NCBI GenBank assembly: GCA_029961685.1
Contig: JARWKL010000008.1
Coordinates: forward strand, 9,426,501-9,490,500
Reading direction: 5' to 3'
Length of the DNA stretch: 64,000 nt
Source: Aristolochia californica
Lineage: Eukaryota > Streptophyta > Magnoliopsida > Piperales > Aristolochiaceae
Position numbers and translations under genes: made by a program. The notes beneath the pieces are model-generated. The model was not told the origin of the DNA, searched no databases, and worked only from the letters and a program-made list of their open reading frames with translations. Shown piece by piece: positions 1-64,000 of this stretch (position 1 is the first letter of the stretch; the number at the start of each line of letters is the position of its first letter).

Positions 1-59
1 TATGGAGGGAAGAGAGGAAAGAAGGGTGACTCGATCCATGGCTCGGGAAGAACCTAACA
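1..59 (+). repeat. 3' end of the G1 5' LTR (chromovirus)
   Basis: The first 59 bases match the last ~55 bases of the LTR at 10980-11375 (shared gaagagaggaaagaagggtg and ggctcgggaagaacctaaca). They end in CA and are followed by a weak primer binding site, tcttggtattagacagg, at 60-76. The rest of this LTR lies outside the window. Confidence 0.85.
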
Positions 60-1150
60 TCTTGGTATTAGACAGGTCCACCCTTCGGGATTCCTCCTCC
101 CCTGAGGATTTGCGGCAATTAGTAGAGGACAATCATCAGAGGACAGACGTTCAGGCTCAATCCCTGGAAGAAGTGCGTCAGACCACATCTGACCTACGTG
201 AGGCAATCAAATCCATGGACGCAGCAATCCAAGCCATCCTCTGGCGACAAGACGACATTGGTCTTCGAGGGTCGCCGCCGGCAGCCTACTCTCCACCGGC
301 CGACCAGCATCACTACCAGCCACCACCACCTCCTCCACCACCAATGCGCCATAACAATCCCCATTAGGGGCCTGCTATACAGGGACCAAATACGGTTCCT
401 AGGTATTTCAAACTCGATTTTCCTACATATGATGGGTCTAAGGACCCCTTGATTTGGTTAACCAAGTGTGACCAATTCTTTTATCATCAAAAAACACCAA
501 CAGATGAAAAGGTTTATTTGGCCGCATACCACATGCTCGATGAAGCACTCCTATGGTACCACCAATTCCAAAATGACCAATTGGTTCAGGATTGGGCAAC
601 CTTTAGATAATCATGCATGATGAGGTTTGGTCCTCTAGCTAGTAGCAATCCATTGGGAGAATTAATCAATTATAAAAAGAATGGATCACCATAGGTGTAC
701 CAAAAGACCTTCTGGGAACGTTTGGCCCGCACTAGTGAAATTGTCAGTCACTCCCAATATGTTCACATCTTTACTGTTGGTTTGACAGAAGCTCTACGGT
801 TGGAAGTTGAATTACATGGTCCTAAAGATTTGGACCACGCTATGAATTTAGCTAGGTCAATTGAGCATAAACAACAAGTTCTGAAGGATTCACTAGTCAG
901 AAAATCAGTTTGGCCAAGAAAGCACACTGCCACTGCACCAGCACCATATTCTGGGCCTCCACTTTCTGGAGCTAGTGCAGCACCGCGACCAGAAACCTCT
1001 AACTCTATGCCAGCAACTCCTTACTTAAAAAAACTGAATAGACAGGAGATGGAACAGAGAAAGGCCAAGGGCCTTTGTTTTAACTGTGATGACCAATATG
1101 TCTAGGGTCACATCTGTAAAAGATTATTCAGTGTGTGTCTGTGGGAGGAT
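60..1150 (+). pseudogene. gag: Ty3/gypsy gag, broken (G1)
   Basis: This is the capsid/nucleocapsid part of a chromovirus. One frame can be followed throughout. It has a proline-rich stretch near 325-355, the gag core (VPRYFKLDFPTYDG, DPLIWL, MRFGPLASSNPLGEL, FTVGLTEALRLEVEL) and the start of the zinc knuckle (CFNCDDQY, then GHICKRLF after a stop). In-frame stops lie at about 365, 608, 692 and 1103. No ATG is visible just after the primer site, where the related copies have one. The gene is dead. It lies directly downstream of the 5' LTR end. Confidence 0.88.
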
Positions 1151-1189
1151 TGTGATGACATACTACCAGAGGAAGAGATTGTGGAGTCC

Positions 1190-1720
1190 AGAGAAATCAC
1201 TTCATGCCATGACTGGCCTACGCAGTTATAACACCATGCAAGTAAAAGCCCAGTTACATCATCTACAATTACTTGCTTTAGTTGACTCTGGCAGCACGCA
1301 TAATTTCATCAGTCAGCCAGTGGCCGAACAACTTGGGTTAGCTGCTTCTGTCTCCGTAGCCAATGGGGCTAAAATTACCAGTGTGGGCACATCTCCATCC
1401 ACCCATTTTGATATTAAGAGACATTCCTTTATTGCAGATTTCCTAGTGATTCCACTGCCAAGATTTGATTTGGTACTTGGAGTTAAATAGCTCCAACTGT
1501 TGGGGCCTATTTTATGGGATTTTCAGGCTATGACCATGACCTTCACAGAGGACCACCGTTAAATCACATTGCATGACACCCAGGCACCAGCGCCTTGCGC
1601 ACTTTAGACTGTTCAGGTCCATAGCACCAACAACTGTAAGTTATCTCAATTACTTACAGACTTTGAGGATATATTTCATGAACCACTGCTCTTCCACCTA
1701 TTCGGCACTGTGATCACCGC
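1190..1720 (+). pseudogene. Ty3/gypsy aspartic protease, broken (G1)
   Basis: Retropepsin region of the G1 polyprotein. The catalytic triad is readable as LALVDSGSTHNFIS near 1270-1310. The flap and C-terminal part follow (LPRFDLVLGVK, then LLGPILWDF after a stop at about 1488). It sits in a different frame from gag, so a frameshift separates the two. In related elements this domain cuts the Gag-Pol precursor. Here it cannot be made in one piece. Confidence 0.85.
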
Positions 1721-1739
1721 ATCCGATTGAAAACGGGCA

Positions 1740-2970
1740 CTGAACCTATAGTGGTGTGGCCTTATCATTACCCCCACTACAGAAGGATGAAATTAAAAGG
1801 CAGTGCCAAAATATGCTCGCCCAGGGAATTATTCAGCCAAGCAGGTCTCCTTTCTCCTCCCCAGTATTACTGGTCCGTAAGCATGATAAGTCGTGGAGGT
1901 TTTGTGTGGATTACAGGCAACTCAACTCTCACACCATTAATGACAAATTTCCCATCCCAGTGGTGGACGAGTTGTTAGATGAGTTACACAGTGCTACTAT
2001 ATTTACCAAGCTGGATTTGAAGTTTGGCTATCATCAAATTCGCAATCATCTATTAGATGTGGAGAAAACAGCGTTCTGCAAGCACCACTGTCATTTTGAG
2101 TTCCTCGTGATGCCATTTGGTCTCTCAAATGCGCCTTCCACATTCCAGGCCCTCATGAATGAGGTCTTTCCCTCTCTATTGAGGAAATATGTTTTGGTAT
2201 TTTTTATGATATTTTGGTGTATAGCAACAATTGGGAAGACCATCTTCAGCACCTTCACCAGGTATTTACTCTTCTCCGCTCTCATCAAATGGTTTTAAAT
2301 CAGTCCAAATGTTCTATGGGTACCTCAGAAGTGTCATACTTGGGCCACGTTATTTCAGTAGTAGAGGTGAAGGTTGACCAGAGTAAGATTCAGGTCGTAA
2401 CAGATTCGCCTCCTCCCACCTCCATTACAGCGTTAAGGGGATTTTTGGGCCTTGTTGGGTGTTACAGGAAATCTATCCGCAGCTATGGCTAGATTGTAGC
2501 ACCGCTCAACAACCTACTCAAGAAAAATGCCTTTACCTGGACCAAGAGAGCTGCTCATTCCTTTTAGCAGTTGAAAGAGGCATTATCATCCGCACCAGTT
2601 TTGCAGCTACCGGACTTTGATGAGTCCTTTGTGGTGGAATGTGATGCTTCAGAGAGTGGTATTGGTGCAGTGTTACACCAACAAGGACACCTGATTTCTA
2701 ATTTAACCACCTGCTTGGCCAACACCCCCACAAGTTAGCATCTTATGAGAGGGAACTGATCGGTTCAGCTAAAGCAATACAGCATTGGCAGCCTTATCTC
2801 TGGGGGTGCCCATTTCTAATTCACACTGATTATTGCAGCCTTAAGTATCTTCTTGAACAACGCCTCACTACCTCATCTCAACAGCACTGGTTAAGTAAAC
2901 TTATGGGGTTTGACTTTACCGTGGAGTATAAACCTGGGAGTTTGAATGTGGGGGCTGATGCTTTATCTCA
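1740..2970 (+). pseudogene. Ty3/gypsy reverse transcriptase and RNase H, broken (G1)
   Basis: Reverse transcriptase runs from about 1756 to 2500: [85 protein letters not shown]. At the FFDD active site (about 2200-2215) one base is missing: the frame reads VLVFFMIFW and then continues one frame over as [12 protein letters not shown]. RNase H follows ([18 protein letters not shown] at 2635-2690, later GFDFTVEYKPGSLN-like sequence near 2910-2945) with more stops. The polymerase is inactive by inspection. Confidence 0.9.
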
Positions 2971-3139
2971 CCGGGACATTCCAGAGCCGCAATTACATGC
3001 CATCAGTTAGCCCAGAGCTCTCTTGTTGGATTCTATTTAGGAGGAAACACAACAGTATCCAGAAATTATTGCCTTATATCATGACATTCAGTAGGAGAGA
3101 TCGGAGAAATATTGGACAGTTTAGGATCGTCTTGTCCTC

Positions 3140-3566
3140 TTCAAAAATAGGATTTTTCTACACCACACGTCACCATTTATTCACAACATTCTAGCCTCGT
3201 TCCATGACAGTACACATGAGGGCCGACTAAAAACATATTTCCAGATCAATCGGGATTTTTATTGGAGGGGTATGAAGCGCAGTATAGCTGATTATGTGGT
3301 GGCTTGTCAGATTTATCAAAGAAATAATGCTAAATCATTAAGTCTAGCCGGTTTGCTCCAACCACTTCAGCTGCCGTCACAAGTCTGGTAAGATATTTCC
3401 ATGGACTTCATAGATGGCCTTCCCTTGTCGTTCGGCAAATCCGTTATATTTGTAGTGTTTGATTGTTTCTGAAAGTATGGTCATTTCCTCCCTTTGGCGC
3501 ATCCTTACACTGCAACTCACGTAGCTCAACTCTTTATGAATAATATTATCCGGTTACATGGGATGT
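3140..3566 (+). pseudogene. Ty3/gypsy integrase, N-terminal part (G1), cut by G2
   Basis: Integrase zinc-binding and start of the core: FHDSTHEGRLKTYFQI and YWRGMKRSIADYVVACQ (HHCC region, 3200-3310), then DISMDFIDGLPLSF with the first catalytic aspartate, [14 protein letters not shown], and NNIIRLHGM where G2 begins at 3567. The second catalytic D, the E and most of the C-terminal part are absent. The element resumes only at 10630, close to the chromodomain. Confidence 0.88.
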
Positions 3567-4450
3567 TGTTGTGGACTCAATAGAACACTGAGTCACACAA
3601 CGAAGGAGGCAACAACAACTCACTCAATAGGATTTATTTCTTATATTATTTTGAGTAGGATTTATTTCTTATATTGTTTAAGTAGGAGTTATTTCTAATT
3701 ACTTTATATGTAAGGGCATTATGGGGAATTATTGTAACCCTAACCCTAAAACTCCATGACGTGACCTATTTAGGGGAAATGAATGAATGAAATAGGTAAG
3801 CTTTAAGATTTTAGAATAACCTACTCTAAACAGGTTGAGATCACCTCTTGATCACGAGTTTAGGGTTTACTCCAAAAATCCAACCTATCCTTCACCCTCC
3901 ATTACCATCCATCTTCACCCAAATTCATCCCTCATCATCCATACTAAGAAGAGGAGCTTCCTACCCCTTTTCCGAGCCCAAAAAGAGGGTCTTCCCTCAT
4001 AATCAGCGTCAACAACAAGTAGGGTTCAATTCCCTCTTGACGAACAGCAAAACAGGAAGATTTCTGGTTCTTTCACGAGAAGGATTAGAACAACTCTTCT
4101 TGCTTGGAATTCATCACGGAAATAGAGCAAGGACAGCCACGTGAGCCAAGGCTGCCCCCCTAAGCTAGGCCTTCAAGTCCTAGAACGAGCTTCATCAAAT
4201 CAGCGTTGAAACCCTAATTTATGTGAGGAAGAACAGGTATTCCTCCATTATCTCTCCACCTGAATTAATTCCATTCTAGCTATAACTTTAGCACAAGAAT
4301 GAGTTCATAAAAAGGGAGACTGATCACTGGTGGAAGATTACCCAAAGAAGGGATCTTTAACCCTCCTTACCGAGTCTAGCAACTCAGTACCAGTGCTGGA
4401 TTCAAAAATCCCATGCCGTGTTACTCGATCCATTACCCGGGACCGTAACA
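3567..4450 (+). repeat. G2 5' LTR
   Basis: About 884 bp. It starts with TG (tgttgtggactc) and ends in ...gaccgtaaca, directly before acttggtatcagagcagg. A cctatttagggg stretch near 3766 is the probable TATA region, as in the related LTRs. Confidence 0.87.
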
Positions 4451-4468
4451 ACTTGGTATCAGAGCAGG
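4451..4468 (+). other. Primer binding site (initiator tRNA-Met type)
   Basis: Directly after the LTR end comes acttggtatcagagcagg, with the tggtatcagagc core complementary to the 3' end of plant initiator methionine tRNA. The same core follows most LTRs in this window. Confidence 0.88.
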
Positions 4469-4473
4469 GTAAC

Positions 4474-5540
4474 ATGGGGGATAATATCAGCAATGAAGAA
4501 ATCCAAATCAAGATACAAAAGATAGAAGATAGCCTTGAAACAGCACAACCAGTGTTGGGGAAGGTTTGTGGTTTGGAAGATGAGATGAGTCGAGTCATCA
4601 GCATGCTACAGGAGTTGAGGACAGATAGACATCAGAGTCCAAAGGTGAGAGAGGTTGCTCAACCATATCACAGAAGAGGGGAACAGTGGCCTGGGCACAC
4701 TACTGTCCAAGGACCTCAGCATAGAGGCACAGTTCCAAGGTACACCAAGTTAGAGTTTCCATCTTTCAATGGTTTTGTTGATCCCTTAATTTGGTTGCAT
4801 AGATGTAAAGAAAAATTTGAACCAAGTGACTACTGAATGGGATAAGGTGCAACTAGCATCTTTCCATATGACAGATGAAGCCATGTTATGGGTTACTCAA
4901 GTAGAGAAAGAGAGACCGGGAATGACTTGGAGAGAATTTAACAATCTATGCACAGTTAGATTTGGGCCTCCTGCCAACAACAACCCCCTGGGAAAGTTAG
5001 TCCTATTGAGACAAACTGGTTCGGTGGAACAATATCAAAAAATGTTCCAGAAAAAGTTGGCTCGTGCTGGTGAGAGGGTATTGGTTGACCAGCAGGTTTC
5101 CTTATTCACAGTAGGTCTCAATGAGTATTTACGGCTAGAGGTAGAACTCCTTATGCCCACGGATTTAGCTCATGCCATGAATATGGCCCGAGCAATGGAA
5201 CAACGACAACAGTTGCAGCAATGTAAGCTTGGTTGGTCGGGTGAGAGGAACACTTCCTCCACCATCTCAGGCAGCATCTCTAGTAGCACCATCCAGACAC
5301 ACTCCGACTACGACTCGGGTAGCCAAACCCAGCGCTGGTAATTCTCTACTGAGCTTTTTAAAAAAATTGACGAGTGCAGAGATGGCAGAAAGGCAATTCA
5401 AAAATTTATGTTATAACTGCGATGAGCAATATCGGGTAGGACACCAATGTAAACGATTGTTTTGGCTCAAGGTGGAGGATCCAGAGGAGCCAGAGGATAT
5501 TATCAAGGAGGAACCACCAGAGATATCCTTGCATGCTATT
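4474..5540 (+). pseudogene. gag: Ty3/gypsy gag, frameshifted (G2)
   Basis: The start ATG is 6 bases after the primer site (MGDNISNEEIQ), the same spacing as in G5 and G7. Gag core motifs: GTVPRYTKLEFPSFNG, DPLIWLHRCKEKF, then after a frameshift near 4820 WREFNNLCTVRFGPP, NNNPLGKLVLLRQTGSVEQY and FTVGLNEYLRLEVELL. A second shift near 5240 leads into KKLTSAEMAERQ and the zinc knuckle CYNCDEQYRVGHQCKRLF (about 5410-5465). Two frameshifts make it non-functional. In the intact family gag is one ORF of roughly 450 codons. Confidence 0.88.
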
Positions 5541-5544
5541 ATTG

Positions 5545-5910
5545 GGCAGAAATCGCCTACTACAATGCAAGTCCGAGCTCATGTCATCCACCGAGAACTG
5601 GTGGGACTAGGTGACTCGGGGAGTACACACAATTTTCTGAGTTTGATAGTTGCACAGCATCTCCAGCTCTAGAGTAAGGCGAGAAGGTCAATGGCGAGAA
5701 GGTCCCTAGCTATGGGATTAGTAAGGCGATAACTTTTCCATCGGCTCTACTTCGTTTAATGCTGAATTTTTTGATATGGTATTAGGCATTAAATGGTTAC
5801 AAACATTGGGGCCCATTCTGTGGGACTTTTTGGCTTTAACCATGAGCTTTGAGTTGGCCGGAAGTCGGGTGCTCTTACAGGGCTATCAGGTGGACAAGGC
5901 CCACCGCATG
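5545..5910 (+). pseudogene. Ty3/gypsy aspartic protease, broken (G2)
   Basis: EISLHAIIGQK leads into the protease; the active site is readable as VGLGDSGSTHNFLS (5600-5645). A stop follows at about 5670. DMVLGIKWLQTLGPILWDF (5775-5840) completes the domain in another frame. It lies between the zinc knuckle and the reverse transcriptase, as usual. Confidence 0.86.
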
Positions 5911-6116
5911 CACACTTTGCAGACACAAGATCAGCTTAATAGTACAAGTGATGGTCTGGTTGAGGAGTTCTCTAGCCTCTTCCAGGAGCCTTCGGGTTTG
6001 CCTCCCCTGAGGCACTATGACCACAGGATCTATCTGAAATAATGATCTGAGGTAGTGGTCGTGCGACCATACCGTTACCCACACCTTCAAAAGGACGAGA
6101 TAGAGTGTCAGTGCCA

Positions 6117-7942
6117 TGTTATGGTCCTGGGGTCAAGTACTTATGCCTTCCGCTCCTAACAGGCTGGTCTTTTGGGTAGTATTGGCTAGGTGATTAACAT
6201 TTGGGTATCAAAGCGGGAACACATCAGAGCAGGGTTCCATGACGAAGACCAGCGAAAGTGACTTACAGACACTGGAGTTGCTGGAGTTGCTTTTGAGAGA
6301 TCATGCGAGCTTCAATAGAAGGATGGACAGAATGATAACTTTTTTTACGACCGGGAGAAACACCATTCCAGAACAAAGAGGAGAGGAACTCGATGTTGCC
6401 GCAAAAACGAAGGGACTCTGACTTCAAATCTCTGATTACGGCATATGTGTAGAAGAGGCAATAGAAGCTGTCTCGGACGAGCAGAAAGGCCAAGAGCCAA
6501 GAACTCCAGCGGCGACGACATCAAAATTTGGGGATTCCAAAATTCCAAAAACTGCGGCACTGGAAATTTTGAATCCGACGGCACTTGAAATCTCCAAGCA
6601 AGCGCAAAACTCCCAAAATGCCTCCAAGGGCTATGATTCGCCTCCAAGGGCTGCGATTCGCCACCAAAGTAACAGGCGACTCAGTCGCGTCCCTCGGGTC
6701 CGTCGGCGAATTTTTTGAGAGCCCTCTGTCTTAGAAAAATTCCAAGCAGCGATGCCTCAGCGGACTTCTCTTCGTCACTGGAGAAGCAGAAGATCCCATT
6801 GGCACCGTAGGCGGAATTTCCGCAAGGGGTCTCTGTTCCGGGGGCCCAACGGGCTGCGATTCACCACCAGAGTAGTAGGAGACTCCGTCAGATAAATGGT
6901 TGCCCTGTCCGGGGCTGTGAGGATGGAAGACGACCGTTGCCCACCTTCATCAGTGTCATGAGGGACGGAGCAGCTGTCGACAAGGTTTCCGCACTTACCG
7001 ACGGCCGCTATGTTCGGGATCGGCAAGAGGGTACGGCAAGTTTCCAATTTCAGCAGAAGACTCATCGGCGAAAATTTCGCCGAAGGAAGAAGATGGGTTT
7101 TGATTCAAATTTTCCTAAGTTAGGAAAATTTGATGAGCGCAAGAAACTGAGTCGCACACCGGACCGGGTTTCTTGAAATGAGTCAACCCAGGCCAACTCA
7201 GACCGGGCCACCAAAAAAAAAAAACTCCAATTTTTGGCATCCAGAGGGTGTTCATAGCTATCGCGGATGTTACTTTGGCACAGGTGGAGACGTCGGCATA
7301 CAGACCCTACTTCCGAGCTTGCGGACAAGCTCGTCTTCCACGGGGGGTGTAATGTTATGCACGCAATAACATTATTATTTTAGTTGTTTTCTTTAATTTA
7401 CTTACTTTATTTCAGTTTTAGGTCACAGGGGTATTTTAGGAATATTTTATTTAAAGGGGTATTTTTGTAATATTTTATTTATAGGGGTATTTTTAGAATA
7501 TTTATTGTAAACCCTAACAGGATGAACCTTATTTAAGGGGTAAGAGTAATGAGAAACACAAGTATTGAAGTATTAAGAATTAGGTTAAATCTAATGTAGA
7601 CAGGCTTAGAGTTCTCCATTTTTGTATTCGTTCTTCTTCCTCATTGTGTCAGATCTGTGACCATAATAACTGTGACCTAAAATATTTGTTATCAGAGCGA
7701 GTTCCCACGTCGCGAGTTCGAATCCCCTAGGGGAGTTCCTCGGCGCGGGTGTGGCGAGCCCCGAACGTGGTGGGCGTAAGGGATTATGGGATCTTGACCC
7801 ATCCCCCGTCGTTGAGGGTTAAGCCGTTGTGGACGTCGGCTCGCGAAGGTGGGGTGTGATGTTATGGTCCTGGGGTTAAGTACTTGTGTCTTCCGCTCCT
7901 AACAGGCCGATATTTTGGGTAGTATTGGCTAGGTGCTTAACA
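6117..7942 (+). mobile_element. Composite non-autonomous LTR element (D LTRs around a C unit), TSD tgcca
   Basis: Two nearly identical 83-bp terminal repeats (6117-6199 and 7860-7942) both read tgttatggtcctggg...ctaggtg.ttaaca. They are flanked by a perfect 5-bp duplication, tgcca, at 6112-6116 and 7943-7947. Inside, left to right: a primer site (about 6201-6218), internal sequence like that of the C element at 58271-60186, a C polypurine tract and C LTR (7353 to about 7687), a second primer site (ttatcagagcgag), D internal sequence, then the right D LTR. There is no gag or pol; the short ORFs here have no recognisable domain. Confidence 0.85.
7353..7687 (+). repeat. C-family LTR inside the composite element
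   Basis: It starts tgttatgcacgcaataacat, matching the reverse complement of the C LTRs at 58271-58643 and 59842-60186. It shares with them the repeated aggggtatttt blocks and a cttatttaaggggtaag TATA-type stretch. A polypurine tract, cggggggtgtaa, precedes it. The 3' boundary is diverged, and a primer-site-like ttatcagagcgag follows at about 7688. Confidence 0.8.
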
Positions 7943-9179
7943 TGCCATGAGATGTTGAAACAGGGTCTTATTCATCCCAGCCGCTCCCCGTTCTCTTCAT
8001 CTGTCTTACTTGTGAAGAAACATGATGGGACATGGAGGTTCTGCGTGGATTATTGGGAGTTGAATGTGCAGACAGTAAAAGACAAGTTTCTGATTCCGGT
8101 AGTGGATGAGCTCCTGGATGAGTTACATGGATCATGGTTATTCACTAAACTCGACCTCCGTTTGGGATACCATCAAGTCCAGATGCACCCCTCTGATATC
8201 GAGAAGACGGCATTCCGCACGCACCATGGCCACTTTGAGTTCGTCGTCATGTCGTTCAGATTATCTAATGCACCCTCCACTTTTCAAGCTTTGATGAACG
8301 AAGTATTTTGCCCCTATCTTCAAAAATTTGTTCTCGTATTTTTCGATGATATTTTGATATATAGCAAGTCGGTTGAGGAGCACTTGGCACACTTGAGGAT
8401 TGTTTTCAACTTCTTATGAGCACATCAGCTCTATTTGAAACATTCTAAGTATTCTTTTGTGGCTTCACATGTGGGGTATCTAGGACACATTATCTCACAT
8501 GAGGGGGTTACGGTGGATCCCGAGAAGATCCGAGCTATTCACGATGGCCGTAGCCACAGTCGTGTTCTGGATTACGGGGTTTTTTGGGTCTTGAGGGCTA
8601 CTACCGCAAATTTATTCAGAACTATGGGCCAATGGCAGCACCATTGACTAGTCTACTCAAGAAAAATTCCTTTATTTGGAATGAGGAGGCCACCACGTCA
8701 TTTGTGGCACTCAAAGCTGCCCTCGCATCTGTGCCAGTATTACAACTTCCCAACTTTGATGAATTGTTCATGGTAGAGTGAGACGTTTCGGACGTGGGCA
8801 TTGGGGCCGTTTTACAGCAGCTGGGCCATCCTATTGCGTATTTTAGCAAATAGTTGGTAGTTCGTCATCACAAGTTAGCAGCCTATGATCACGAATTGAT
8901 TGGGTTAGCCAAAGCGGTCCAACATTGGAGGCATTATCTATGGGGCCGGGCTTTTCTCATATGCACGGATCACTACAACCTTAAATTCCTACTAGAACAG
9001 CGTTTGACGACGTCCCCACAATAGCACTAGACCAGTAAGCTGCTGGGGTTTGACTTCTCGGTAGAGTATCGTGCGGGGAGATTAAATAAGGCGGTAGATG
9101 CCTTGTCACGGTGTTTTAAGGATCAGCAGTCGGTCTATTCGATCAGCCAGCCTAGATTTCTCATTTTGGACTTGGTGAG

Positions 9180-10290
9180 AGACGCACATGCCACTGACCT
9201 TGCACTGTAGGAACTACATCAGAAGATTTCGGAAGAGACAATGAATACGAAGTGGTCCATCCAGGATTCACTTATTATTACAAGCATCGGATTTTGAGTT
9301 GATTCCAGCTATTCTCTCTGCTTACCATGCCAGTACACACGAGGGGATACAGAAGACCTTGCATAGAATTCGAGCTAATTTTTACTAGCAAGCCATGAAA
9401 CCCTCTATTGCGACTTATGTGGGCGACTATCAGGTATGCCAGCGCAACAAAGCCGAGCACTTGACTCCTGCCGGTCTTCTCCAACCTCTGGTACGCAGGT
9501 TTGGGCCGATATTTCGATGGATTTTGTGGAAGGCCTACCTCTGTCCTCCGACAAATTTGTACTTTCCATGGTGGCTGATAGATTCTCCAAGTACGGACAT
9601 TTTATACCACTGGCTCATCTGTATACAGCAACATGGGTTGCTCAGACTTTCCTGGAGCAGATAGTCCGCTTACATGGCATTCCAGAATCCATTGTGAGTG
9701 ATAGAGATGCAGTTTTCACGAGCACCTTTTGCGCGGGAACTATTTTTCTTGAGTGGGACGAAATTGAAGTTCTCCTCCACCTATCATCCACAAACAGACA
9801 GGCAGACTGAGGTGGTGAACCGCACCATCGACATGTATCTATGGTGCTTGGTGGGGGTTTGTCCGCGGCAATGGGCTCAATGTCTTCCGTGGGCCGAATA
9901 CTGTTACAACACTTCGTTCCACTCTGCCTTGCAATCCACTCCTTTCTGGGTTATATATAGCCAGGATCCACCTCGCCTTCTCTCGTACAACCCAAGGTCC
10001 ACCCGCATGGACGCGATTGATCAGGCACTCATAGACCAAGATCTACTGCTATAGAATATCATAGAACAGCTACGATGCGCCCAAGCTCGGTTGAAGGATG
10101 TCTACGACAAAGGCCACCGTGAGGTCTCTTTTGAGGTTGGGGAGTATGTGTGGCTATGGCTCCAGCCCTATCGTCAACAATCTCTTGCAGACCTCCACGT
10201 CATAAGCTCTCTCCCAGATTTTTTGGGCCTTTTCCCATTCTTCGACGCGTGGGACCAGTCGCCTATCAGCTCAAATTATCGGACATAGCC
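9180..10290 (+). pseudogene. Ty3/gypsy integrase, frameshifted (G2)
   Basis: HHCC region: SAYHASTHEGIQKTLHRIRANFY and YQVCQRNKAEHL (9320-9455). The catalytic core carries all three acidic residues: ADISMDFVEGLPLSS, SIVSDRDAVFTS and TDRQTEVVNRTID. WAEYCYNTSFHSALQSTPF follows, then the C-terminal [21 protein letters not shown]. The text changes frame near 9520, 9745 and 10200. The length fits a full integrase, so apart from the frameshifts the domain is complete. Confidence 0.88.
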
Positions 10291-10565
10291 AAAATTCATG
10301 ATGTGTTTCATGTCTCTCTCTTGAAGCCGCATTCCGGGGCATAGCCTACATCCACTCCATTCCTACCACCGGTTGATAATGGCAAGGTTATTCTTAACCC
10401 AACTACGGTGTTATGCACGCGGCTAACCAATGACCATTGGGAGATTTTCATTCAGTGGATGGACACTGACCCCAACGCTGCAACATGGGAACATGTGGAC
10501 ATCTTCAAACAAGTCTACCCATCTTTTGAGCTTGAGGACAAGCTCTTTCTCCATGGGGAGGCAGA
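10291..10565 (+). pseudogene. Chromodomain at the C-terminus of G2 Pol
   Basis: After the linker [14 protein letters not shown] comes a chromodomain: WEIFIQWMDTDPNAATWEHVDIFKQVYP-type sequence (10438-10520), ending in the LEDKLFLHGEADVVD tail that runs to the 3' LTR. In plant chromoviruses this domain is thought to steer integration to chromatin. Stops near 10343 and frame changes upstream separate it from the integrase. Confidence 0.88.
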
Positions 10566-10629
10566 TGTTGTGGACTCAATAGCACACCGAGTCACACAAC
10601 AATGGACGCAACAACAACTCACTCAATAG
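10566..10629 (+). repeat. Truncated G2 3' LTR (64 bp)
   Basis: The sequence tgttgtggactcaatagcacaccgagtc...cactcaatagg matches the first 64 bases of the 884-bp 5' LTR, then breaks off into G1 integrase-tail sequence (aagtattatggtcccttt). Confidence 0.87.
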
Positions 10630-10979
10630 GAAGTATTATGGTCCCTTTTAGGTGATGGACCGCATTGGCATATTTGTCTACCGCTTGCAGCTTCCGCAAG
10701 AGGCAAGGATTCATAATGTGTTTCACGCCTTCCAACTGAAGGCCTTCCAGGGTGACTCTCCCTTGCTACACACACCTCTGCCCCCACTACATGAGGGACG
10801 TGTCCTTTCTACTCCAGCACAGGTGTTACAGGCTCGTCGCATTCAGGGTGATTGGGAGATACTAGTGCAATGGGCTGATGCTGACCCCAGTGACACTACA
10901 TGGGAGCCCTTAGCAGCTTTCAGAGTCCTCTACCCCTATTTCAAGCTTGAGGACATGCTTTTTCTCCAGGAAGGGGTGA
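10630..10979 (+). pseudogene. G1 integrase tail and chromodomain
   Basis: The KYYGPF motif (the integrase C-terminal end) is followed by DRIGIFVYRLQLPQEA and the IHNVFHAFQLK linker. The chromodomain follows (WEILVQWADADPSDTTWEPL, about 10855-10910), then the LEDMLFLQEG tail and a polypurine tract, ccaggaaggggtga, touching the LTR at 10980. It restores the reading of G1 on the far side of G2. About 200 integrase residues are missing between 3566 and 10630. Confidence 0.88.
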
Positions 10980-11375
10980 TGTTATTGACTCCAGAGCATC
11001 ACGAGTTATCAACAGGCATAAGAATTAAATTATGTCAATTTCCTTTTAATGTAATTCCATTTTGTTTTGGTTTGGTTTAGATGTAATATGGCATTAACCA
11101 AGTGACCCATGGGTCTAATTTGTATTTTCGTCCTCAACCCTATTTATGGGGATGTCAAGGTGAAGGAAAGTAAGTATTGAGAAAATTAGAATTAAATAGG
11201 TCAGATTCTCCCTCAGAGGTCTAGGTCGAGCTTCCTTCAAAACTCAATCATTCCATTCCAAATTCCACCATTCCACGTTCCAAATGCAAGAATCCTCTTC
11301 CAGCGTCAAGATTCAATGTGGATGGAAGAGAGGAAAGAAGGGTGACTCCATCCATGGCTCGGGAAGAACCTAACA
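10980..11375 (+). repeat. G1 3' LTR
   Basis: 396 bp from tgttattgactccag to ...gggaagaacctaaca; the last ~55 bases repeat positions 1-59. A ccctatttatgggg stretch at about 11138 is the likely TATA region. The 3' flank is gataa; its partner lies outside the window. Confidence 0.87.
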
Positions 11376-12540
11376 GATAATTTTAGGAAAAAGAGAGAAG
11401 GAAGAAGGAAGAAGGAAGAAGAGAGAAGAGAAAGAAAGGATAGAAATATGGTACACGTCCAAAGAGAGGAAAGAAAATTAGGGTTTTGGACTTAGGCCAA
11501 ACCCTCCCCCATAAGTCATATTTATAGGTATCAAAAGTATCAATATTACATGTATACCCTTCACTTTAATAAGAGTGAATAAGAGATAGAAAATGTAAAC
11601 TAATTACATCAATGTCATCCTAATTACATCATATATTCCAGCACTCCCATTCAACCTTGGAGGTAATGGCAATGATCCCAGCTTGAGCCAAATAACATAG
11701 ATGTAGTAATAAGCTCCTCTATCCCGGTGTCCCAAGGATAAGTACAACACCAAGTACAAAGTCTCAAAGGGTAGAAATGGGTGATAAAACATAGGTCGAA
11801 ACCTACCTCTAAGGATTTCAAAAAAATATAGTAAAAATAATCACTAAAGTGGGTCATGTTTGTCATTCATAAGACAGCAATAAAAGACCCATGGGTACCA
11901 ATAAAAAGTATCAATGGACTTAAAAACTCACATGAATAAAAGGGACCAACCACAGCAATGCTTTAAAAGGGTTGGCCAATAAGGGTAAGTGAGAGTAAAA
12001 TAAAGGATGGTAAGAGAAAGATTGCCAAAGGGTAATGGGTAAAGAGGAAGATACATTGTTGAGGCCACCATGTGCTTTATTTTTCTAAGAAATTCAAATT
12101 CTGCATCAGACAAACCAATGCCGACAACAGTCAGCAAATAATGAACACAAGGCAAGCAACCGAGGAGTTCTTCTTCTTCAAAAAAATCTCAATCAAAGAT
12201 AAACAATAGCAGCAGCGATTATGAGCCAATGCCCAAATAATACGCAAAAATAATAAAAATCCTTAATAATCTACATGAAATAATCTATAACGAGTCCATC
12301 CTTGAATAAGGAAGATGTTCACCAAATAATAAGTTGGCAATAATCCAAGATAATAACCCAGTTGAAGTGAAGAATGTAGCATATAGCAGTTTTTACACTC
12401 AATGACAGAGTCAAGTCGAGTCACCAAAATCGAGTCAAGTAGAGTAGAAGACTCAAACTGAGTCAAGCGACCGAGTTGATATGACTGAGTCCAAGTGGAC
12501 CTGTCCCGAGTCACACCTCGCTAGTTCGAGTTAAATCAGC
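11376..12540 (-). mobile_element. Minus-strand remnant of a B/H-type non-autonomous copia family
   Basis: An LTR-like segment (about 11376-11643, with a GA-rich start) is followed by cactcccattcaaccttggagg and tgatcccagcttgagcc. Read on the minus strand, this is the same 3'-internal block found at 46060-46100, 56215-56260 and 61720-61770. No gag or pol was recognised. The gactcgag-type stretch at 12400-12530 resembles the H internal sequence near 52440-52560. The 5' LTR was not located. Confidence 0.55.
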
Positions 12541-13240
12541 AACTTGGTAGATATAAACAACAACTTGGTGGTTATGATACCAATACTTTCTGAGTATAAT
12601 CAACAACTCGGGATACCAATAGCATAATAGAATGAACTCGGCTGGATCAGATTAATCTCTCAGGATCACACAGAGATCACGTGATTCAAGGAATATGGAA
12701 AGATTATCTCCAGATAATAATTTCTGGTTTGTACCCTTTCCATATAAGAGATTTCAGTTTTTGCTGTTGCTGAATGCCAACCAAGAATTCTGCTTTTGTT
12801 GTTGCTCCCAATGCTGCGTGAACTGCTAAAAACTCCCTCTTCCTTTGAGGGATCGATACCAACATACATAGATAAGTGTCGTAGAGGTAAGCAAGATACA
12901 ATCTACCATGGAGTCTGCCACATTGGCTAGAATATTAAGGAAGATACCATAGTTCAACTGCTCCAAATACTCTCAAAACAAAGAGGAGAGCAAGATACGG
13001 AACCGAGAGTCTTGTTTCTTATCTTAGCATCAAACTGCAACATCCACTATCTCAATTAACAAGAGTTTCCAGAATAATATCCAGAATAATAGCAGTGTTT
13101 TTTCTTGATTTACAGCAATGTGAAATAGTGCCAACTCTGCTTGATCTTGTGTGACTGAAACAAAAACTTTCCAAACAGAAACTAAAACTAATGTAGTCCT
13201 CTCAATTTTGATCCTATGCACTATAAAAACACTCTTTTAG
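12540..13240 (-). other. Unidentified coding-like sequence, minus strand
   Basis: Two minus-strand stretches read like protein: about 12704-12860 (IPQRKREFLAVHAALG, IWKGYKPEIIIW) and 13060-13221 (ERTTLVLVSVWKVFVSVTQD, LALFHIAVNQEK). I do not recognise the family. Given the gene fragments carried by other elements here, these could be captured exons or an element-specific ORF. There is no start, splice or promoter evidence for a gene. Confidence 0.25.
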
Positions 13241-13879
13241 GATACACTTTTTTCCACACTCTTGTGGGTTATCTATCATTTCTTCTTGTTGGAGAAAAAA
13301 AATCTCTCAAAAGGCTCTAAACACATAGACTTGAACTAAACTCTAGTTCGAAACATTTTTCAATTGTAACAAAGTAACCAATGTTCAAAATTATGAAAGT
13401 TTGAAATCCTATCAAGATTCAATTAGCTTCAACTGATTCAAATTATTTCCTACATTTGAGTGAAACTTTCAGCTCTCCAACACAGGGAATATTATTGCAC
13501 AAAAAATCTAACTGAAATATATCATTTTGACTATTGATAAGTGGTCGTTTCTGATGTTTGAGATCTCGTTGGGCTTTTCTAACGATTGTTTTTCTTTTTT
13601 TCTGTCATTCACTAGCTTTATGTTAAGAGTTTGATGAGACTCAGGCAGTAATAAGCAACTTCCCTAGTATGGGATAGTGAAAATAATTAAAATATAATAA
13701 TTGGCATGTGCAATGAGCCTGTGGCAATGCAATTATTGAGGATTATTGAGGTCTTTTTTTCTAGTACGAGGCATCGCAAACTTAAACGAAGCTTGAGTTT
13801 CATGTTGAGAATGGTACACGTCGTTCAATTGAAATAGGCTTCTCCAATCCATTTGACATGTAGGTTCAAGATTTAAGGG

Positions 13880-13928
<49 letters not shown>

Positions 13929-14281
13929 TTTTTTTTTTTTGCAACTTTGGAGGCCTCTCTCTCTCTCTGGAATCAATTTGGCTGAAAAAATGTGCGAGTT
14001 TTTAGTCAAAATTGAGTTTTCTAAAAAGAATACTCATTCTCTTGAATTCTCACTTCCTCGGGAACCAAACAAGCATAAAAGAAATTGCATTCTGATTAGC
14101 TTCTAACTTAGACTCAGATTTTAGTTTCTCCATGATTTAAAGATAGCGAGCTCGAGATAGTCACACCTTCTTATTTAATTTAGTTTTTTACACATGCAAT
14201 ATAACCAGTTCCCATCTTTATACGTAAAGCATACCAAGACACTACTATCTAAAGAAGATCCTTCAACCCTCGTCAAACTGC
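13241..14281. other. Intergenic, no gene seen; (CT)n/(T)n microsatellite at 13881-13976
   Basis: Nothing coding is recognisable. A pyrimidine tract of about 20 CT units, then about 20 T, lies at 13883-13942, with a shorter (CT) run at 13955-13967. This is the 3' side of the peptide gene at 14282-14607, so its 3' UTR and polyadenylation site should be here, but I cannot fix them. Confidence 0.6.
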
Positions 14282-14607
14282 TTAGTTGTGAATAGGCTTC
14301 CTTCTCCTGGGAGGAGTGTAATCCATGCTCACTAAGTCGTCTCTGCTGCTACACTCTTTTTTATTACCTTCTTCAAACTTCTCGACATGGTTGCCTCCCT
14401 TATTCAGCACGAAATGAACCACCCCAAATCCGCCACTCTTCCGCAGTCTTACACCTGCAACACGAAAGAGAGAAACAGTAGCTTCAGTGAAGATTCAAGC
14501 ATGGTTTGAAGTTTGTAGCTGCATAAAGATTTATTGCCTTCTGCTGTGGTCACGAATACCACTAGAGTAAGAAGTAGAAGAGCGTGACGGCCTTGCATAA
14601 CTAGCAT
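14282..14607 (-). CDS. RGF/GOLVEN/CLEL secreted peptide precursor, two exons
   Basis: This is a short gene of 80 codons. Exon 1 (14607-14538) encodes a signal-peptide-like start, MLVMQGRHALLLLTLVVFVT, cleaved probably near TTAEG. An 83-bp intron (14537-14455) has a GC donor (AAG|GCAATA) and a TTGCAG acceptor. Exon 2 (14454-14282) runs through a variable region to the stop. The last 13 residues are DYTPPRRRKPIHN. DY followed by a proline/basic stretch and ending in HN is the signature of the root meristem growth factor (RGF/GOLVEN/CLEL) family; family members are sulphated on the tyrosine, secreted and perceived by RGI receptor kinases. Splicing in phase 1 restores one clean frame; without it a stop follows the acceptor at once. 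A TATA box lies upstream. Nothing is broken. The start could also be the second Met (residue 4). Confidence 0.82.
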
Positions 14608-14708
14608 AGCTTACGGACGAAGAAGAAAAACAGAAGAAGAATAAGAAGAAGAAGACGACGAAAGAGATGAGTCTGCTTCTGTGTGGTGAGAAGCAAGACT
14701 AGCACAGC

Positions 14709-14719
14709 CCTTATATAGG
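14709..14719 (-). promoter_or_regulatory. TATA box of the RGF-like peptide gene
   Basis: On the minus strand the sequence reads cctatataagg, about 105 bases upstream of the ATG at 14607. With a start site some 30 bases downstream, the 5' UTR would be about 75-80 bases of TC-rich leader (cttcttcttcttatt type, 14610-14660). Confidence 0.65.
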
Positions 14720-15240
14720 AAAGATATTTTCAAGCATGCAAATGATTCGTCTCTTTTTTTCTCTTGAGGAATAAGCTATTAAGTAATATAGGCATGTGGG
14801 TTGTCTGGTACGAAGTCTACTGAAAGTTGATTTGTGACAACATGTTGAGCGTTTAGACAGGGACAAAACAGCCAGTGACATGGTTAAGAGTTTGGAGTGA
14901 CTTGAGAAGAAAAGGAGATAAGAGGCAGTGAACAGCAGCCCGATCATTTTCAGTATTTGCCACCATAGGCATACATGACTTGGATTAGCGTGTTCCCACG
15001 ATGTCGGGAGGCCATGCCGGCTGTGTTCTCTTCACTTTCCGACTCTCCCTTACCACCTCCTACTGTGATTATTTGGTTCTTTCAATCAAGAAACCCTGGA
15101 AGACAATTAGAAAGTTGCCAATGTTATTTAGGTCACTTTAGATGTGTGCTAATAATTTTTCACAAGACTCGGAAACTTCAACCAATGGAGGGATCGGGCA
15201 AACCCTCCCCCCTCCTTTTCTTCGCAGAAGTTTTGTGAGG
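14720..15240. other. Upstream region of the peptide gene, no gene seen
   Basis: This is the presumed promoter side of the minus-strand RGF-like gene. Short open frames on both strands show no recognisable domain. No transposon terminus was seen. Confidence 0.5.
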
Positions 15241-15670
15241 GTTTAGAGTTTTAGGGTTTAGGGTTTAGGGTTTAAGCTTGAACCAGTTGTGTGCTATACA
15301 AGAGTCGATTAAACCAGTCGGTAGTTGGAACACCCTACACCCAGCTAGTACGAGTGTTAAAAGGGCCCATATCATCAGGAGTAGACATTTCTTGTCTGGG
15401 AAGAATCAAAACTTCAATCAAGAAGAATTAGCTAGAACGGCTAATTGTAAAGGTCTTTTGTAAGGGTTTAGGGTTTAGGGTTTAAGTTTAAACCGGTTGT
15501 GCACTATATAAGAGTCGTTTAAACTAGTCAGTAGTCGAAACACCCTACACCAAGCTACTACGAGTGTCAGAAGGACCCATATCATCAGCAGCAGACATTT
15601 CTCGTTTGGGAAGAATCGAAACTTTAACGAGGAAGAGTTAGCTAGAACGACTAATTAATTGTGAAGATCT
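15241..15670. repeat. Two tandem 210-bp repeats carrying telomere-like TTTAGGG runs
   Basis: Each unit opens with a run of three to four plant-telomere-type motifs (tttagggtttagggtttaag) ending near 15274 and 15484. It then continues with diverged copies of the same ~180 bases (gtgctatacaagagtcg / gcactatataagagtcg; acaccctacacc.agcta; catatcatcag; gaagaatta/gagttagctagaacg). The spacing between equivalent points is 210. No coding content is seen. Confidence 0.85.
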
Positions 15671-17430
15671 TCTTCTCAACTGAACCCAGACCCTCATCCA
15701 GGTGCAGGATGCACAAAAACTGAGATTGTGTCAAATCCAACAAACTAATCCAGCTTGATCGGCCAGCTTATGAATGGCGTTGGGGAACCAGGAAAGGGTG
15801 AAGGCTGATGTGCTTCCACGTCTTTGTTTCAGCGGCGAAAGGGTTGGAGACCTCACTTTCCTTGTCGTTGACTATGGGGCTTCTTCCCGTCGCCAACACC
15901 TGAATAATAGGAACAACGGTTGCCAACCTTAAATTGAAGGAGAAGAGTCACCTGATCGTGGTTTATTTCTTTTAATTTGTAGGTTATGTTATTATGATGT
16001 TTATGATGGGCAAACAATGATCAAACCTAATGGATTGGATTTAAGTAGAAGTCAATTTTAATGACATTGGACAGGCTAGATAGTCCTTTAAATTGTGGAC
16101 TTATTTGTACGTTCTTTATATTGATCAAGTTACTTCAATTCAAACCTTTTGACTTCCTCATTACAATCTCATTGTAATTCAACAACTTTTATCGTATCTT
16201 TATCTCTAGAAACTATTTAAATTGATCTAGTATCAAACCAAGTACTTGTACTTGGGCCTCTACTTAAACGTTTCATGTGTAAGAGCCATAATTAGCTCCC
16301 ACCGACGAGATGGAGCTTTAAAAGTAAAGAATTTGTGATTGTTACTAACGAAAGATGCACTAAAAAAATAATTTATGTTGGCTGAAAAAAGCCTAAAAAT
16401 AACTGCTAAAGGTTTTTTGGTGGAAATTTATGCTTAAAAAGGCCATCCGATAGAGGTATTACAATATAAAATAGATTTTCTATCGATAATTTGACATCAA
16501 AATTTTGCGGAAATTTATGCCCAATTTTTTAATTTTTTTCATTTTTTTAACAAAATATTCCTCTAAATATGTTTTATTGTTTTAAATAAAATCTTTTTGA
16601 AAAAACTCCTACTAAAAATAAATTTTATTTATTTTATATATATTTAAGAGAATTTTCTACCAAAAATGCTTTCATTTTTTAAATTATGCCTTTATTGAAT
16701 ATTCTATCAAAAATATTTAAAATTCTTTTTAAAAATATTTCTTAGTGAAATTTTCACCAAAACTGAATTAATTTATTTAAATAAAAATATTTATTGGCAC
16801 AAATCTGAACTAAAAACGTTTTAATATTCTTTTTTAGGTAAATCCTTGCCAACAACTTTTTTCTCTTTTTTTAAATTTTAACATTTTAATTTTATTCTTG
16901 TAAAAAATTTTAAAATATCCAAGAGTAATTTATATACATAAAAATGAGATTGAATGTACAATATCGTAAAAAAAGGTGTCTATAAAAAAAATATAGTCAT
17001 AGAAAAGTGTTCTTTCCAAATCATAAAACATGAAAAATATATATGCGTGACTATGTGGGAGGACCATGTGAGGAGCAATTTGGGTATGACGAAAAACCAA
17101 CATCGATTGTAAGAGGGAGTGTGTCACTAGAAACCATAAATTATCCCATCTAACTTACGTCAACCACTAGTTGTTGAATCGCTTGGTCTTGCGTTACCTT
17201 CATCATTACTAATCATTCATGTGTCCTCTCCTAGTTTGTTGCATTGAGCCCCTTGAATATCAACATGACTATTTCTTGTCATTTTCTAAGTTTTCACTTT
17301 GATATTCTCTTCATTTTGAAACAAAAGTAGTATGACATTCAAATAAAATTGTTATCGTTAAAATAAAAACTTCACTTGAAACTTCTCCCTTATGAAGTTC
17401 TTCTAATAGAAACCAAGGGGGAAGGGGGCA
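15671..17430. other. AT-rich intergenic sequence, no gene seen
   Basis: No coding region is recognisable. From about 16350 to 17000 the sequence is very AT-rich and repeats a loose gaaattttc.accaaaa motif on both strands, which may be sub-terminal repeats of an old DNA transposon. No paired termini could be found. The last bases before 17431 are a polypurine tract (accaagggggaagggggca). Confidence 0.5.
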
Positions 17431-17849
17431 TGAGAGCAAAAAGAAGAAATGCCTAACGGGCGTAGCGCTTGAGAGGCAAAAATGAAAAATATCTCCTATT
17501 CTTGATAGGATAAAATCCTACTAGATTAGATTTATCTTTAATTGATGTAATCTTTTAATTCCTAAAATCTCACCCTAGATTGATGTAACCCTTTCAATTT
17601 CCTAGAATTTGTCCTTAAGTTATGTAATCCTAGATGATTAAGGAGTTTATCAAATAATACTATAAATAGGGTTATTGGCTGAAGGAAGAATTCAGTCAAA
17701 CATTTTTCTAAATATCTCTTTACCTCTCAATTTTGTGCCTAACACCTCTCCTCTCTTTTCTCCTCTCTTATTCTCTCTTTTCCTTCTAGACCTCTCCTTA
17801 TCTTCCCCTCTTCCTTCCTTCTCTCTTATTCAAACCCTTTTAACGTCTC
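17431..17849 (+). repeat. F-family LTR, left part (split by element E)
   Basis: It begins with TG directly after a strong polypurine tract. It contains tactataaatagggttatt (TATA region, 17657-17675) and a CT-rich leader. It is interrupted at 17849/17850 by E and continues at 25196-25250, ending ...aagtctatca. A primer site, attggtatcagattag, follows at 25251. Total LTR length without E is about 474 bp. Confidence 0.7.
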
Positions 17850-18243
17850 TGTTATGGTCCCAGATCAACACGAAGATTCACCAGGGAGGATGAGGGTGAT
17901 AACGAAGAAGAAGGGAACGAAAGGGGAGAAAATCATAGAAACGAACGGAGAGGGACAACCCGGCTTTGAGGGAGTCTGTAACCTACGGCTCTAAGGGAGA
18001 CCGCAACCTAGGGTTCCGAGGGAACGCCGACCCAAGCTCAAAGAGGAGACCTCAAATCTTGTTTTAGATTAACTTTTCACTCCCCCATTCATCCATACGA
18101 TGCATACAAATAGTTCACGCCAACAAGAGTTTAGGCAAAAATTAAACCCAAATAGCATAAAATAGAGAATAAACTAAATAACTACTTAACTAACTCAACC
18201 ATGGTGTCTTAGCTTGACTCGGCTCACTATTTAGTCCATAACA
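17850..18243 (-). repeat. E 3' LTR
   Basis: 394 bp. On the plus strand it reads tgttatggtcccagatcaac ... ttagtccataaca. Next to it, at 18244-18295, lies acatctcacccctcctggag and an agcttgtcctagagctcg stretch, which on the minus strand is the polypurine tract and the leftover chromodomain tail. Confidence 0.83.
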
Positions 18244-18414
18244 TCTCACCCCTCCTGGAGAACGAGCTTGTCCTAGAGCTCGAAGGTAGAGTATGCCTGC
18301 AGAAACGGATCCTCCGTTGGTTCTCACAGTGAGTCGTAGGTTCCACCTGAAAAAATAAATAAATAAATAAATAAATTTTGTTGACCTTATAAGTACATGC
18401 AGATCACAGCACCG

Positions 18415-19610
18415 TCACCCAATTGGGAGGTTGGGTAGTTGAGTTGTCATTGCCCTGTAAAAGCTCTTGTCAGCGATGTTAGTAGAACGAGGACTGTAGT
18501 TAACACCATTGGCACGAGGCCTCTTTGGTTGAGGCTTGGCAACCTCTGCTGCTCTGTTCTTGTCAGCGATGTTAGTAGGATGAGGACTATAGTTAACACC
18601 ATTGGCACAAGGCCTCTTTGGTTGAGGCTTGGCAGCCTCTGCTGCTCTGTTCTTGTCAGCTTTAGCCTTCTCTACCTGGAGAACCCATTTCGGCAAGGTA
18701 TCCACAGGGTACTGCTCCTCAGCCTTATGCTCTTCAATGCATTTGATGACAGCTTTAAACGCAGCTAACTCTTGCTTGTTTGCTTCATTCTAGGCAGCAG
18801 ATGGGGATGTGCTTCCAGCTTTGATTTGTGAATTTTTCCTTGCATCCTTCAAGTAAGTTTTGAGTAATGGCACAGGTGCAAATTGTTCTTTGAGCTCAAA
18901 AGCATATGTCATGTTAACTGCTTCAATTTGCCGTCCACTATTAACCAAAACATCAATCACGCCTGGCATTTTATCCTGTAGATCAAGTGTCCTACAAAGA
19001 TCAGTTGTCTGCCGGCGACGAGCAACAGATGGGATGAGTATGCAAGTGTCATCCATATCAAATTCTGAGGCAATACCAAATGTCACTAAAAGGTGCAGAA
19101 ACGCATGAACCTCTAAGGAGTTTCCTGTAGAGCCACCAATATCAAGTTCATCCAACTTTGGTTTCCTTGCCTCAGCAATCTCTGTTGATTTTTCTCTGAT
19201 CTCTGAGGACACCACCAAGGAATCTGATTCAGCATGAGCTAATATAGGGCCCAGACACTCCAACATAATACAAGTTCTACGCAGACCCAAGAGGTTGGGG
19301 TCCCTCTTTCCATCAAGAGTAGGTGTTTCTGTGAAGGAGTCCTCTAGGGACTCCAAACCCAACCTTGCTGGATCTAAGGCACTCCTTAACACAAGTGGGG
19401 ACCTCCTCTTATGGCAGCAAGATTTTTCCTATTACCTGATATGAATTTATGGAGCCCCTTTGCATCCATTTCTACACATAATTTTGTCAGTGGTGTCTGA
19501 GGCTTCTTTTCCATATTTTCATCTTCAAACTTGACTTCCAAGTTGGATTCTTTTGAAGCTTTAACTTCTGAATTCTCTTCTATGACAGCATCGGTCAGTC
19601 CATCCTTGAA
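18415..19610 (-). pseudogene. Captured FRIGIDA-like (FRL) gene fragment
   Basis: The minus-strand text runs from about 19610 to a stop near 18415 and matches the FRIGIDA-like family of plant nuclear proteins. Readable parts: a linker ([17 protein letters not shown]), LTKLCVEMDAKGLHKFIS and NRKNLAAIR (19505-19400), a frameshift near 19400, then SALDPARLGLESLED, LRRTCIMLECLGPIL, NSLEVHAFLHLLVTFGIASE, DKMPGVIDVLVNSGRQIEAV and FAPVPLLKTYLKDARKNS. One in-frame stop (18790-18792) interrupts before KQELAAFKAVIKCIEEHK. The lysine-rich tail KPQPKRPRANGVNYSPR is tandemly duplicated. No intron interrupts the visible span. The N-terminal coiled-coil part is missing. It lies in the same orientation as E, downstream of the ATPase piece. 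Confidence 0.83.
18466..18651 (-). repeat. 93-bp tandem duplication in the FRL tail
   Basis: The block starting cttgtcagcgatgttagtag at 18466 recurs at 18559; the same cttgtcagc start appears again at 18652, where the normal sequence resumes. The period is exactly 93 (31 codons), so the frame is kept and the DKNRAAE.AKPQPKRP segment appears twice. Confidence 0.9.
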
Positions 19611-19675
19611 GTTGAAACCCTTGGGTTTTCATTCTGCCAATGTTTCTGAAGCTTGCCACCAGAAGCAGAGCTGTA

Positions 19676-19835
19676 GGTTTCTTCATCAAACAGTTGAACA
19701 TCCCAATTGATGAGCGTAGCTTGTAATACTTTGACCACGGCAATAGAGACATAGAGAGAGATTGGAATCAAGTAACCATAAAGCATAAGTGCCCTTCCAT
19801 ACCATTTCATGATCAAAATAATCAGACTCTTTGAA
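19676..19835 (-). pseudogene. Captured P4-type ATPase (phospholipid flippase) fragment
   Basis: The minus-strand frame reads [39 protein letters not shown]. This matches the membrane segment and following loop of plant aminophospholipid ATPases (ALA family), just before the conserved phosphorylation motif DKTGT, which is not present here. Only about 50 codons are seen. They lie between the MFS and FRIGIDA-like pieces, with a change of frame on the left. Signature [10 protein letters not shown] is expected; here the final E is A. Confidence 0.72.
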
Positions 19836-19839
19836 TGGG

Positions 19840-20316
19840 ATCTCTGTGTATACTGCAGCACGAAGACCAAGATAACCTTTGAGAATGCCAGCGACTGTGC
19901 CTCTGCTCAGAGGGAAGTTTCTCATATTTGTCACTAGTACGCCAGTCCCAAGCCATGCACTACGGTGAGTAGCAACAACCAAGGCCACCCATAACAGCCA
20001 GTAAGGCAAAGATTTAACATTCCGAACTGGGAGCCAGAGCACCCCGTACCCAAGAAAGCAAGAAAGAGTTCCGATCAAAAGCATAACCCATGAGGGGCAA
20101 TTTATTGCATACAATCCCAGAAAGTAGGCCCACGTTCTCGCCTAGATCGTTAGCAATTCCTAGGATCGTTAACTTCTATTGGGAGTAACCCAAAACAGAT
20201 TTTAGAGAATGCGAAAAGAGAGGAAAATTATAGGGGTTTACTGCAACAATTTGGACCCAAACTGCGGCTCCGAGGCCAACCCACGGAGGTCTAGTCCCCG
20301 CTTTCAGCACAGGCAT
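19840..20316 (-). pseudogene. Captured nodulin-like MFS transporter fragment (first ~160 codons)
   Basis: The start ATG is at 20316 (MPVLKAGTRPPWVGLGAAVW). The frame continues through PYNFPLFSHSLKSVLGYSQ, a stop at 20176-20178, KLTILGIANDLGENVGLLSG, a one-base shift near 20100, then LLIGTLSCFLGYGVLWLPV, ALVVATHRSAWLGTGVLVTN and [20 protein letters not shown], ending near AAVYTEI. This is the nodulin-like domain of the plant major-facilitator family: the first four or so membrane helices with the NFP.SRG..VGILKG signature. The remaining C-terminal exons are absent. The break after TEI probably marks an exon end or a capture junction. Confidence 0.82.
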
Positions 20317-21296
20317 TGCTACAAGCAGAAGCGGTCCCACAGCTCTTCCTGTCTGGTTTTCGTAGAGAAGAGCATCGGAAGGGAGTCCAGCAGTGGATGG
20401 AGCATCACCCCCACCCAGGATTCCAACTCCAAATTTCAATTTCTCAAGAATCTCATCTTCCTCCACCGCAACCCTTTCCAATTCGAAATTAAAATTTCGG
20501 GATTTCTTGGCTTTCCTGTTCTCAAATGGGTACTCTCCCCGTCGATTGAACGACGAGCTCTGCCCAACAGACCAACCAGCAGAATGGTTCCCACTGAAAC
20601 CGCCAGAAAATTTTTTTTCCTATTCCAGAGGTTGATTTTCCCAATTCTTACACGCTGGACAGAGGAATTCGAAGACTTACCTGGCATTGATATCAATGAG
20701 TTGAGGTATGTCTCGGTTGAGGGAGAAGTGGAGGCGATGCTAACCTTCCACCCCTCACCGTTGTCACCGAAATTCCTGACCGAAGGAGGCGTTGTCCGTC
20801 GGCGAACAACAACCGTGCCGACCAGGGATGCCTCTGTCCGAACTCAAACAGGCAAACCCAGTTGGGCCCGTTCCGCAGCCCGAAGAGTTTCGCTTTCAGC
20901 CCGATGTATCTCCTCTGTTTTGGTGCGCCAGGCACGCAACTCATCCCGGATTGATGATTTTCACTCTGCGCCTAAGGCTTCCATGTGCGATATTAGTTTT
21001 GCGCCCACTGCGGCTACCTTTGCGGCTAGCTCATCTCGGAACGACGCTGCGGCTATTTCATCTGGGAATGAAGAGTAGCTCATCCAGGAATCGCCGCCGT
21101 CTGATTGCAGAAGGTCTGAGTCCGAAATCTGATTTGTGTCCTTCTCAGCGATTTCTATGGTTCCCGGTGTCGGATTTGAGGTCGCCCCCAAATCTTCCGT
21201 AGGTACTTCGGCCGGTAAACAGGACGACGTGTTTGATTTTTCCGGGCCGTGGTCTGTTTTCCGTCCGAGACCGCATCTCGAGCGAATTCCTCTCTA
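20317..21296 (-). mobile_element. E internal sequence related to the C family
   Basis: The part at about 21200-21296 matches the C element near 59590-59690 (ccgtggtctgttttc, cgaattcctctc), and the match continues on the far side of the nested copia element at 24625-24770 (ttgatagccaatacttcaccc). Minus-strand ORFs at 20436-20696 include a hydrophobic stretch, FLAVSVGTILLVGLLGR, that I cannot assign; it may be another captured exon or chance. Confidence 0.6.
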
Positions 21297-22095
21297 TACT
21301 AATCGGTGTCTTGAATCCGATTATCCGACCCAATTCGAATATCCGGTTCGGATCCGCGTCGAGACCCGATTACGGGATTAAATCAGGAGCTCTCTAGATT
21401 TAAGGATCGGAGGTTGAGATGTCGAGAAAGGGGATTCTGTGTGCGAGAAAGAGGGTTTTCGGGAAGGAGGGCTTCATTGGGAGAAATCGGAGCTTGATTG
21501 TGTATCGGAGTTTGATTTGTATGCTTGAAGCCGCAAAGCTTTGTCTTTTCGCATTTAGTGGATTTTCGTCTCCTCCCGTAGATGTAGGTTGTCGCCGAAC
21601 CACGTAAGATCACTGCCTCTTGTGTTTTGTTGTTGATTTACTGATTTTATGTCCATATTGTGTTTCCTATGCGGTTTTATATGCTTCGTAGTGGTATACC
21701 CTTGATTATTATGCTCGGATTTAACCCCTAGTTATAACAATTGATATCAGAGCGAAGTTTTCCGGCGACGGTGCCGGATTTTCGTTTTTTTCTTTCTGTT
21801 TCCGCTGATGGGAAGAGAGCTCTCTGTCTCAAGCTTCCATTTGGTAGTTTCTGGAAGTGCCGAAAGGAGAAGAGAAATTTTTTTTTGTGGCACTGGTTGG
21901 TGGTGTCTGACAATGCCGAGGAGGAAGATTTTTTTTTTTTTTTTTGGCACTGGTTGGTGGTGTCTGACAGTGCCAAGGGGAAGAAGAAGAATTTTTTATT
22001 TTTTTTGGCATTGTTCGGTGTTGGATTCTGGAAGCGACGAGAGAGAAGATTCAAGCATCTTAGCATTTTTTGTGACCGAGGGTATTTTGGTAATT

Positions 22096-22936
22096 ATGAC
22101 TACGAAGTATATATTAGAGAAATTTGATGGGCAGATGAGTTTCAGTTTGTGGCGCGTGAAGATGTGTGCCATGTTAATACAATAAGGGCTCCACAAAGCA
22201 TTGAATGAAAAGGATAAGTTTCCAACTACGATGTCAAAAGAAGCCAAGGAGGATCTTGACATCAAATCTCTTAGTTCCATTCAGTTGTGATTGGCCGATG
22301 AGGTTTTGCGGGAAGTTGCAGATGAGATGATAGCAGCTAGTTTGTCGTTGAAGTTAAAGAGTATTTATATGACTAAATCTCTCACGAACAGGTTGTATTT
22401 GAAGCAACACCTGTATACTCTTCGAATGAAGGAAGGTACATCTCTCAAAGACCATCTTAATGAATTTAACAAGATTATTATGGATTTGAGAAATATAGAT
22501 GTTATCGTGGAAGATAAGGATCAAGCACTGATTGTGCTATACTCTGTACCCCCATCCTATGAGCACTTCGTTACGACTATGCTCTATGGGCACGATACCA
22601 TCTCTATGGAGGATGTTAAGACATTTTTATACTCTAACGAGTAGAGGAAGAAGGTGTCTACCAGTGGGAGCAAAGAGCAAGCAGATGGTCTGTTTGTTCG
22701 AGGACGAACGAAGGAGAAGGATTTTGGAGGCAGTGGCCGTTCTAGGCCGAAGTCAAAGGGGAAAGGGGGCAAGTGTTATTATTGTCATCAACCAGGTCAT
22801 TTTGCAAGAGACTGTCCAAAATTGAAAGAGAAGGAGAAAAGAGAAGAAAAGGAAGAGGTTGCTGGGTTTGTTGAAGATCATTCTGATGGTTCAGAATATG
22901 TTCTCACAGTTGAGGGTTGCACACTCACAGGGTGAG
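22096..22936 (+). pseudogene. gag: Ty1/copia gag with three in-frame stops
   Basis: One frame from the ATG at 22096 (MTTKYILEKFDGQMSFSLW) to the stop near 22936, about 280 codons. Copia gag (UBN2-type) features: [58 protein letters not shown] zinc knuckle follows, CYYCHQPGHFARDCP (CX2CX4HX4C), then an acidic/basic tail. Stops at 22183, 22288 and 22642 are single-codon changes; no frameshift is needed. The part after gag shows no protease, integrase or polymerase. Confidence 0.87.
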
Positions 22937-23453
22937 TGGATACTTTATTCGAGCCGTTCCTACCACATGTGTCCTATCTAGGATTTTTCTACGACATATC
23001 AGTCGGTAGATTGTGGTACAGTTTTGATGGGGATTTTTGCTCTGTAAGACTATTGGGATTGGAACTGTTCAGATCAAGATGTATGACGGTATAGTGAGAA
23101 TTTTGTAAGAAGTTCGGCATGTACCAGTTTTGTTTTGCTTTCTCTAGGTTCTCTTGATTACCTTGGCTATAGATACACAGCTGAAGGTGGAGTTTTTTGG
23201 AGGTCTGTATAGGGACACTGGTTGTGGTGAAAGGAAAAAAGGTTGGTAACCTTTTATGTGCTTCAGGGCAGTACAGTCATAGGTACTGTAGTAGGTACCT
23301 TATCTTCAGATTCAGTTTTTTGACACGACTCGTCTGTGGAATATTTGGTTAGGACATATCAGTGAGTAGGTGGAGTTTGAGGGTGATAAGTACAGCTACG
23401 CCGACATGGTCGCTTATGCATTACCTGTGGCAGAGACCGATCTATTGGGAACA

Positions 23454-23845
23454 TCATGGAGACTCGCTGCTGCTAGAGGCTGGAGTCGTGGACTCGCCGT
23501 TGCTAGAGGCTGGAGTCGTGGAGACTCACCGTTGCCTAGAGGCTGGAGTCGTGGAGACTCGCAGTTGCCAGAGGCTAGAGTCGTGGAGACTCGTCGCTGC
23601 TAGAGGCCGGAGTCGTGGAGACTCGCCGCTGCTAGAGGCTGGAGTTGTGGAGACTCGCCGCTGCTAGAGCTGGAGTCGTGGAGACTCGCAGTTGCCAGAG
23701 GTTGGAGTCGTGGAGACTCTCCATTGCCTAGAGGTTGGAGTCGTGGAGACTCGCCGTTGCCAGTTGCCAGAGGCTAGAGTCGTGGAGACTCGTCGTTGCC
23801 AGAGGCTGGAGTCGTGGAGACTCGCCGTTGCTAGAGGACTGAGAG
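23454..23845 (+). repeat. Minisatellite, about 11 units of ~33 bp
   Basis: Units of the form gttgccagaggctggagtcg + tggagactcgcc recur about eleven times with point changes and small indels. Because the unit is close to 33 bases, open frames appear by repetition (GWSRGDS, EAGVVETR, ESWRLVAARG). It lies between the gag gene and the 3' LTR of the nested copia element. Confidence 0.9.
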
Positions 23846-24770
23846 TCGTTGATTCCAGAGAGAGTCATTGCACCAGGGAAGTCTTCTAGTGGTTGCAGGC
23901 GGATGCAATATTGGCTGCAGGCAGAAGCAGAAGCAGAGGCAGAGGCAATAGTGGTTGCAGGCAGAGATTGCAGTGAGGTTTTCCACATGTTACTAGTAGA
24001 GGCAGTAGGGAGTCGTTGTTGTGAGAGACCGTTCAGTTTCCAGAGCCCTCTAACTACTGTGAAGTTGTCGCTGGTAGTGATGCTACTCAATTTAGATGCC
24101 CTAGGAGGCAAGGTGGAGAAGGCGATAGAGAAGTTCAGTCTTTCAGAGAGGAGTAATCGAATTCAAGCCAAGGTGGAGATTTGTTAATCGGGTGTCTTGA
24201 ATTACCCGACCCAATCCGATTACCTGACCGGACCCGATTACCCGGTTCGGATCCGCGTCGAGACCCGATTACGGGATTAAATCGGGAGCTCTCTGGATTT
24301 AGGGATTGGAGGAGGTTGAGACGTCGAGAAAGGGGATTCCGTGTGCGAGAAAGAGGGTTTTCGGGAATGAGGGCTTCATTGGGAGAAATCGGAGCTTGAT
24401 ATGTATGCTTGAAGCCGCAAAGCTTCGCCCTTTTTGCATTTAGTGGATTTTCGTCTCCTCCCGTGGATGTAGGCTGTCGCTGAACCACGTAAGATCGTTG
24501 CCTCTTGTGTTTTGCTATTGATTTACTGATTTTATGTCCATATTGTGTTTCCTATGTGGTTTTATATGCTTCGTAGTGTATACCCTTGATTATTACGCTC
24601 GGTTTTTAGCCTCTGGTTATAACAACTCCGTTGATAGCCAATACTTCACCCAGGAGGCACACCATTTCTGTATCTCTTCCACTGCAATGCTTGCAGCCAT
24701 TTCTTAGATTTGTCTGTGCATCGCCAACCATGGGTCTCCATAACACATCGTGTTCCCGCTCTGATACCAA

Positions 24771-25190
24771 TGTATTATGGTCCTAGATCAATACGAAGAT
24801 TCACCGAGGAGGACGAGGGTGATAACGAAGAAGAAGGGAACGAAAGAGGAGAAAATCATAGAGAAAAACGGAGAGGGATAACCCGGCGCTGAGGGAGTCC
24901 GTAACCTACGGTTCTGAGGGAGACAACATAGGGTTCTGAGGGAACGCCGACCTGAACTCAAAGAGGAGACCTCAAATCCTGTTTTAGTTTAACTTTTCAC
25001 TCCCCCATTCATTACCCTACGATGCATACAAATAGTTCACACCAACAAGATTTTAGGAAAAAATTACAAAAATGCCCCTGAGGCATATTTAAACCCAAAT
25101 AGCATAAAACAGAAAATAAACTAAATAACTACTTAACTGACTCAGCCATGGTGTCTCAGCCTGACTTGGTTCACTATTTGGTCCATAACC
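24771..25190 (-). repeat. E 5' LTR
   Basis: About 420 bp. On the plus strand it reads tgtattatggtcctagatc ... tttggtccataacc, followed by the duplication gtctc. The adjoining ctctgataccaa at 24759-24770 is the minus-strand primer site. Confidence 0.83.
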
Positions 25191-25195
25191 GTCTC

Positions 25196-25250
25196 TATTT
25201 AAACTTTCTTTCACTTTTAAAAAAGATTATGATCTCTCACAAGTCTATCA
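25196..25250 (+). repeat. F-family LTR, right part
   Basis: This continues the LTR cut at 17849 (tatttaaactttctttcac...aagtctatca). The next bases, attggtatcagattag, form its primer site, so F was a 5' LTR here. Confidence 0.68.
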
Positions 25251-25592
25251 ATTGGTATCAGATTAGTCCTTCTTAGTTCAACTAGATTACAAATACAATG
25301 TTTATGTAGATCATCGCCTTCACAAGAAGCATATTTTGTGTGACAATATTATAATTGAATGAAAGTTATTCAAGTCTAGTTTTAGAGAAAATAAATAACA
25401 AGTTTCAAGTCAATCATATCTCTGTATAAAGAGATATCTCTATAGGAGTTGCCAAGGGTCCTACTACTAAAGAAAACAATTAAAGCTCTTCGACTTTACT
25501 TTTTTGGAGTAAAATGAATTTTTATATTTTGGGCTATATTTGATGAGATATCACCATCAGAAGCTATAAAGATCAATGTTGCCAAAACTTTC
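25251..25592 (+). mobile_element. F/B-type non-coding internal sequence
   Basis: From the primer site to the start of the H LTR. It contains the atatctctgtataaagagata and aagttattcaagtctagtttt blocks that also occur in the B and H internals (about 45640-45830). No ORF of note is present. Confidence 0.55.
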
Positions 25593-26007
25593 TGTTGGGA
25601 GATGGGGCCAAGCCCATACGACCAAGGAAGACCCACACATCCTAGTGTGTGGAAGATGGACTCAAGCATACAAACCAAAGAGAAGGCCTACAAACACACA
25701 TAATGGTGGCATGATGGTAAATAAAGAGTCATCTCATAAAGATGACACTGCTGTAATTAGTTTATGATTTATGACTCTTAAGGGTGAAGGGTATTCTTGT
25801 AATGTTAATACTTTGATATCTATAAATACAACTTAAGGGGGGAAGGTTTGGAGAAGTCCATAACCCTAATCTTTCTCCTCTTTTCTCCAAATTCACCACT
25901 CTTTCTTTTCTCCTCCTAAAACCTTCTCTCCACAACAAAGTTCTTCTTCTCTCCCTTTTAATCCTCTTATATTGTGATTATACATCATGGAATTCTAATT
26001 TTCAACA
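25593..26007 (+). repeat. H-family 5' LTR
   Basis: 415 bp from tgttgggagatggggcc to ...attttcaaca, followed by tggtaccagagtaggg (primer site). It shares taaataaagagtcatctcat, a ctataaatacaactta TATA region and other blocks with the H LTRs near 50840-51215 and 53184-53530. Confidence 0.82.
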
Positions 26008-26219
26008 TGGTACCAGAGTAGGGAAAGATCTGAGATGGAAAAGGAGAAGAAGATGGAGAAGAAGCAAAGGAAGAAGAAGAAAAAAAAAAAGGAAACCAGA
26101 GGAGTTTCTCCTATTTCTTTTAGTATTCTTTCCCATTTCATGTTTTTAATTATATTTTTAACTCTCTTATAGTATGTTTCGTAAAGAAAAATATATATCT
26201 TTGGAAATATATTTGATTT
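26008..26219 (+). mobile_element. H internal sequence, left of the copia insertion
   Basis: GA-rich leader, then a block ending ...tatatctttggaaatatatttgattt. The same block continues at 31987 after the copia element, and occurs undisturbed at 45180-45240 and 53630-53700. Confidence 0.7.
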
Positions 26220-26801
26220 TGTTATAATGTGGGACCCATCATGGCCCCACAAGCTAGTGAGACCCACCATGAACTCGAGAGGTGTCAACAAGAGTCCTCA
26301 TACAATGTGGCTCTAACTAAGAGATAAGGAACATGTGCTGGAATTAAATAGAAGATTTGAAGATCAAGTGGGATCCACAAAGATACCACGAAAAATATCA
26401 TGTGGGACCCACAAGATAAGACCAAGTGCTAGCTCTCTAGCTTAATTCACGTCCTTAAAGAAAGTGTTTGTAGTTGAGTTAAATTAGTCTCATAAATAGA
26501 TAATGTAATCTTATCATAATAGGCTTATCTTAGAGAGTTTTAGTTATAATGTAATTAGGAGTCCTTAGGTTAGTTGTACATGGACTCTATCACCTCCTCA
26601 ACTGTAAATAGAGGTGATTGTAACTCGGAATTATTCAAGCAAGTTACTTTGTTTTTTCTCCTCTCTTATATGAAGTTCTCTCTCTCTAATCTCTCTTATT
26701 TTCCTCCTACTCTCTCTCTACCCGAGAGCTTTTCTCTTTTCTCTTTGTTCTTTCTCTCTCCCCTTGCTCGAGGAATTATTCATGGGGTCCTAAATTCAAC
26801 A
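26220..26801 (+). repeat. Copia 5' LTR
   Basis: 582 bp, tgttataatgtggg ... taaattcaaca. A probable TATA region is ctgtaaatagaggtg near 26602; a CT-rich leader follows. Confidence 0.86.
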
Positions 26802-27279
26802 TGGTATCAGAGCTACCAATTTAGGATCCCCATGATGCTCTATGAAGGCTCCTTATGAAGCAAGATTGAAGATCATGAGATAAATATTTATTTCTCATAT
26901 TATTAAATTTATGCTACAGGTTTTTGGTATTAAGAGGTGGTTTATAGATGTCATTATGCATGTTTTTATTTTATGAAATTATGAGAATATATGCATCTTG
27001 GATTATCTTTGATTAGAAGAGATTATCAAGGCAGTTTTGTCAGTTTGCACAATACTGTGACCGAGACCAATGCATATTGGATTTTTTTTATAAATCTGTG
27101 GGAACAAGATTCTCCGATAAAGAAGGAAGATTATGAGCCTTTTATGAGTTGTTATCCATTAAAATTATTTACTTAGCTTTTATACTAAGCATCTCCATTA
27201 ACCTAGTTGGTTATAGCCTTCCACTTGGTATTATTTTGATTACTTGATTGGAGAACTATTTTACTTGATTTTGCCTACT

Positions 27280-28161
27280 ATGGCTGAAGATAATATGAGT
27301 CACAAGAGTGACATACTCAGAATCACCACTGTACCCTTACTCTGGTCCACATTGGTTCGTCGGTTTTTTATCACAAAGGACCCAGTTGGTCATCTCACCA
27401 ATCGTGGACCACATATTGATGAAGATGATATATTCTATACCAAATGGTTAAAGAAGGATACATTGGTTATTAGTTGGCTTATCAACAGTATGAAAGAACA
27501 TGTCTCCAATAATGTCATTCATCTAGAGACGGCTAAAAAAATCTGGGAGACATGCGCCAAGTTGTATTCAAGCTCCAACAACTTACAAAGGTCATATGAT
27601 ATTTTACAACGGATGCTTACCACCAAACAAGGAGACAATATACATGAATATTTGGCCCATTTTCGAGGTTTTCTTCAAGAATGGAAACTTTCCCAGCCAA
27701 CCTCTATAGATATCTCTATCCAAGATAAATAGAAAGAGGCCTTGATAACTGCAATATGCCTTGCAAACATTAAACCGTATCTTGAAATTGCTAAGACTCA
27801 CCTTCTTAGCTCTTCCACGGTTCCCACTTTTGATGATGTATGTGTTACACTTCTCCGTATTCCAGATGTTTCTCCCTCTACTACTGAAATACCATTCGCT
27901 ATATACTTTGGACATAGGAGAATACCATCTGACCAAGGCCGAGGCAGATTTTATGGACGAGGAAGAGGAAGAGGTGGAAGGACTGGTTTTGATCAAACAG
28001 ATGGGAAGGAATGCACCTATTGTAAGGTATTTGGCCACACTAGAGACACATGCTTTCACCTAAAAGAAAGCCCTATATGTGGTAGATTGGGCCACTCTCG
28101 CGAAAGATGTTATAAAGCTAGTGAGAATAAGGCTAACCAAGCCTTAGTGAGTGATACATAA
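27280..28161 (+). pseudogene. gag: Ty1/copia gag, one in-frame stop
   Basis: ATG at 27280 (MAEDNMSHKSDIL). Capsid-like part: FFITKDPVGHLTNRGPHIDE, DDIFYTKWLKKD, LINSMKEHVSNNVIHLETAK, IWETCAKLYSSSNN. A stop at 27730-27732 replaces a residue before KEALITAICLANIKPYLE. A glycine/arginine-rich stretch (GRGRFYGRGRGRGG) is followed by a zinc knuckle, CTYCKVFGHTRDTC, and a second, defective one (PICGRLGHSRERC, first Cys lost). The same frame leads on towards the protease. Confidence 0.87.
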
Positions 28162-28960
28162 GAAGAGCAGTCTACCACAACAACTGCAAAGCATACTTTT
28201 ACTGATGAAGACTATGAACTATTCCAGAAAATGAAGACCATGATAGGGTCCTCCCCAAGTACTTCTTCACCAACCACTACCACCACCGCTTTAGGTATGC
28301 TTTTTGCGTCCTCTTCGTCCTGGATAATTGACTCAGGAACCTTCGAGCATCTTACAGGTAACAGACATCTACTATACTCAGTTTCTCCATGTCTTTCACA
28401 TAAATTTGTTACCATTGTTGATGGATCACAAACTAAATTTCAAGGGAAATGATCCAATTCTGTTACACCATCACTTTGGCTTAGAGATATCCTTTTCGTT
28501 CCTACTTTCCCTTTGAATCTTTTATCGGTTAGTTGGCTCACCAAACATTTTAATTGCTCTATAACTTTATCACCGACTTCATGTGTGTTTCGGGATTTTA
28601 CAATGAAGCGGGTGATTGGTGGAGGCGATGGTCAAGGGGGGTTCTACTACCTGGATGTGCCACAAATAAATACTGCATCCACCTACGACACTAAAACTGG
28701 TTATGGCACAACCGGTTGGGACATCCGTCCACCAAATCTCTTCATCAAATTTTTCCTAAAGCGCAGTCAGACCTTCATTGTGAAGCATGTCAAATAAGTA
28801 AACATAAGAGGTCTACATACTCACCTCGTCCAAAAATTAAAAGTGTCTCTCCTTTTTCGTTAATTCATACTGATGTTTGGGGACCCTTGAGTGTCTCCAA
28901 CATTTCTCAAGTGAAATATTTTATTACATTCATTGAGGACTTCACTCGTACCACTTGGTA
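28162..28960 (+). pseudogene. Ty1/copia protease and pre-integrase region, broken
   Basis: The aspartic protease active site is visible as SSWIIDSGTFEHLTGNRHLL (28315-28375). After a stop near 28450, LFVPTFPLNLLSVSWLTKHF and GGFYYLD (pre-integrase) follow in the same frame. A frameshift near 28715 leads to GHPSTKSLHQIFPKAQ and CEACQISKHKRSTYSPRPK, the HHCC-type integrase start. Confidence 0.84.
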
Positions 28961-29540
28961 ATTTTTGTTTAAAGAGCATTCTGAAATACCAATGATATTT
29001 AAATCTTTTCATGCAATGGTACTCACTTAGTTTGGGCAGAAAATTAAAGTCCTTTGATCCAATAATGCCAAAAAATACACATCCAAAGATCTTGACTCGT
29101 TTTGTCAAGAAAATGGCATTATTCATCAGACATCATGTGCCTACACCCCTCAACAAAATGGTGTAGCTGAACGAAAGAACAATCATATTCTTGAGGTAGC
29201 TTGTGGTTTACTATATGTCATGCAAGTTCCATACTTTTATTGGCCGCATGCAGTTCTTACCGCATGTTTTCTTATAAATTGGTTACCCTCTTCCGTTCTT
29301 CATAAAAAAATCTCCCTACTCTCTATTGTTACCTAATGATGATCCTTTTTCACTACCCTTGAGAGTCTTCGGCTATCATTTTTTTGTCCATAAACTTGAT
29401 CCCAAATCTATGAAGTGTATCTTCTTAAGATACTCTCGCACACAAAATGGTTATGTTTGCTATAGTCCCTCTCTTCAGCGTTTACTTGTGTCTAGGGATG
29501 TCACATTTTTTGAAGATTCTCCATATTATTCTGATAATGC
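28800..29540 (+). pseudogene. Ty1/copia integrase core, broken
   Basis: PFSLIHTDVWGPLSVSN and YFITFIEDFTRTTW carry the first catalytic aspartate. A region with several stops then leads to SSNNAKKYTSKDLDSFCQ-like sequence, where the second acidic residue of the D-D-E set appears changed (DN expected). HQTSCAYTPQQNGVAERKNN follows with the catalytic E. The GKNT-like tail reads LDPKSMKCIFLRYSRTQNGY and LVSRDVTFFEDSPYYS (29395-29540). Confidence 0.83.
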
Positions 29541-29894
29541 TCGTCTAGGTTTATCTTCAGTACTAGGTTCTCCTCGACCGGTTGTGCCCCATACTATAGA
29601 AACTACTCAACCCCTAAAAACACTGGCTGACACCACACCTACTGAGTTGTCGAATCCTACCAAGGTAAGTCCATCTTCTCCGATTATTTTTGGCCCAGAA
29701 TATGATACTCGTCCTATTGCAGTTAGGAAAGAGCCCAAATCATGCACCATGCCTTCTACTTCTCATCCCATAACAAACTTTGTGTCTCATCATCGTCTAT
29801 CCCCGTTTGTTGTCAATTTCTATCGGCTATTTCCTCCGTACCTATACCATAGTCCTATCAGGAGGCTCTCAAACATCCAAGGTAGAAGGCAGCT

Positions 29895-30870
29895 ATGGAT
29901 GAAGAAATGCATGCCCTTTATGAAAATCAGACATGGGCTATAGTCCCACTTCCTTCAGATAAGAAACCCATCGGTTGCAAATGGGTATTTACGGTGAAAA
30001 AAAATCTGGATGGGTTCTTGGCTCGGTTGAAAGCTCGCCTTGTTCCTAAAGGATATACACAATGTTATGGCATTGATTATGAAGAAACTTTCTCTCCAGT
30101 GGTTAAATTAAACTCGGTACATTTGTTATTATCTCTGGCAGCTAACTCTTCCTGGTAGGTCTATCAACTTGATATCAAAAATGCTTTTTTGAATGGAGAT
30201 CTAAAGGAGGACATTTATATGCAACAACCACCTGAGTATGTGGTTGAGGGAGAGTTCGTATGTCGACTACAAAAATCTATTTATGGTCTCAAACAGTTGC
30301 CTCGTGCATGGTTTAAAAATTTTAGCCAAACACTCATATTGGTCGGATTTCATAGATGCTCTGGAGATCATTGTGTCTTAATTAAAGACACACCGAAAGG
30401 CAAGGTAATTCTAGTTGTATAAGTTGATGACATTATTATAATTGGCAGTGATCCCGAGGGCATCCAAAAGACAAAATAAATGATATGTATTGAATTCAAG
30501 AAAAATGATCTTGGACTGCTCAAATATTTTTTGGGTATTGAAGGTCTACAATCCATACATGGATTTATATTATCTCAAAGGAAGTATGTCCTTGACCTAT
30601 TGGAGGAGACCGGAATGCAGGGATGTAGACCAGTAGAAACTCCTATGGACTCGAATACAAAATTATGTGTAGGTATTGGAGAAGAAGTAGATGTCGGAAA
30701 ATATCAAAGATTGGCGGGAAGATTTATTTTTCTCCGCGTAATGAGGGCAGATATTTCATATAGCAGTCAGTATAGTAAGTCAATAAATGCACAAACCACA
30801 ACTCAGTCATTGGCAAGCACTAGAATGGATATTATGATATCTAAAAGGAGCACCAGGAAGAGGGCTCCTC
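29895..30870 (+). pseudogene. Ty1/copia reverse transcriptase, broken
   Basis: Motifs in order: MHALYENQTWAIVPLP, KPIGCKWVFTVKKN, KARLVPKGYTQCYGIDYEET, FSPVVKL, YQLDIKNAFLNGDLKEDIYM, FVCRLQKSIYGLKQLPRAWF. At the YVDD active site the tyrosine codon is a stop (VV*VDDIII, 30421-30423). LLKYFLGIEGLQSIHGFILS and YVLDLLEETGMQGCRPVETP follow. Further stops occur near 30157, 30478 and 30873. Confidence 0.87.
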
Positions 30871-30889
30871 TATAAAAATCATGGATACT

Positions 30890-31378
30890 TAAACATCGAA
30901 GGATTCTCATATGCAGACTGGGCTAGATCCCCGGATGACAGAAAATCTACTTCAGGATATTGTACAATGTTGGAGGAAACTTGGTTACATGGAGGAGCAA
31001 GAAACAAAATGTAGTTGCAAGGTCTAGTGCAGAAGCAGAGTACAGAGCCATGGCACACACAGTCAGTAAACTCCTATGGATCAGATCTCTCCTAATTGAA
31101 CTGGGTTTTTACAAAAAAGCTCCTATGAATCTATATTGGGATAATTAGGCTACAATTCACATCAAATCCAGTCTTCCATGAGAGAAAAAAGCATATAGAA
31201 ATAGACCGCCACTTCATACGAGAAAAATTCATTGCCGGCATCTTATCTCTCCACCATGTATCTTCACAGAACTAGGTTGCAGACATTCTCACCAAACCAG
31301 TCACTCAAAAATTTTTGTCCAACATTTGCAGCAAGCTGGGCATCTACGATGTTTTCTCACCCCCAGCTTGAGGGGAAG
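30890..31378 (+). pseudogene. Ty1/copia RNase H, broken
   Basis: SYADWARSPDDRKSTSGYC, then after a shift WRSKKQNVVARSSAEAEYRA and KLLWIRSLLIELGF. The C-terminal text is frame-shifted, ending ICSKLGIYDVFSPPA-like just before the polypurine tract and LTR. Traces of that final motif are also kept in the non-coding H/B families (for example 53140-53180). Confidence 0.83.
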
Positions 31379-31986
31379 TGTTACAATGTGGGACCCACCA
31401 TGGCCCCACAAACTGGTAGGACTCACCATGAGCTCGAGAGGTGTCAACAAGAGTCCTCGTACAAAGTGGATCTAGCTAAGAGATAAGGAACATGTGCTGG
31501 AATTAAATAGAAGATTTGAAGATCAAGTGGGACCTAGAAAGATACCACGAGCTGGTATCTCTATCTACATGAGCTGAAAGATCATGTGGGACCCACAAGA
31601 TAAGACCAAAAGCTAGCTCTCTAGTTTGATTCACTTCCTCAAAGAAGGTGTTTGTAGTTGAGTTAAATTAGTCTCTTAAATAGATAATGTAATCTTATCA
31701 TAATGTGCTTATCTTAGAGAATTCTAGTTGGAATGTAATTAGGAGTCCTATGGTTAGTTGTACATGGACTCTATCACCTCCTAAACTATAAATAGAGGTG
31801 ATTATAACTCGGAATTATTCAATCAAGTTACTTATCTTTTTCACCTCTCTTGTGTGAAATTCTCTCTCTCTAATCTCTCTTATTTTCCTTCTTGCCTCTC
31901 ACTACCTGAGAGCTTTTCTCTTTTTCACTTTTTTCTTTCTTTCTCCCCTTGCTCGAGGTATTATTCATGGGGTCCTAAATTCAGTA
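31379..31986 (+). repeat. Copia 3' LTR
   Basis: 608 bp, tgttacaatgtggg ... taaattcagta (expected ...caaca). It has an extra ~25-bp stretch near 31548-31575 relative to the 5' LTR, plus scattered substitutions, so the insertion is not recent. Confidence 0.85.
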
Positions 31987-32477
31987 GATTCTACTTTCCA
32001 ACTCAAAATGAATCGATGAGATCAGATTTTTCCAGAAAGAGAAATCAACATCTGAAGCAGCAAAGGTAAAACAACAAAAAAGTTTCTTGCAGCAGCAGAA
32101 AGCTTCAACTTTCAAACCGTTTTATGCCATCAAGAACAAGACTTTATATGGAGAAATATATATATATATATATATATATATCTCTATAAGTCTATTTTCT
32201 TAAATATTAACCTAAATCTCATTATGAATTTATTATATGGAGATATCAATTTCGGAAGAGTCCATGGTCATGCTAGCCAAAGAAGAAAGAGTAATCAGTT
32301 CAACCAGATTACAAAGTCCAAAATCTATCAGATTAATTATCTCAAAAGATGTATATTTTTTTTAAAAGAAGTTATACTTGGTTGAAAGGTATTTAAGTCT
32401 TGTTTCATAATAAGAAAATTTATTGTCAATCTGATCTATATTTAAGGAGATATTCACATTGGAAGAATAAAAGGTCC
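31987..32477 (+). mobile_element. H internal sequence, right of the copia insertion
   Basis: Continues the block cut at 26219 (ttccaac...aaatcaacatctgaagca, cagcagcagaaagcttcaac, an (AT)n run at 32156-32181, atctatcagattaatta). It parallels 45240-45900 and 53700-54120. It ends where the G6 LTR begins. Confidence 0.7.
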
Positions 32478-33944
32478 TGTTTTATGGACTCGATAGCATA
32501 ACGAGTACTCCAGAGGCGACGCGGATGAGTCGATGACTCATCGGAGAAGTGAAGTACATTAGGTAATATATGTTCTTTTAAATTATTAATGACAAGTAGG
32601 AAGCCAAGAGGGCAGTATTGTAATAATCAATAACTCTTTACCTCGAACCTTGGCTTTATTAGGCTATCGAGAGGGAATGAAAGACAAGCAGAAAATTACA
32701 AGGATTTGTGTTCTCCTTCAATGAACCAGGGTCGGCGTTCCCCTGGAACCCAAGGTGTAGGACTCCCTTTGACGAGCTTGATCCCTTCTTCTTCATCGAT
32801 TTCCCCCTTTCCACCTTTACCTTATGTTATTCACCCTCATTCACCATCATAGGTCATTCAGGCAGAACAAGGAGGCCTGATTCGGATTCTAAAATACAGG
32901 AAACCCTCTCCCACCATAGAATTACTCAGTCCATGGTCAGAGACCATAACATCTTCGTATTAAAGTACGTCAGAATGGGAGAGTCATCCAACAATGCCGA
33001 AATGATAGCTACCCTCAAGGAAATGATTTAAGCAGATAGGGTAGTTGGGCAGGAAGAGATGGAAGGGCGTCTGGCTGAGTTGGTGGATAGCCTAATTTAT
33101 CAAGCCTTTCATCAGGTAAATACGCAAGTTCAAAGTTTGTCTATTCGGTTGGATGAATGCATGAGGGTAAAAAACCCCACCCCTCGAGAAGGAGGGAGAA
33201 GCACTGCGACCACGCAGGGGGACCAATTTGTTGTGCGAACAGAGCACCCAGAAAGTGGTGTGAGTCCGCGTCCAGGTAGTGGGACCATTCCACGCTATAC
33301 AAAATTGGACTTTCCAATTTTTAAGGGGTTCGAGGATCCTTTAATTTGGCACTATAGGTGTGAAAAAAAAATTCACATCAAAATACGATTGAAATAGACA
33401 AGGTGGGGTTGGTCGCCTTCCACATGCTCAATGAAACACAGCTTTGGGGCCACCAGTTAGAATTGGAGCATCCGAACCTAGACTAGGATGAGTTTAAAGA
33501 ATTGTGTACAATTTGGTTTGGACCTCCAGCACAAATCAATCCATTGGGGGATCTAGTGTTGTTACACCAAACAGGTAGTGTGGAGACCTATCAAAAATTA
33601 TTTCAAGAAAAATTGGCAAGAGCCATCAAATTGAGGGGGTTCATGCTGCTGAGTCTTCTCAATCTCAGGGGGCTGGTCATGATGTTATTGTTGCCATGTT
33701 GGAAAAGTGTGGGCAGTGCAACCTTGCCAATGGGGGGGGCTGTCGTGAGTGGTTGTTTCACACCAGTCCAGGACTGATGGAGGGGGAATGGAATGAAAAG
33801 AGGCAAGTCTGAATTTAGGTTAAAACAAAGGGTTTGAGTCTTCCTAAACGAGCTCGAGGGTTTTCAAGCTTCCCTTCGGCTTGATTTTCTATTTTCCTTT
33901 CTTCTTTAGTACGAATCGCTGTGTTAGATCCTGGGAACGTAACA
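32478..33944 (+). mobile_element. G6: deleted Ty3/gypsy element
   Basis: A 474-bp LTR at 32478-32951 (tgttttatggactcg ... agaccataaca) is followed by a decayed primer site and the first ~220 codons of gag. The text then jumps, at about 33630, to unrelated sequence and to an LTR end (about 33775-33944: gaaaagaggcaagtctg, aacgagctcgaggg, ctgggaacgtaaca). Protease, polymerase and integrase are all deleted. Confidence 0.75.
32975..33640 (+). pseudogene. gag: Ty3/gypsy gag remnant (G6)
   Basis: MGESSNNAEMIATLKEMI, a stop at about 33029, then QVQSLSIRLDECMRV, GSGTIPRYTKLDFPIFKGFE and DPLIWHYRCEKK. A frameshift leads to TIWFGPPAQINPLGDLVLLH and TGSVETYQKLFQEKLARA, where the gag text ends at about 33630. 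Confidence 0.85.
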
Positions 33945-36120
33945 GATTTAATAATATTAACTACGAAAAAATTATGATCCTCCTAGATAACTTTATCCTA
34001 CTACCAAAAGTGGGAAAACCCTCCAATGGAAAAAAAAATTGTTTGCAAACATAGACAAAACTATCTTTTTAAAAAGAATAATAATAAAAAATATAAATAT
34101 TTAATATTTTTAAATCTAAAAATGTACAATAAAAAAATTATGATTAAGTATTTCACAAGTTACAAGCATTATATAAGTTAAATATTAGATATAAATATAC
34201 ACAAATAAAAATTATATTTTTGTTTTAACTTCAATATATTTTTAAATGTTCTTGAGTTATTTTATTATAGATATTATTTTTATAAGAAAAAAATGTATAC
34301 ATTAGAAACTAATTCATACCAACAATTTTTTTCAAATTTTAATTAAACTAAATTATTTTTAATATAATTAAATAAAAAGTAGTTTTTTTTATAATTTTAA
34401 CATGCTTGTAATTAAATAGTTATTTTCATATTTATTCACATCTCGTGTGCATAAACCTTTATGTCATTAAATCATTAATAACTAGTTCTTGAATTAATTA
34501 TCCAACTTGAATGTAATTACTAATTTTTAATTGAATTATTACTAGTTAATTAATAAATAATTAATCAATGAACCTACTGAGTAACTACTAATTATGTGAT
34601 TAAATAATTATTTAAAACTATTTGACCAATTAACCTATTTACTTTAATAACTAATTATTTAGTTGAATAATTAGTAATTAACTAACTAACTAATTGAAAA
34701 AATTTTAATTATATAATTAACTAATTGGATAAATAATTAATTTATCTAATTAATAAATTTAATTGGAGAATAGAGTAGGTGGGAACAACTAGAATAAAAT
34801 TTTATTTTATCACGACTATGTTAGGTGCGTATATCAGAATCGAGATAGACCAATTACCAAATCCACCTATCATAGCTAGCAGAACCATGAAAATGATCAT
34901 TAATTAATCTAAACATTAGTGTGACTAATTAAAATATTAAGTAGCTAATTAACATTTTGAAAAATAATTAATTAGGTACTAATTATATAATTAAGTAATT
35001 ATGTACTCAATCATGTAAATAATTAAGGAAGTTTTTTAATTTGATATTTTTTAGTTAATGGGTTCAGGATTTTTACTTTAGAATCTTACTTTATCATTCT
35101 AATGTCCAAGGTCTTCAAAATGTCTAAGTTTTTTACTCCCAAATGTTAGTCTATGATTCACAAATATTAAATTAATTAAGATCACTATACCTTAGTCATT
35201 AAATTACTTAATTGACTTAATCACAATATCAATTAATCAATTACTTAACTCAATACATAAATAATTTAAATCAAATAAATTTTATTTATATGAAATTTAA
35301 CTTGCATTTATTACTTGATATAAAATTAAATTTTTATTAGATGAAGCGATAAATTAATATTAAATATTTTGATAAATGTTTATTAGATTAACTAAGTAAG
35401 TAATAAATTAAGTGATTAATATTTTGATAATCAACTGATTGAGCAAATAATTAATCGGGTAATATTTAATAATTTTAGACTAACTGAGTATATAATTAGT
35501 ACTTTAAATAACTTATAATTATTATTTTTATTTATCCCCTTTATGTTTTCACTTTATCTTATTTTCCTTTTTCCTTTTTTATTTTTCTAATTTTTATCTT
35601 TTATTTTATTATTTTTCCATTTCCCTTTTCCTTTTTCTTATTCTTTCTTTCTTTTATTGTTTTTTCTTCCCTTTTTTCTTACTTTATTTCTTATTTTATT
35701 TTATTTTTCATTTAAAAACTTTTCCTTTGTATCTTTCCTTTTTATTTTTCCTCTATTATTTTCTTATTTTTCATTTTTCTCTTCATTTCCCCTATTTTTT
35801 CCTCTTTCCTTTTTTTTTTTTTTTTTTATCTTCCTCTGTTCTGTTTTTATTCCTTCATTTTCCCTTTTTTTCCTTCCATTTTTAATTTTATTTTATTTTA
35901 TCCTTTGTTTTTTCATTTTTAATCTTTTAATATTTTTTTCCTATCGATTTATTTTTATTTTTCTTATTTTCCCCATTTTTCTCTTTTCTCTTCGTCGTCC
36001 AATTGCTTTGCCGCTATTGGAGCTCACCGTTGCTGTAGGTCAGTTTTTTCCCCTAATTTGTGCCCAGGGGAGGAGAGGTGTGCACTATCCAGTTTGGCGG
36101 GAAGAGGGGGGAGTTTGACC
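33945..36120. repeat. Very AT-rich, low-complexity region
   Basis: 33945-35530 is rich in taattaattaa-type words on both strands. 35540-36000 is an almost pure T/C tract (ttttcctttttattttt). A long open frame over the pyrimidine tract (35657-36118) is only F/S/L/I low complexity. No gene, RNA or element end can be supported. Confidence 0.7.
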
Positions 36121-39100
36121 AACTATAGATTCCACCTGAGCTAACTCTCAAGATTATTTATTGACTTGCTTTGACCAACTATTCAATTAATATCTTTGCC
36201 CTTAAGTGCGTCCTCATGCGAATTTGGCAAAATTTTCCTATATTCCCTAGTTGGTGCTTTTCTATGTTTCTAATTTGTGGTTTTCTTCTTTTTGATCCTT
36301 TTGGGAGATAATTAAGTATTCTATCACTCTTCAAGTTTACTTTCTGAAGCAACAAGTCTTTTGTATTCCGAATTATAGTCTATGAGATATCAGCATCAAA
36401 ATCCATAAATGTCAGTTCTATCAAAACTTTCTTCTTTGACCTGGCCCTCCCTTTCCCTTCCCCGTTACCTAAAAAAATTGATTCACCATTCTCCACATTT
36501 TCACCTTATCCTAGCATCTCCTTACATCACAAGAGAAACTAACTCTACCCACTCTATTCCTCCCCCTTCTATCCCATGAGCTCTCTTCGTCTCCAAAATT
36601 TGCCCTCTTTAACTCTTCTAACCCTCTTCTTCTCCTTTGCTTGTACCTAGTAACTGTTAATAATTAGTCCAAAGTGTTGTGTGGGTGTTATACCTTGGAC
36701 TATTTGAACTTTTTATTTTGTAAATTGAACTCAGAGGAGCAATATACCTTCAAAATGGATGCAACAATCCTCTAAGAGGGTTGTGAACCATTATAATAAT
36801 ATGTGTGTGTTTATGTATCATTGCTTTGATCGATATTTAAATGACTTGGATTTACCTTAGAAAATTCATAATTGCCATTGAAATTGATAAACTTATTCAT
36901 CTACCTCTTCTCAAGGTTTATACTTGTAGGACTAACATTGGTATCATAAAAAAATAACTTTAAAAAGATAAGATGCAACTAGATCCTACTAAATTAATTG
37001 TTACTTTTCTCCATCATCTATCTCATTAACAATCATGATAGAGTCTCTTAGACCATCTTGATTTAAATAAATGGTCATATTTTGATGCTACTAGTCATGG
37101 AATTAAATTCAAGTATAATAAGAGAAATTTCAAGGCAATACTTTATGGACAAGTAGAAATTTAGAGGTGAAGGAACTATTTACTCATGTTCCAAAGCATT
37201 TAAAAAACATTTCAATTTGTTATATATAAATAATAATAATGATTATTAACATATTGGATCAGGTATCTGCAAATGGGATTGAGTATAAACATTTAAAATT
37301 GAGGATTGGATTGGTTTGAGTTGGGGTTTATTCATGATATATCTACATATTGATCCATGTTAAGTGCGAGTGGATATTTTTTACCCAAATACTAATCTGA
37401 TCCATTTATTTGTATATTGGATTGGATTTTGTGGATTAGGGACGGTTTGAATTACGGATGAACCCAACCCATTTGCAACTGTAAGTAACCACCTTACCAA
37501 CTGAATTTATAGTGACGAAGATGAGAAATGTTTGGTTGTTTCATTCTTTTTTCTTTAAGAGTCAATAGCATGTCTACACTTCAACCTCAACGTTAATGAT
37601 TGAGCCACCTTAAAAGTAAAAATTAAATCAAAGTAAATAATAAAAATACACACCACAAAGGATATAATTTTTTTTTTGTTTTCCTTGCTCCCTAAGTGTA
37701 AAAAATATTTTTTTTTTTTGTTTTCAAAGCTCCCCTATGTGTAGTCACCTTCCAAGAACCCTTGGTTAGAAAATTTTCACTGATAAACTCTCTTTAACCC
37801 AAGTGTAGTGCCCATTTACACAACATAATCTCTCCCAAAGATTATAAAACTTATAGCTCTAGTAAAAATTTTTCTTCTAGATTCTAGGTTCTAGAACATC
37901 ACTAAAATAATATTTAGAAATACACATACAAAAAAAAAAAAAACTTATGCCCTTTTTTATATGCAGAGAATCTTTTCCTAGAGATTTCTAAGCCTTCAAT
38001 CCTTTCAGAACAAGAGATGATGTACAAGAGCTTGAATGTTAGGAATGTTTGGTTGGTTGAGAGAACGATGTGGTTTTTGCAAAGTAGACAACTTTGTTTC
38101 TGTCAAAATGGATTGATATAGATTTTCAAATGCTAGGAATGCTCACTTAATGCTCTTAAGAGAGTTTGGGGGCCTATTTACAACTTTCTCGGTCAAACTA
38201 ATTATTTTTTGCCCATTTAATAAAAGTTGTATGTCTATCGAGCACTAGAAAGGCATGATCGATTAATTATGTCTAACAATTATATTTTTTAGGTTCTCCA
38301 AGCTTGTTGATTGATCATGACATCAATCAATGAGTTTTCAACCTTTTAGAAAACTCATTATTTGATCAACCAATTTGATTGATCGATCATGCTTGATAGA
38401 CCTAGCATGATCGTGCAGTACTTGTATGATTGATGATACAATAGGGTTGACCAATCATGCCAGATCAGATGATCGATCATGCTTTATAAGTTGCCATATT
38501 GTATTGTGTATGATTAATCATGCCAAGTAGGGTGATTGATCATGCCTTTTGCCAGAGTGTAATTTTGAGTCTTATGCATGAAGAAAACAAGACTTAAAGG
38601 TTTAGCAAGTTTAAATTAATTATATGCATCATTTAAACATGATTTTGGAAAAACTTTATGCCCTAAACCTTCAATTCTCTAGTGTACCATACAATTGAAG
38701 TTCGGCGATTGTCCTCTTACATGGCTAGAGTTCTTGAGATAGTTTTAAATGACTTTGACTCTAGTCCTCAAATCTTCAAACTTCATCAGTAGGTGCTTCT
38801 TTAAGATGAATTGACACATCCTACAACTCTAGATCTTATATTAATTTGAAAATTCTTTCATATAGACTTTGATCTTATGTCTCTTGAAGGAAGTGTATCT
38901 AAAATTCTTGAATTGTAAATATAAATACAATTATAGTTAATCTTTTTATCTTAAAAATATGGATGAGGGTCAACCTAGGTCAATGATCTCCCCTTTTTAA
39001 TAATGACAAAACTTAACTCATAGAATTAAAAAAAAACATGATCCTTTTGCATATTAAGTTCAAAAACTATGTAGTCCTAACTTTATGTAAATATTTTGAA

Positions 39101-39326
39101 TTTGGATAATAAGTTTAATTTTCTCTCCCCCTTTTTGTAATATATCAAAAAGACTGCATAAAAGGAAGAAAAGTAGACTCACACAAAGATTTTGCTCAAA
39201 GGCCTTTCATTTTAGAGTTTTCAAAAAGTGGACAAACTGGAGTACATAATTGACCTAAGCTAGCATATACAAATTGAGTAAAAAATTAAGGTCAATCCTA
39301 GGTCAAAATAGATGGAAGCAAAGAAA
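36121..39326. other. Intergenic; repeated GATCGATCATGC-like motif at 38240-38560
   Basis: I see no coding region. Between 38240 and 38560 a motif close to tgatcgatcatgc occurs about eight times (for example 38378-38392, 38470-38482, 38530-38545), often near-palindromic because of gatcgatc. The text around 39000-39300 may be the 3' side of an unknown retroelement. Confidence 0.45.
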
Positions 39327-39602
39327 CTAGGCCGTCATTGGTTGATGTGATGATAGATAATCAATTATGGAGTGAAGGAGTCTTCTCATTTCCTTCATAT
39401 CCTCCTTCATTTTAACTAATATCTCTTTTACGTTAATCATGTTGTCTTCAAGTTGGGTGAGGAAGTCGTAGCTAGAGAATGCATTGCTTCTGTTTCTCTT
39501 ATAAAATTGGTATTTCTCCTCTTGATTCAAGGTAGGACTAGGTTCATCACCTGAGAAATCCTCTTCTTCGATATCCTTTCCCTTGGAAGGTTCAATATCC
39601 AA
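39327..39602 (-). CDS. Hypothetical 91-codon ORF, possibly retroelement-derived
   Basis: It starts MDIEPSKGKDIEEEDFSG and contains a charged, coiled-coil-like segment, NVKEILVKMKEDMKEMRRLL. A second overlapping frame (39527-39784) has LPFLHVITLIMVDVAFEQKV. No family is recognised. A charged helix with a preceding acidic stretch would fit a gag-like or accessory ORF of a decayed element. There is no promoter or intron evidence. Confidence 0.25.
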   Translation of the reverse strand: MDIEPSKGKDIEEEDFSGDEPSPTLNQEEKYQFYKRNRSNAFSSYDFLTQLEDNMINVKEILVKMKEDMKEMRRLLHSIIDYLSSHQPMTA

Positions 39603-39819
39603 TGGACTTTCACTTTCTCAAGCCCAAATTTTCTGACCTTCAGTTCACTAATGGACATCTTCTTGTTGAGGTCATAGACTTTTTGCTCAAAAGCAACATC
39701 CACCATGATTAGAGTGATTACATGTAAAAAGGGGAGGACATCTGCCCTAACATTGTTTTCTACGTCTACCATTTGTAGGAACATAAAATGAGTTCAGTTA
39801 ATATTGAAGAGAAGAAATG

Positions 39820-40234
39820 GAAGAGTCTTACATGAGTCTCATGATAAAAAGTCTCACAGAGACAAAATTAATATGGTGGAGTCTTACAAGAGTCTCACTG
39901 GTGGAGGTCTCATAAAAGTGCCCCAATTAAAGGCCTTTTAGTTATGTTAGTCTTTTATTTATATTCAATTGTTCAATTGTTTTAGGACTTATTTTTAGTG
40001 TTTTAGTTTGGGTGTAACATGGATAAGCGCAGTTTAATTGTAATTAGATTCTACTTGTTTCCTCTATTATAAATAGATGTTCATTGTACTCAAATTACAT
40101 CGAGTCAATGAAGTTTTTCTCTTTTCTTAAAATTCAATACGTAGTGGAGTGGGTTTTGTGAGTTGACTAGGTCAATCCATAGAGAAAACGTGATCCTTTT
40201 TTGATATATTATCTCTAGTAGTTTGTTGGAAGAT
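39820..40234 (+). mobile_element. B-family LTR (diverged) and start of its internal sequence
   Basis: ttatttatattcaattgttca, tttagtttgggtgtaacatgg, ctctattataaatagatgttca and an end ...aaaattcaata at about 40139 match the B LTR at 44588-45029. The B post-LTR text follows (gagttgactaggtcaatcca, gatccttttttga). G5 starts at 40235. Confidence 0.65.
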
Positions 40235-40747
40235 TGTTATGAACTCAATAACGGGCCGAGTCACTTAGAGGCATCGTGGCTAAGTCACTGAGTATTAAGT
40301 TCTTTAGTTTTACATTACAGCATTTTATATCAGTTTAAGAGTAGATATGCCACAGGGGCATTATTGTAATTTTTAGCCTAAACTCTTGTTGGTGTCAAGC
40401 TTATGTAGGAGGGAAAGTGGAATATGAAAAGGCAAGTATCATTTTAGCCCAAAACAGGATCCCAAGTTCTCCTCGACGAGCTCAGGGTTTGGAGTTCCCC
40501 ATTGACAAGCTCTAGGGTTGGAGTTCCCCTCATTGAGCTCTGGTTATCCCCATTTATCCCATCTTCTTCCCTCGTCTTTTTTGTTTTACTGAGTTCAAGA
40601 CAAGAACAACAGTTCTGAAGTTGTACACTGGTTTCAGGTGTTGCTATTCAGTTTAGCCGAGCACATCAGTGTAAGAACTCACCCTCTCAGCTCTGGATTT
40701 ACCCATCCCACGTCATGTTACACAATCTATGACAAGGGAACCTAACA
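40235..40747 (+). repeat. G5 5' LTR
   Basis: 513 bp, tgttatgaactcaataacg ... gacaagggaacctaaca. The last ~250 bases recur at 50582-50838. It is followed by tcttggtatcagagcgg. Confidence 0.83.
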
Positions 40748-40960
40748 TCTTGGTATCAGAGCGGCCCCACGTTGTGAGTTCGAATGCCAATGCCGGCGAT
40801 CGCGGCGACCATGTAACAATGGACCAACGTCGCTAGTGTTAAGCCGTTGTGGTTGTCGGTTTATAATGGTGGATGTATTGTTGTGGTCTTGGGTTAAGTA
40901 CTTGGCTTTCCGCTACCAAAAAGATCGGTCTTTTGGTATGTATTGGTGAGGTGCATAACA
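40748..40960 (+). mobile_element. D-family unit (internal + one 82-bp LTR) at the G5 primer site
   Basis: After the G5 LTR comes a primer site and a D internal stretch (ccccacgttgtgagttcgaa, gttaagccgttgtgg), as at 7688-7859. Then an 82-bp D LTR (40879-40960, tgttgtggtcttggg ... gtgcataaca), a second primer site (attggtatcagagcaggg) and the G5 gag start. Only one D LTR is present. Confidence 0.83.
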
Positions 40961-40983
40961 ATTGGTATCAGAGCAGGGAAACA

Positions 40984-42085
40984 TGGGGGACCCGTCCAAC
41001 AGTGAAGAGCTGAGAAACATTGCCAGAGAATTGAAGGCAGACAATGTAGCACGAATGGCAGAGATGATGGAACAAATCATGAACAAAGTCTCTGAGATTG
41101 TGGCTGGATTAAACCAACCCCCAGACATCACATGAAGGATGGAAGAGCACTCTTACAGTAGAGAAGGAGAACACATTTTGGGCGCACTGGTCTACCGGCC
41201 CAAGGTGGAGGGTCAGTACCCAGGTACCCCAAACTTGACTTTCCCACCTTTGCCGAGTCTATCGAATTCTTAATCTGGCTACACAGATGTGAAATGTTTT
41301 TCCCCACCAAAGCACATCTGAAATAGATAAAGTGAGCTTAGCTGCTTTCCACTTGTTGGATGAAGCACAACTCTGGTTTCATCAAGTGTAATTTGACCAC
41401 CAGGTCGTAGATTGGGACAAATTTAAAGAAGTGTACACTATACGGTTTGGACTACCAACATACAACAACCCATTGGGAGACTTGGTCTAGTTAACACAGA
41501 CCGGTTCGGTGGAAGCTCATCAAACTCAATTTCAAGAAAAGCTCGAGCAAGCCACCTAGTTCGAAGAGACCAGCATGTAAATCTATTTACATTAGATCTT
41601 AATGAATCGTTGAAGTTGGAGGTGGAGCTCCACGCGCCTACTGATTTGGGCCGAGCTATGAATTTGGGCCGAGCTATGAATTTGGCTCGAGCAATGGAAG
41701 CAAGACAAAACATTCAGAATAGGAGGAGTGGTTGGTAGGGGGGAGAACCAGTTCGCCAGGGCGGCACGGGGGAGGAGCTATTCTCCTCCGGTGACAGGTC
41801 CAATAGCGCCACCACCCAAAAATAATATTGTACATATTGTGGCAGCAACCACTAGAACCAGCAACTCACCACCCCATACATCAGAAAATTAATCGGGATG
41901 GAAATGGCTGTCCGAAGGGCGAAAAATCTCTGTTCTAATTGTGATGAACCTTACCGAGCCAGCCACCAATGTAAAAGATTATTTTGGTTGAAGTTGGATG
42001 CATTGGAAGAAAAAGAAGAACCAATTGAGGGTCCTCATGAGGAGGCTGAACTAGAAATTTCTTTAAATGCCATTACCAGATAGAA
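40984..42085 (+). pseudogene. gag: Ty3/gypsy gag, broken (G5)
   Basis: MGDPSNSEELRNIARELKAD, with a coiled-coil-like N-part, a stop at about 41134, then LTFPTFAESIEFLIWLHRCE, AAFHLLDEAQLWFHQV and TIRFGLPTYNNPLGDLV, with more stops. The zinc knuckle CSNCDEPYRASHQCKRLFWL lies near 41935-41990. A short GRAMNL duplication (LGRAMNLGRAMNLARAME) lies at about 41650-41700. Confidence 0.85.
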
Positions 42086-42089
42086 GTTG

Positions 42090-42480
42090 GCCAAAACCAT
42101 GCAAGTGAGAGCAAAGGTTAATGACCAGGAACTTGTGGGGTTAGTAGACTCGTCAGCACCGACAATTTCCTAAGCGTTACAACGGCGAAACACCTCCATC
42201 TTGGGATCCAACCTCACCCAATTGCCACGGTTTCATTCGCTAATGGGAAGAAAGACCCTAGCTACGGGGTCAGCAAGGAGGTATAATTTTCCATCGTTAA
42301 CACCCACTTTACCACAAAAGTTTTTGTCATTCCCTTAGCCGGATTTGATATGGTGCTCAGGGTTAAGTGGTTGCAAACATTTGGCCCCATTTTGTGGGAT
42401 TTTTCGGCCTTAACAGTGAGCTTTGTGTCGGATGGTAGCCCAACGCTGCTAAGGGGCAGTCATGATGAAGCAGCTCCCCA
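42090..42480 (+). pseudogene. Ty3/gypsy protease, active site damaged (G5)
   Basis: MQVRAKVNDQELVGLVDS is followed by SAPT where the retropepsin triad continues DSGSTHNF in related copies; a small deletion removes the glycine context and shifts the frame. FGPILWDFSALT near 42380-42415 closes the domain. Confidence 0.8.
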
Positions 42481-42539
42481 TGTCCACTTACTACACGAGT
42501 AGAAACCATCGGGTAGCAACATCGACAAGTTACTAGAGG

Positions 42540-43800
42540 AGTTCACCGACTTGTTTTGGGAGCCTTCTGGGTTGCCCCCATTGAGGCATTGTGACCACAT
42601 AATTTGTTTAAAGGCCGGATCTGATGCAGTGGTTGTTAGACCATACCGGTACCCACACCTCCAGAAAGATGAAATTGAATGGCAATGCAAAGCTATGCTG
42701 GAACAGGGCCTTATCCACAACAATTGTTCCCATTTTTGTCGCTAGTCATACTAGTCAAGAAACATGATAGCACATGGCGGTACTGTGTGGACTACATGGA
42801 GCTCAATATAAAAACCATCAAAGACAAGTTTCCCATACCAGTGGTGGATGATCTATTGGATGAATTGCATGGGTCTCAAATTTTTACCAAGCTGGATTTA
42901 AGATTGGGTTATCACCAAATCAGAATGCATCAGCCCGATATCAAGAAAATAGCATTCCGTACTCACCATGGACATTTTGAATTTGTGGTGATGCCATTTG
43001 GGTCTTCTTTGATGATATTCTGATTTACAACACATCAAGAGCACAACATTTAGAAGACTTACGACTTGTTTTCCAACTCCTCCGAGCACATCATCTCTTC
43101 TTGAAACGCTCTAAATATTCAATTGGGAAGGCCCAGGTTGCATATCTTGGCCACATAATCTCAGTAGAGGGTGTCACAGTGGACCCAGAAAAAATTACAA
43201 CTGTCACCAACTGGCCTCAACCATACAACATTTCAGCCTTAAGAGGATTTTTGGGGCTAAGGGGATATTATCGGAAATTCATACAAAATTAAGGACTGCT
43301 GGCTAGTCCATTAACCAGTCTTCTCTTCGATTGGGATGATGCAGCAACAACCTCTTTCAATACGCTCAAGCTGGCTTTAGCTTCAACTCCAGTCCTGCAA
43401 TTGTCTAACTTTGAGGCCCTATTGTTGGTGGAGTGTGACGCTTCCGGGGGTGGTACTACAACAAGCACAACACCCCATTGCATATTTTACCCGGCAACTT
43501 GTAGCACATCACCAGAAATTACCCACTTATGAGCGCGAGCTGATTGGGTTGGCCAAGGCAGTTCAACATTAGCCGCCCTACTTGTGGGGACACACTTTCC
43601 TCATCCGCACTGACCATTACAACCTCAAATTTCTGCTAGCACAACGCATCTTGACGTCCCCACATCAAAATTGGATCAGAAAACTATTCGGGTTTGACTT
43701 CACAGTGGAACACAAGCCGGGAAAATTGAACAAGGTGGCTAATGCTTTATCCCGACCTGGAGGAACAACACCAAGTCTATGCGATTATCCAGCCAAAGTC
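42540..43800 (+). pseudogene. Ty3/gypsy reverse transcriptase and RNase H with an internal deletion (G5)
   Basis: [84 protein letters not shown]. Directly after MPFG the text jumps to the FFDDIL region (43000-43015); the [15 protein letters not shown] segment, about 25 residues, is deleted. YLGHIISVEGVTVDPEKI and LRGFLGLRGYYRKFIQN follow. RNase H has ECDASGG near 43433 and HTFLIRTDHYNLKFLL later. Confidence 0.87.
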
Positions 43801-43859
43801 TCTCTTGATCGATTCCATTATAGAGGACCAGTAGACTAGTAGACTAATCCAGCACACCG

Positions 43860-44587
43860 TGAGCTATCACAGAAGATCATAGTAGGAACAATGGACTTCA
43901 GGTGGGCTATCCGGGACAACACCATTATGTATGGCACCACATCTATTTACTACACTCCTCTCCCTTGGTTGCCATAATTTTATCCAGCTACCATGATAGC
44001 ACTCATGAGGGCGTTCAAAAGACGTTGCATCGAATCAAGGCCAAATTTTACTAGCAAGGCATGAAGTCCGCAATTGGTGAGTATGTAGCCTCGCGTCATA
44101 CCGGTCAATGCAACAAGGCTGAACATTTATCATCAGTGGGCATCCTTCCACCACTTGCCCTTACCACAAAGGTTTGGGCTGATCCTTTCATGGACTTAAT
44201 TGATGGCCTTCCCCAAACTTCTGCCAAATCCGTCCTATTAGTGGTGGTTGGCAGATTTTCAAAGTATGCTCACTTTATCCCTTTGGCTCATCCATATACG
44301 GCTTCATGAGTAGCTCAAGTGTTTTTTGACAATATTGTTCATTTGCATGGCATTCAAGAGTCCATAGTGAGTGATCATGATGTTGTCTTTACCAGCCACT
44401 TTTGGAGAGAGCGCTTCCGATTATGCTGTACCAAGCTGAACTTTTCCTCTTCTTATCACCTGCAATCCGATGGGCAGACTGAGGTTGTTAACCGGATGGT
44501 AGAAAAGTACTTATGGCGCTTTGTTGGCGACCGCCCTCAACGGTGGCTTGAATGGCTTCCTTGGGCCGAATATTGTTACAATACATC
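43860..44587 (+). pseudogene. Ty3/gypsy integrase, interrupted (G5)
   Basis: A HHCC remnant (YHDSTHEGVQKTLHRIKA, QCNKAEHL), then the core: DPFMDLIDGLPQTSAK, SIVSDHDVVFTSHFW and SDGQTEVVNRMVEKYLW with all three catalytic acids. The frame breaks at 44588 in WAEYCYNTS by insertion of a B LTR. Confidence 0.86.
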
Positions 44588-46143
44588 TGTTGGAAGATGA
44601 GCTCTAGCCCACATGACCAAGGAAGACCCACATATCTAAGAGTATTATAAGATGGGCCACACGACCAAGGAAGACCCACAAGATGGGCCCAAACACATAA
44701 GAAGTAGGACCGACCGGGATTACCACGAGCTGGCATCCTTATCACATAAGTTGGAAGATCAAGAAGGACTCACAAATACATCTTTATCTTATGGTCACGT
44801 CCTAGAAGAATTCTAGTTTGAGTTATGTTTGTCTTTTATCTATATTGATTTATTTAATTATGCTAGGATTTATCTTTAAGTGTTAGAGTTTGGGTGTAGT
44901 TGGGACAAAGGTAGTTTTATTGTAATTGGACTCTACTACCTTCCTCTATTATAAATAGATGTTCATGTACTCTGATTATAATAAGTTAATGAAGTCAATG
45001 AAGTGTTTCTCTTTTCCATAAATTCAACATGGTATCAGACTAGGTTCTATGAGTTGACTTGGTCAACCCATAGAGATAATGGGATCCTTTTCTCTAAACC
45101 CTAAGTCTAGGTTCGTAGTTATTTTTTTTAGTCCCTACACTCGTAGTTTTCTTTACATTTTTCACCTCTATATTGAGATTTTCATATTGAAAATTATATA
45201 TTTACGGAAATATTTTGAGTCTAATTTCCAAGGAAAAATTATTTTTTCCAATCGGAGTTATCTACAGAGAGATATTGATATTTGAATGAGCAAAGGTTAG
45301 ATTGCAAAAGAGGTTCGCGCAACAGTAGAAAGCTTAAGCTTCCGAGGTGTTTTATGCTCTTAAGAACTAGACTTTATATGGAGAATATATATCAAAATAA
45401 ATATCTATATGTCTATCCTTTTACTTATTCAACCAATTTTTTATCTGAGTTATCTATAAAGAGAAATTGATATTTGAAGCAGAAAAGGTCAGATTGCAAA
45501 AGAGGTTCGAGCAGCAGCAAAAAGCTTCAACTTCCGAGGTATTTTATGCTATCAATAAAGAGACTTTGTATGAATAATTATATATCAAAAGAAATATATG
45601 TATGTCTATTTTCTTACATATTCATCCAATTCTCGGTATAATTTTTTTATAAAGAGATATTAATCTTGGAAGAGTCAATGGTCATGTTGGAAAAAAAGGT
45701 GAAATAGTACTTAGTTCAGCCAGATGACAGAAACCAAAATCTATCAGATTATTTATCTTCTGATAATTATATTTTATGAAGAGAAGTTATACTTGGATGA
45801 AATTTATTTAAGTCTAGTTTCATCAGGAGAACATTTCATGTCAATCTACTCTATATTTAAAGATATATTAGCATTGGAAGAATCTAAGGTCATGCTGGTA
45901 TTCTATTGTATTGAAAAATCTGAATTTAAGCCGATTATTTTGCATCACTGTTTGAGTTGCTATGTTATAAAAATATCTCACTTCTCCTTGGTTTAAGGGT
46001 TTATTACTACATCTCTATTTTTGGGCTTATTGCTACATTTATGATATTTGGTTCAAGCTGGGATCACTGCCATTACATCTTATCTTGAGGGGGAGAAGTA
46101 GAAGAAGTACAAGAAAGATATATTTTATTCCATATGTTGTGGA
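44588..46143 (+). mobile_element. B element copy 1 (5' LTR and internal), non-autonomous copia-type
   Basis: LTR 44588-45029 (tgttggaagatgagctctag ... aaattcaaca), primer site tggtatcagactagg, then about 1.1 kb without ORFs of note. The 3'-internal block (gctgggatcactgccattac, ttgagggggagaagtag) is reached at 46050-46100. The text stops at 46143, at a transposon-like terminus. A ~192-bp internal tandem duplication lies at about 45253-45640. Confidence 0.8.
45253..45640 (+). repeat. ~192-bp tandem duplication inside B copy 1
   Basis: tttgaatgagcaaaggttag...agaggttcg.gca (from 45281) recurs as tttgaagcagaaaaggtcag...agaggttcgagca (from 45473). The minus-strand copy at 62280-62540 also has two units; the copy at 55600-55800 has one. 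Confidence 0.8.
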
Positions 46144-46493
46144 TAGGGGTGGCTTTGAACTGATCCGGCTCACGAGCGGCTCGAGCTAGACTCGGTTTTG
46201 GCTCGGTTCGATTTGGTATACCTAGATCTCGTGCCGAGTTCGAGATCTGGGATCGACTCATTTAAATTAATGAGCCGAGCTCGACCGAATCAAGGTTCGA
46301 CTCAAAGGCTTGTGAGTTGGCTCGTTAATTTAACGAGCGGCGCAGGATTCAAGCTCGAGAGTAGGGAACTTGGGAGCGGGAACAGGAGAGCGAGAGCGAA
46401 TGGGGGGGGGGGGGCGGAATTCTTTCTCTCATCGTCATTTGCAAACCCCCTAACAAGCATTTCGTCATGCCCATCGCCGCTTTTGAGAAGATA
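46144..46493. mobile_element. Terminus of a hAT-like element, gagctcg-rich
   Basis: It starts taggggtggctttgaactg, whose first ten bases are the inverse of the gccaccccta end at 50572-50581. Inside are ggctcg/gagctcg words in both orientations. A run of 12 or more G lies at 46403-46416. No transposase is seen. Confidence 0.4.
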
Positions 46494-47434
46494 TGTTATG
46501 GACTCAATAAGACTGAGTCATCTACTTTACTTTTATTATTTATGTTGCTTTTAATTTCGAATTTTATTGATTTGTAATAAGACTTAAAGGTAGGGGTAGA
46601 ATTGGGTTTTATAACCCTAACCTATGTTGATGTTAATCACCCTATTTAAGGGGTAAGGATTGAGAAATAAAGCAAGTTCGGAATTAGCATAAACTAGGGT
46701 AATTTAGGTTCCTTCTAGGCTCTCTATTCTAGGGTTCTTGGTGTGAACTCTCTTGGGGGTTTGCTACATCCATTGGGGAGTCTTTGAGGAGATCTTGGAA
46801 GGAAAAGGAGGAGGAATCAGCCTTCTCTTCCATGCTGCAATAGTCATCCATCTCTTCCACGAACCAGCAGTGAGGGAAGAAGGATTTGGTTGAGTCTTAG
46901 CATCAAGAAAGGGATTTTCGAGTTGCTGAATTGAAGGAGGTCTTCAAGAGGTATTTTTGTCTATCTTTTCCGAATTTAGAAGAGCTAGAGACTGCCCTCT
47001 TTACATTCAGCATTGGTAGTTGCATGAATTCAGAAACCCTACTCATTGACGTGAGGTATAAAGTGGGTTTTCATAATTGGATCCTTAAAACAGTCTCTTG
47101 CTGGAATTGGTGCATTCATAATTAAGAAAAGGAAACTCCTTTTCAAGGGGAATGAATTCAGTAAAGGGAAAGGGGTTGTTCTTGAGTAATTACAGCAAGT
47201 AAACCCTCTTCACATGAATCATAAAAGAGGGGTTTCATATCTGAGTGCTTAAACAGTCCTTTAACTTGCTGGTTGCATCTATAATTGAGAAAAGGAAACT
47301 CCTTTTCAATTATAACGTGTGAGGGAAGAAAAAGAGAGTTTCTTTTCACAAAAACGTGTTAAGAAACCCTCTAACAGTGCTGGATTCATATTCAACTCGC
47401 CGAGTTACTAGATCCATGGCTAGGGACCATAACA
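46494..47434 (+). repeat. Solo LTR of a gypsy family related to G2/G7
   Basis: 941 bp, tgttatggactcaataagac ... ggctagggaccataaca, with a ctatttaaggggtaagg TATA region at about 46643. No primer site follows. Instead the sequence passes straight into the polypurine end of the minus-strand gag element. Confidence 0.78.
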
Positions 47435-48741
47435 ACAGACCCCCCCTTGGAGATCGAGCTTGACCTCAAGCTCGGAAGCTGGATAGACCTGGTGGAAGTT
47501 GTCGAGCCGCTCCCATTTTGCGTAATTGTGGCCGATTGCTGCCCAGTAATGGCATGCAGGGAGATGTCCGGTGGTTCTTCCTCAATCATATCCTCTGTCA
47601 CCTCGATATCCTCGTCTTCAACCTTATCGATCAAAAACAATCTTTTGCACTCATGCCCAACCCGATATGGTTCATCACAGTTGTAACATAGATTCTTAGC
47701 CCGTCGTTCTGCCATCTCAGCACTTGTCAATTTTTTTATATAAGGAGTTGTAGGATGACTAGATCTCGGATCCCCTGTCAAAGTATTACCCGGGTTGTTT
47801 CTCGGAGGAATGCGCTCCCCTGACCCTGGAGGTCGTCTGTGTTGTGCCTGCTGTCGCAGTTCTAAAGCACGAGCTATATTCATAGCGCTGGATAAGTCAA
47901 CAGGTGCATAGAGCTCCACCTCAAGCTTTAAGGCCTCCGTCAGTCCTGCTGTAAATAGCGCAACTTGCTGATCCACTTGTACCATATTGCTGGCTCGTGC
48001 TAATTTTTCCTGGAACAATTTTTGATATTGCTCCACGGCCCCAGTTTGGCGTAATAAAACCAAATCTCCCAAAGGGTTACTGTAAGCCGGAGGACCAAAA
48101 CGGAGAGAGCACAGTCGCTTAAATTCATCCCAATCTACCACTTCACTATCAACCTCAACTAGCTGGTACCAAAGTTGTGCTTCCCCTAGTAAGTGGAAAA
48201 CAGCTACGTTGACTCGGTCATAGGTTGGCACTCGCTGATGGCTAAAAAATTTTTCACATCGATACAACCATATCAAAGGGTCTTCTGACCCATTATAAGT
48301 AGGGAATTCCATTTTAGTATACCTCGGAACAGTGCCTCCCCCCTGGTAGAAGTGTCCCCTCGGAATGAAGGGTCCTTGCTGTCCCAAGAAACTCGTGCGT
48401 CTCGGAAATTCATCTCCCCCTCTGTTATACGAATGGTCCCCTCCTCTCTGATCTGGAATGAGAGGTACAGTGCCTCCCCCCTGGTTGAGGTGTCCCCCCG
48501 GAATGAAGGATCCTTGCTGACCCGAGAAACTCGTGTGTCTAGTAAACTCATCTCCCCCTCTGATCTGCGAATGGTCTCCCGGAATTGGGTTCTTGCCAGT
48601 GCTCAGACCAGTCTCCATGCTATCCATCCTTCCTTTCAAAGTTTCCACACTGAGAGTGAACTTCTCCTCCAATGCAGCAAATTTCTTGCCAGTAGTTAGA
48701 CCATTCTCCATGCTATCCATCCTTCCCTTCAAGGTCTCCAT
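47392..48741 (-). CDS. gag: Intact Ty3/gypsy gag ORF of a gag-only element
   Basis: The frame is open from the primer site (48853) to 47392. The first ATG is at 48741 (METLKGRMDSMENG), giving 450 codons; the family's usual ATG just after the primer site is missing. N-terminal coiled-coil segments (METLKGRMDSMENG / VETLKGRMDSMETG) are duplicated, as is the following block (GGDEFTRHTSFSGQQGSFIP / GGDEFPRRTSFLGQQGPFIP). The gag core is TVPRYTKMEFPTYNGSEDPL, LCSLRFGPPAYSNPLGDLVL and FTAGLTEALKLEVEL. The zinc knuckle is CYNCDEPYRVGHECKRLF. No pol follows: after EISLHAI-type protease-start text the frame runs into the chromodomain-tail/polypurine region. It is the only undamaged gag here. Confidence 0.8.
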   Translation of the reverse strand: METLKGRMDSMENGLTTGKKFAALEEKFTLSVETLKGRMDSMETGLSTGKNPIPGDHSQIRGGDEFTRHTSFSGQQGSFIPGGHLNQGGGTVPLIPDQRGGDHSYNRGGDEFPRRTSFLGQQGPFIPRGHFYQGGGTVPRYTKMEFPTYNGSEDPLIWLYRCEKFFSHQRVPTYDRVNVAVFHLLGEAQLWYQLVEVDSEVVDWDEFKRLCSLRFGPPAYSNPLGDLVLLRQTGAVEQYQKLFQEKLARASNMVQVDQQVALFTAGLTEALKLEVELYAPVDLSSAMNIARALELRQQAQHRRPPGSGERIPPRNNPGNTLTGDPRSSHPTTPYIKKLTSAEMAERRAKNLCYNCDEPYRVGHECKRLFLIDKVEDEDIEVTEDMIEEEPPDISLHAITGQQSATITQNGSGSTTSTRSIQLPSLRSSSISKGGSVVMVPSHGSSNSAS

Positions 48742-48854
48742 ATCGATATCAATTTTTGAGAACCTCTCTAGGACAATATCAAATTTTCTTTCAAGCAATT
48801 CAAAGTATTCATTGGTGCTTCTCTCTGCCGGGTTACCCTGCTCTGATACCAAGT

Positions 48855-48936
48855 TGTTAAGCACCTAGCCAATACTACCCAAAAGACCGGCCTGTTAGGA
48901 GCGGAAGACATAGGTACTTAACCCAGGACCATAACA
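48855..48936 (-). repeat. D-family 5' LTR (82 bp) of the gag-only element
   Basis: On the plus strand it reads tgttaagcacctagccaata ... ccaggaccataaca, the inverse of the D LTRs at 6117-6199 and 7860-7942. The minus-strand primer site, ctctgataccaagt, abuts it at 48841-48854, and gag starts right after it. Confidence 0.85.
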
Positions 48937-50020
48937 AGATGGCCATCTGGAAGGCCGACAACATGCCAGTCCAGTATTGAAGGTGACTGCTTTTTGTCCA
49001 TTATGCCAATATGCCGATCAAGTCAGATTTCTATTTCTGCTGGAATTGAAGTTGTAGATTGTTTAGAAACTTTTTGATTTAAGAAGAAGAAGAAAAGTTT
49101 CTGTAACTCCCACATAGAAAGAAAATCCCTCCTTGATGTGAACTTCAGTCTTCTGTTTCTGTATTTAGAAGTACCTATTGGCCGTCACCACCGAGCCCCT
49201 CCGTCTACTTTTGTCGCTATCGACAGCCGCCTTCGCCATTTGGTTCCATTTTCTTCCTTCGATTTCTTTCTTCCCTCGTCTGCCTTTACCGCCGCCTCTG
49301 TTTCCGTTGCAGTCATCATCCCTGACGACAGGTCCTACGCCGCAAGACCCCTTCCCTCGGTGTCGTCTCGGCGGATAAAACCATTAAAAGGGGAAAATAA
49401 TTCTCTCTCTCCTCCCCCCCACCCCCCCTCCCTGTCCCTTTTCTTAGTAAGATTTTCCTGCCAAGATGGGCTAGAAAATCGTATACAAAATTTTTGAATA
49501 AGTATTCGACAGTTGATGTTGTAATACTTTTAGCATGAGGCAAATTTCATAGCAATTTTGTGTTTGACATTTTATTTGATTAAAAATTTATCAATAAGTA
49601 TAATAATAAATTAAATTGATTATTAATTTTTTTTATTTTCCTAGAAGAGGCAATAAGAGGTCTATTTACTTTTCTAGGAAAATTTTAAAATATTTCTTGT
49701 AATTTTCTAGTAAGTCACTACTAGTAATAGAATTTTATTTAAAAGACTTTTTGAAAATATGTATCATAGGAAAAATATTTCTAGTTTTTTCTAGAATATA
49801 AATTTTCAACCAGGGGCACTAAGGAGGTCATAGTAAATCTATGGCCAGATTATAAAATTACAAAATAAGCTAGACAACATTTGGGGTAAAAAAGATTAAT
49901 ATTGGTGCGTTCTACTCCATTCTCAAGATTCAATCCTGAACCTCCCTATCATTCTTTTTTAAAAATGTATGCATAATTTTATATATAATTTATTTGACAT
50001 ATATTTTGTCTAGAGTATTA
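48937..50020. other. No gene supported; AT-rich after 49500
   Basis: 49138-49497 contains overlapping open frames (for example VPIGRHHRAPPSTFVAIDSR) with no family I recognise; 49410-49435 is a C-rich run. 49500-50020 is AT-rich and featureless. Confidence 0.45.
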
Positions 50021-50581
50021 ATGTAGGTTAAGCTCGAACTCGGCTAGAGCTCGAGCTCGAACTTGATTAACATTATTAGGCTTGGGCTCAATTACAATTT
50101 TAGGCTTGAGGTTAGGGTCGGCTCGAGCTCGAGTTTGAAATATTTAAATAAAGCTCGGCTCAAACAAATGAAGGTTTTGACTCGACTGGATTTGATGCCA
50201 CCCTTATGCCCAATTTTAAGTAGAGTTCATACGCAATTTTATGTAGACGTCATGCCTAATTTTATGTAAAATGTATGCCCAATTTTATGTAAAATGTTTG
50301 TATGTTTTTATATTCAATTTATTTGACATGTATTTTTTTAAAAATTTTAAATGTATGTTGGAGATCGAACTCGAGACATATATTTTTTTGAAAAGTTTTA
50401 AATGAATGTTGAAGCTCGAACTTGGCTCGAACTCAATCAAAATTATTGGGTTCGAGCTCGATAAAAATTTTAGGCTCGAGCCTGGGCTCAGCTCGAACTT
50501 GAGTTCGAAATATTTAAATCAAACTCAGCTCGAACATAGGCAGGTTTGGGCTCGGCTCGGCTCGGCTCGATGCCACCCCTA
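50020..50581. repeat. gagctcg-rich transposon end with an internal direct duplication
   Basis: A block with aagctcgaactcggct...gagctcgagtttgaaatattt...gatgccaccc (about 50030-50208) recurs, diverged, at about 50408-50581, ending gatgccacccct a. The final gccaccccta is the inverse of the terminus at 46144. The sequence after it is a gypsy LTR. Confidence 0.55.
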
Positions 50582-50838
50582 GTTTGGAGTTCCCCATTGA
50601 CGAGCTCTAGGGTTGGAGTTCCCCTCATTGAGCTCTAGTTATTCCCATTTATCCCATCTTCTACCCTCTTCTTTTCTGTTTTACTGAGTTCAAGAAAAGA
50701 ATAGCAATCCTGAACTCGTACACTGGTTTCAGGTGTTGCTGTTCAGTTTAGCCGAGCATAGCAGTGTAAGAACTCACCCTCTTAGCTCTGGATTTGCCCA
50801 TCCCATGCCATGTTACACGATCTATGACAATGGAATCT
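50582..50838 (+). repeat. 3' half of a G5-type LTR
   Basis: gtttggagttccccattgac and the following ~250 bases match 40495-40747 closely, including cactggtttcaggtgttgct and the end ctatgacaa.ggaa.ctaa. The 5' half is replaced by the gagctcg-rich transposon. Confidence 0.82.
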
Positions 50839-51406
50839 AATAAAGAGGCCCACATGACCAAGGAAGGCTCACACATTCAAGTGTGTTAGAAGATGGGCTC
50901 AAGCCCATAAGACTAAGTATGGCCCACACATCCAAGAGATGTGGAATATGGGCTCAAGGTCTACCTATCAATGAGAAGGTCCATAGGCCCACACAGTTAT
51001 GGTAGGATAGTAAATAAAGAGTCATCTCATGGAGATGGTATTGTTGTAATTAGTTTAAGTTCTAAGAGTATTATTGTAATATTATATTTTTAACAATCTA
51101 TAAATTGAGCTTCAAGGGGGAGGGCTAAGACACAAGTCCATAAATCCATCATGTTTTCTTCCAGTGAGTCTCTCTCTCTTTTTCTCCATATGAGCTAAAT
51201 ATTTTCAGGACTCACATGAATGGTTTTTAGGATTCCAGAAACCTTTTTGTTTTCTTTCTCATATTGATGGTTCTTTTTTCATAGTTTTTGGAACTTCATT
51301 TTTTATTACTACTCATTTTCTTCTGCTGCCTAGCGATGTGAGTCCAGTCTAACCTATCTTGTTGTTTATCGATGAGGAATAAAATAATGGCGTTTCCGAG
51401 TCTAAG

Positions 51407-51703
51407 GTGAGATCTGAAACCTTGAATGAAAATGCATGCAATGCCGAAGTTGAGGGGGCTGAGGTTGTTGGCAAGTTATTGGAGCAAGATAATCTTGATC
51501 TTGACTATGATGCTGCTAAAGGTGGATACGTTGACATGGTTAAGGCAGGAATCATTGACCCACTCAAAGTTATTAGAACTGCATTGATTGATGCTGCTAG
51601 TGTATCTTCTCTAATGACGACTATAGAAGTTGTGATCATTGAAATTCCCAAAGATGAGGCAGCACCAGCAATGGCTCCTGGCATGGGTGCTATGGATTAC
51701 TGA
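51407..51703 (+). pseudogene. Captured mitochondrial chaperonin CPN60 C-terminus
   Basis: The frame reads GAEVVGKLLEQDNLDLDYDA, AKGGYVDMVKAGIIDPLKVI, RTALIDAASVSSLMTTIEVV and ends MAPGMGAMDY with a stop. This is the last ~90 residues of mitochondrial HSP60/CPN60, including the equatorial-domain end and a Gly/Met tail. The body of the protein (about 480 residues with the ATP site) is absent. The frame is open to the natural stop with only a few unusual residues (EVVGK for VVVGK; TTIE for TTTE). It lies in the same orientation as the H element. It cannot be a working chaperonin. Confidence 0.85.
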
Positions 51704-52104
51704 ATCAAAACATTCATGCAGCATCCTTTCATACTTAGAGCCGACAGGCATCTCGATGGCTACAGTTCTGGTTTTGACGTATGATTGAACATCGGACTGC
51801 TGAATTTCTCTGGGATCATATTTCTCAGCTGCTATTCTTCTGCTTCATCAGCACCTGTCGTCGGTGTTTCTCCAGGAGCATTCTCTGTTACTGCCTCTAC
51901 GGGCTCCACGGAATCGGAACCAACCATTGATTGGAGATCAGAATGCCTCACTTCTTCATAAACAGAGCAGGTTTCATCTTTCGGAAGCGCCAGTGAGGAA
52001 GAAACTCTTGACTTCTGCCTCTGATCTTCTCGGAAATCTCCTACCGTGATTGCCCTCTGAGATTGCTCGTTGTTGCCTCTTCGAGAATATATTTTCTGTC
52101 TCAT
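51704..52104 (-). pseudogene. Unidentified coding-like fragment, antisense, next to CPN60
   Basis: Minus-strand text from 52104 reads SQRAITVGDFREDQRQKSRV, SSSLALPKDETCSVYEEVRH, SDLQSMVGSDSVEPVEAVTE. After a shift near 51835 comes AAEKYDPREIQQSDVQSYVK and TRTVAIEMPVGSKYERMLHE. The composition looks like a real protein but I do not recognise it. It may be a second captured gene piece, in the opposite orientation to CPN60. Confidence 0.35.
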
Positions 52105-53183
52105 AATCTCTCCGCTTATTTTTGGAATGAAGCTATTGGATCATTAATGCTTTCCAGTTTTAGTTTCCTTCCAGCGAATCTAGAATCCAAAAAAATATTT
52201 CGAACCAGCACAACATTAATTTCTGCCAGTTTGTTGCTGGTGATTACACAAATTGCTGACTTGCCGATTTATTTCTGGAAACTTGATCTTGATCTTACTA
52301 ATGATTTTACGGAAACTCCTCTCTTCACCAGCTATGTCATCTTTGGTTTTCCACTCGGTTTGGAAGCCAGTGCCCAAGACGACGACACTGTTGTTGAATA
52401 TCAAGTTTCCTAAGTTGATTTAAGCGAACGCTGATTCAGAGCCTGCCAAGACTTGGACTGGACTCGCCCGAGTCAAGCCAACGAACCAACGACCCTAGGA
52501 TCACTTACTAGTTCTGTTTCGATTGAGTCTACTCAGACCAACTCGGGTTCAGGTCAACCTGACTTGGCACACTTGCTCAGCATATTATTTGGTGCAAAGA
52601 CTCACATCAGATTATCTTATGGGTAATTTTTTAAGGATTTTCATTATTTGGAGCATGTTAATGGGCCTAATCTATTTTAACTGTTGCTATTGTGTCTCTT
52701 TGGCTGAGACATTATTATTGGACTTCTCAATTGCTGATTGTTGTCAACATTGGTTATTCTGATGAAGAAAAAAATATATGGTGGCCCCAAAATATTATAT
52801 TCTTGGTGATTACCTGTTACCCCCTTAATTGGTATTTATTACTCATACCATTTGAGAGTCGGCGTCCTGTAGAGGGACACAGTGATGGTGGATTTTTATT
52901 ACACTTCTGAACAATGCCTATAGGCCCACTACTTACAAAAGATAGGAGTGTGCCCAACATTCAGCATGAGTTATTTGACTCAAGTATGAAGCGATGACTT
53001 ACGACTAGGAGTGATTTTACTCTTACTTATGTTATACTAGTTGGGTCTCTTGGAAAAGACCACCAACTTGAGGGGGAGTGTTGGAAGATATGGTGGACTA
53101 CCATTTTATATGGAAAAATGTTATACACCATTTGCAGCAAGTTGGGTTTTCATGATGTTCTCTCACCCCCAGCTTGTGGGGAG

Positions 53184-53530
53184 TGTTGGAAGATGGGCCC
53201 AAGTCCACACGACCAAGGAAGGCCCATACATCCAAGAGATGTTGAAGATGGGCTTAAGGCCTACATATCAAGGAGAAGGTCCATAGGCCCACACAATGAT
53301 GGTAAGATGGTAAATAAAGTGTCATCTCATAGAGATGACAATGATGTAATTAATTTTAAGTTTTAGGGATATTATTGTAATATTATAGTTTTATGAATCT
53401 ATAAATTGAGCTTTAGGGGGAGGGTTAAGACACAAGTCCATAACCCTTTTCTCCCTCTTGTTTTCTCCCAATGGGTCTATCTCTCTCCTTTTCTCCATGA
53501 GCTAAATCCATGGTGTCTTGAAAATCAACA
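53184..53530 (+). repeat. H-family LTR followed by further internal sequence
   Basis: 347 bp, tgttggaagatgggccc ... cttgaaaatcaaca. The text after it (tagtttatgttcg...) is H/B 5'-internal sequence, so this LTR may be shared by two elements in tandem. Confidence 0.78.
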
Positions 53531-54120
53531 TAGTTTATGTTCGTCTTCTATCTTTTTCTTTTTTTCCTATCCTAGTACTCATTATTTTCTTGGCATTGAC
53601 ACCTCCATACTAAAATTTATATATTTTAAATTATATATTTATGGAAATAGTTTTGAGTCTACTTTCAAACACAAAAAATAATTTTGGTAATTAGATTTTT
53701 CTACGGAGAGAAATTGTTATTTGAAGTACCAAAGATCAGACAGCATGAGAGGTTTGAACCACAACCAAAAACTTCAACTTTCAAGGCATTTTATACCATC
53801 AAGAACAAGACTTTATATGGATAATTATATGTCAAAGGATAGATCTTCTCTATTTTTTACCTATTAAACCAATTCTCAATCCGTTTTTTCAAGAGGGAGA
53901 TATATATATATTGGAAGGGCCAATGGTCATGCTGGCCAAAGAAGAAATAGTACTCAGTTCGGTCAGATTACAATGTCCAAAATATATCTTATTAATTATC
54001 TCAAAAGAAGTATATTTTATTAAATAATATTTTACTTTAATGAAAGGTATCGAAGTCTAGTTTTATAAGGAGAAAATTCCTTGTCAATTTGGTCTATATG
54101 TGAGGAGATATTTGCATTGG
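53531..54120 (+). mobile_element. H/B-type 5'-internal sequence
   Basis: attatatatttatggaaatag, tcaactttcaaggcatttta, ccatcaagaacaagactttatatgg and catgctggccaaagaagaaa match 31990-32290 and 45180-45700. No ORF is seen. Confidence 0.7.
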
Positions 54121-54777
54121 ACCCAACAACCATCAACCTATAAAATGAAGAAAATAAAGAGGTCATAGCATATTCAAGAACTTAGCTTTTTATGCCAAAT
54201 TAGGTATCGAATTAAAGCTCTTTGAGTCTAGTTTCTTAACCAACAAACAATTTATGAGTCTAATATATAGTGTTGGATATATTGATACCAGAAGTACTAA
54301 GGGTTTGTTCTGTTGAAAATCTCTCCTTTTTTCTTGCTTCTCTCCTATTATCTCTCCATGCGTTGGCATGAATTTTCCTTTTCTCCTAGAATCCTATTTT
54401 TTTAGCTAAATTAATCTTTCTAATAGTTTTTTTTGTCATAATTAATCACTCCATGACGTGCTCATTCAAGGTATGCAATAATACAGAAGAAGGAAAAAAA
54501 ACAAGCACAAAAAAGACAAAGACAACAAGATTTATGCAGGTTCGCCTCAAGGTGAGACTACTTCCTGTCTTCCACCACTGCAGTAATCACCTATGATGAT
54601 GAAATAGTTTACAAGAGAGATCGTACATACTTATAGGTGTTGTTTTTCTGTAACCTCTCTCGGCCACAACTAATGCTCCTCGGATGATAATAATTAAACC
54701 CTAATAGTGGCGCCCCAAATATAAAGAGAAAATTAGGGTAACCGTGATACAAGAGAGAGCGCTTACGATAATGCTCC
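54121..54777. other. Unassigned, probably retroelement-derived
   Basis: acaacaagatttatgcaggttcgcc at 54525-54549 resembles a conserved stretch found at the edge of many plant retroelements. The remainder holds no gene that I can support. It abuts the duplicated block starting at 54778. Confidence 0.35.
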
Positions 54778-54990
54778 TCATGATGTTGTCTTTACCAGCC
54801 ACTTTTGGAGAGAGCGCTTCCGATTATGCGGTACCAAGCTGAACTTTTCCTCTTCTTATCACCTACAATCCGATGGGCAGACTGAGGTTGTTAACCGGAT
54901 GGTAGAAAAGTACTTATGGCGCTTTGTTGGCGACCGCCCTCAACGGTGGCTTGAATGGCTTCCTTGGGCCGAATATTGTTACAATACATC
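54778..54990 (+). pseudogene. Second copy of the G5 integrase fragment
   Basis: tcatgatgttgtctttacca to tacaatacatc repeats 44375-44587 with only a few differences; it encodes DVVFTSHFWRERFRL, SDGQTEVVNRMVEKYLW and WAEYCYNTS. It starts abruptly within the integrase core and ends at the same B-element insertion point. Confidence 0.9.
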
Positions 54991-56555
54991 TGTTGGAAGA
55001 TGAGCTCTAGCCCACACGACCAAGGAAAACCCACATATCTAAAAGTATTATAATTTGGGCCACACGACCAAGGAAGGCCCAAGAGATGGGCCCAAACACA
55101 TAAGAAGTAGGACCCACCATGATTACCACAAGTTGACATCCTTATCACATAAGTTGGAAGATCAAGAAGGACCCACAAAGATAACCACAAGCTGGTTGGA
55201 AGATCAAGCAGGGCTCACAAAGATAACCACGAGTTGGCATCTTTATCTTATGGTCACATCATAGAAAAGTTCTAGTTTGAGTTATGTTTGTCTTCTATTT
55301 ATATTGAATTATTTAATTATGCTCTACTTCGATTATAATAAGTTAATGAAGTCAATGAAGAATTTCTATTTTCCATAAATTCAATATGGTATCAGATCAG
55401 GTTCTGTGAGTTGACTTGGTCAGCCCACAGAGATAATGAGATTTTTCTCTAAACTCTAAACCCTAAGTCTAGGTTCGTAGTTATTTTTTGTAGTCCCTAC
55501 ACTCATAGTTTGTTTTGAATTTTCACCTCTATAATGATATTTTCATATTGCAAATTATATATTTAAGAAAATATATTTGAGTCTAATTTCCAAGGAAAAA
55601 TATTTTTTTTCCAATTGGAGTTATTTACAAAGAGAAATCAATATTTGAATGAGCGAAGGTCAGATTGCAAAAGAGGTTTGAACAACAACAAAAAGCTTAA
55701 CTTCTGAGGTATTTTATTCTATTAAGAATGAGACTTTATATGGATATATATATCAAAAGACAAATCTATAAGTCTATTTTCTTACCTATTCAACGAATTC
55801 TCGATTTGAGTTTTTTACAAGAAAATATCGATCTTGGAAGAGTTAATGGTCATGCTAAAAAAAATGAGAAACAGTACTTAGTTCGGCCAGATGACAGAGA
55901 CTGAAATCTATCAAATTATTTATCTGCTGATAATTATATTTAATGAAGAGAAGTTATACTTAGTTGAAAAGTATTTAAGTCTAGTTTTAGAAGGAGAAAA
56001 TTTCATGTCAATCTAAGGATATATTTGCATTAGAAGAATCAAAGGTTATGCTAGTATTCTGTTGCATTAAAAAATCCAAATTTATGCCCATTGTTTTGTG
56101 TCACTTTTTGAATCGATGTATCAGGAAAATATGTTACTTTTCCCTGGTTTGAGGGCTCCTTTATACATCGCTGTTATTTGGGTTTATTACTATATCTATG
56201 ATATTTGGTTAAAGCTGGGATCACTACCATTACATCCCAGCTTGAGGGGGAGAAGTAGAAGAACTACAAGAAAGAGGTATTTTATTCCATATATTGTGGA
56301 TAATTTTATGTGACCAAAATATTCAAGAAAGGGGGAGCACAAAAAATGAAGCTTCTGCATCTAACAAAAAATATTTATATCGGATTATGATTATTTCATG
56401 GGTCCTTCTACAAGGTTTATTATTTTGGTTCGTGTTATGTTTTATGGAAGATGGTTGTGTTATATTCAACTGCATCTATTATGTCTCTTTGGGAACATTA
56501 TTATTGAAGAAGAGGTGGTCTCGGTATCCTTTCTCATATCATCATTTATTTGACC
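54991..56555 (+). mobile_element. B element copy 2, cut by G7
   Basis: LTR 54991-55386 (tgttggaagatgagctctag ... aaattcaata), primer site tggtatcagatcagg, and a non-coding internal with gctgggatcactaccattac and ttgagggggagaagtag at 56214-56256. The copia-like 3' tail continues to 56555, where the G7 LTR starts. The right LTR is not in the window. Confidence 0.82.
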
Positions 56556-57427
56556 TGTTGAGGACTTAATAGCTAACTGAATCATACAATGGAGGCGCAC
56601 TGAGTTACAGAGTTAATAGCTTTCTATCCATATTGTTTTAAATTCATTTTTTATGCATTAACTAAGTTAAATTACCATAGGGGCAGAAATGTAATATTTA
56701 ACCCTAAAACTAGGGTGGACGTCAAGCCTACTTAGAGGGCAAGGGAATGAGAAAAAAGGCAAGGCTTTAATTAGGTTAAAAAGGGTTTGGAGTTCTCCTT
56801 GGCGAGCTCTAGGGTTTGGAGGTCTACTTGATGAGCTCTAGGTCAAGGTTCCCTCTTGAATCTTAATGTCTTTTGCTCCTATTGTGCGTGGTGTTTTCCA
56901 TTGATCCATACCGAAGAGGAGAGGGAAGTTTCTGCCCCTTTTCCGAGTTCAAATAGAGGCTTCAGCCTCCCCTCCATCACCAACAGCCATAGAGGGACTC
57001 ATTCTCCTTTTCAAGCCAGGGTTGAGGTCTCTCAATCCCCTTATCACGAGCATAAATAGTAATAGTTTATCTCAGCCTCAAGGCCAGCAAGAAGAAGGTC
57101 AGGAACCCCTAATCCTTGATCCAAAGGCTATCCAAGTTAGAGGCTTTTCTGCCCCTAACATGAACAGTAGCCAAGAGGGTTCCAAACCCTCTTTCTGTGA
57201 ACAAAAGGGGAGCCTTTTCTCTCCTGTCCGAGTAGCAGCAGTAAGGGCTCTCTGCCCTTACCCAAAAAAGCAGCATAGTCTCTCAATGGAGGCTGCTTTC
57301 CTCCTTTACGAGATCATGACAAAGAAATACTCTTTCTCCTTCCTTACCGAGAGCAGCTGCTCTCTTACTGTGCTGGATTCACAAATCCCTTGCCAAGTTA
57401 CTTGGTCCATGACTAGGGACAATAACA
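56556..57427 (+). repeat. G7 5' LTR
   Basis: 872 bp, tgttgaggacttaatagc ... actagggacaataaca, followed by acttggtatcagagcagg. The preceding tgacc is the presumed target duplication; its partner is outside the window. Confidence 0.83.
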
Positions 57428-57450
57428 ACTTGGTATCAGAGCAGGGTAAC

Positions 57451-58270
57451 ATGGGGGATACAGCCATCAACGAAGAACCGAAAAACATGATCAAAGGGAT
57501 GCAAGATGAACATGCTAAAGCATGAGAAAAGTGGGAAAAAAATCCTAGCATGAGCTTGCAACTCCAGCGATTCACTAGCATGATATCAAATCTCATGGCA
57601 GAGAGACACTCTATCCCAGACCGAAGGGGGGAGAATCATTTGCACAACCGAAGGGAGGAGCAATTTAATGGGCACACCGCTATCCAGGCACTGCAGAGTG
57701 CAGGTACAATACCCAAGTGCACAAAATTGGATTTTCCTATATTTACTAGGTTAGACGATCCCTTAATTTTGTTGCATATATGTGAGAATTATTTTTCAAA
57801 TCAAGGGACTGCTGAGTTTGACAAGGTGGGACTTGCCGCCTTCCACATGTTAGATGAGGCACAAATTACCAGGTGGAACAAGAAAGATTAGTGCCTGATT
57901 GGGATAAATTTAAAGAGTTATGCACAATTTGATTTGGCCCTCCCACCCACAACAACTCGGGAGATTTGGTCCGGTTGAGACAAATCTTGTCTATTGAACT
58001 ATATCAAAAATAGTTCCTAGAAAAATTGGCTTGCGCTGTCCGGTTGGTATGAGGCAACCAGCAGGTCAACTTATTTACAATAGGCCTCACTGAATTTCTG
58101 AGGTTAGAGGTGTAACTTCATTCACCTTCAGATTTGGCTCAGGAATGAATTTAGCTCCAGCAATGGAACAGCAGCAACGACTTCAGCATCGTAGGCTAGT
58201 TTGGCAAGGGGAATAGAGCACTTCCTCCAATTGGCAAGGGTGATGAAATACTTTTCCTCAAGTGCCACAT
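57451..58270 (+). pseudogene. gag: Ty3/gypsy gag, broken, left part (G7)
   Basis: MGDTAINEEPKNMIKGMQDE, a stop near 57523, then FTSMISNLMAERHSIPDRRG, IPKCTKLDFPIFTRLDDPLI and AAFHMLDEAQ, with several frame changes and stops (RLVPDWDKFKELCTI region near 57885). It continues to the point where the C element is inserted. Confidence 0.83.
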
Positions 58271-58763
58271 TGTTATGCCCCCGATCTAAGACGCGATGAA
58301 GACGATGAATAGGGAGGATTGTTGTGATGTTTTGAGCCTTCGAAGGGAGCTCAACCCTGGATCTCAAAGGGAGAATCCGACCTAGACCTCAGAGGGGAGA
58401 ATCTGACCTGATTAAAACTAATTAATTCAATGCTTGTATTTCTCATTACTCTTACCCCTTAAATAGGGTTGACCCGATTAGGGTTTACAATAAAATATTC
58501 TAAAAATACCCCTATAAATAAAATATTCCAAAAATACCCCTATAAATAAAATATTCCAACAATACCCCTATGGCCTAAAACTGAAATAAAATAAAGTAAA
58601 CTAAAGAAAACACTAAAATAATAATGTTATTGCGTGCATAACATTACACCCCCCTTGGAAGACGAGCTTGTCCTCAAGCTTGGAAGTAGTGTCTGTATGC
58701 CAACGTCTCCGTCGGTGCCGTAGTAGCATCTGCGATAGCTATGACTCCCCCTCTGTTTGCCCA

Positions 58764-58800
<37 letters not shown>

Positions 58801-60186
58801 GGGGCCGGTCCGAGTTAACCTGGGTTGACTCGGTTCAGGAACCTGGTCTGGCGTGCGACTCAGCGGACCGGGCCGATTAAATTTTCCTAAGTTAGGAAAA
58901 TTTAATCGGGACTCATCTTCTTCCTTCAGCAGCTCCCGAACGCTGCGGCCGGAAAATTCTTTCCTCACGGCACCGACGAAGGCTGGCGATGGATGTCTCC
59001 TTCCTCGCTCCTGGCAGTGACGGAGTCGCCTAATTTTTCGGTGGCGAATCGCAGCCTGTCGAGGCTTTGCCGCCTGGATAGTTTTCGAGACAGAGGGCTC
59101 TCAGAAACTTGTGAATCGTCATTGTTCAGCCTCCCGGAACTGAGATCCCTTGAGGAAAAGTCGATTACGACACCGACGAACTATTTTGCTTCGCCGGTAG
59201 CGAAGAGAAGCCCGTTGGGGCTTCGCCGCTGGGAGCATTGCCGAGACAGCGAACCTCTGTTTGTCAGCCCCCCGGAACAGAGACCAGTGAAAATTCCGTC
59301 AGAAATTTCGCCTACGGCGCCGATGGAATTTCCTATTCCCCTCCGATTTTGGATTTTTGGTCACCCTCAAATCCTCCAATGTCGACGATTTCAGAATTTC
59401 CTCTGTTAGGAAATCACCTCCTCGCTGCAACTTCGGTTCGGAGATACGCACGACGTCCATTGGGAAAGGGTGAGCCTCTTCCATTTTTGAAATTCCGGTG
59501 TCTCCGCCGTCTGATGTCTCGGTCGAAATAGTCATTGAAAGATTTTTCTTTTGTAGATTTGGATGGGGTTCCATTCGCCGTCAGTCGTGTTGGTGTGCAT
59601 CGGCTGGGAAACAGGACGCCGTGTTTGATTTTTCCTGGCCATGGTCTGTTTTCTTGTCCAAGACTTCTTCTCAAGAGAATGCCTCTCGATACTCCGTTGA
59701 TAGCCAATACTTCACCCAAGAGGCACGCCATTTCTGTATCTCTTCGGCTGCAATGCCTGCTGCAGCCATTTCTCCAATTTGTCTGTTCATCGCCAACTAT
59801 GGGTCTTCGTGGCCCATCGTGTTCCCGCTCTGATACCAAGATGTTATGCCCCAGATCTAACACGCGATGAAGACGATGAATAGATAGGATTGTTGTGATG
59901 TTTTGAGCATTCGAAGGGACCTCAACCCTGGACCTCAAAGGGAGAATCCGACTTAGACCTTAGAGGGGAGAATCTGATCTGATTACAACTAATTAATTCA
60001 ATGCTTGTATTTCTCATTACTCTTACCTCTTAAATAGGGTTCACCCTGTTAGCGTTTACAATAAAATATTCTAAAAATACCCCTATAAATAAAATATTCC
60101 AAAAATACTCCTATGGACTAAAAATGAAATAAAATATAGTAAATTAAAGAAAACACTAAAATAATAATGTTATTGCGTGCATAACA
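58271..60186 (-). mobile_element. Complete C element: non-autonomous, gypsy-derived, TSD cacat
   Basis: LTRs 58271-58643 and 59842-60186 are inverse copies of the C LTR (tgttatgc.cc.gatcta.. ... tattgcgtgcataaca on the plus strand). Perfect duplication cacat lies at 58266-58270 and 60187-60191. The minus-strand primer site is ctctgataccaag at 59829-59841, and polypurine text ttacaccccccttgg is at 58644-58658. The next bases (gacgagcttgtcctcaagctt) are, on the minus strand, the chromodomain tail LEDKL. The 1.2-kb internal region has no gag or pol. An (AT)n(T)n run lies at 58764-58800. Confidence 0.9.
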
Positions 60187-60191
60187 CACAT

Positions 60192-60574
60192 CCTGCATTA
60201 CCACCACTCATACATAATCCAATTCCTACTCTGGCAGCCGACACACGCTCTAGTAACCCCCCACCTTCGTATATCAAAAAAATTAACTAGTTTTGAGATG
60301 GCGGAATGGAGATCCAAGAATTTTTGCTACAACTGTGATGAACCATACAGGGCAAGCCACCAATGTAAAAGGTTGTTTTGACTTGAAGTGGATGAAATAG
60401 AGGATACAGAAAATAGTGATGATCTTATTGAGGAGGGAACCACATTCTGTCTCTCTGCATGCCATTATTGAGCAGAAATTTTCCAAAACTATGCAAGTCA
60501 AAGCTCTAGTCCTCGATCAGGAACTTGTGGTCTAGTGTGTTTGGGAAGTACACACAATTTTCTTAGCTTGATAG
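60192..60574 (+). pseudogene. Gag zinc knuckle and start of protease (G7, middle part)
   Basis: YIKKIN-like text, MAEWRSKNF, then CYNCDEPYRASHQCKRLF (about 60325-60380), ISLHAI-type text, and HTIFL near the protease active site. The VDSG triad itself is damaged (LVV*CVWEVHT). It ends at the insertion of the B element. Confidence 0.84.
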
Positions 60575-63154
60575 TGTTGAATTTATGGAAAAGAAAAATA
60601 CTTCATTGACTTCATTAACTTCATTAACTTACTATAATCAGAGTACATGAACCTCTATTTATAATAGAGGAAGGTAGTAGAGTCCAATTACAATAAATCT
60701 ACCTTTGTCCCAATTACACCCAAACTCTAACACTTAAAGATAAGTCCTAGCATAATTAAATGACTCAATATAGATAAAAGACAAACCTAACTCAAACTAG
60801 AACTTTTCTAGGACGTGACCATAAGATAAAGATGCCTTTGTGAGTCCTTCTTGATCTTCCAACTTATGTGATAAGGATGCCAACTTATGGTAATCATGGT
60901 GGGTCCTACTTCTTATGTGGTTGGGCTCATCTTGTGGGCCTTCCTTGGTCATGTGGGCTTGGGCATATCTTCCAACACTCCTCCTCAAGCTGGGGGTGAG
61001 AGAACAACATGAACTCCCAACTTGCAAAAAATAATGTATACATATTTTTTTTTTGTATAAAATGGTACATCTTCCAATATGCCTTCATCTTTCAACACTC
61101 CCCCTCATGCTGTTGCGCCCTTCCATGAGGCCCTGCTGGGATAATATTAGTGAGAGTAAAAATCACTCCTAATTGGTAAGACATTGTACCATACTCCAGT
61201 CCTATTGTTGGATGTAGGGTACACTCCGTCTTCTGTAGGTAGTGTGTCTATCGACATTACTCTGAAGTGTCCACCACCGTGTCCCTCTACAGGATAACGA
61301 CTCTCTAGTGGTAGGAGTAATAAAAACCATTACAGGGGGTAGTTGTTTTATTTATGATGGTGTCCCAATCCGAACACCGACTCTCATGGTGTCCCAACCA
61401 CGATTATTTTTGAGAGTCAAATAAATTATGGTATGAGAAAAGGTATTGAGGCCACCTCTTCTTCAATAATAATGTCTCATCCAAAGAGAAATAATACCAA
61501 TAACTGTAATGTAACATGACCATCTTCCAACACATATAACACGAACCAAAATAATAAACCTTGTAGAAGGACCCATGAAATAGTCATAATCCGATAAATA
61601 TTTTTTCTTAGATGCAGAAGCTTCATCTTTTGTGAAGCCCCTTTCTTGAATATTTTGGTAACATAAACTTATCCACAATATATGGAATAAAATACCTCTT
61701 TCTTGTACTTCTTGTACTTCTCCCCCTCAAGCTCGGAGGTAATGGTAGTGATCCCAGCTTGAACAAAATATCATAGATATAGCCATAAGCCCAAATAGCA
61801 GAGATGTATAGATAAGCCCTCAAACCAAGGAGAAGTGATATATTTTCTCTATATATCAACTCAAAAAGTGACGCTAAACAATGGGCATAAATTCGGATTT
61901 TTCAATGCAACAGAATACCAACATGACCTTTAATTCTTCCAATGAGAATATATCTTTAAATATAGATCAGATTGACATGAAATTTTCTTCGTCTGAAACT
62001 AGAATTAAATATATTTCATCCATGTATAAATTCTCTTAATAAAATATAATTTTCAAAAGATAAATAATATGATATATTTCAGTCTCTGTCATTTGGCAGA
62101 ACTAAGTACTGTTTCTCCCTTTTTTTCCAGAATGACCATTGACTCTTCCAAGATCAATATCTCCTTATAAAAAAATCATACTGAGAATTGGTTGAATAGG
62201 TAATAAAATAGACTTACATATATTTCTTTTGATCTAGAATTATCCATATAAATTCTCTTTATTTATGGCATAAAATACCTTGGAATTTGAAGCTTTATGC
62301 TGTTGCTCAAACCTCTTTTGCAATTTGGCCTTTGCTGCTTCAAATATTGATTTCTCTTTGTAGATAACTCAGATAAAAAATTGGTTGAATAGGTAAAAGA
62401 ATATAATTACATATATTTTTTTGGATATATATTTCTCCATATAAAGTCTAGTTCTTGATAACATAAAATACCTCGAAAGTGGAAGTTTGCTCGAACCTTT
62501 TCACAATCTGATCTTCGCTCATTCAAATATATATATATATATGTAGATAAATCTAATTAGAAAAAATAGTTTTTCTTTGGAAATTGGACTCAGATATATT
62601 TTTGTCAATATATAGTTTTAAATATTAAAAGTTCAGTATAGAGGTGAAAAAGTCAAAGCAAACTACACGTGTATGGATTAAAAGAAAATCACTACGAACC
62701 TAGACTTAGGGTTTTGGGTTTACAGAAAAGGATCTCATTATCTCTGTGGGTTGACCAAGTCAAGTCACAGAACCTGCTCTGATATCATGTTGAATTTATG
62801 GAAAACAAAAATACTTCATTGACTTCATTAACTTACTATAATCAAAGTACATGAACCTCTATTTATAATAGAGGAATGTAGTAGAGTCCAATTACAATAA
62901 ATCTACCTTTGTCCCAATTACACCCAAACTCTAACACTTAAAGATATCATAGCATAATTAAATGACTCAATATAGATAAAAGACAAACCTAACTCAAACT
63001 AGAACTTTTCTAGGACATGACCATAAGATAAAGATTCCTTTGTGATTCCTTCTTGATCTTCCAACTTATGTGATAAGGATGCCAAGTTCTTATGTGCTTG
63101 GGGCCATCTTGTGGGCCTTCCTTGGTCATGTGGGCTTGGGCATATCTTCCAAAA
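60575..63154 (-). mobile_element. B element copy 3, two LTRs, non-coding internal
   Basis: LTRs 60575-60977 and 62788-63154 in minus orientation (plus strand: tgttgaatttatggaaaa ... gggcatatcttccaaca). The primer site on the minus strand is tgatatcagagcaggt (62772-62787), and polypurine text ctcctcctcaagctggggg is at 60978-60996. The 1.8-kb internal has only short ORFs with no domain. Flanks gatag and gacaa look like a decayed duplication. G7 protease text is collinear across it. Confidence 0.86.
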
Positions 63155-64000
63155 GACAACAGCTCAGCATCTTCAGTTACAGATCCATCCACACCACCAA
63201 CCATGGTTTCATTGGCTAATGGGGAGCAAGTCCCTAGCTTCTGGATCAGCAAAGCAGTAAAATTTTCAATTGGTACGACTTTATTTCATTCAGAATTTTT
63301 TGTCATACGTTTTGCAGGAGTTGATATGGTGTCAGGCATTAAATGGTTACAATCATTGGGACCCATACTGTGGGACTTCTCTGTTTTAACTATGAACTTT
63401 GTATTGATCAAATGCCAAGTGCTATTATAGGGCAGTCAGGTGGACAAACCCCACCACCTTCATACCATTCACACACAAGACCAACCGGACAGCACTATCA
63501 AAAAACTTCTCGACGAGTTCTCAGACCTCTTCCATGAGGCTTCAAAAGTGCCTCCCTTGAGACACAGTGACCATAGGATCTATTTAAAACCATGTTATGA
63601 TGTGGTGGTAGTTCGGCCGTACCGGTATCCCCACCTACAGAAGGATGAAATCGAGCGACAGAGTTAGGTCATATTACAATAGGGCTTTATTAGCAGCAGT
63701 CACTCCCCTTTCTCTTCACCCATCTTGCTCGTGAAGAAACATAATGGCACATGGAGATTTTGTATCAATTATAGGGAGTTAAATGCTCAGACCGTGAGGG
63801 ATAAGTTCCCTATTCTGGTAGTGGAGGATTTCCTGGATGAAATACATGGTTTGTGGGTCTTCACTAAACTAGATTTATGCTTTGGATATCATCATCTTCG
63901 TATGCACCCCTCCGACATTGAGAAGACGGCCTTTCGCACACATCACGACCATTTTGAGTTTGTGGTCATGCCGTTTGGGTTATCAAATGCACCATCCACT
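63155..64000 (+). pseudogene. Protease end and reverse transcriptase start (G7, right part)
   Basis: VSLANGEQVPSFWISKAVKF and DMVSGIKWLQSLGPILWDFS (protease), [32 protein letters not shown], two stops, [56 protein letters not shown] at the window end. The catalytic FFDD lies beyond the window. Confidence 0.86.

What the first reader, a model, noticed from the sequence alone, without database searches (positions are those of the whole stretch)
18415..20316. One retroelement carries pieces of three host genes: nodulin-like MFS, P4-ATPase and FRIGIDA-like
Element E (LTRs and gtctc duplication on both sides) holds, in its own orientation and head to tail, the first ~160 codons of a nodulin-like MFS transporter starting at its ATG, about 50 codons of an ALA-type P4-ATPase, and most of the conserved domain of a FRIGIDA-like protein. 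Their frames are readable but each is broken. Multi-gene capture by a plant LTR element without its own gag-pol is uncommon. The order and lack of visible introns suggest capture through RNA, possibly by read-through or template switching. Transcripts could give small RNAs against the parent genes, including a flowering-related family.
Basis: partly seen in the sequence, partly recalled or inferred. Interest (0 to 1): 0.85.

Follow-up and report, generated by a model that had tools for sequence, protein, structure and literature searches.

The report
Jumping element with three gene pieces
A decayed plant retrotransposon, probably from a pipevine (Aristolochia), carries joined pieces of three unrelated host genes, at least two of them in the form of spliced messages, a rare kind of gene capture best known from one maize element.

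Summary
Window 17850-25190 is one minus-strand LTR retrotransposon (E): two LTRs (84% alike), GTCTC outside both, a primer site and a polypurine tract. Inside, all in element sense, lie an NFD4/nodulin-like MFS piece from its ATG (20316-19839), a short P4-ATPase piece (about 19792-19664) and most of a FRIGIDA-like 3 domain (19604-18451; 83% identical over 282 columns to Aristolochia californica FRL3). Profile or sequence matches support all three.

The new result is an intron test. Readings of other plants' genes break at three recurrent sites (one in the nodulin-like gene, two in FRL3), as at conserved introns; the cargo runs straight across all three. So at least two donors were probably captured as spliced RNA. 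E's ends match Ty3/gypsy ends in the window; no gag-pol was found in E itself. A relative (F, 58271-60186) shares the ends without this cargo; a Copia element sits inside E.

Most likely mechanism: template switching between element RNA and host mRNAs. Maize Bs1 (three genes) is the known precedent; a maize survey of 425 gene-carrying LTR elements reported no multi-gene case. E looks like a rare new member of that kind, now broken. Parent genes, copy number and small RNAs could not be examined.

The parts
17845..17849 (.). target-site duplication GTCTC, left copy
17850..18243 (-). 3' LTR of E (TG...CA)
18244..18256 (-). polypurine tract AGGAGGGGTGAGA beside the 3' LTR
   Evidence: same place in other element ends
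18244..18330 (-). remnant of the pol end of a Ty3/gypsy element (reads ...STFEL*DKLVLQEG*DVMD; pol-end reading of this motif recalled)
18451..19604 (-). FRIGIDA-like 3 piece (A. californica FRL3 residues 129 to 491); one stop, frame change near 19400, small gaps
18465..18650 (-). 93-bp tandem duplication inside the FRL3 piece
18958..18963 (-). site of FRL3 intron 1 of other plants (KMPG|VI), uninterrupted here
18787..18795 (-). site of FRL3 intron 2 of other plants (SPSAAQ|NEAN), uninterrupted here; the Q codon is TAG
19664..19792 (-). P4-ATPase piece, best-conserved part (profile match spans 19664-19846)
19839..20316 (-). NFD4/nodulin-like MFS piece, first about 160 codons from ATG; one stop (TAG), one frame change
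19992..19997 (-). site of the nodulin-like intron of other plants (LPYWL|LWVAL), uninterrupted here
20317..20656 (-). unassigned stretch between element leader and nodulin-like ATG (open for 101 codons in frame with the ATG; no Pfam or PDB match)
20657..21300 (-). E leader, alike to F leader
21300..24625 (+). nested Copia element with its own LTRs (about 21300-21740 / 24185-24625), Copia gag and zinc knuckle
24625..24757 (-). E leader next to the primer site, 86% alike to F
24758..24770 (-). primer binding site TTGGTATCAGAGC (tRNA-iMet type; label recalled)
24771..25190 (-). 5' LTR of E
25191..25195 (.). target-site duplication GTCTC, right copy
58271..60186 (-). F, a related LTR element with shared leader and pol-end and no match to E's cargo; TSD CACAT at 58266-58270 and 60187-60191

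Best explanation
E is a non-autonomous derivative of a Ty3/gypsy element in which pieces of three host mRNAs stand where gag-pol would be. Shown: the LTR-element anatomy, the three host pieces in element sense, and uninterrupted sequence at three sites that look like conserved introns in two of the donor families. Inferred: host mRNAs were packaged with element RNA in a virus-like particle. Reverse transcriptase, copying from the 3' LTR toward the 5' end, jumped from the pol end to FRL3 mRNA, then to P4-ATPase mRNA, then to the nodulin-like mRNA. It copied that to about its start codon and jumped back to the element leader, and the product was integrated with a 5-bp duplication. The jumps may have been made in one cycle or in several. 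After insertion the copy decayed, and a Copia element landed in it. Present function: most likely none.
For: LTRs, TSD, primer site and polypurine tract in the right places. Host pieces. Intron sites: nodulin-like, 19 of 32 interior ends and 24 of 35 interior starts fall at query 207-209 (120 listed proteins of 187 hits); FRL3, 17 of 35 interior ends at 156-158, 8 of 35 at 209-211, and 6 of 19 interior starts at 154-158 (67 proteins). Many readings past the nodulin-like site run LVS or LVK, as a GTAAGT-type donor would give. E's 3' end matches five other stretches of the window; two of these lie behind an RVT_1 domain. The nodulin-like piece starts at its ATG, as expected if copying ran close to the mRNA 5' end.
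Against: No parent-gene DNA of this genome could be read, so the intron argument rests on other plants. The other interior ends (nodulin-like 13 of 32, three of them running on past the same site; FRL3 10 of 35) and starts (11 of 35; 13 of 19) fall elsewhere, and the second FRL3 site has one nearby start only (query 217). Some proteins counted are annotated gene models. The P4 piece had no intron test. About 340, 45, 60 and 120 bp around the pieces are unassigned. No second copy with this cargo was seen, because the genome search did not complete.
Confidence: 0.8

Rival explanations
1. Same RNA route, but the pieces were taken up one after another over several replication cycles rather than in one chain of template switches.
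For: Bs1 is described as three distinct transductions (passage). Serial capture needs only one rare event per cycle.
Against: Nothing here separates the two. Head-to-tail order with short unassigned joins would also suit one chain.
Confidence: 0.5
2. The three pieces form a chimeric retrocopy (for example LINE-made) that inserted into an already integrated, cargo-free element.
For: Tripartite chimeric pseudogenes from LINE template jumps are reported in a fungus (title and abstract start only). F shows that relatives without this cargo exist.
Against: The FRL3 end is cut mid-message without poly(A). The only homopolymer run of 8 or more A or T in 18244-21300 is at 20611; it reads as A in element sense but lies upstream of the identified cargo. 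The cargo stands where gag-pol should be. A target duplication around the cargo was not searched for by script.
Confidence: 0.12
3. DNA-level capture (Helitron, Pack-MULE or repair filler) of gene fragments into an element.
For: In maize, Helitrons and other DNA transposons capture gene fragments more often than LTR elements do (passage).
Against: Three intron-like sites are uninterrupted; all three pieces are in element sense; the frame is an LTR element.
Confidence: 0.04
4. Read-through (3' or 5' transduction) of neighbouring genes.
For: It is a known route for retrotransposons (passage) and would also give spliced sequence.
Against: It would need three genes in a row and would not give fragments cut mid-gene in the place of gag-pol (inference).
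Confidence: 0.04

Closest known systems
Bs1 of maize
   Same: LTR element with segments of three host genes, none with a full-length ORF (passage of PMC13317346)
   Different: Different donors and host. Bs1 is Copia-like (recalled); E has Ty3/gypsy ends. Bs1 is reported to give a transcribed and translated chimeric gene (same passage); E's frames are broken.
Gene-carrying LTR elements of maize B73
   Same: 425 intact LTR elements with gene fragments, at least 189 captures (passage of PMC2774510)
   Different: That survey reports no single element with fragments of more than one standard nuclear gene, under its conditions
LTR-mediated retrocopies (template switching with host mRNA)
   Same: mRNA-derived sequence taken into LTR-element cDNA; several switches said to be possible in theory (passage of PMC5408686)
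   Different: The cases in the passage are mostly retrocopies of single genes, Bs1 excepted (my reading)
F element at 58271-60186
   Same: Same leader and pol-end/PPT, minus strand
   Different: No match to E's cargo; its own frames were translated, and one leader reading was scanned against Pfam (no match)

Membership tests
LTR retrotransposon | direct LTR pair | tested here: met
   354 of 418 columns identical
LTR retrotransposon | short target-site duplication | tested here: met
   GTCTC on both sides
LTR retrotransposon | primer site and polypurine tract in the right places | tested here: met
   TTGGTATCAGAGC at 24758-24770 and AGGAGGGGTGAGA at 18244-18256, both minus strand
LTR retrotransposon, autonomous | own gag-pol | tested here: not met
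   the gag found is in the nested Copia on the other strand; no gag or pol family among the E-strand frames that I scanned
Ty3/gypsy derivative | sequence match to gypsy ends | tested here: met
   3' end aligns with five stretches of the window; two lie behind RVT_1 at 7880-8416, with a Tf2-type SH3 match between them
Ty3/gypsy derivative | own pol with gypsy domain order | not testable with these tools
   no pol found in E
Bs1-like multi-gene transducer | pieces of several unrelated host genes in one element | tested here: met
Bs1-like multi-gene transducer | pieces lack the donors' introns (as a defining feature: recalled) | tested here: met
   three sites in two donor families, judged from other plants; donors of this genome not read; P4 not tested
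Bs1-like multi-gene transducer | cargo-bearing element in more than one copy | not tested
   genome search unanswered
Bs1-like multi-gene transducer | intact chimeric reading frame | tested here: not met
   stops and frame changes in the nodulin-like and FRL3 pieces; expression not testable

The most novel reading that the evidence does not exclude
A Ty3/gypsy family in Aristolochia repeatedly swaps its gag-pol for strings of spliced host mRNAs through chains of template switches, so that E is one of a series of mRNA-recombining elements, and its transcripts once fed small RNAs against FRL3 and the other donors.
Probability: 0.12. Interest if true: 0.75.

Novelty: new member of a known kind. 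Interest (0 to 1): 0.52.

Why it matters
In what I could search, capture of several host genes by one LTR element is close to a single-example phenomenon (Bs1). A second, structurally clear case, with Ty3/gypsy ends, in a magnoliid host and with three apparently spliced intron sites, lets one ask how often reverse transcriptase chains several host messages together and whether such chimeras seed new genes.

Tried and rejected
Host genome search for parent genes and other copies: the same request was sent ten times and never answered. Parent identity therefore rests on proteins. Small-RNA action could not be tested.

The 101-codon open stretch before the nodulin-like ATG was suspected as a fourth captured gene: no Pfam, no PDB, and no listed hit that covers it (alignments of hits that reach the ATG begin at about query 100-105; two begin at 90). 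Plus-strand frames of that region gave no convincing family. It stays unassigned.

P0304 and P0305 were first taken for Aristolochia exons (a notebook entry, says so). They are 98% like oil palm FRL3 (P0304 to P0009; P0305 to P0005), so they only show that the sites recur in another lineage.

Matches at E above 0.02, and the PDB match at E 0.13, were taken as chance, except that the weak Chromo match (E 0.036) is mentioned as weak. A chance origin of the cargo is excluded by the E-values. A single host gene at this locus is rejected because three unrelated families lie inside one LTR/TSD frame. The Bs1 papers PMC2899935 and PMC160511 are not held.

Full report
What was checked. The finding claims that one retroelement holds pieces of three host genes. 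I read 15000-26000 and 58000-60700, compared the window with itself, aligned the repeats, scanned frames against family libraries and the PDB, and used all three protein searches.

The element. LTRs lie at 17850-18243 and 24771-25190; the aligned part has 354 identical of 418 columns and 34 substitutions, 28 of them transitions. GTCTC stands outside both; the right LTR ends in CC where the left ends in CA. The primer site TTGGTATCAGAGC (24758-24770) and the purine run (18244-18256) are on the minus strand, so E is a minus-strand element (the iMet label is recalled). A plus-strand Copia element (its LTR copies differ by 32 substitutions over 428 compared bases), with a Copia gag (E 6e-25) and a zinc knuckle (E 4e-7), interrupts it at about 21300-24625. 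Its LTRs (7.5% different) are a little closer than E's (8.8%), the direction expected for a later arrival, but the difference is small and was not tested. F at 58271-60186 (LTRs 87% alike; TSD CACAT) shares E's leader and pol-end and is continuous at the place where the Copia sits (near 59691-59693).

What kind of element. E's 3' end aligns with five other stretches of the window, F among them (BLAST E 8e-10 to 6e-5). Two of them (10.5 and 10.9 kb) lie behind an RVT_1 domain at 7880-8416 (E 2e-24); the frame 10652-11077 between them has a Tf2-type SH3 match (E 1.7e-6, just under its cut-off) and a weak Chromo match (E 0.036); two frames in between (9379-9807, 9698-10051) gave no convincing family. 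The reading FELEDKL as the end of pol is recalled. I take E as a Ty3/gypsy derivative without gag-pol. E's leader (21215 to about 20657) is alike to F's: local score 88 against a maximum of 68 in 50 base shuffles.

The cargo. Nodulin-like: PF06813 E 7.1e-32; homologous from the ATG at 20316 to 19839; the best relatives are NFD4-like MFS proteins at 70-76% identity (full-length proteins were outside that search's length limits). P4-ATPase: TIGR01652 E 6.8e-12, far below the family's whole-protein score as any short piece must be, and solved P4-ATPases at best E 8e-5; Pfam gave nothing for this frame. FRL3: PF07899 E 1e-58; best hit Aristolochia californica FRIGIDA-like protein 3 at 81% identity and 98% coverage, the next hit at 64%, so the host is most likely an Aristolochia (inference). 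The alignment has 83% identity over 282 columns with a one-codon gap, and 76% over 74 columns with an eight-residue gap.

Introns. The protein database holds many unnamed proteins, apparently read from DNA (sources lgn, ena, jgi). Where an intron lies, such readings stop or start. Against the nodulin-like query, 120 listed proteins of 187 hits gave 32 interior ends, 19 of them at query 207-209, and 35 interior starts, 24 of them at 207-209; three more ends (212, 215, 216) run across the same site. Many run on as LVS or LVK, as a GTAAGT donor after ..YWL would give. Against FRL3, 67 proteins gave 35 interior ends, 17 at 156-158 and 8 at 209-211, and 19 interior starts, 6 at 154-158; the second site has only one start near it (217). 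Two oil-palm-like readings (P0304, P0305) begin their homology to FRL3 proteins at the first site and stop at the second. The remaining ends and starts are scattered, some being annotated gene models. A soybean study gives FRL genes two or more introns (passage of PMC11932152), without positions. The cargo is uninterrupted at all three sites. I could not see the Aristolochia genes themselves, and could not test the P4 piece.

Decay. The nodulin-like piece has one in-frame stop and one frame change; FRL3 has a frame change near 19400, small gaps, one stop and a 93-bp duplication whose copies are 95% alike. Both stops are TAG. At these places several relatives have Q (P0122 in the nodulin-like piece, though P0121 has H; three of four FRL3 proteins aligned), so a C-to-T change of CAG is a simple cause (inference, parent codons unseen).

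Mechanism. Reverse transcription of an LTR element starts at the primer site, jumps to the 3' LTR and runs toward the 5' end (established knowledge). Reading E in that direction gives: pol end, FRL3 (residue 491 to 129), P4 piece, nodulin-like piece back to its ATG, an unassigned 340 bp, element leader. A review says that micro-similarity allows such switching and that several switches are possible in theory (passage of PMC5408686). Whether it was one cycle or several is open.

Known precedents. Bs1 of maize carries segments of three host genes, described as three transductions (passage of PMC13317346). A maize survey found 425 intact LTR elements with gene fragments, at least 189 captures, and no element with more than one standard nuclear gene under its conditions (passage of PMC2774510). 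In rice and sorghum a survey of LTR-captured genes did not mention my terms for several genes in one element (find in PMC3726574). My searches for other multi-gene LTR captures (two returned no paper) showed no title or abstract start describing another LTR case; I saw listings and the passages named, not whole papers, and most subscription journals are not held. E is thus, as far as I could see, a rare new member of a known kind.

Unknown. Copy number, expression, small RNAs and parent DNA are unknown because the host genome search did not complete.

Noticed in passing
58271-60186: Relative of E with TSD CACAT and no match to E's cargo; its inside beyond the shared ends is unassigned.
   Followed up: partly
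20317-20656: Unassigned stretch with a 101-codon frame open into the nodulin-like ATG; could be a fourth captured piece or 5' leader.
   Followed up: partly
23457-23849: Minisatellite of about 12 copies of a 32-bp unit inside the nested Copia element, after its gag.
   Followed up: no
15238-15656: AGGGTTT telomere-like repeats within a 210-bp unit duplicated in tandem, copies 86% alike.
   Followed up: no
26220-31983: Direct repeats of about 600 bp, 87% alike and about 5 kb apart, possibly another LTR element.
   Followed up: no
7880-11077: Decayed Ty3/gypsy sequence with RVT_1 and Tf2-type SH3 match; ends at 10.5 and 10.9 kb match E's end.
   Followed up: partly
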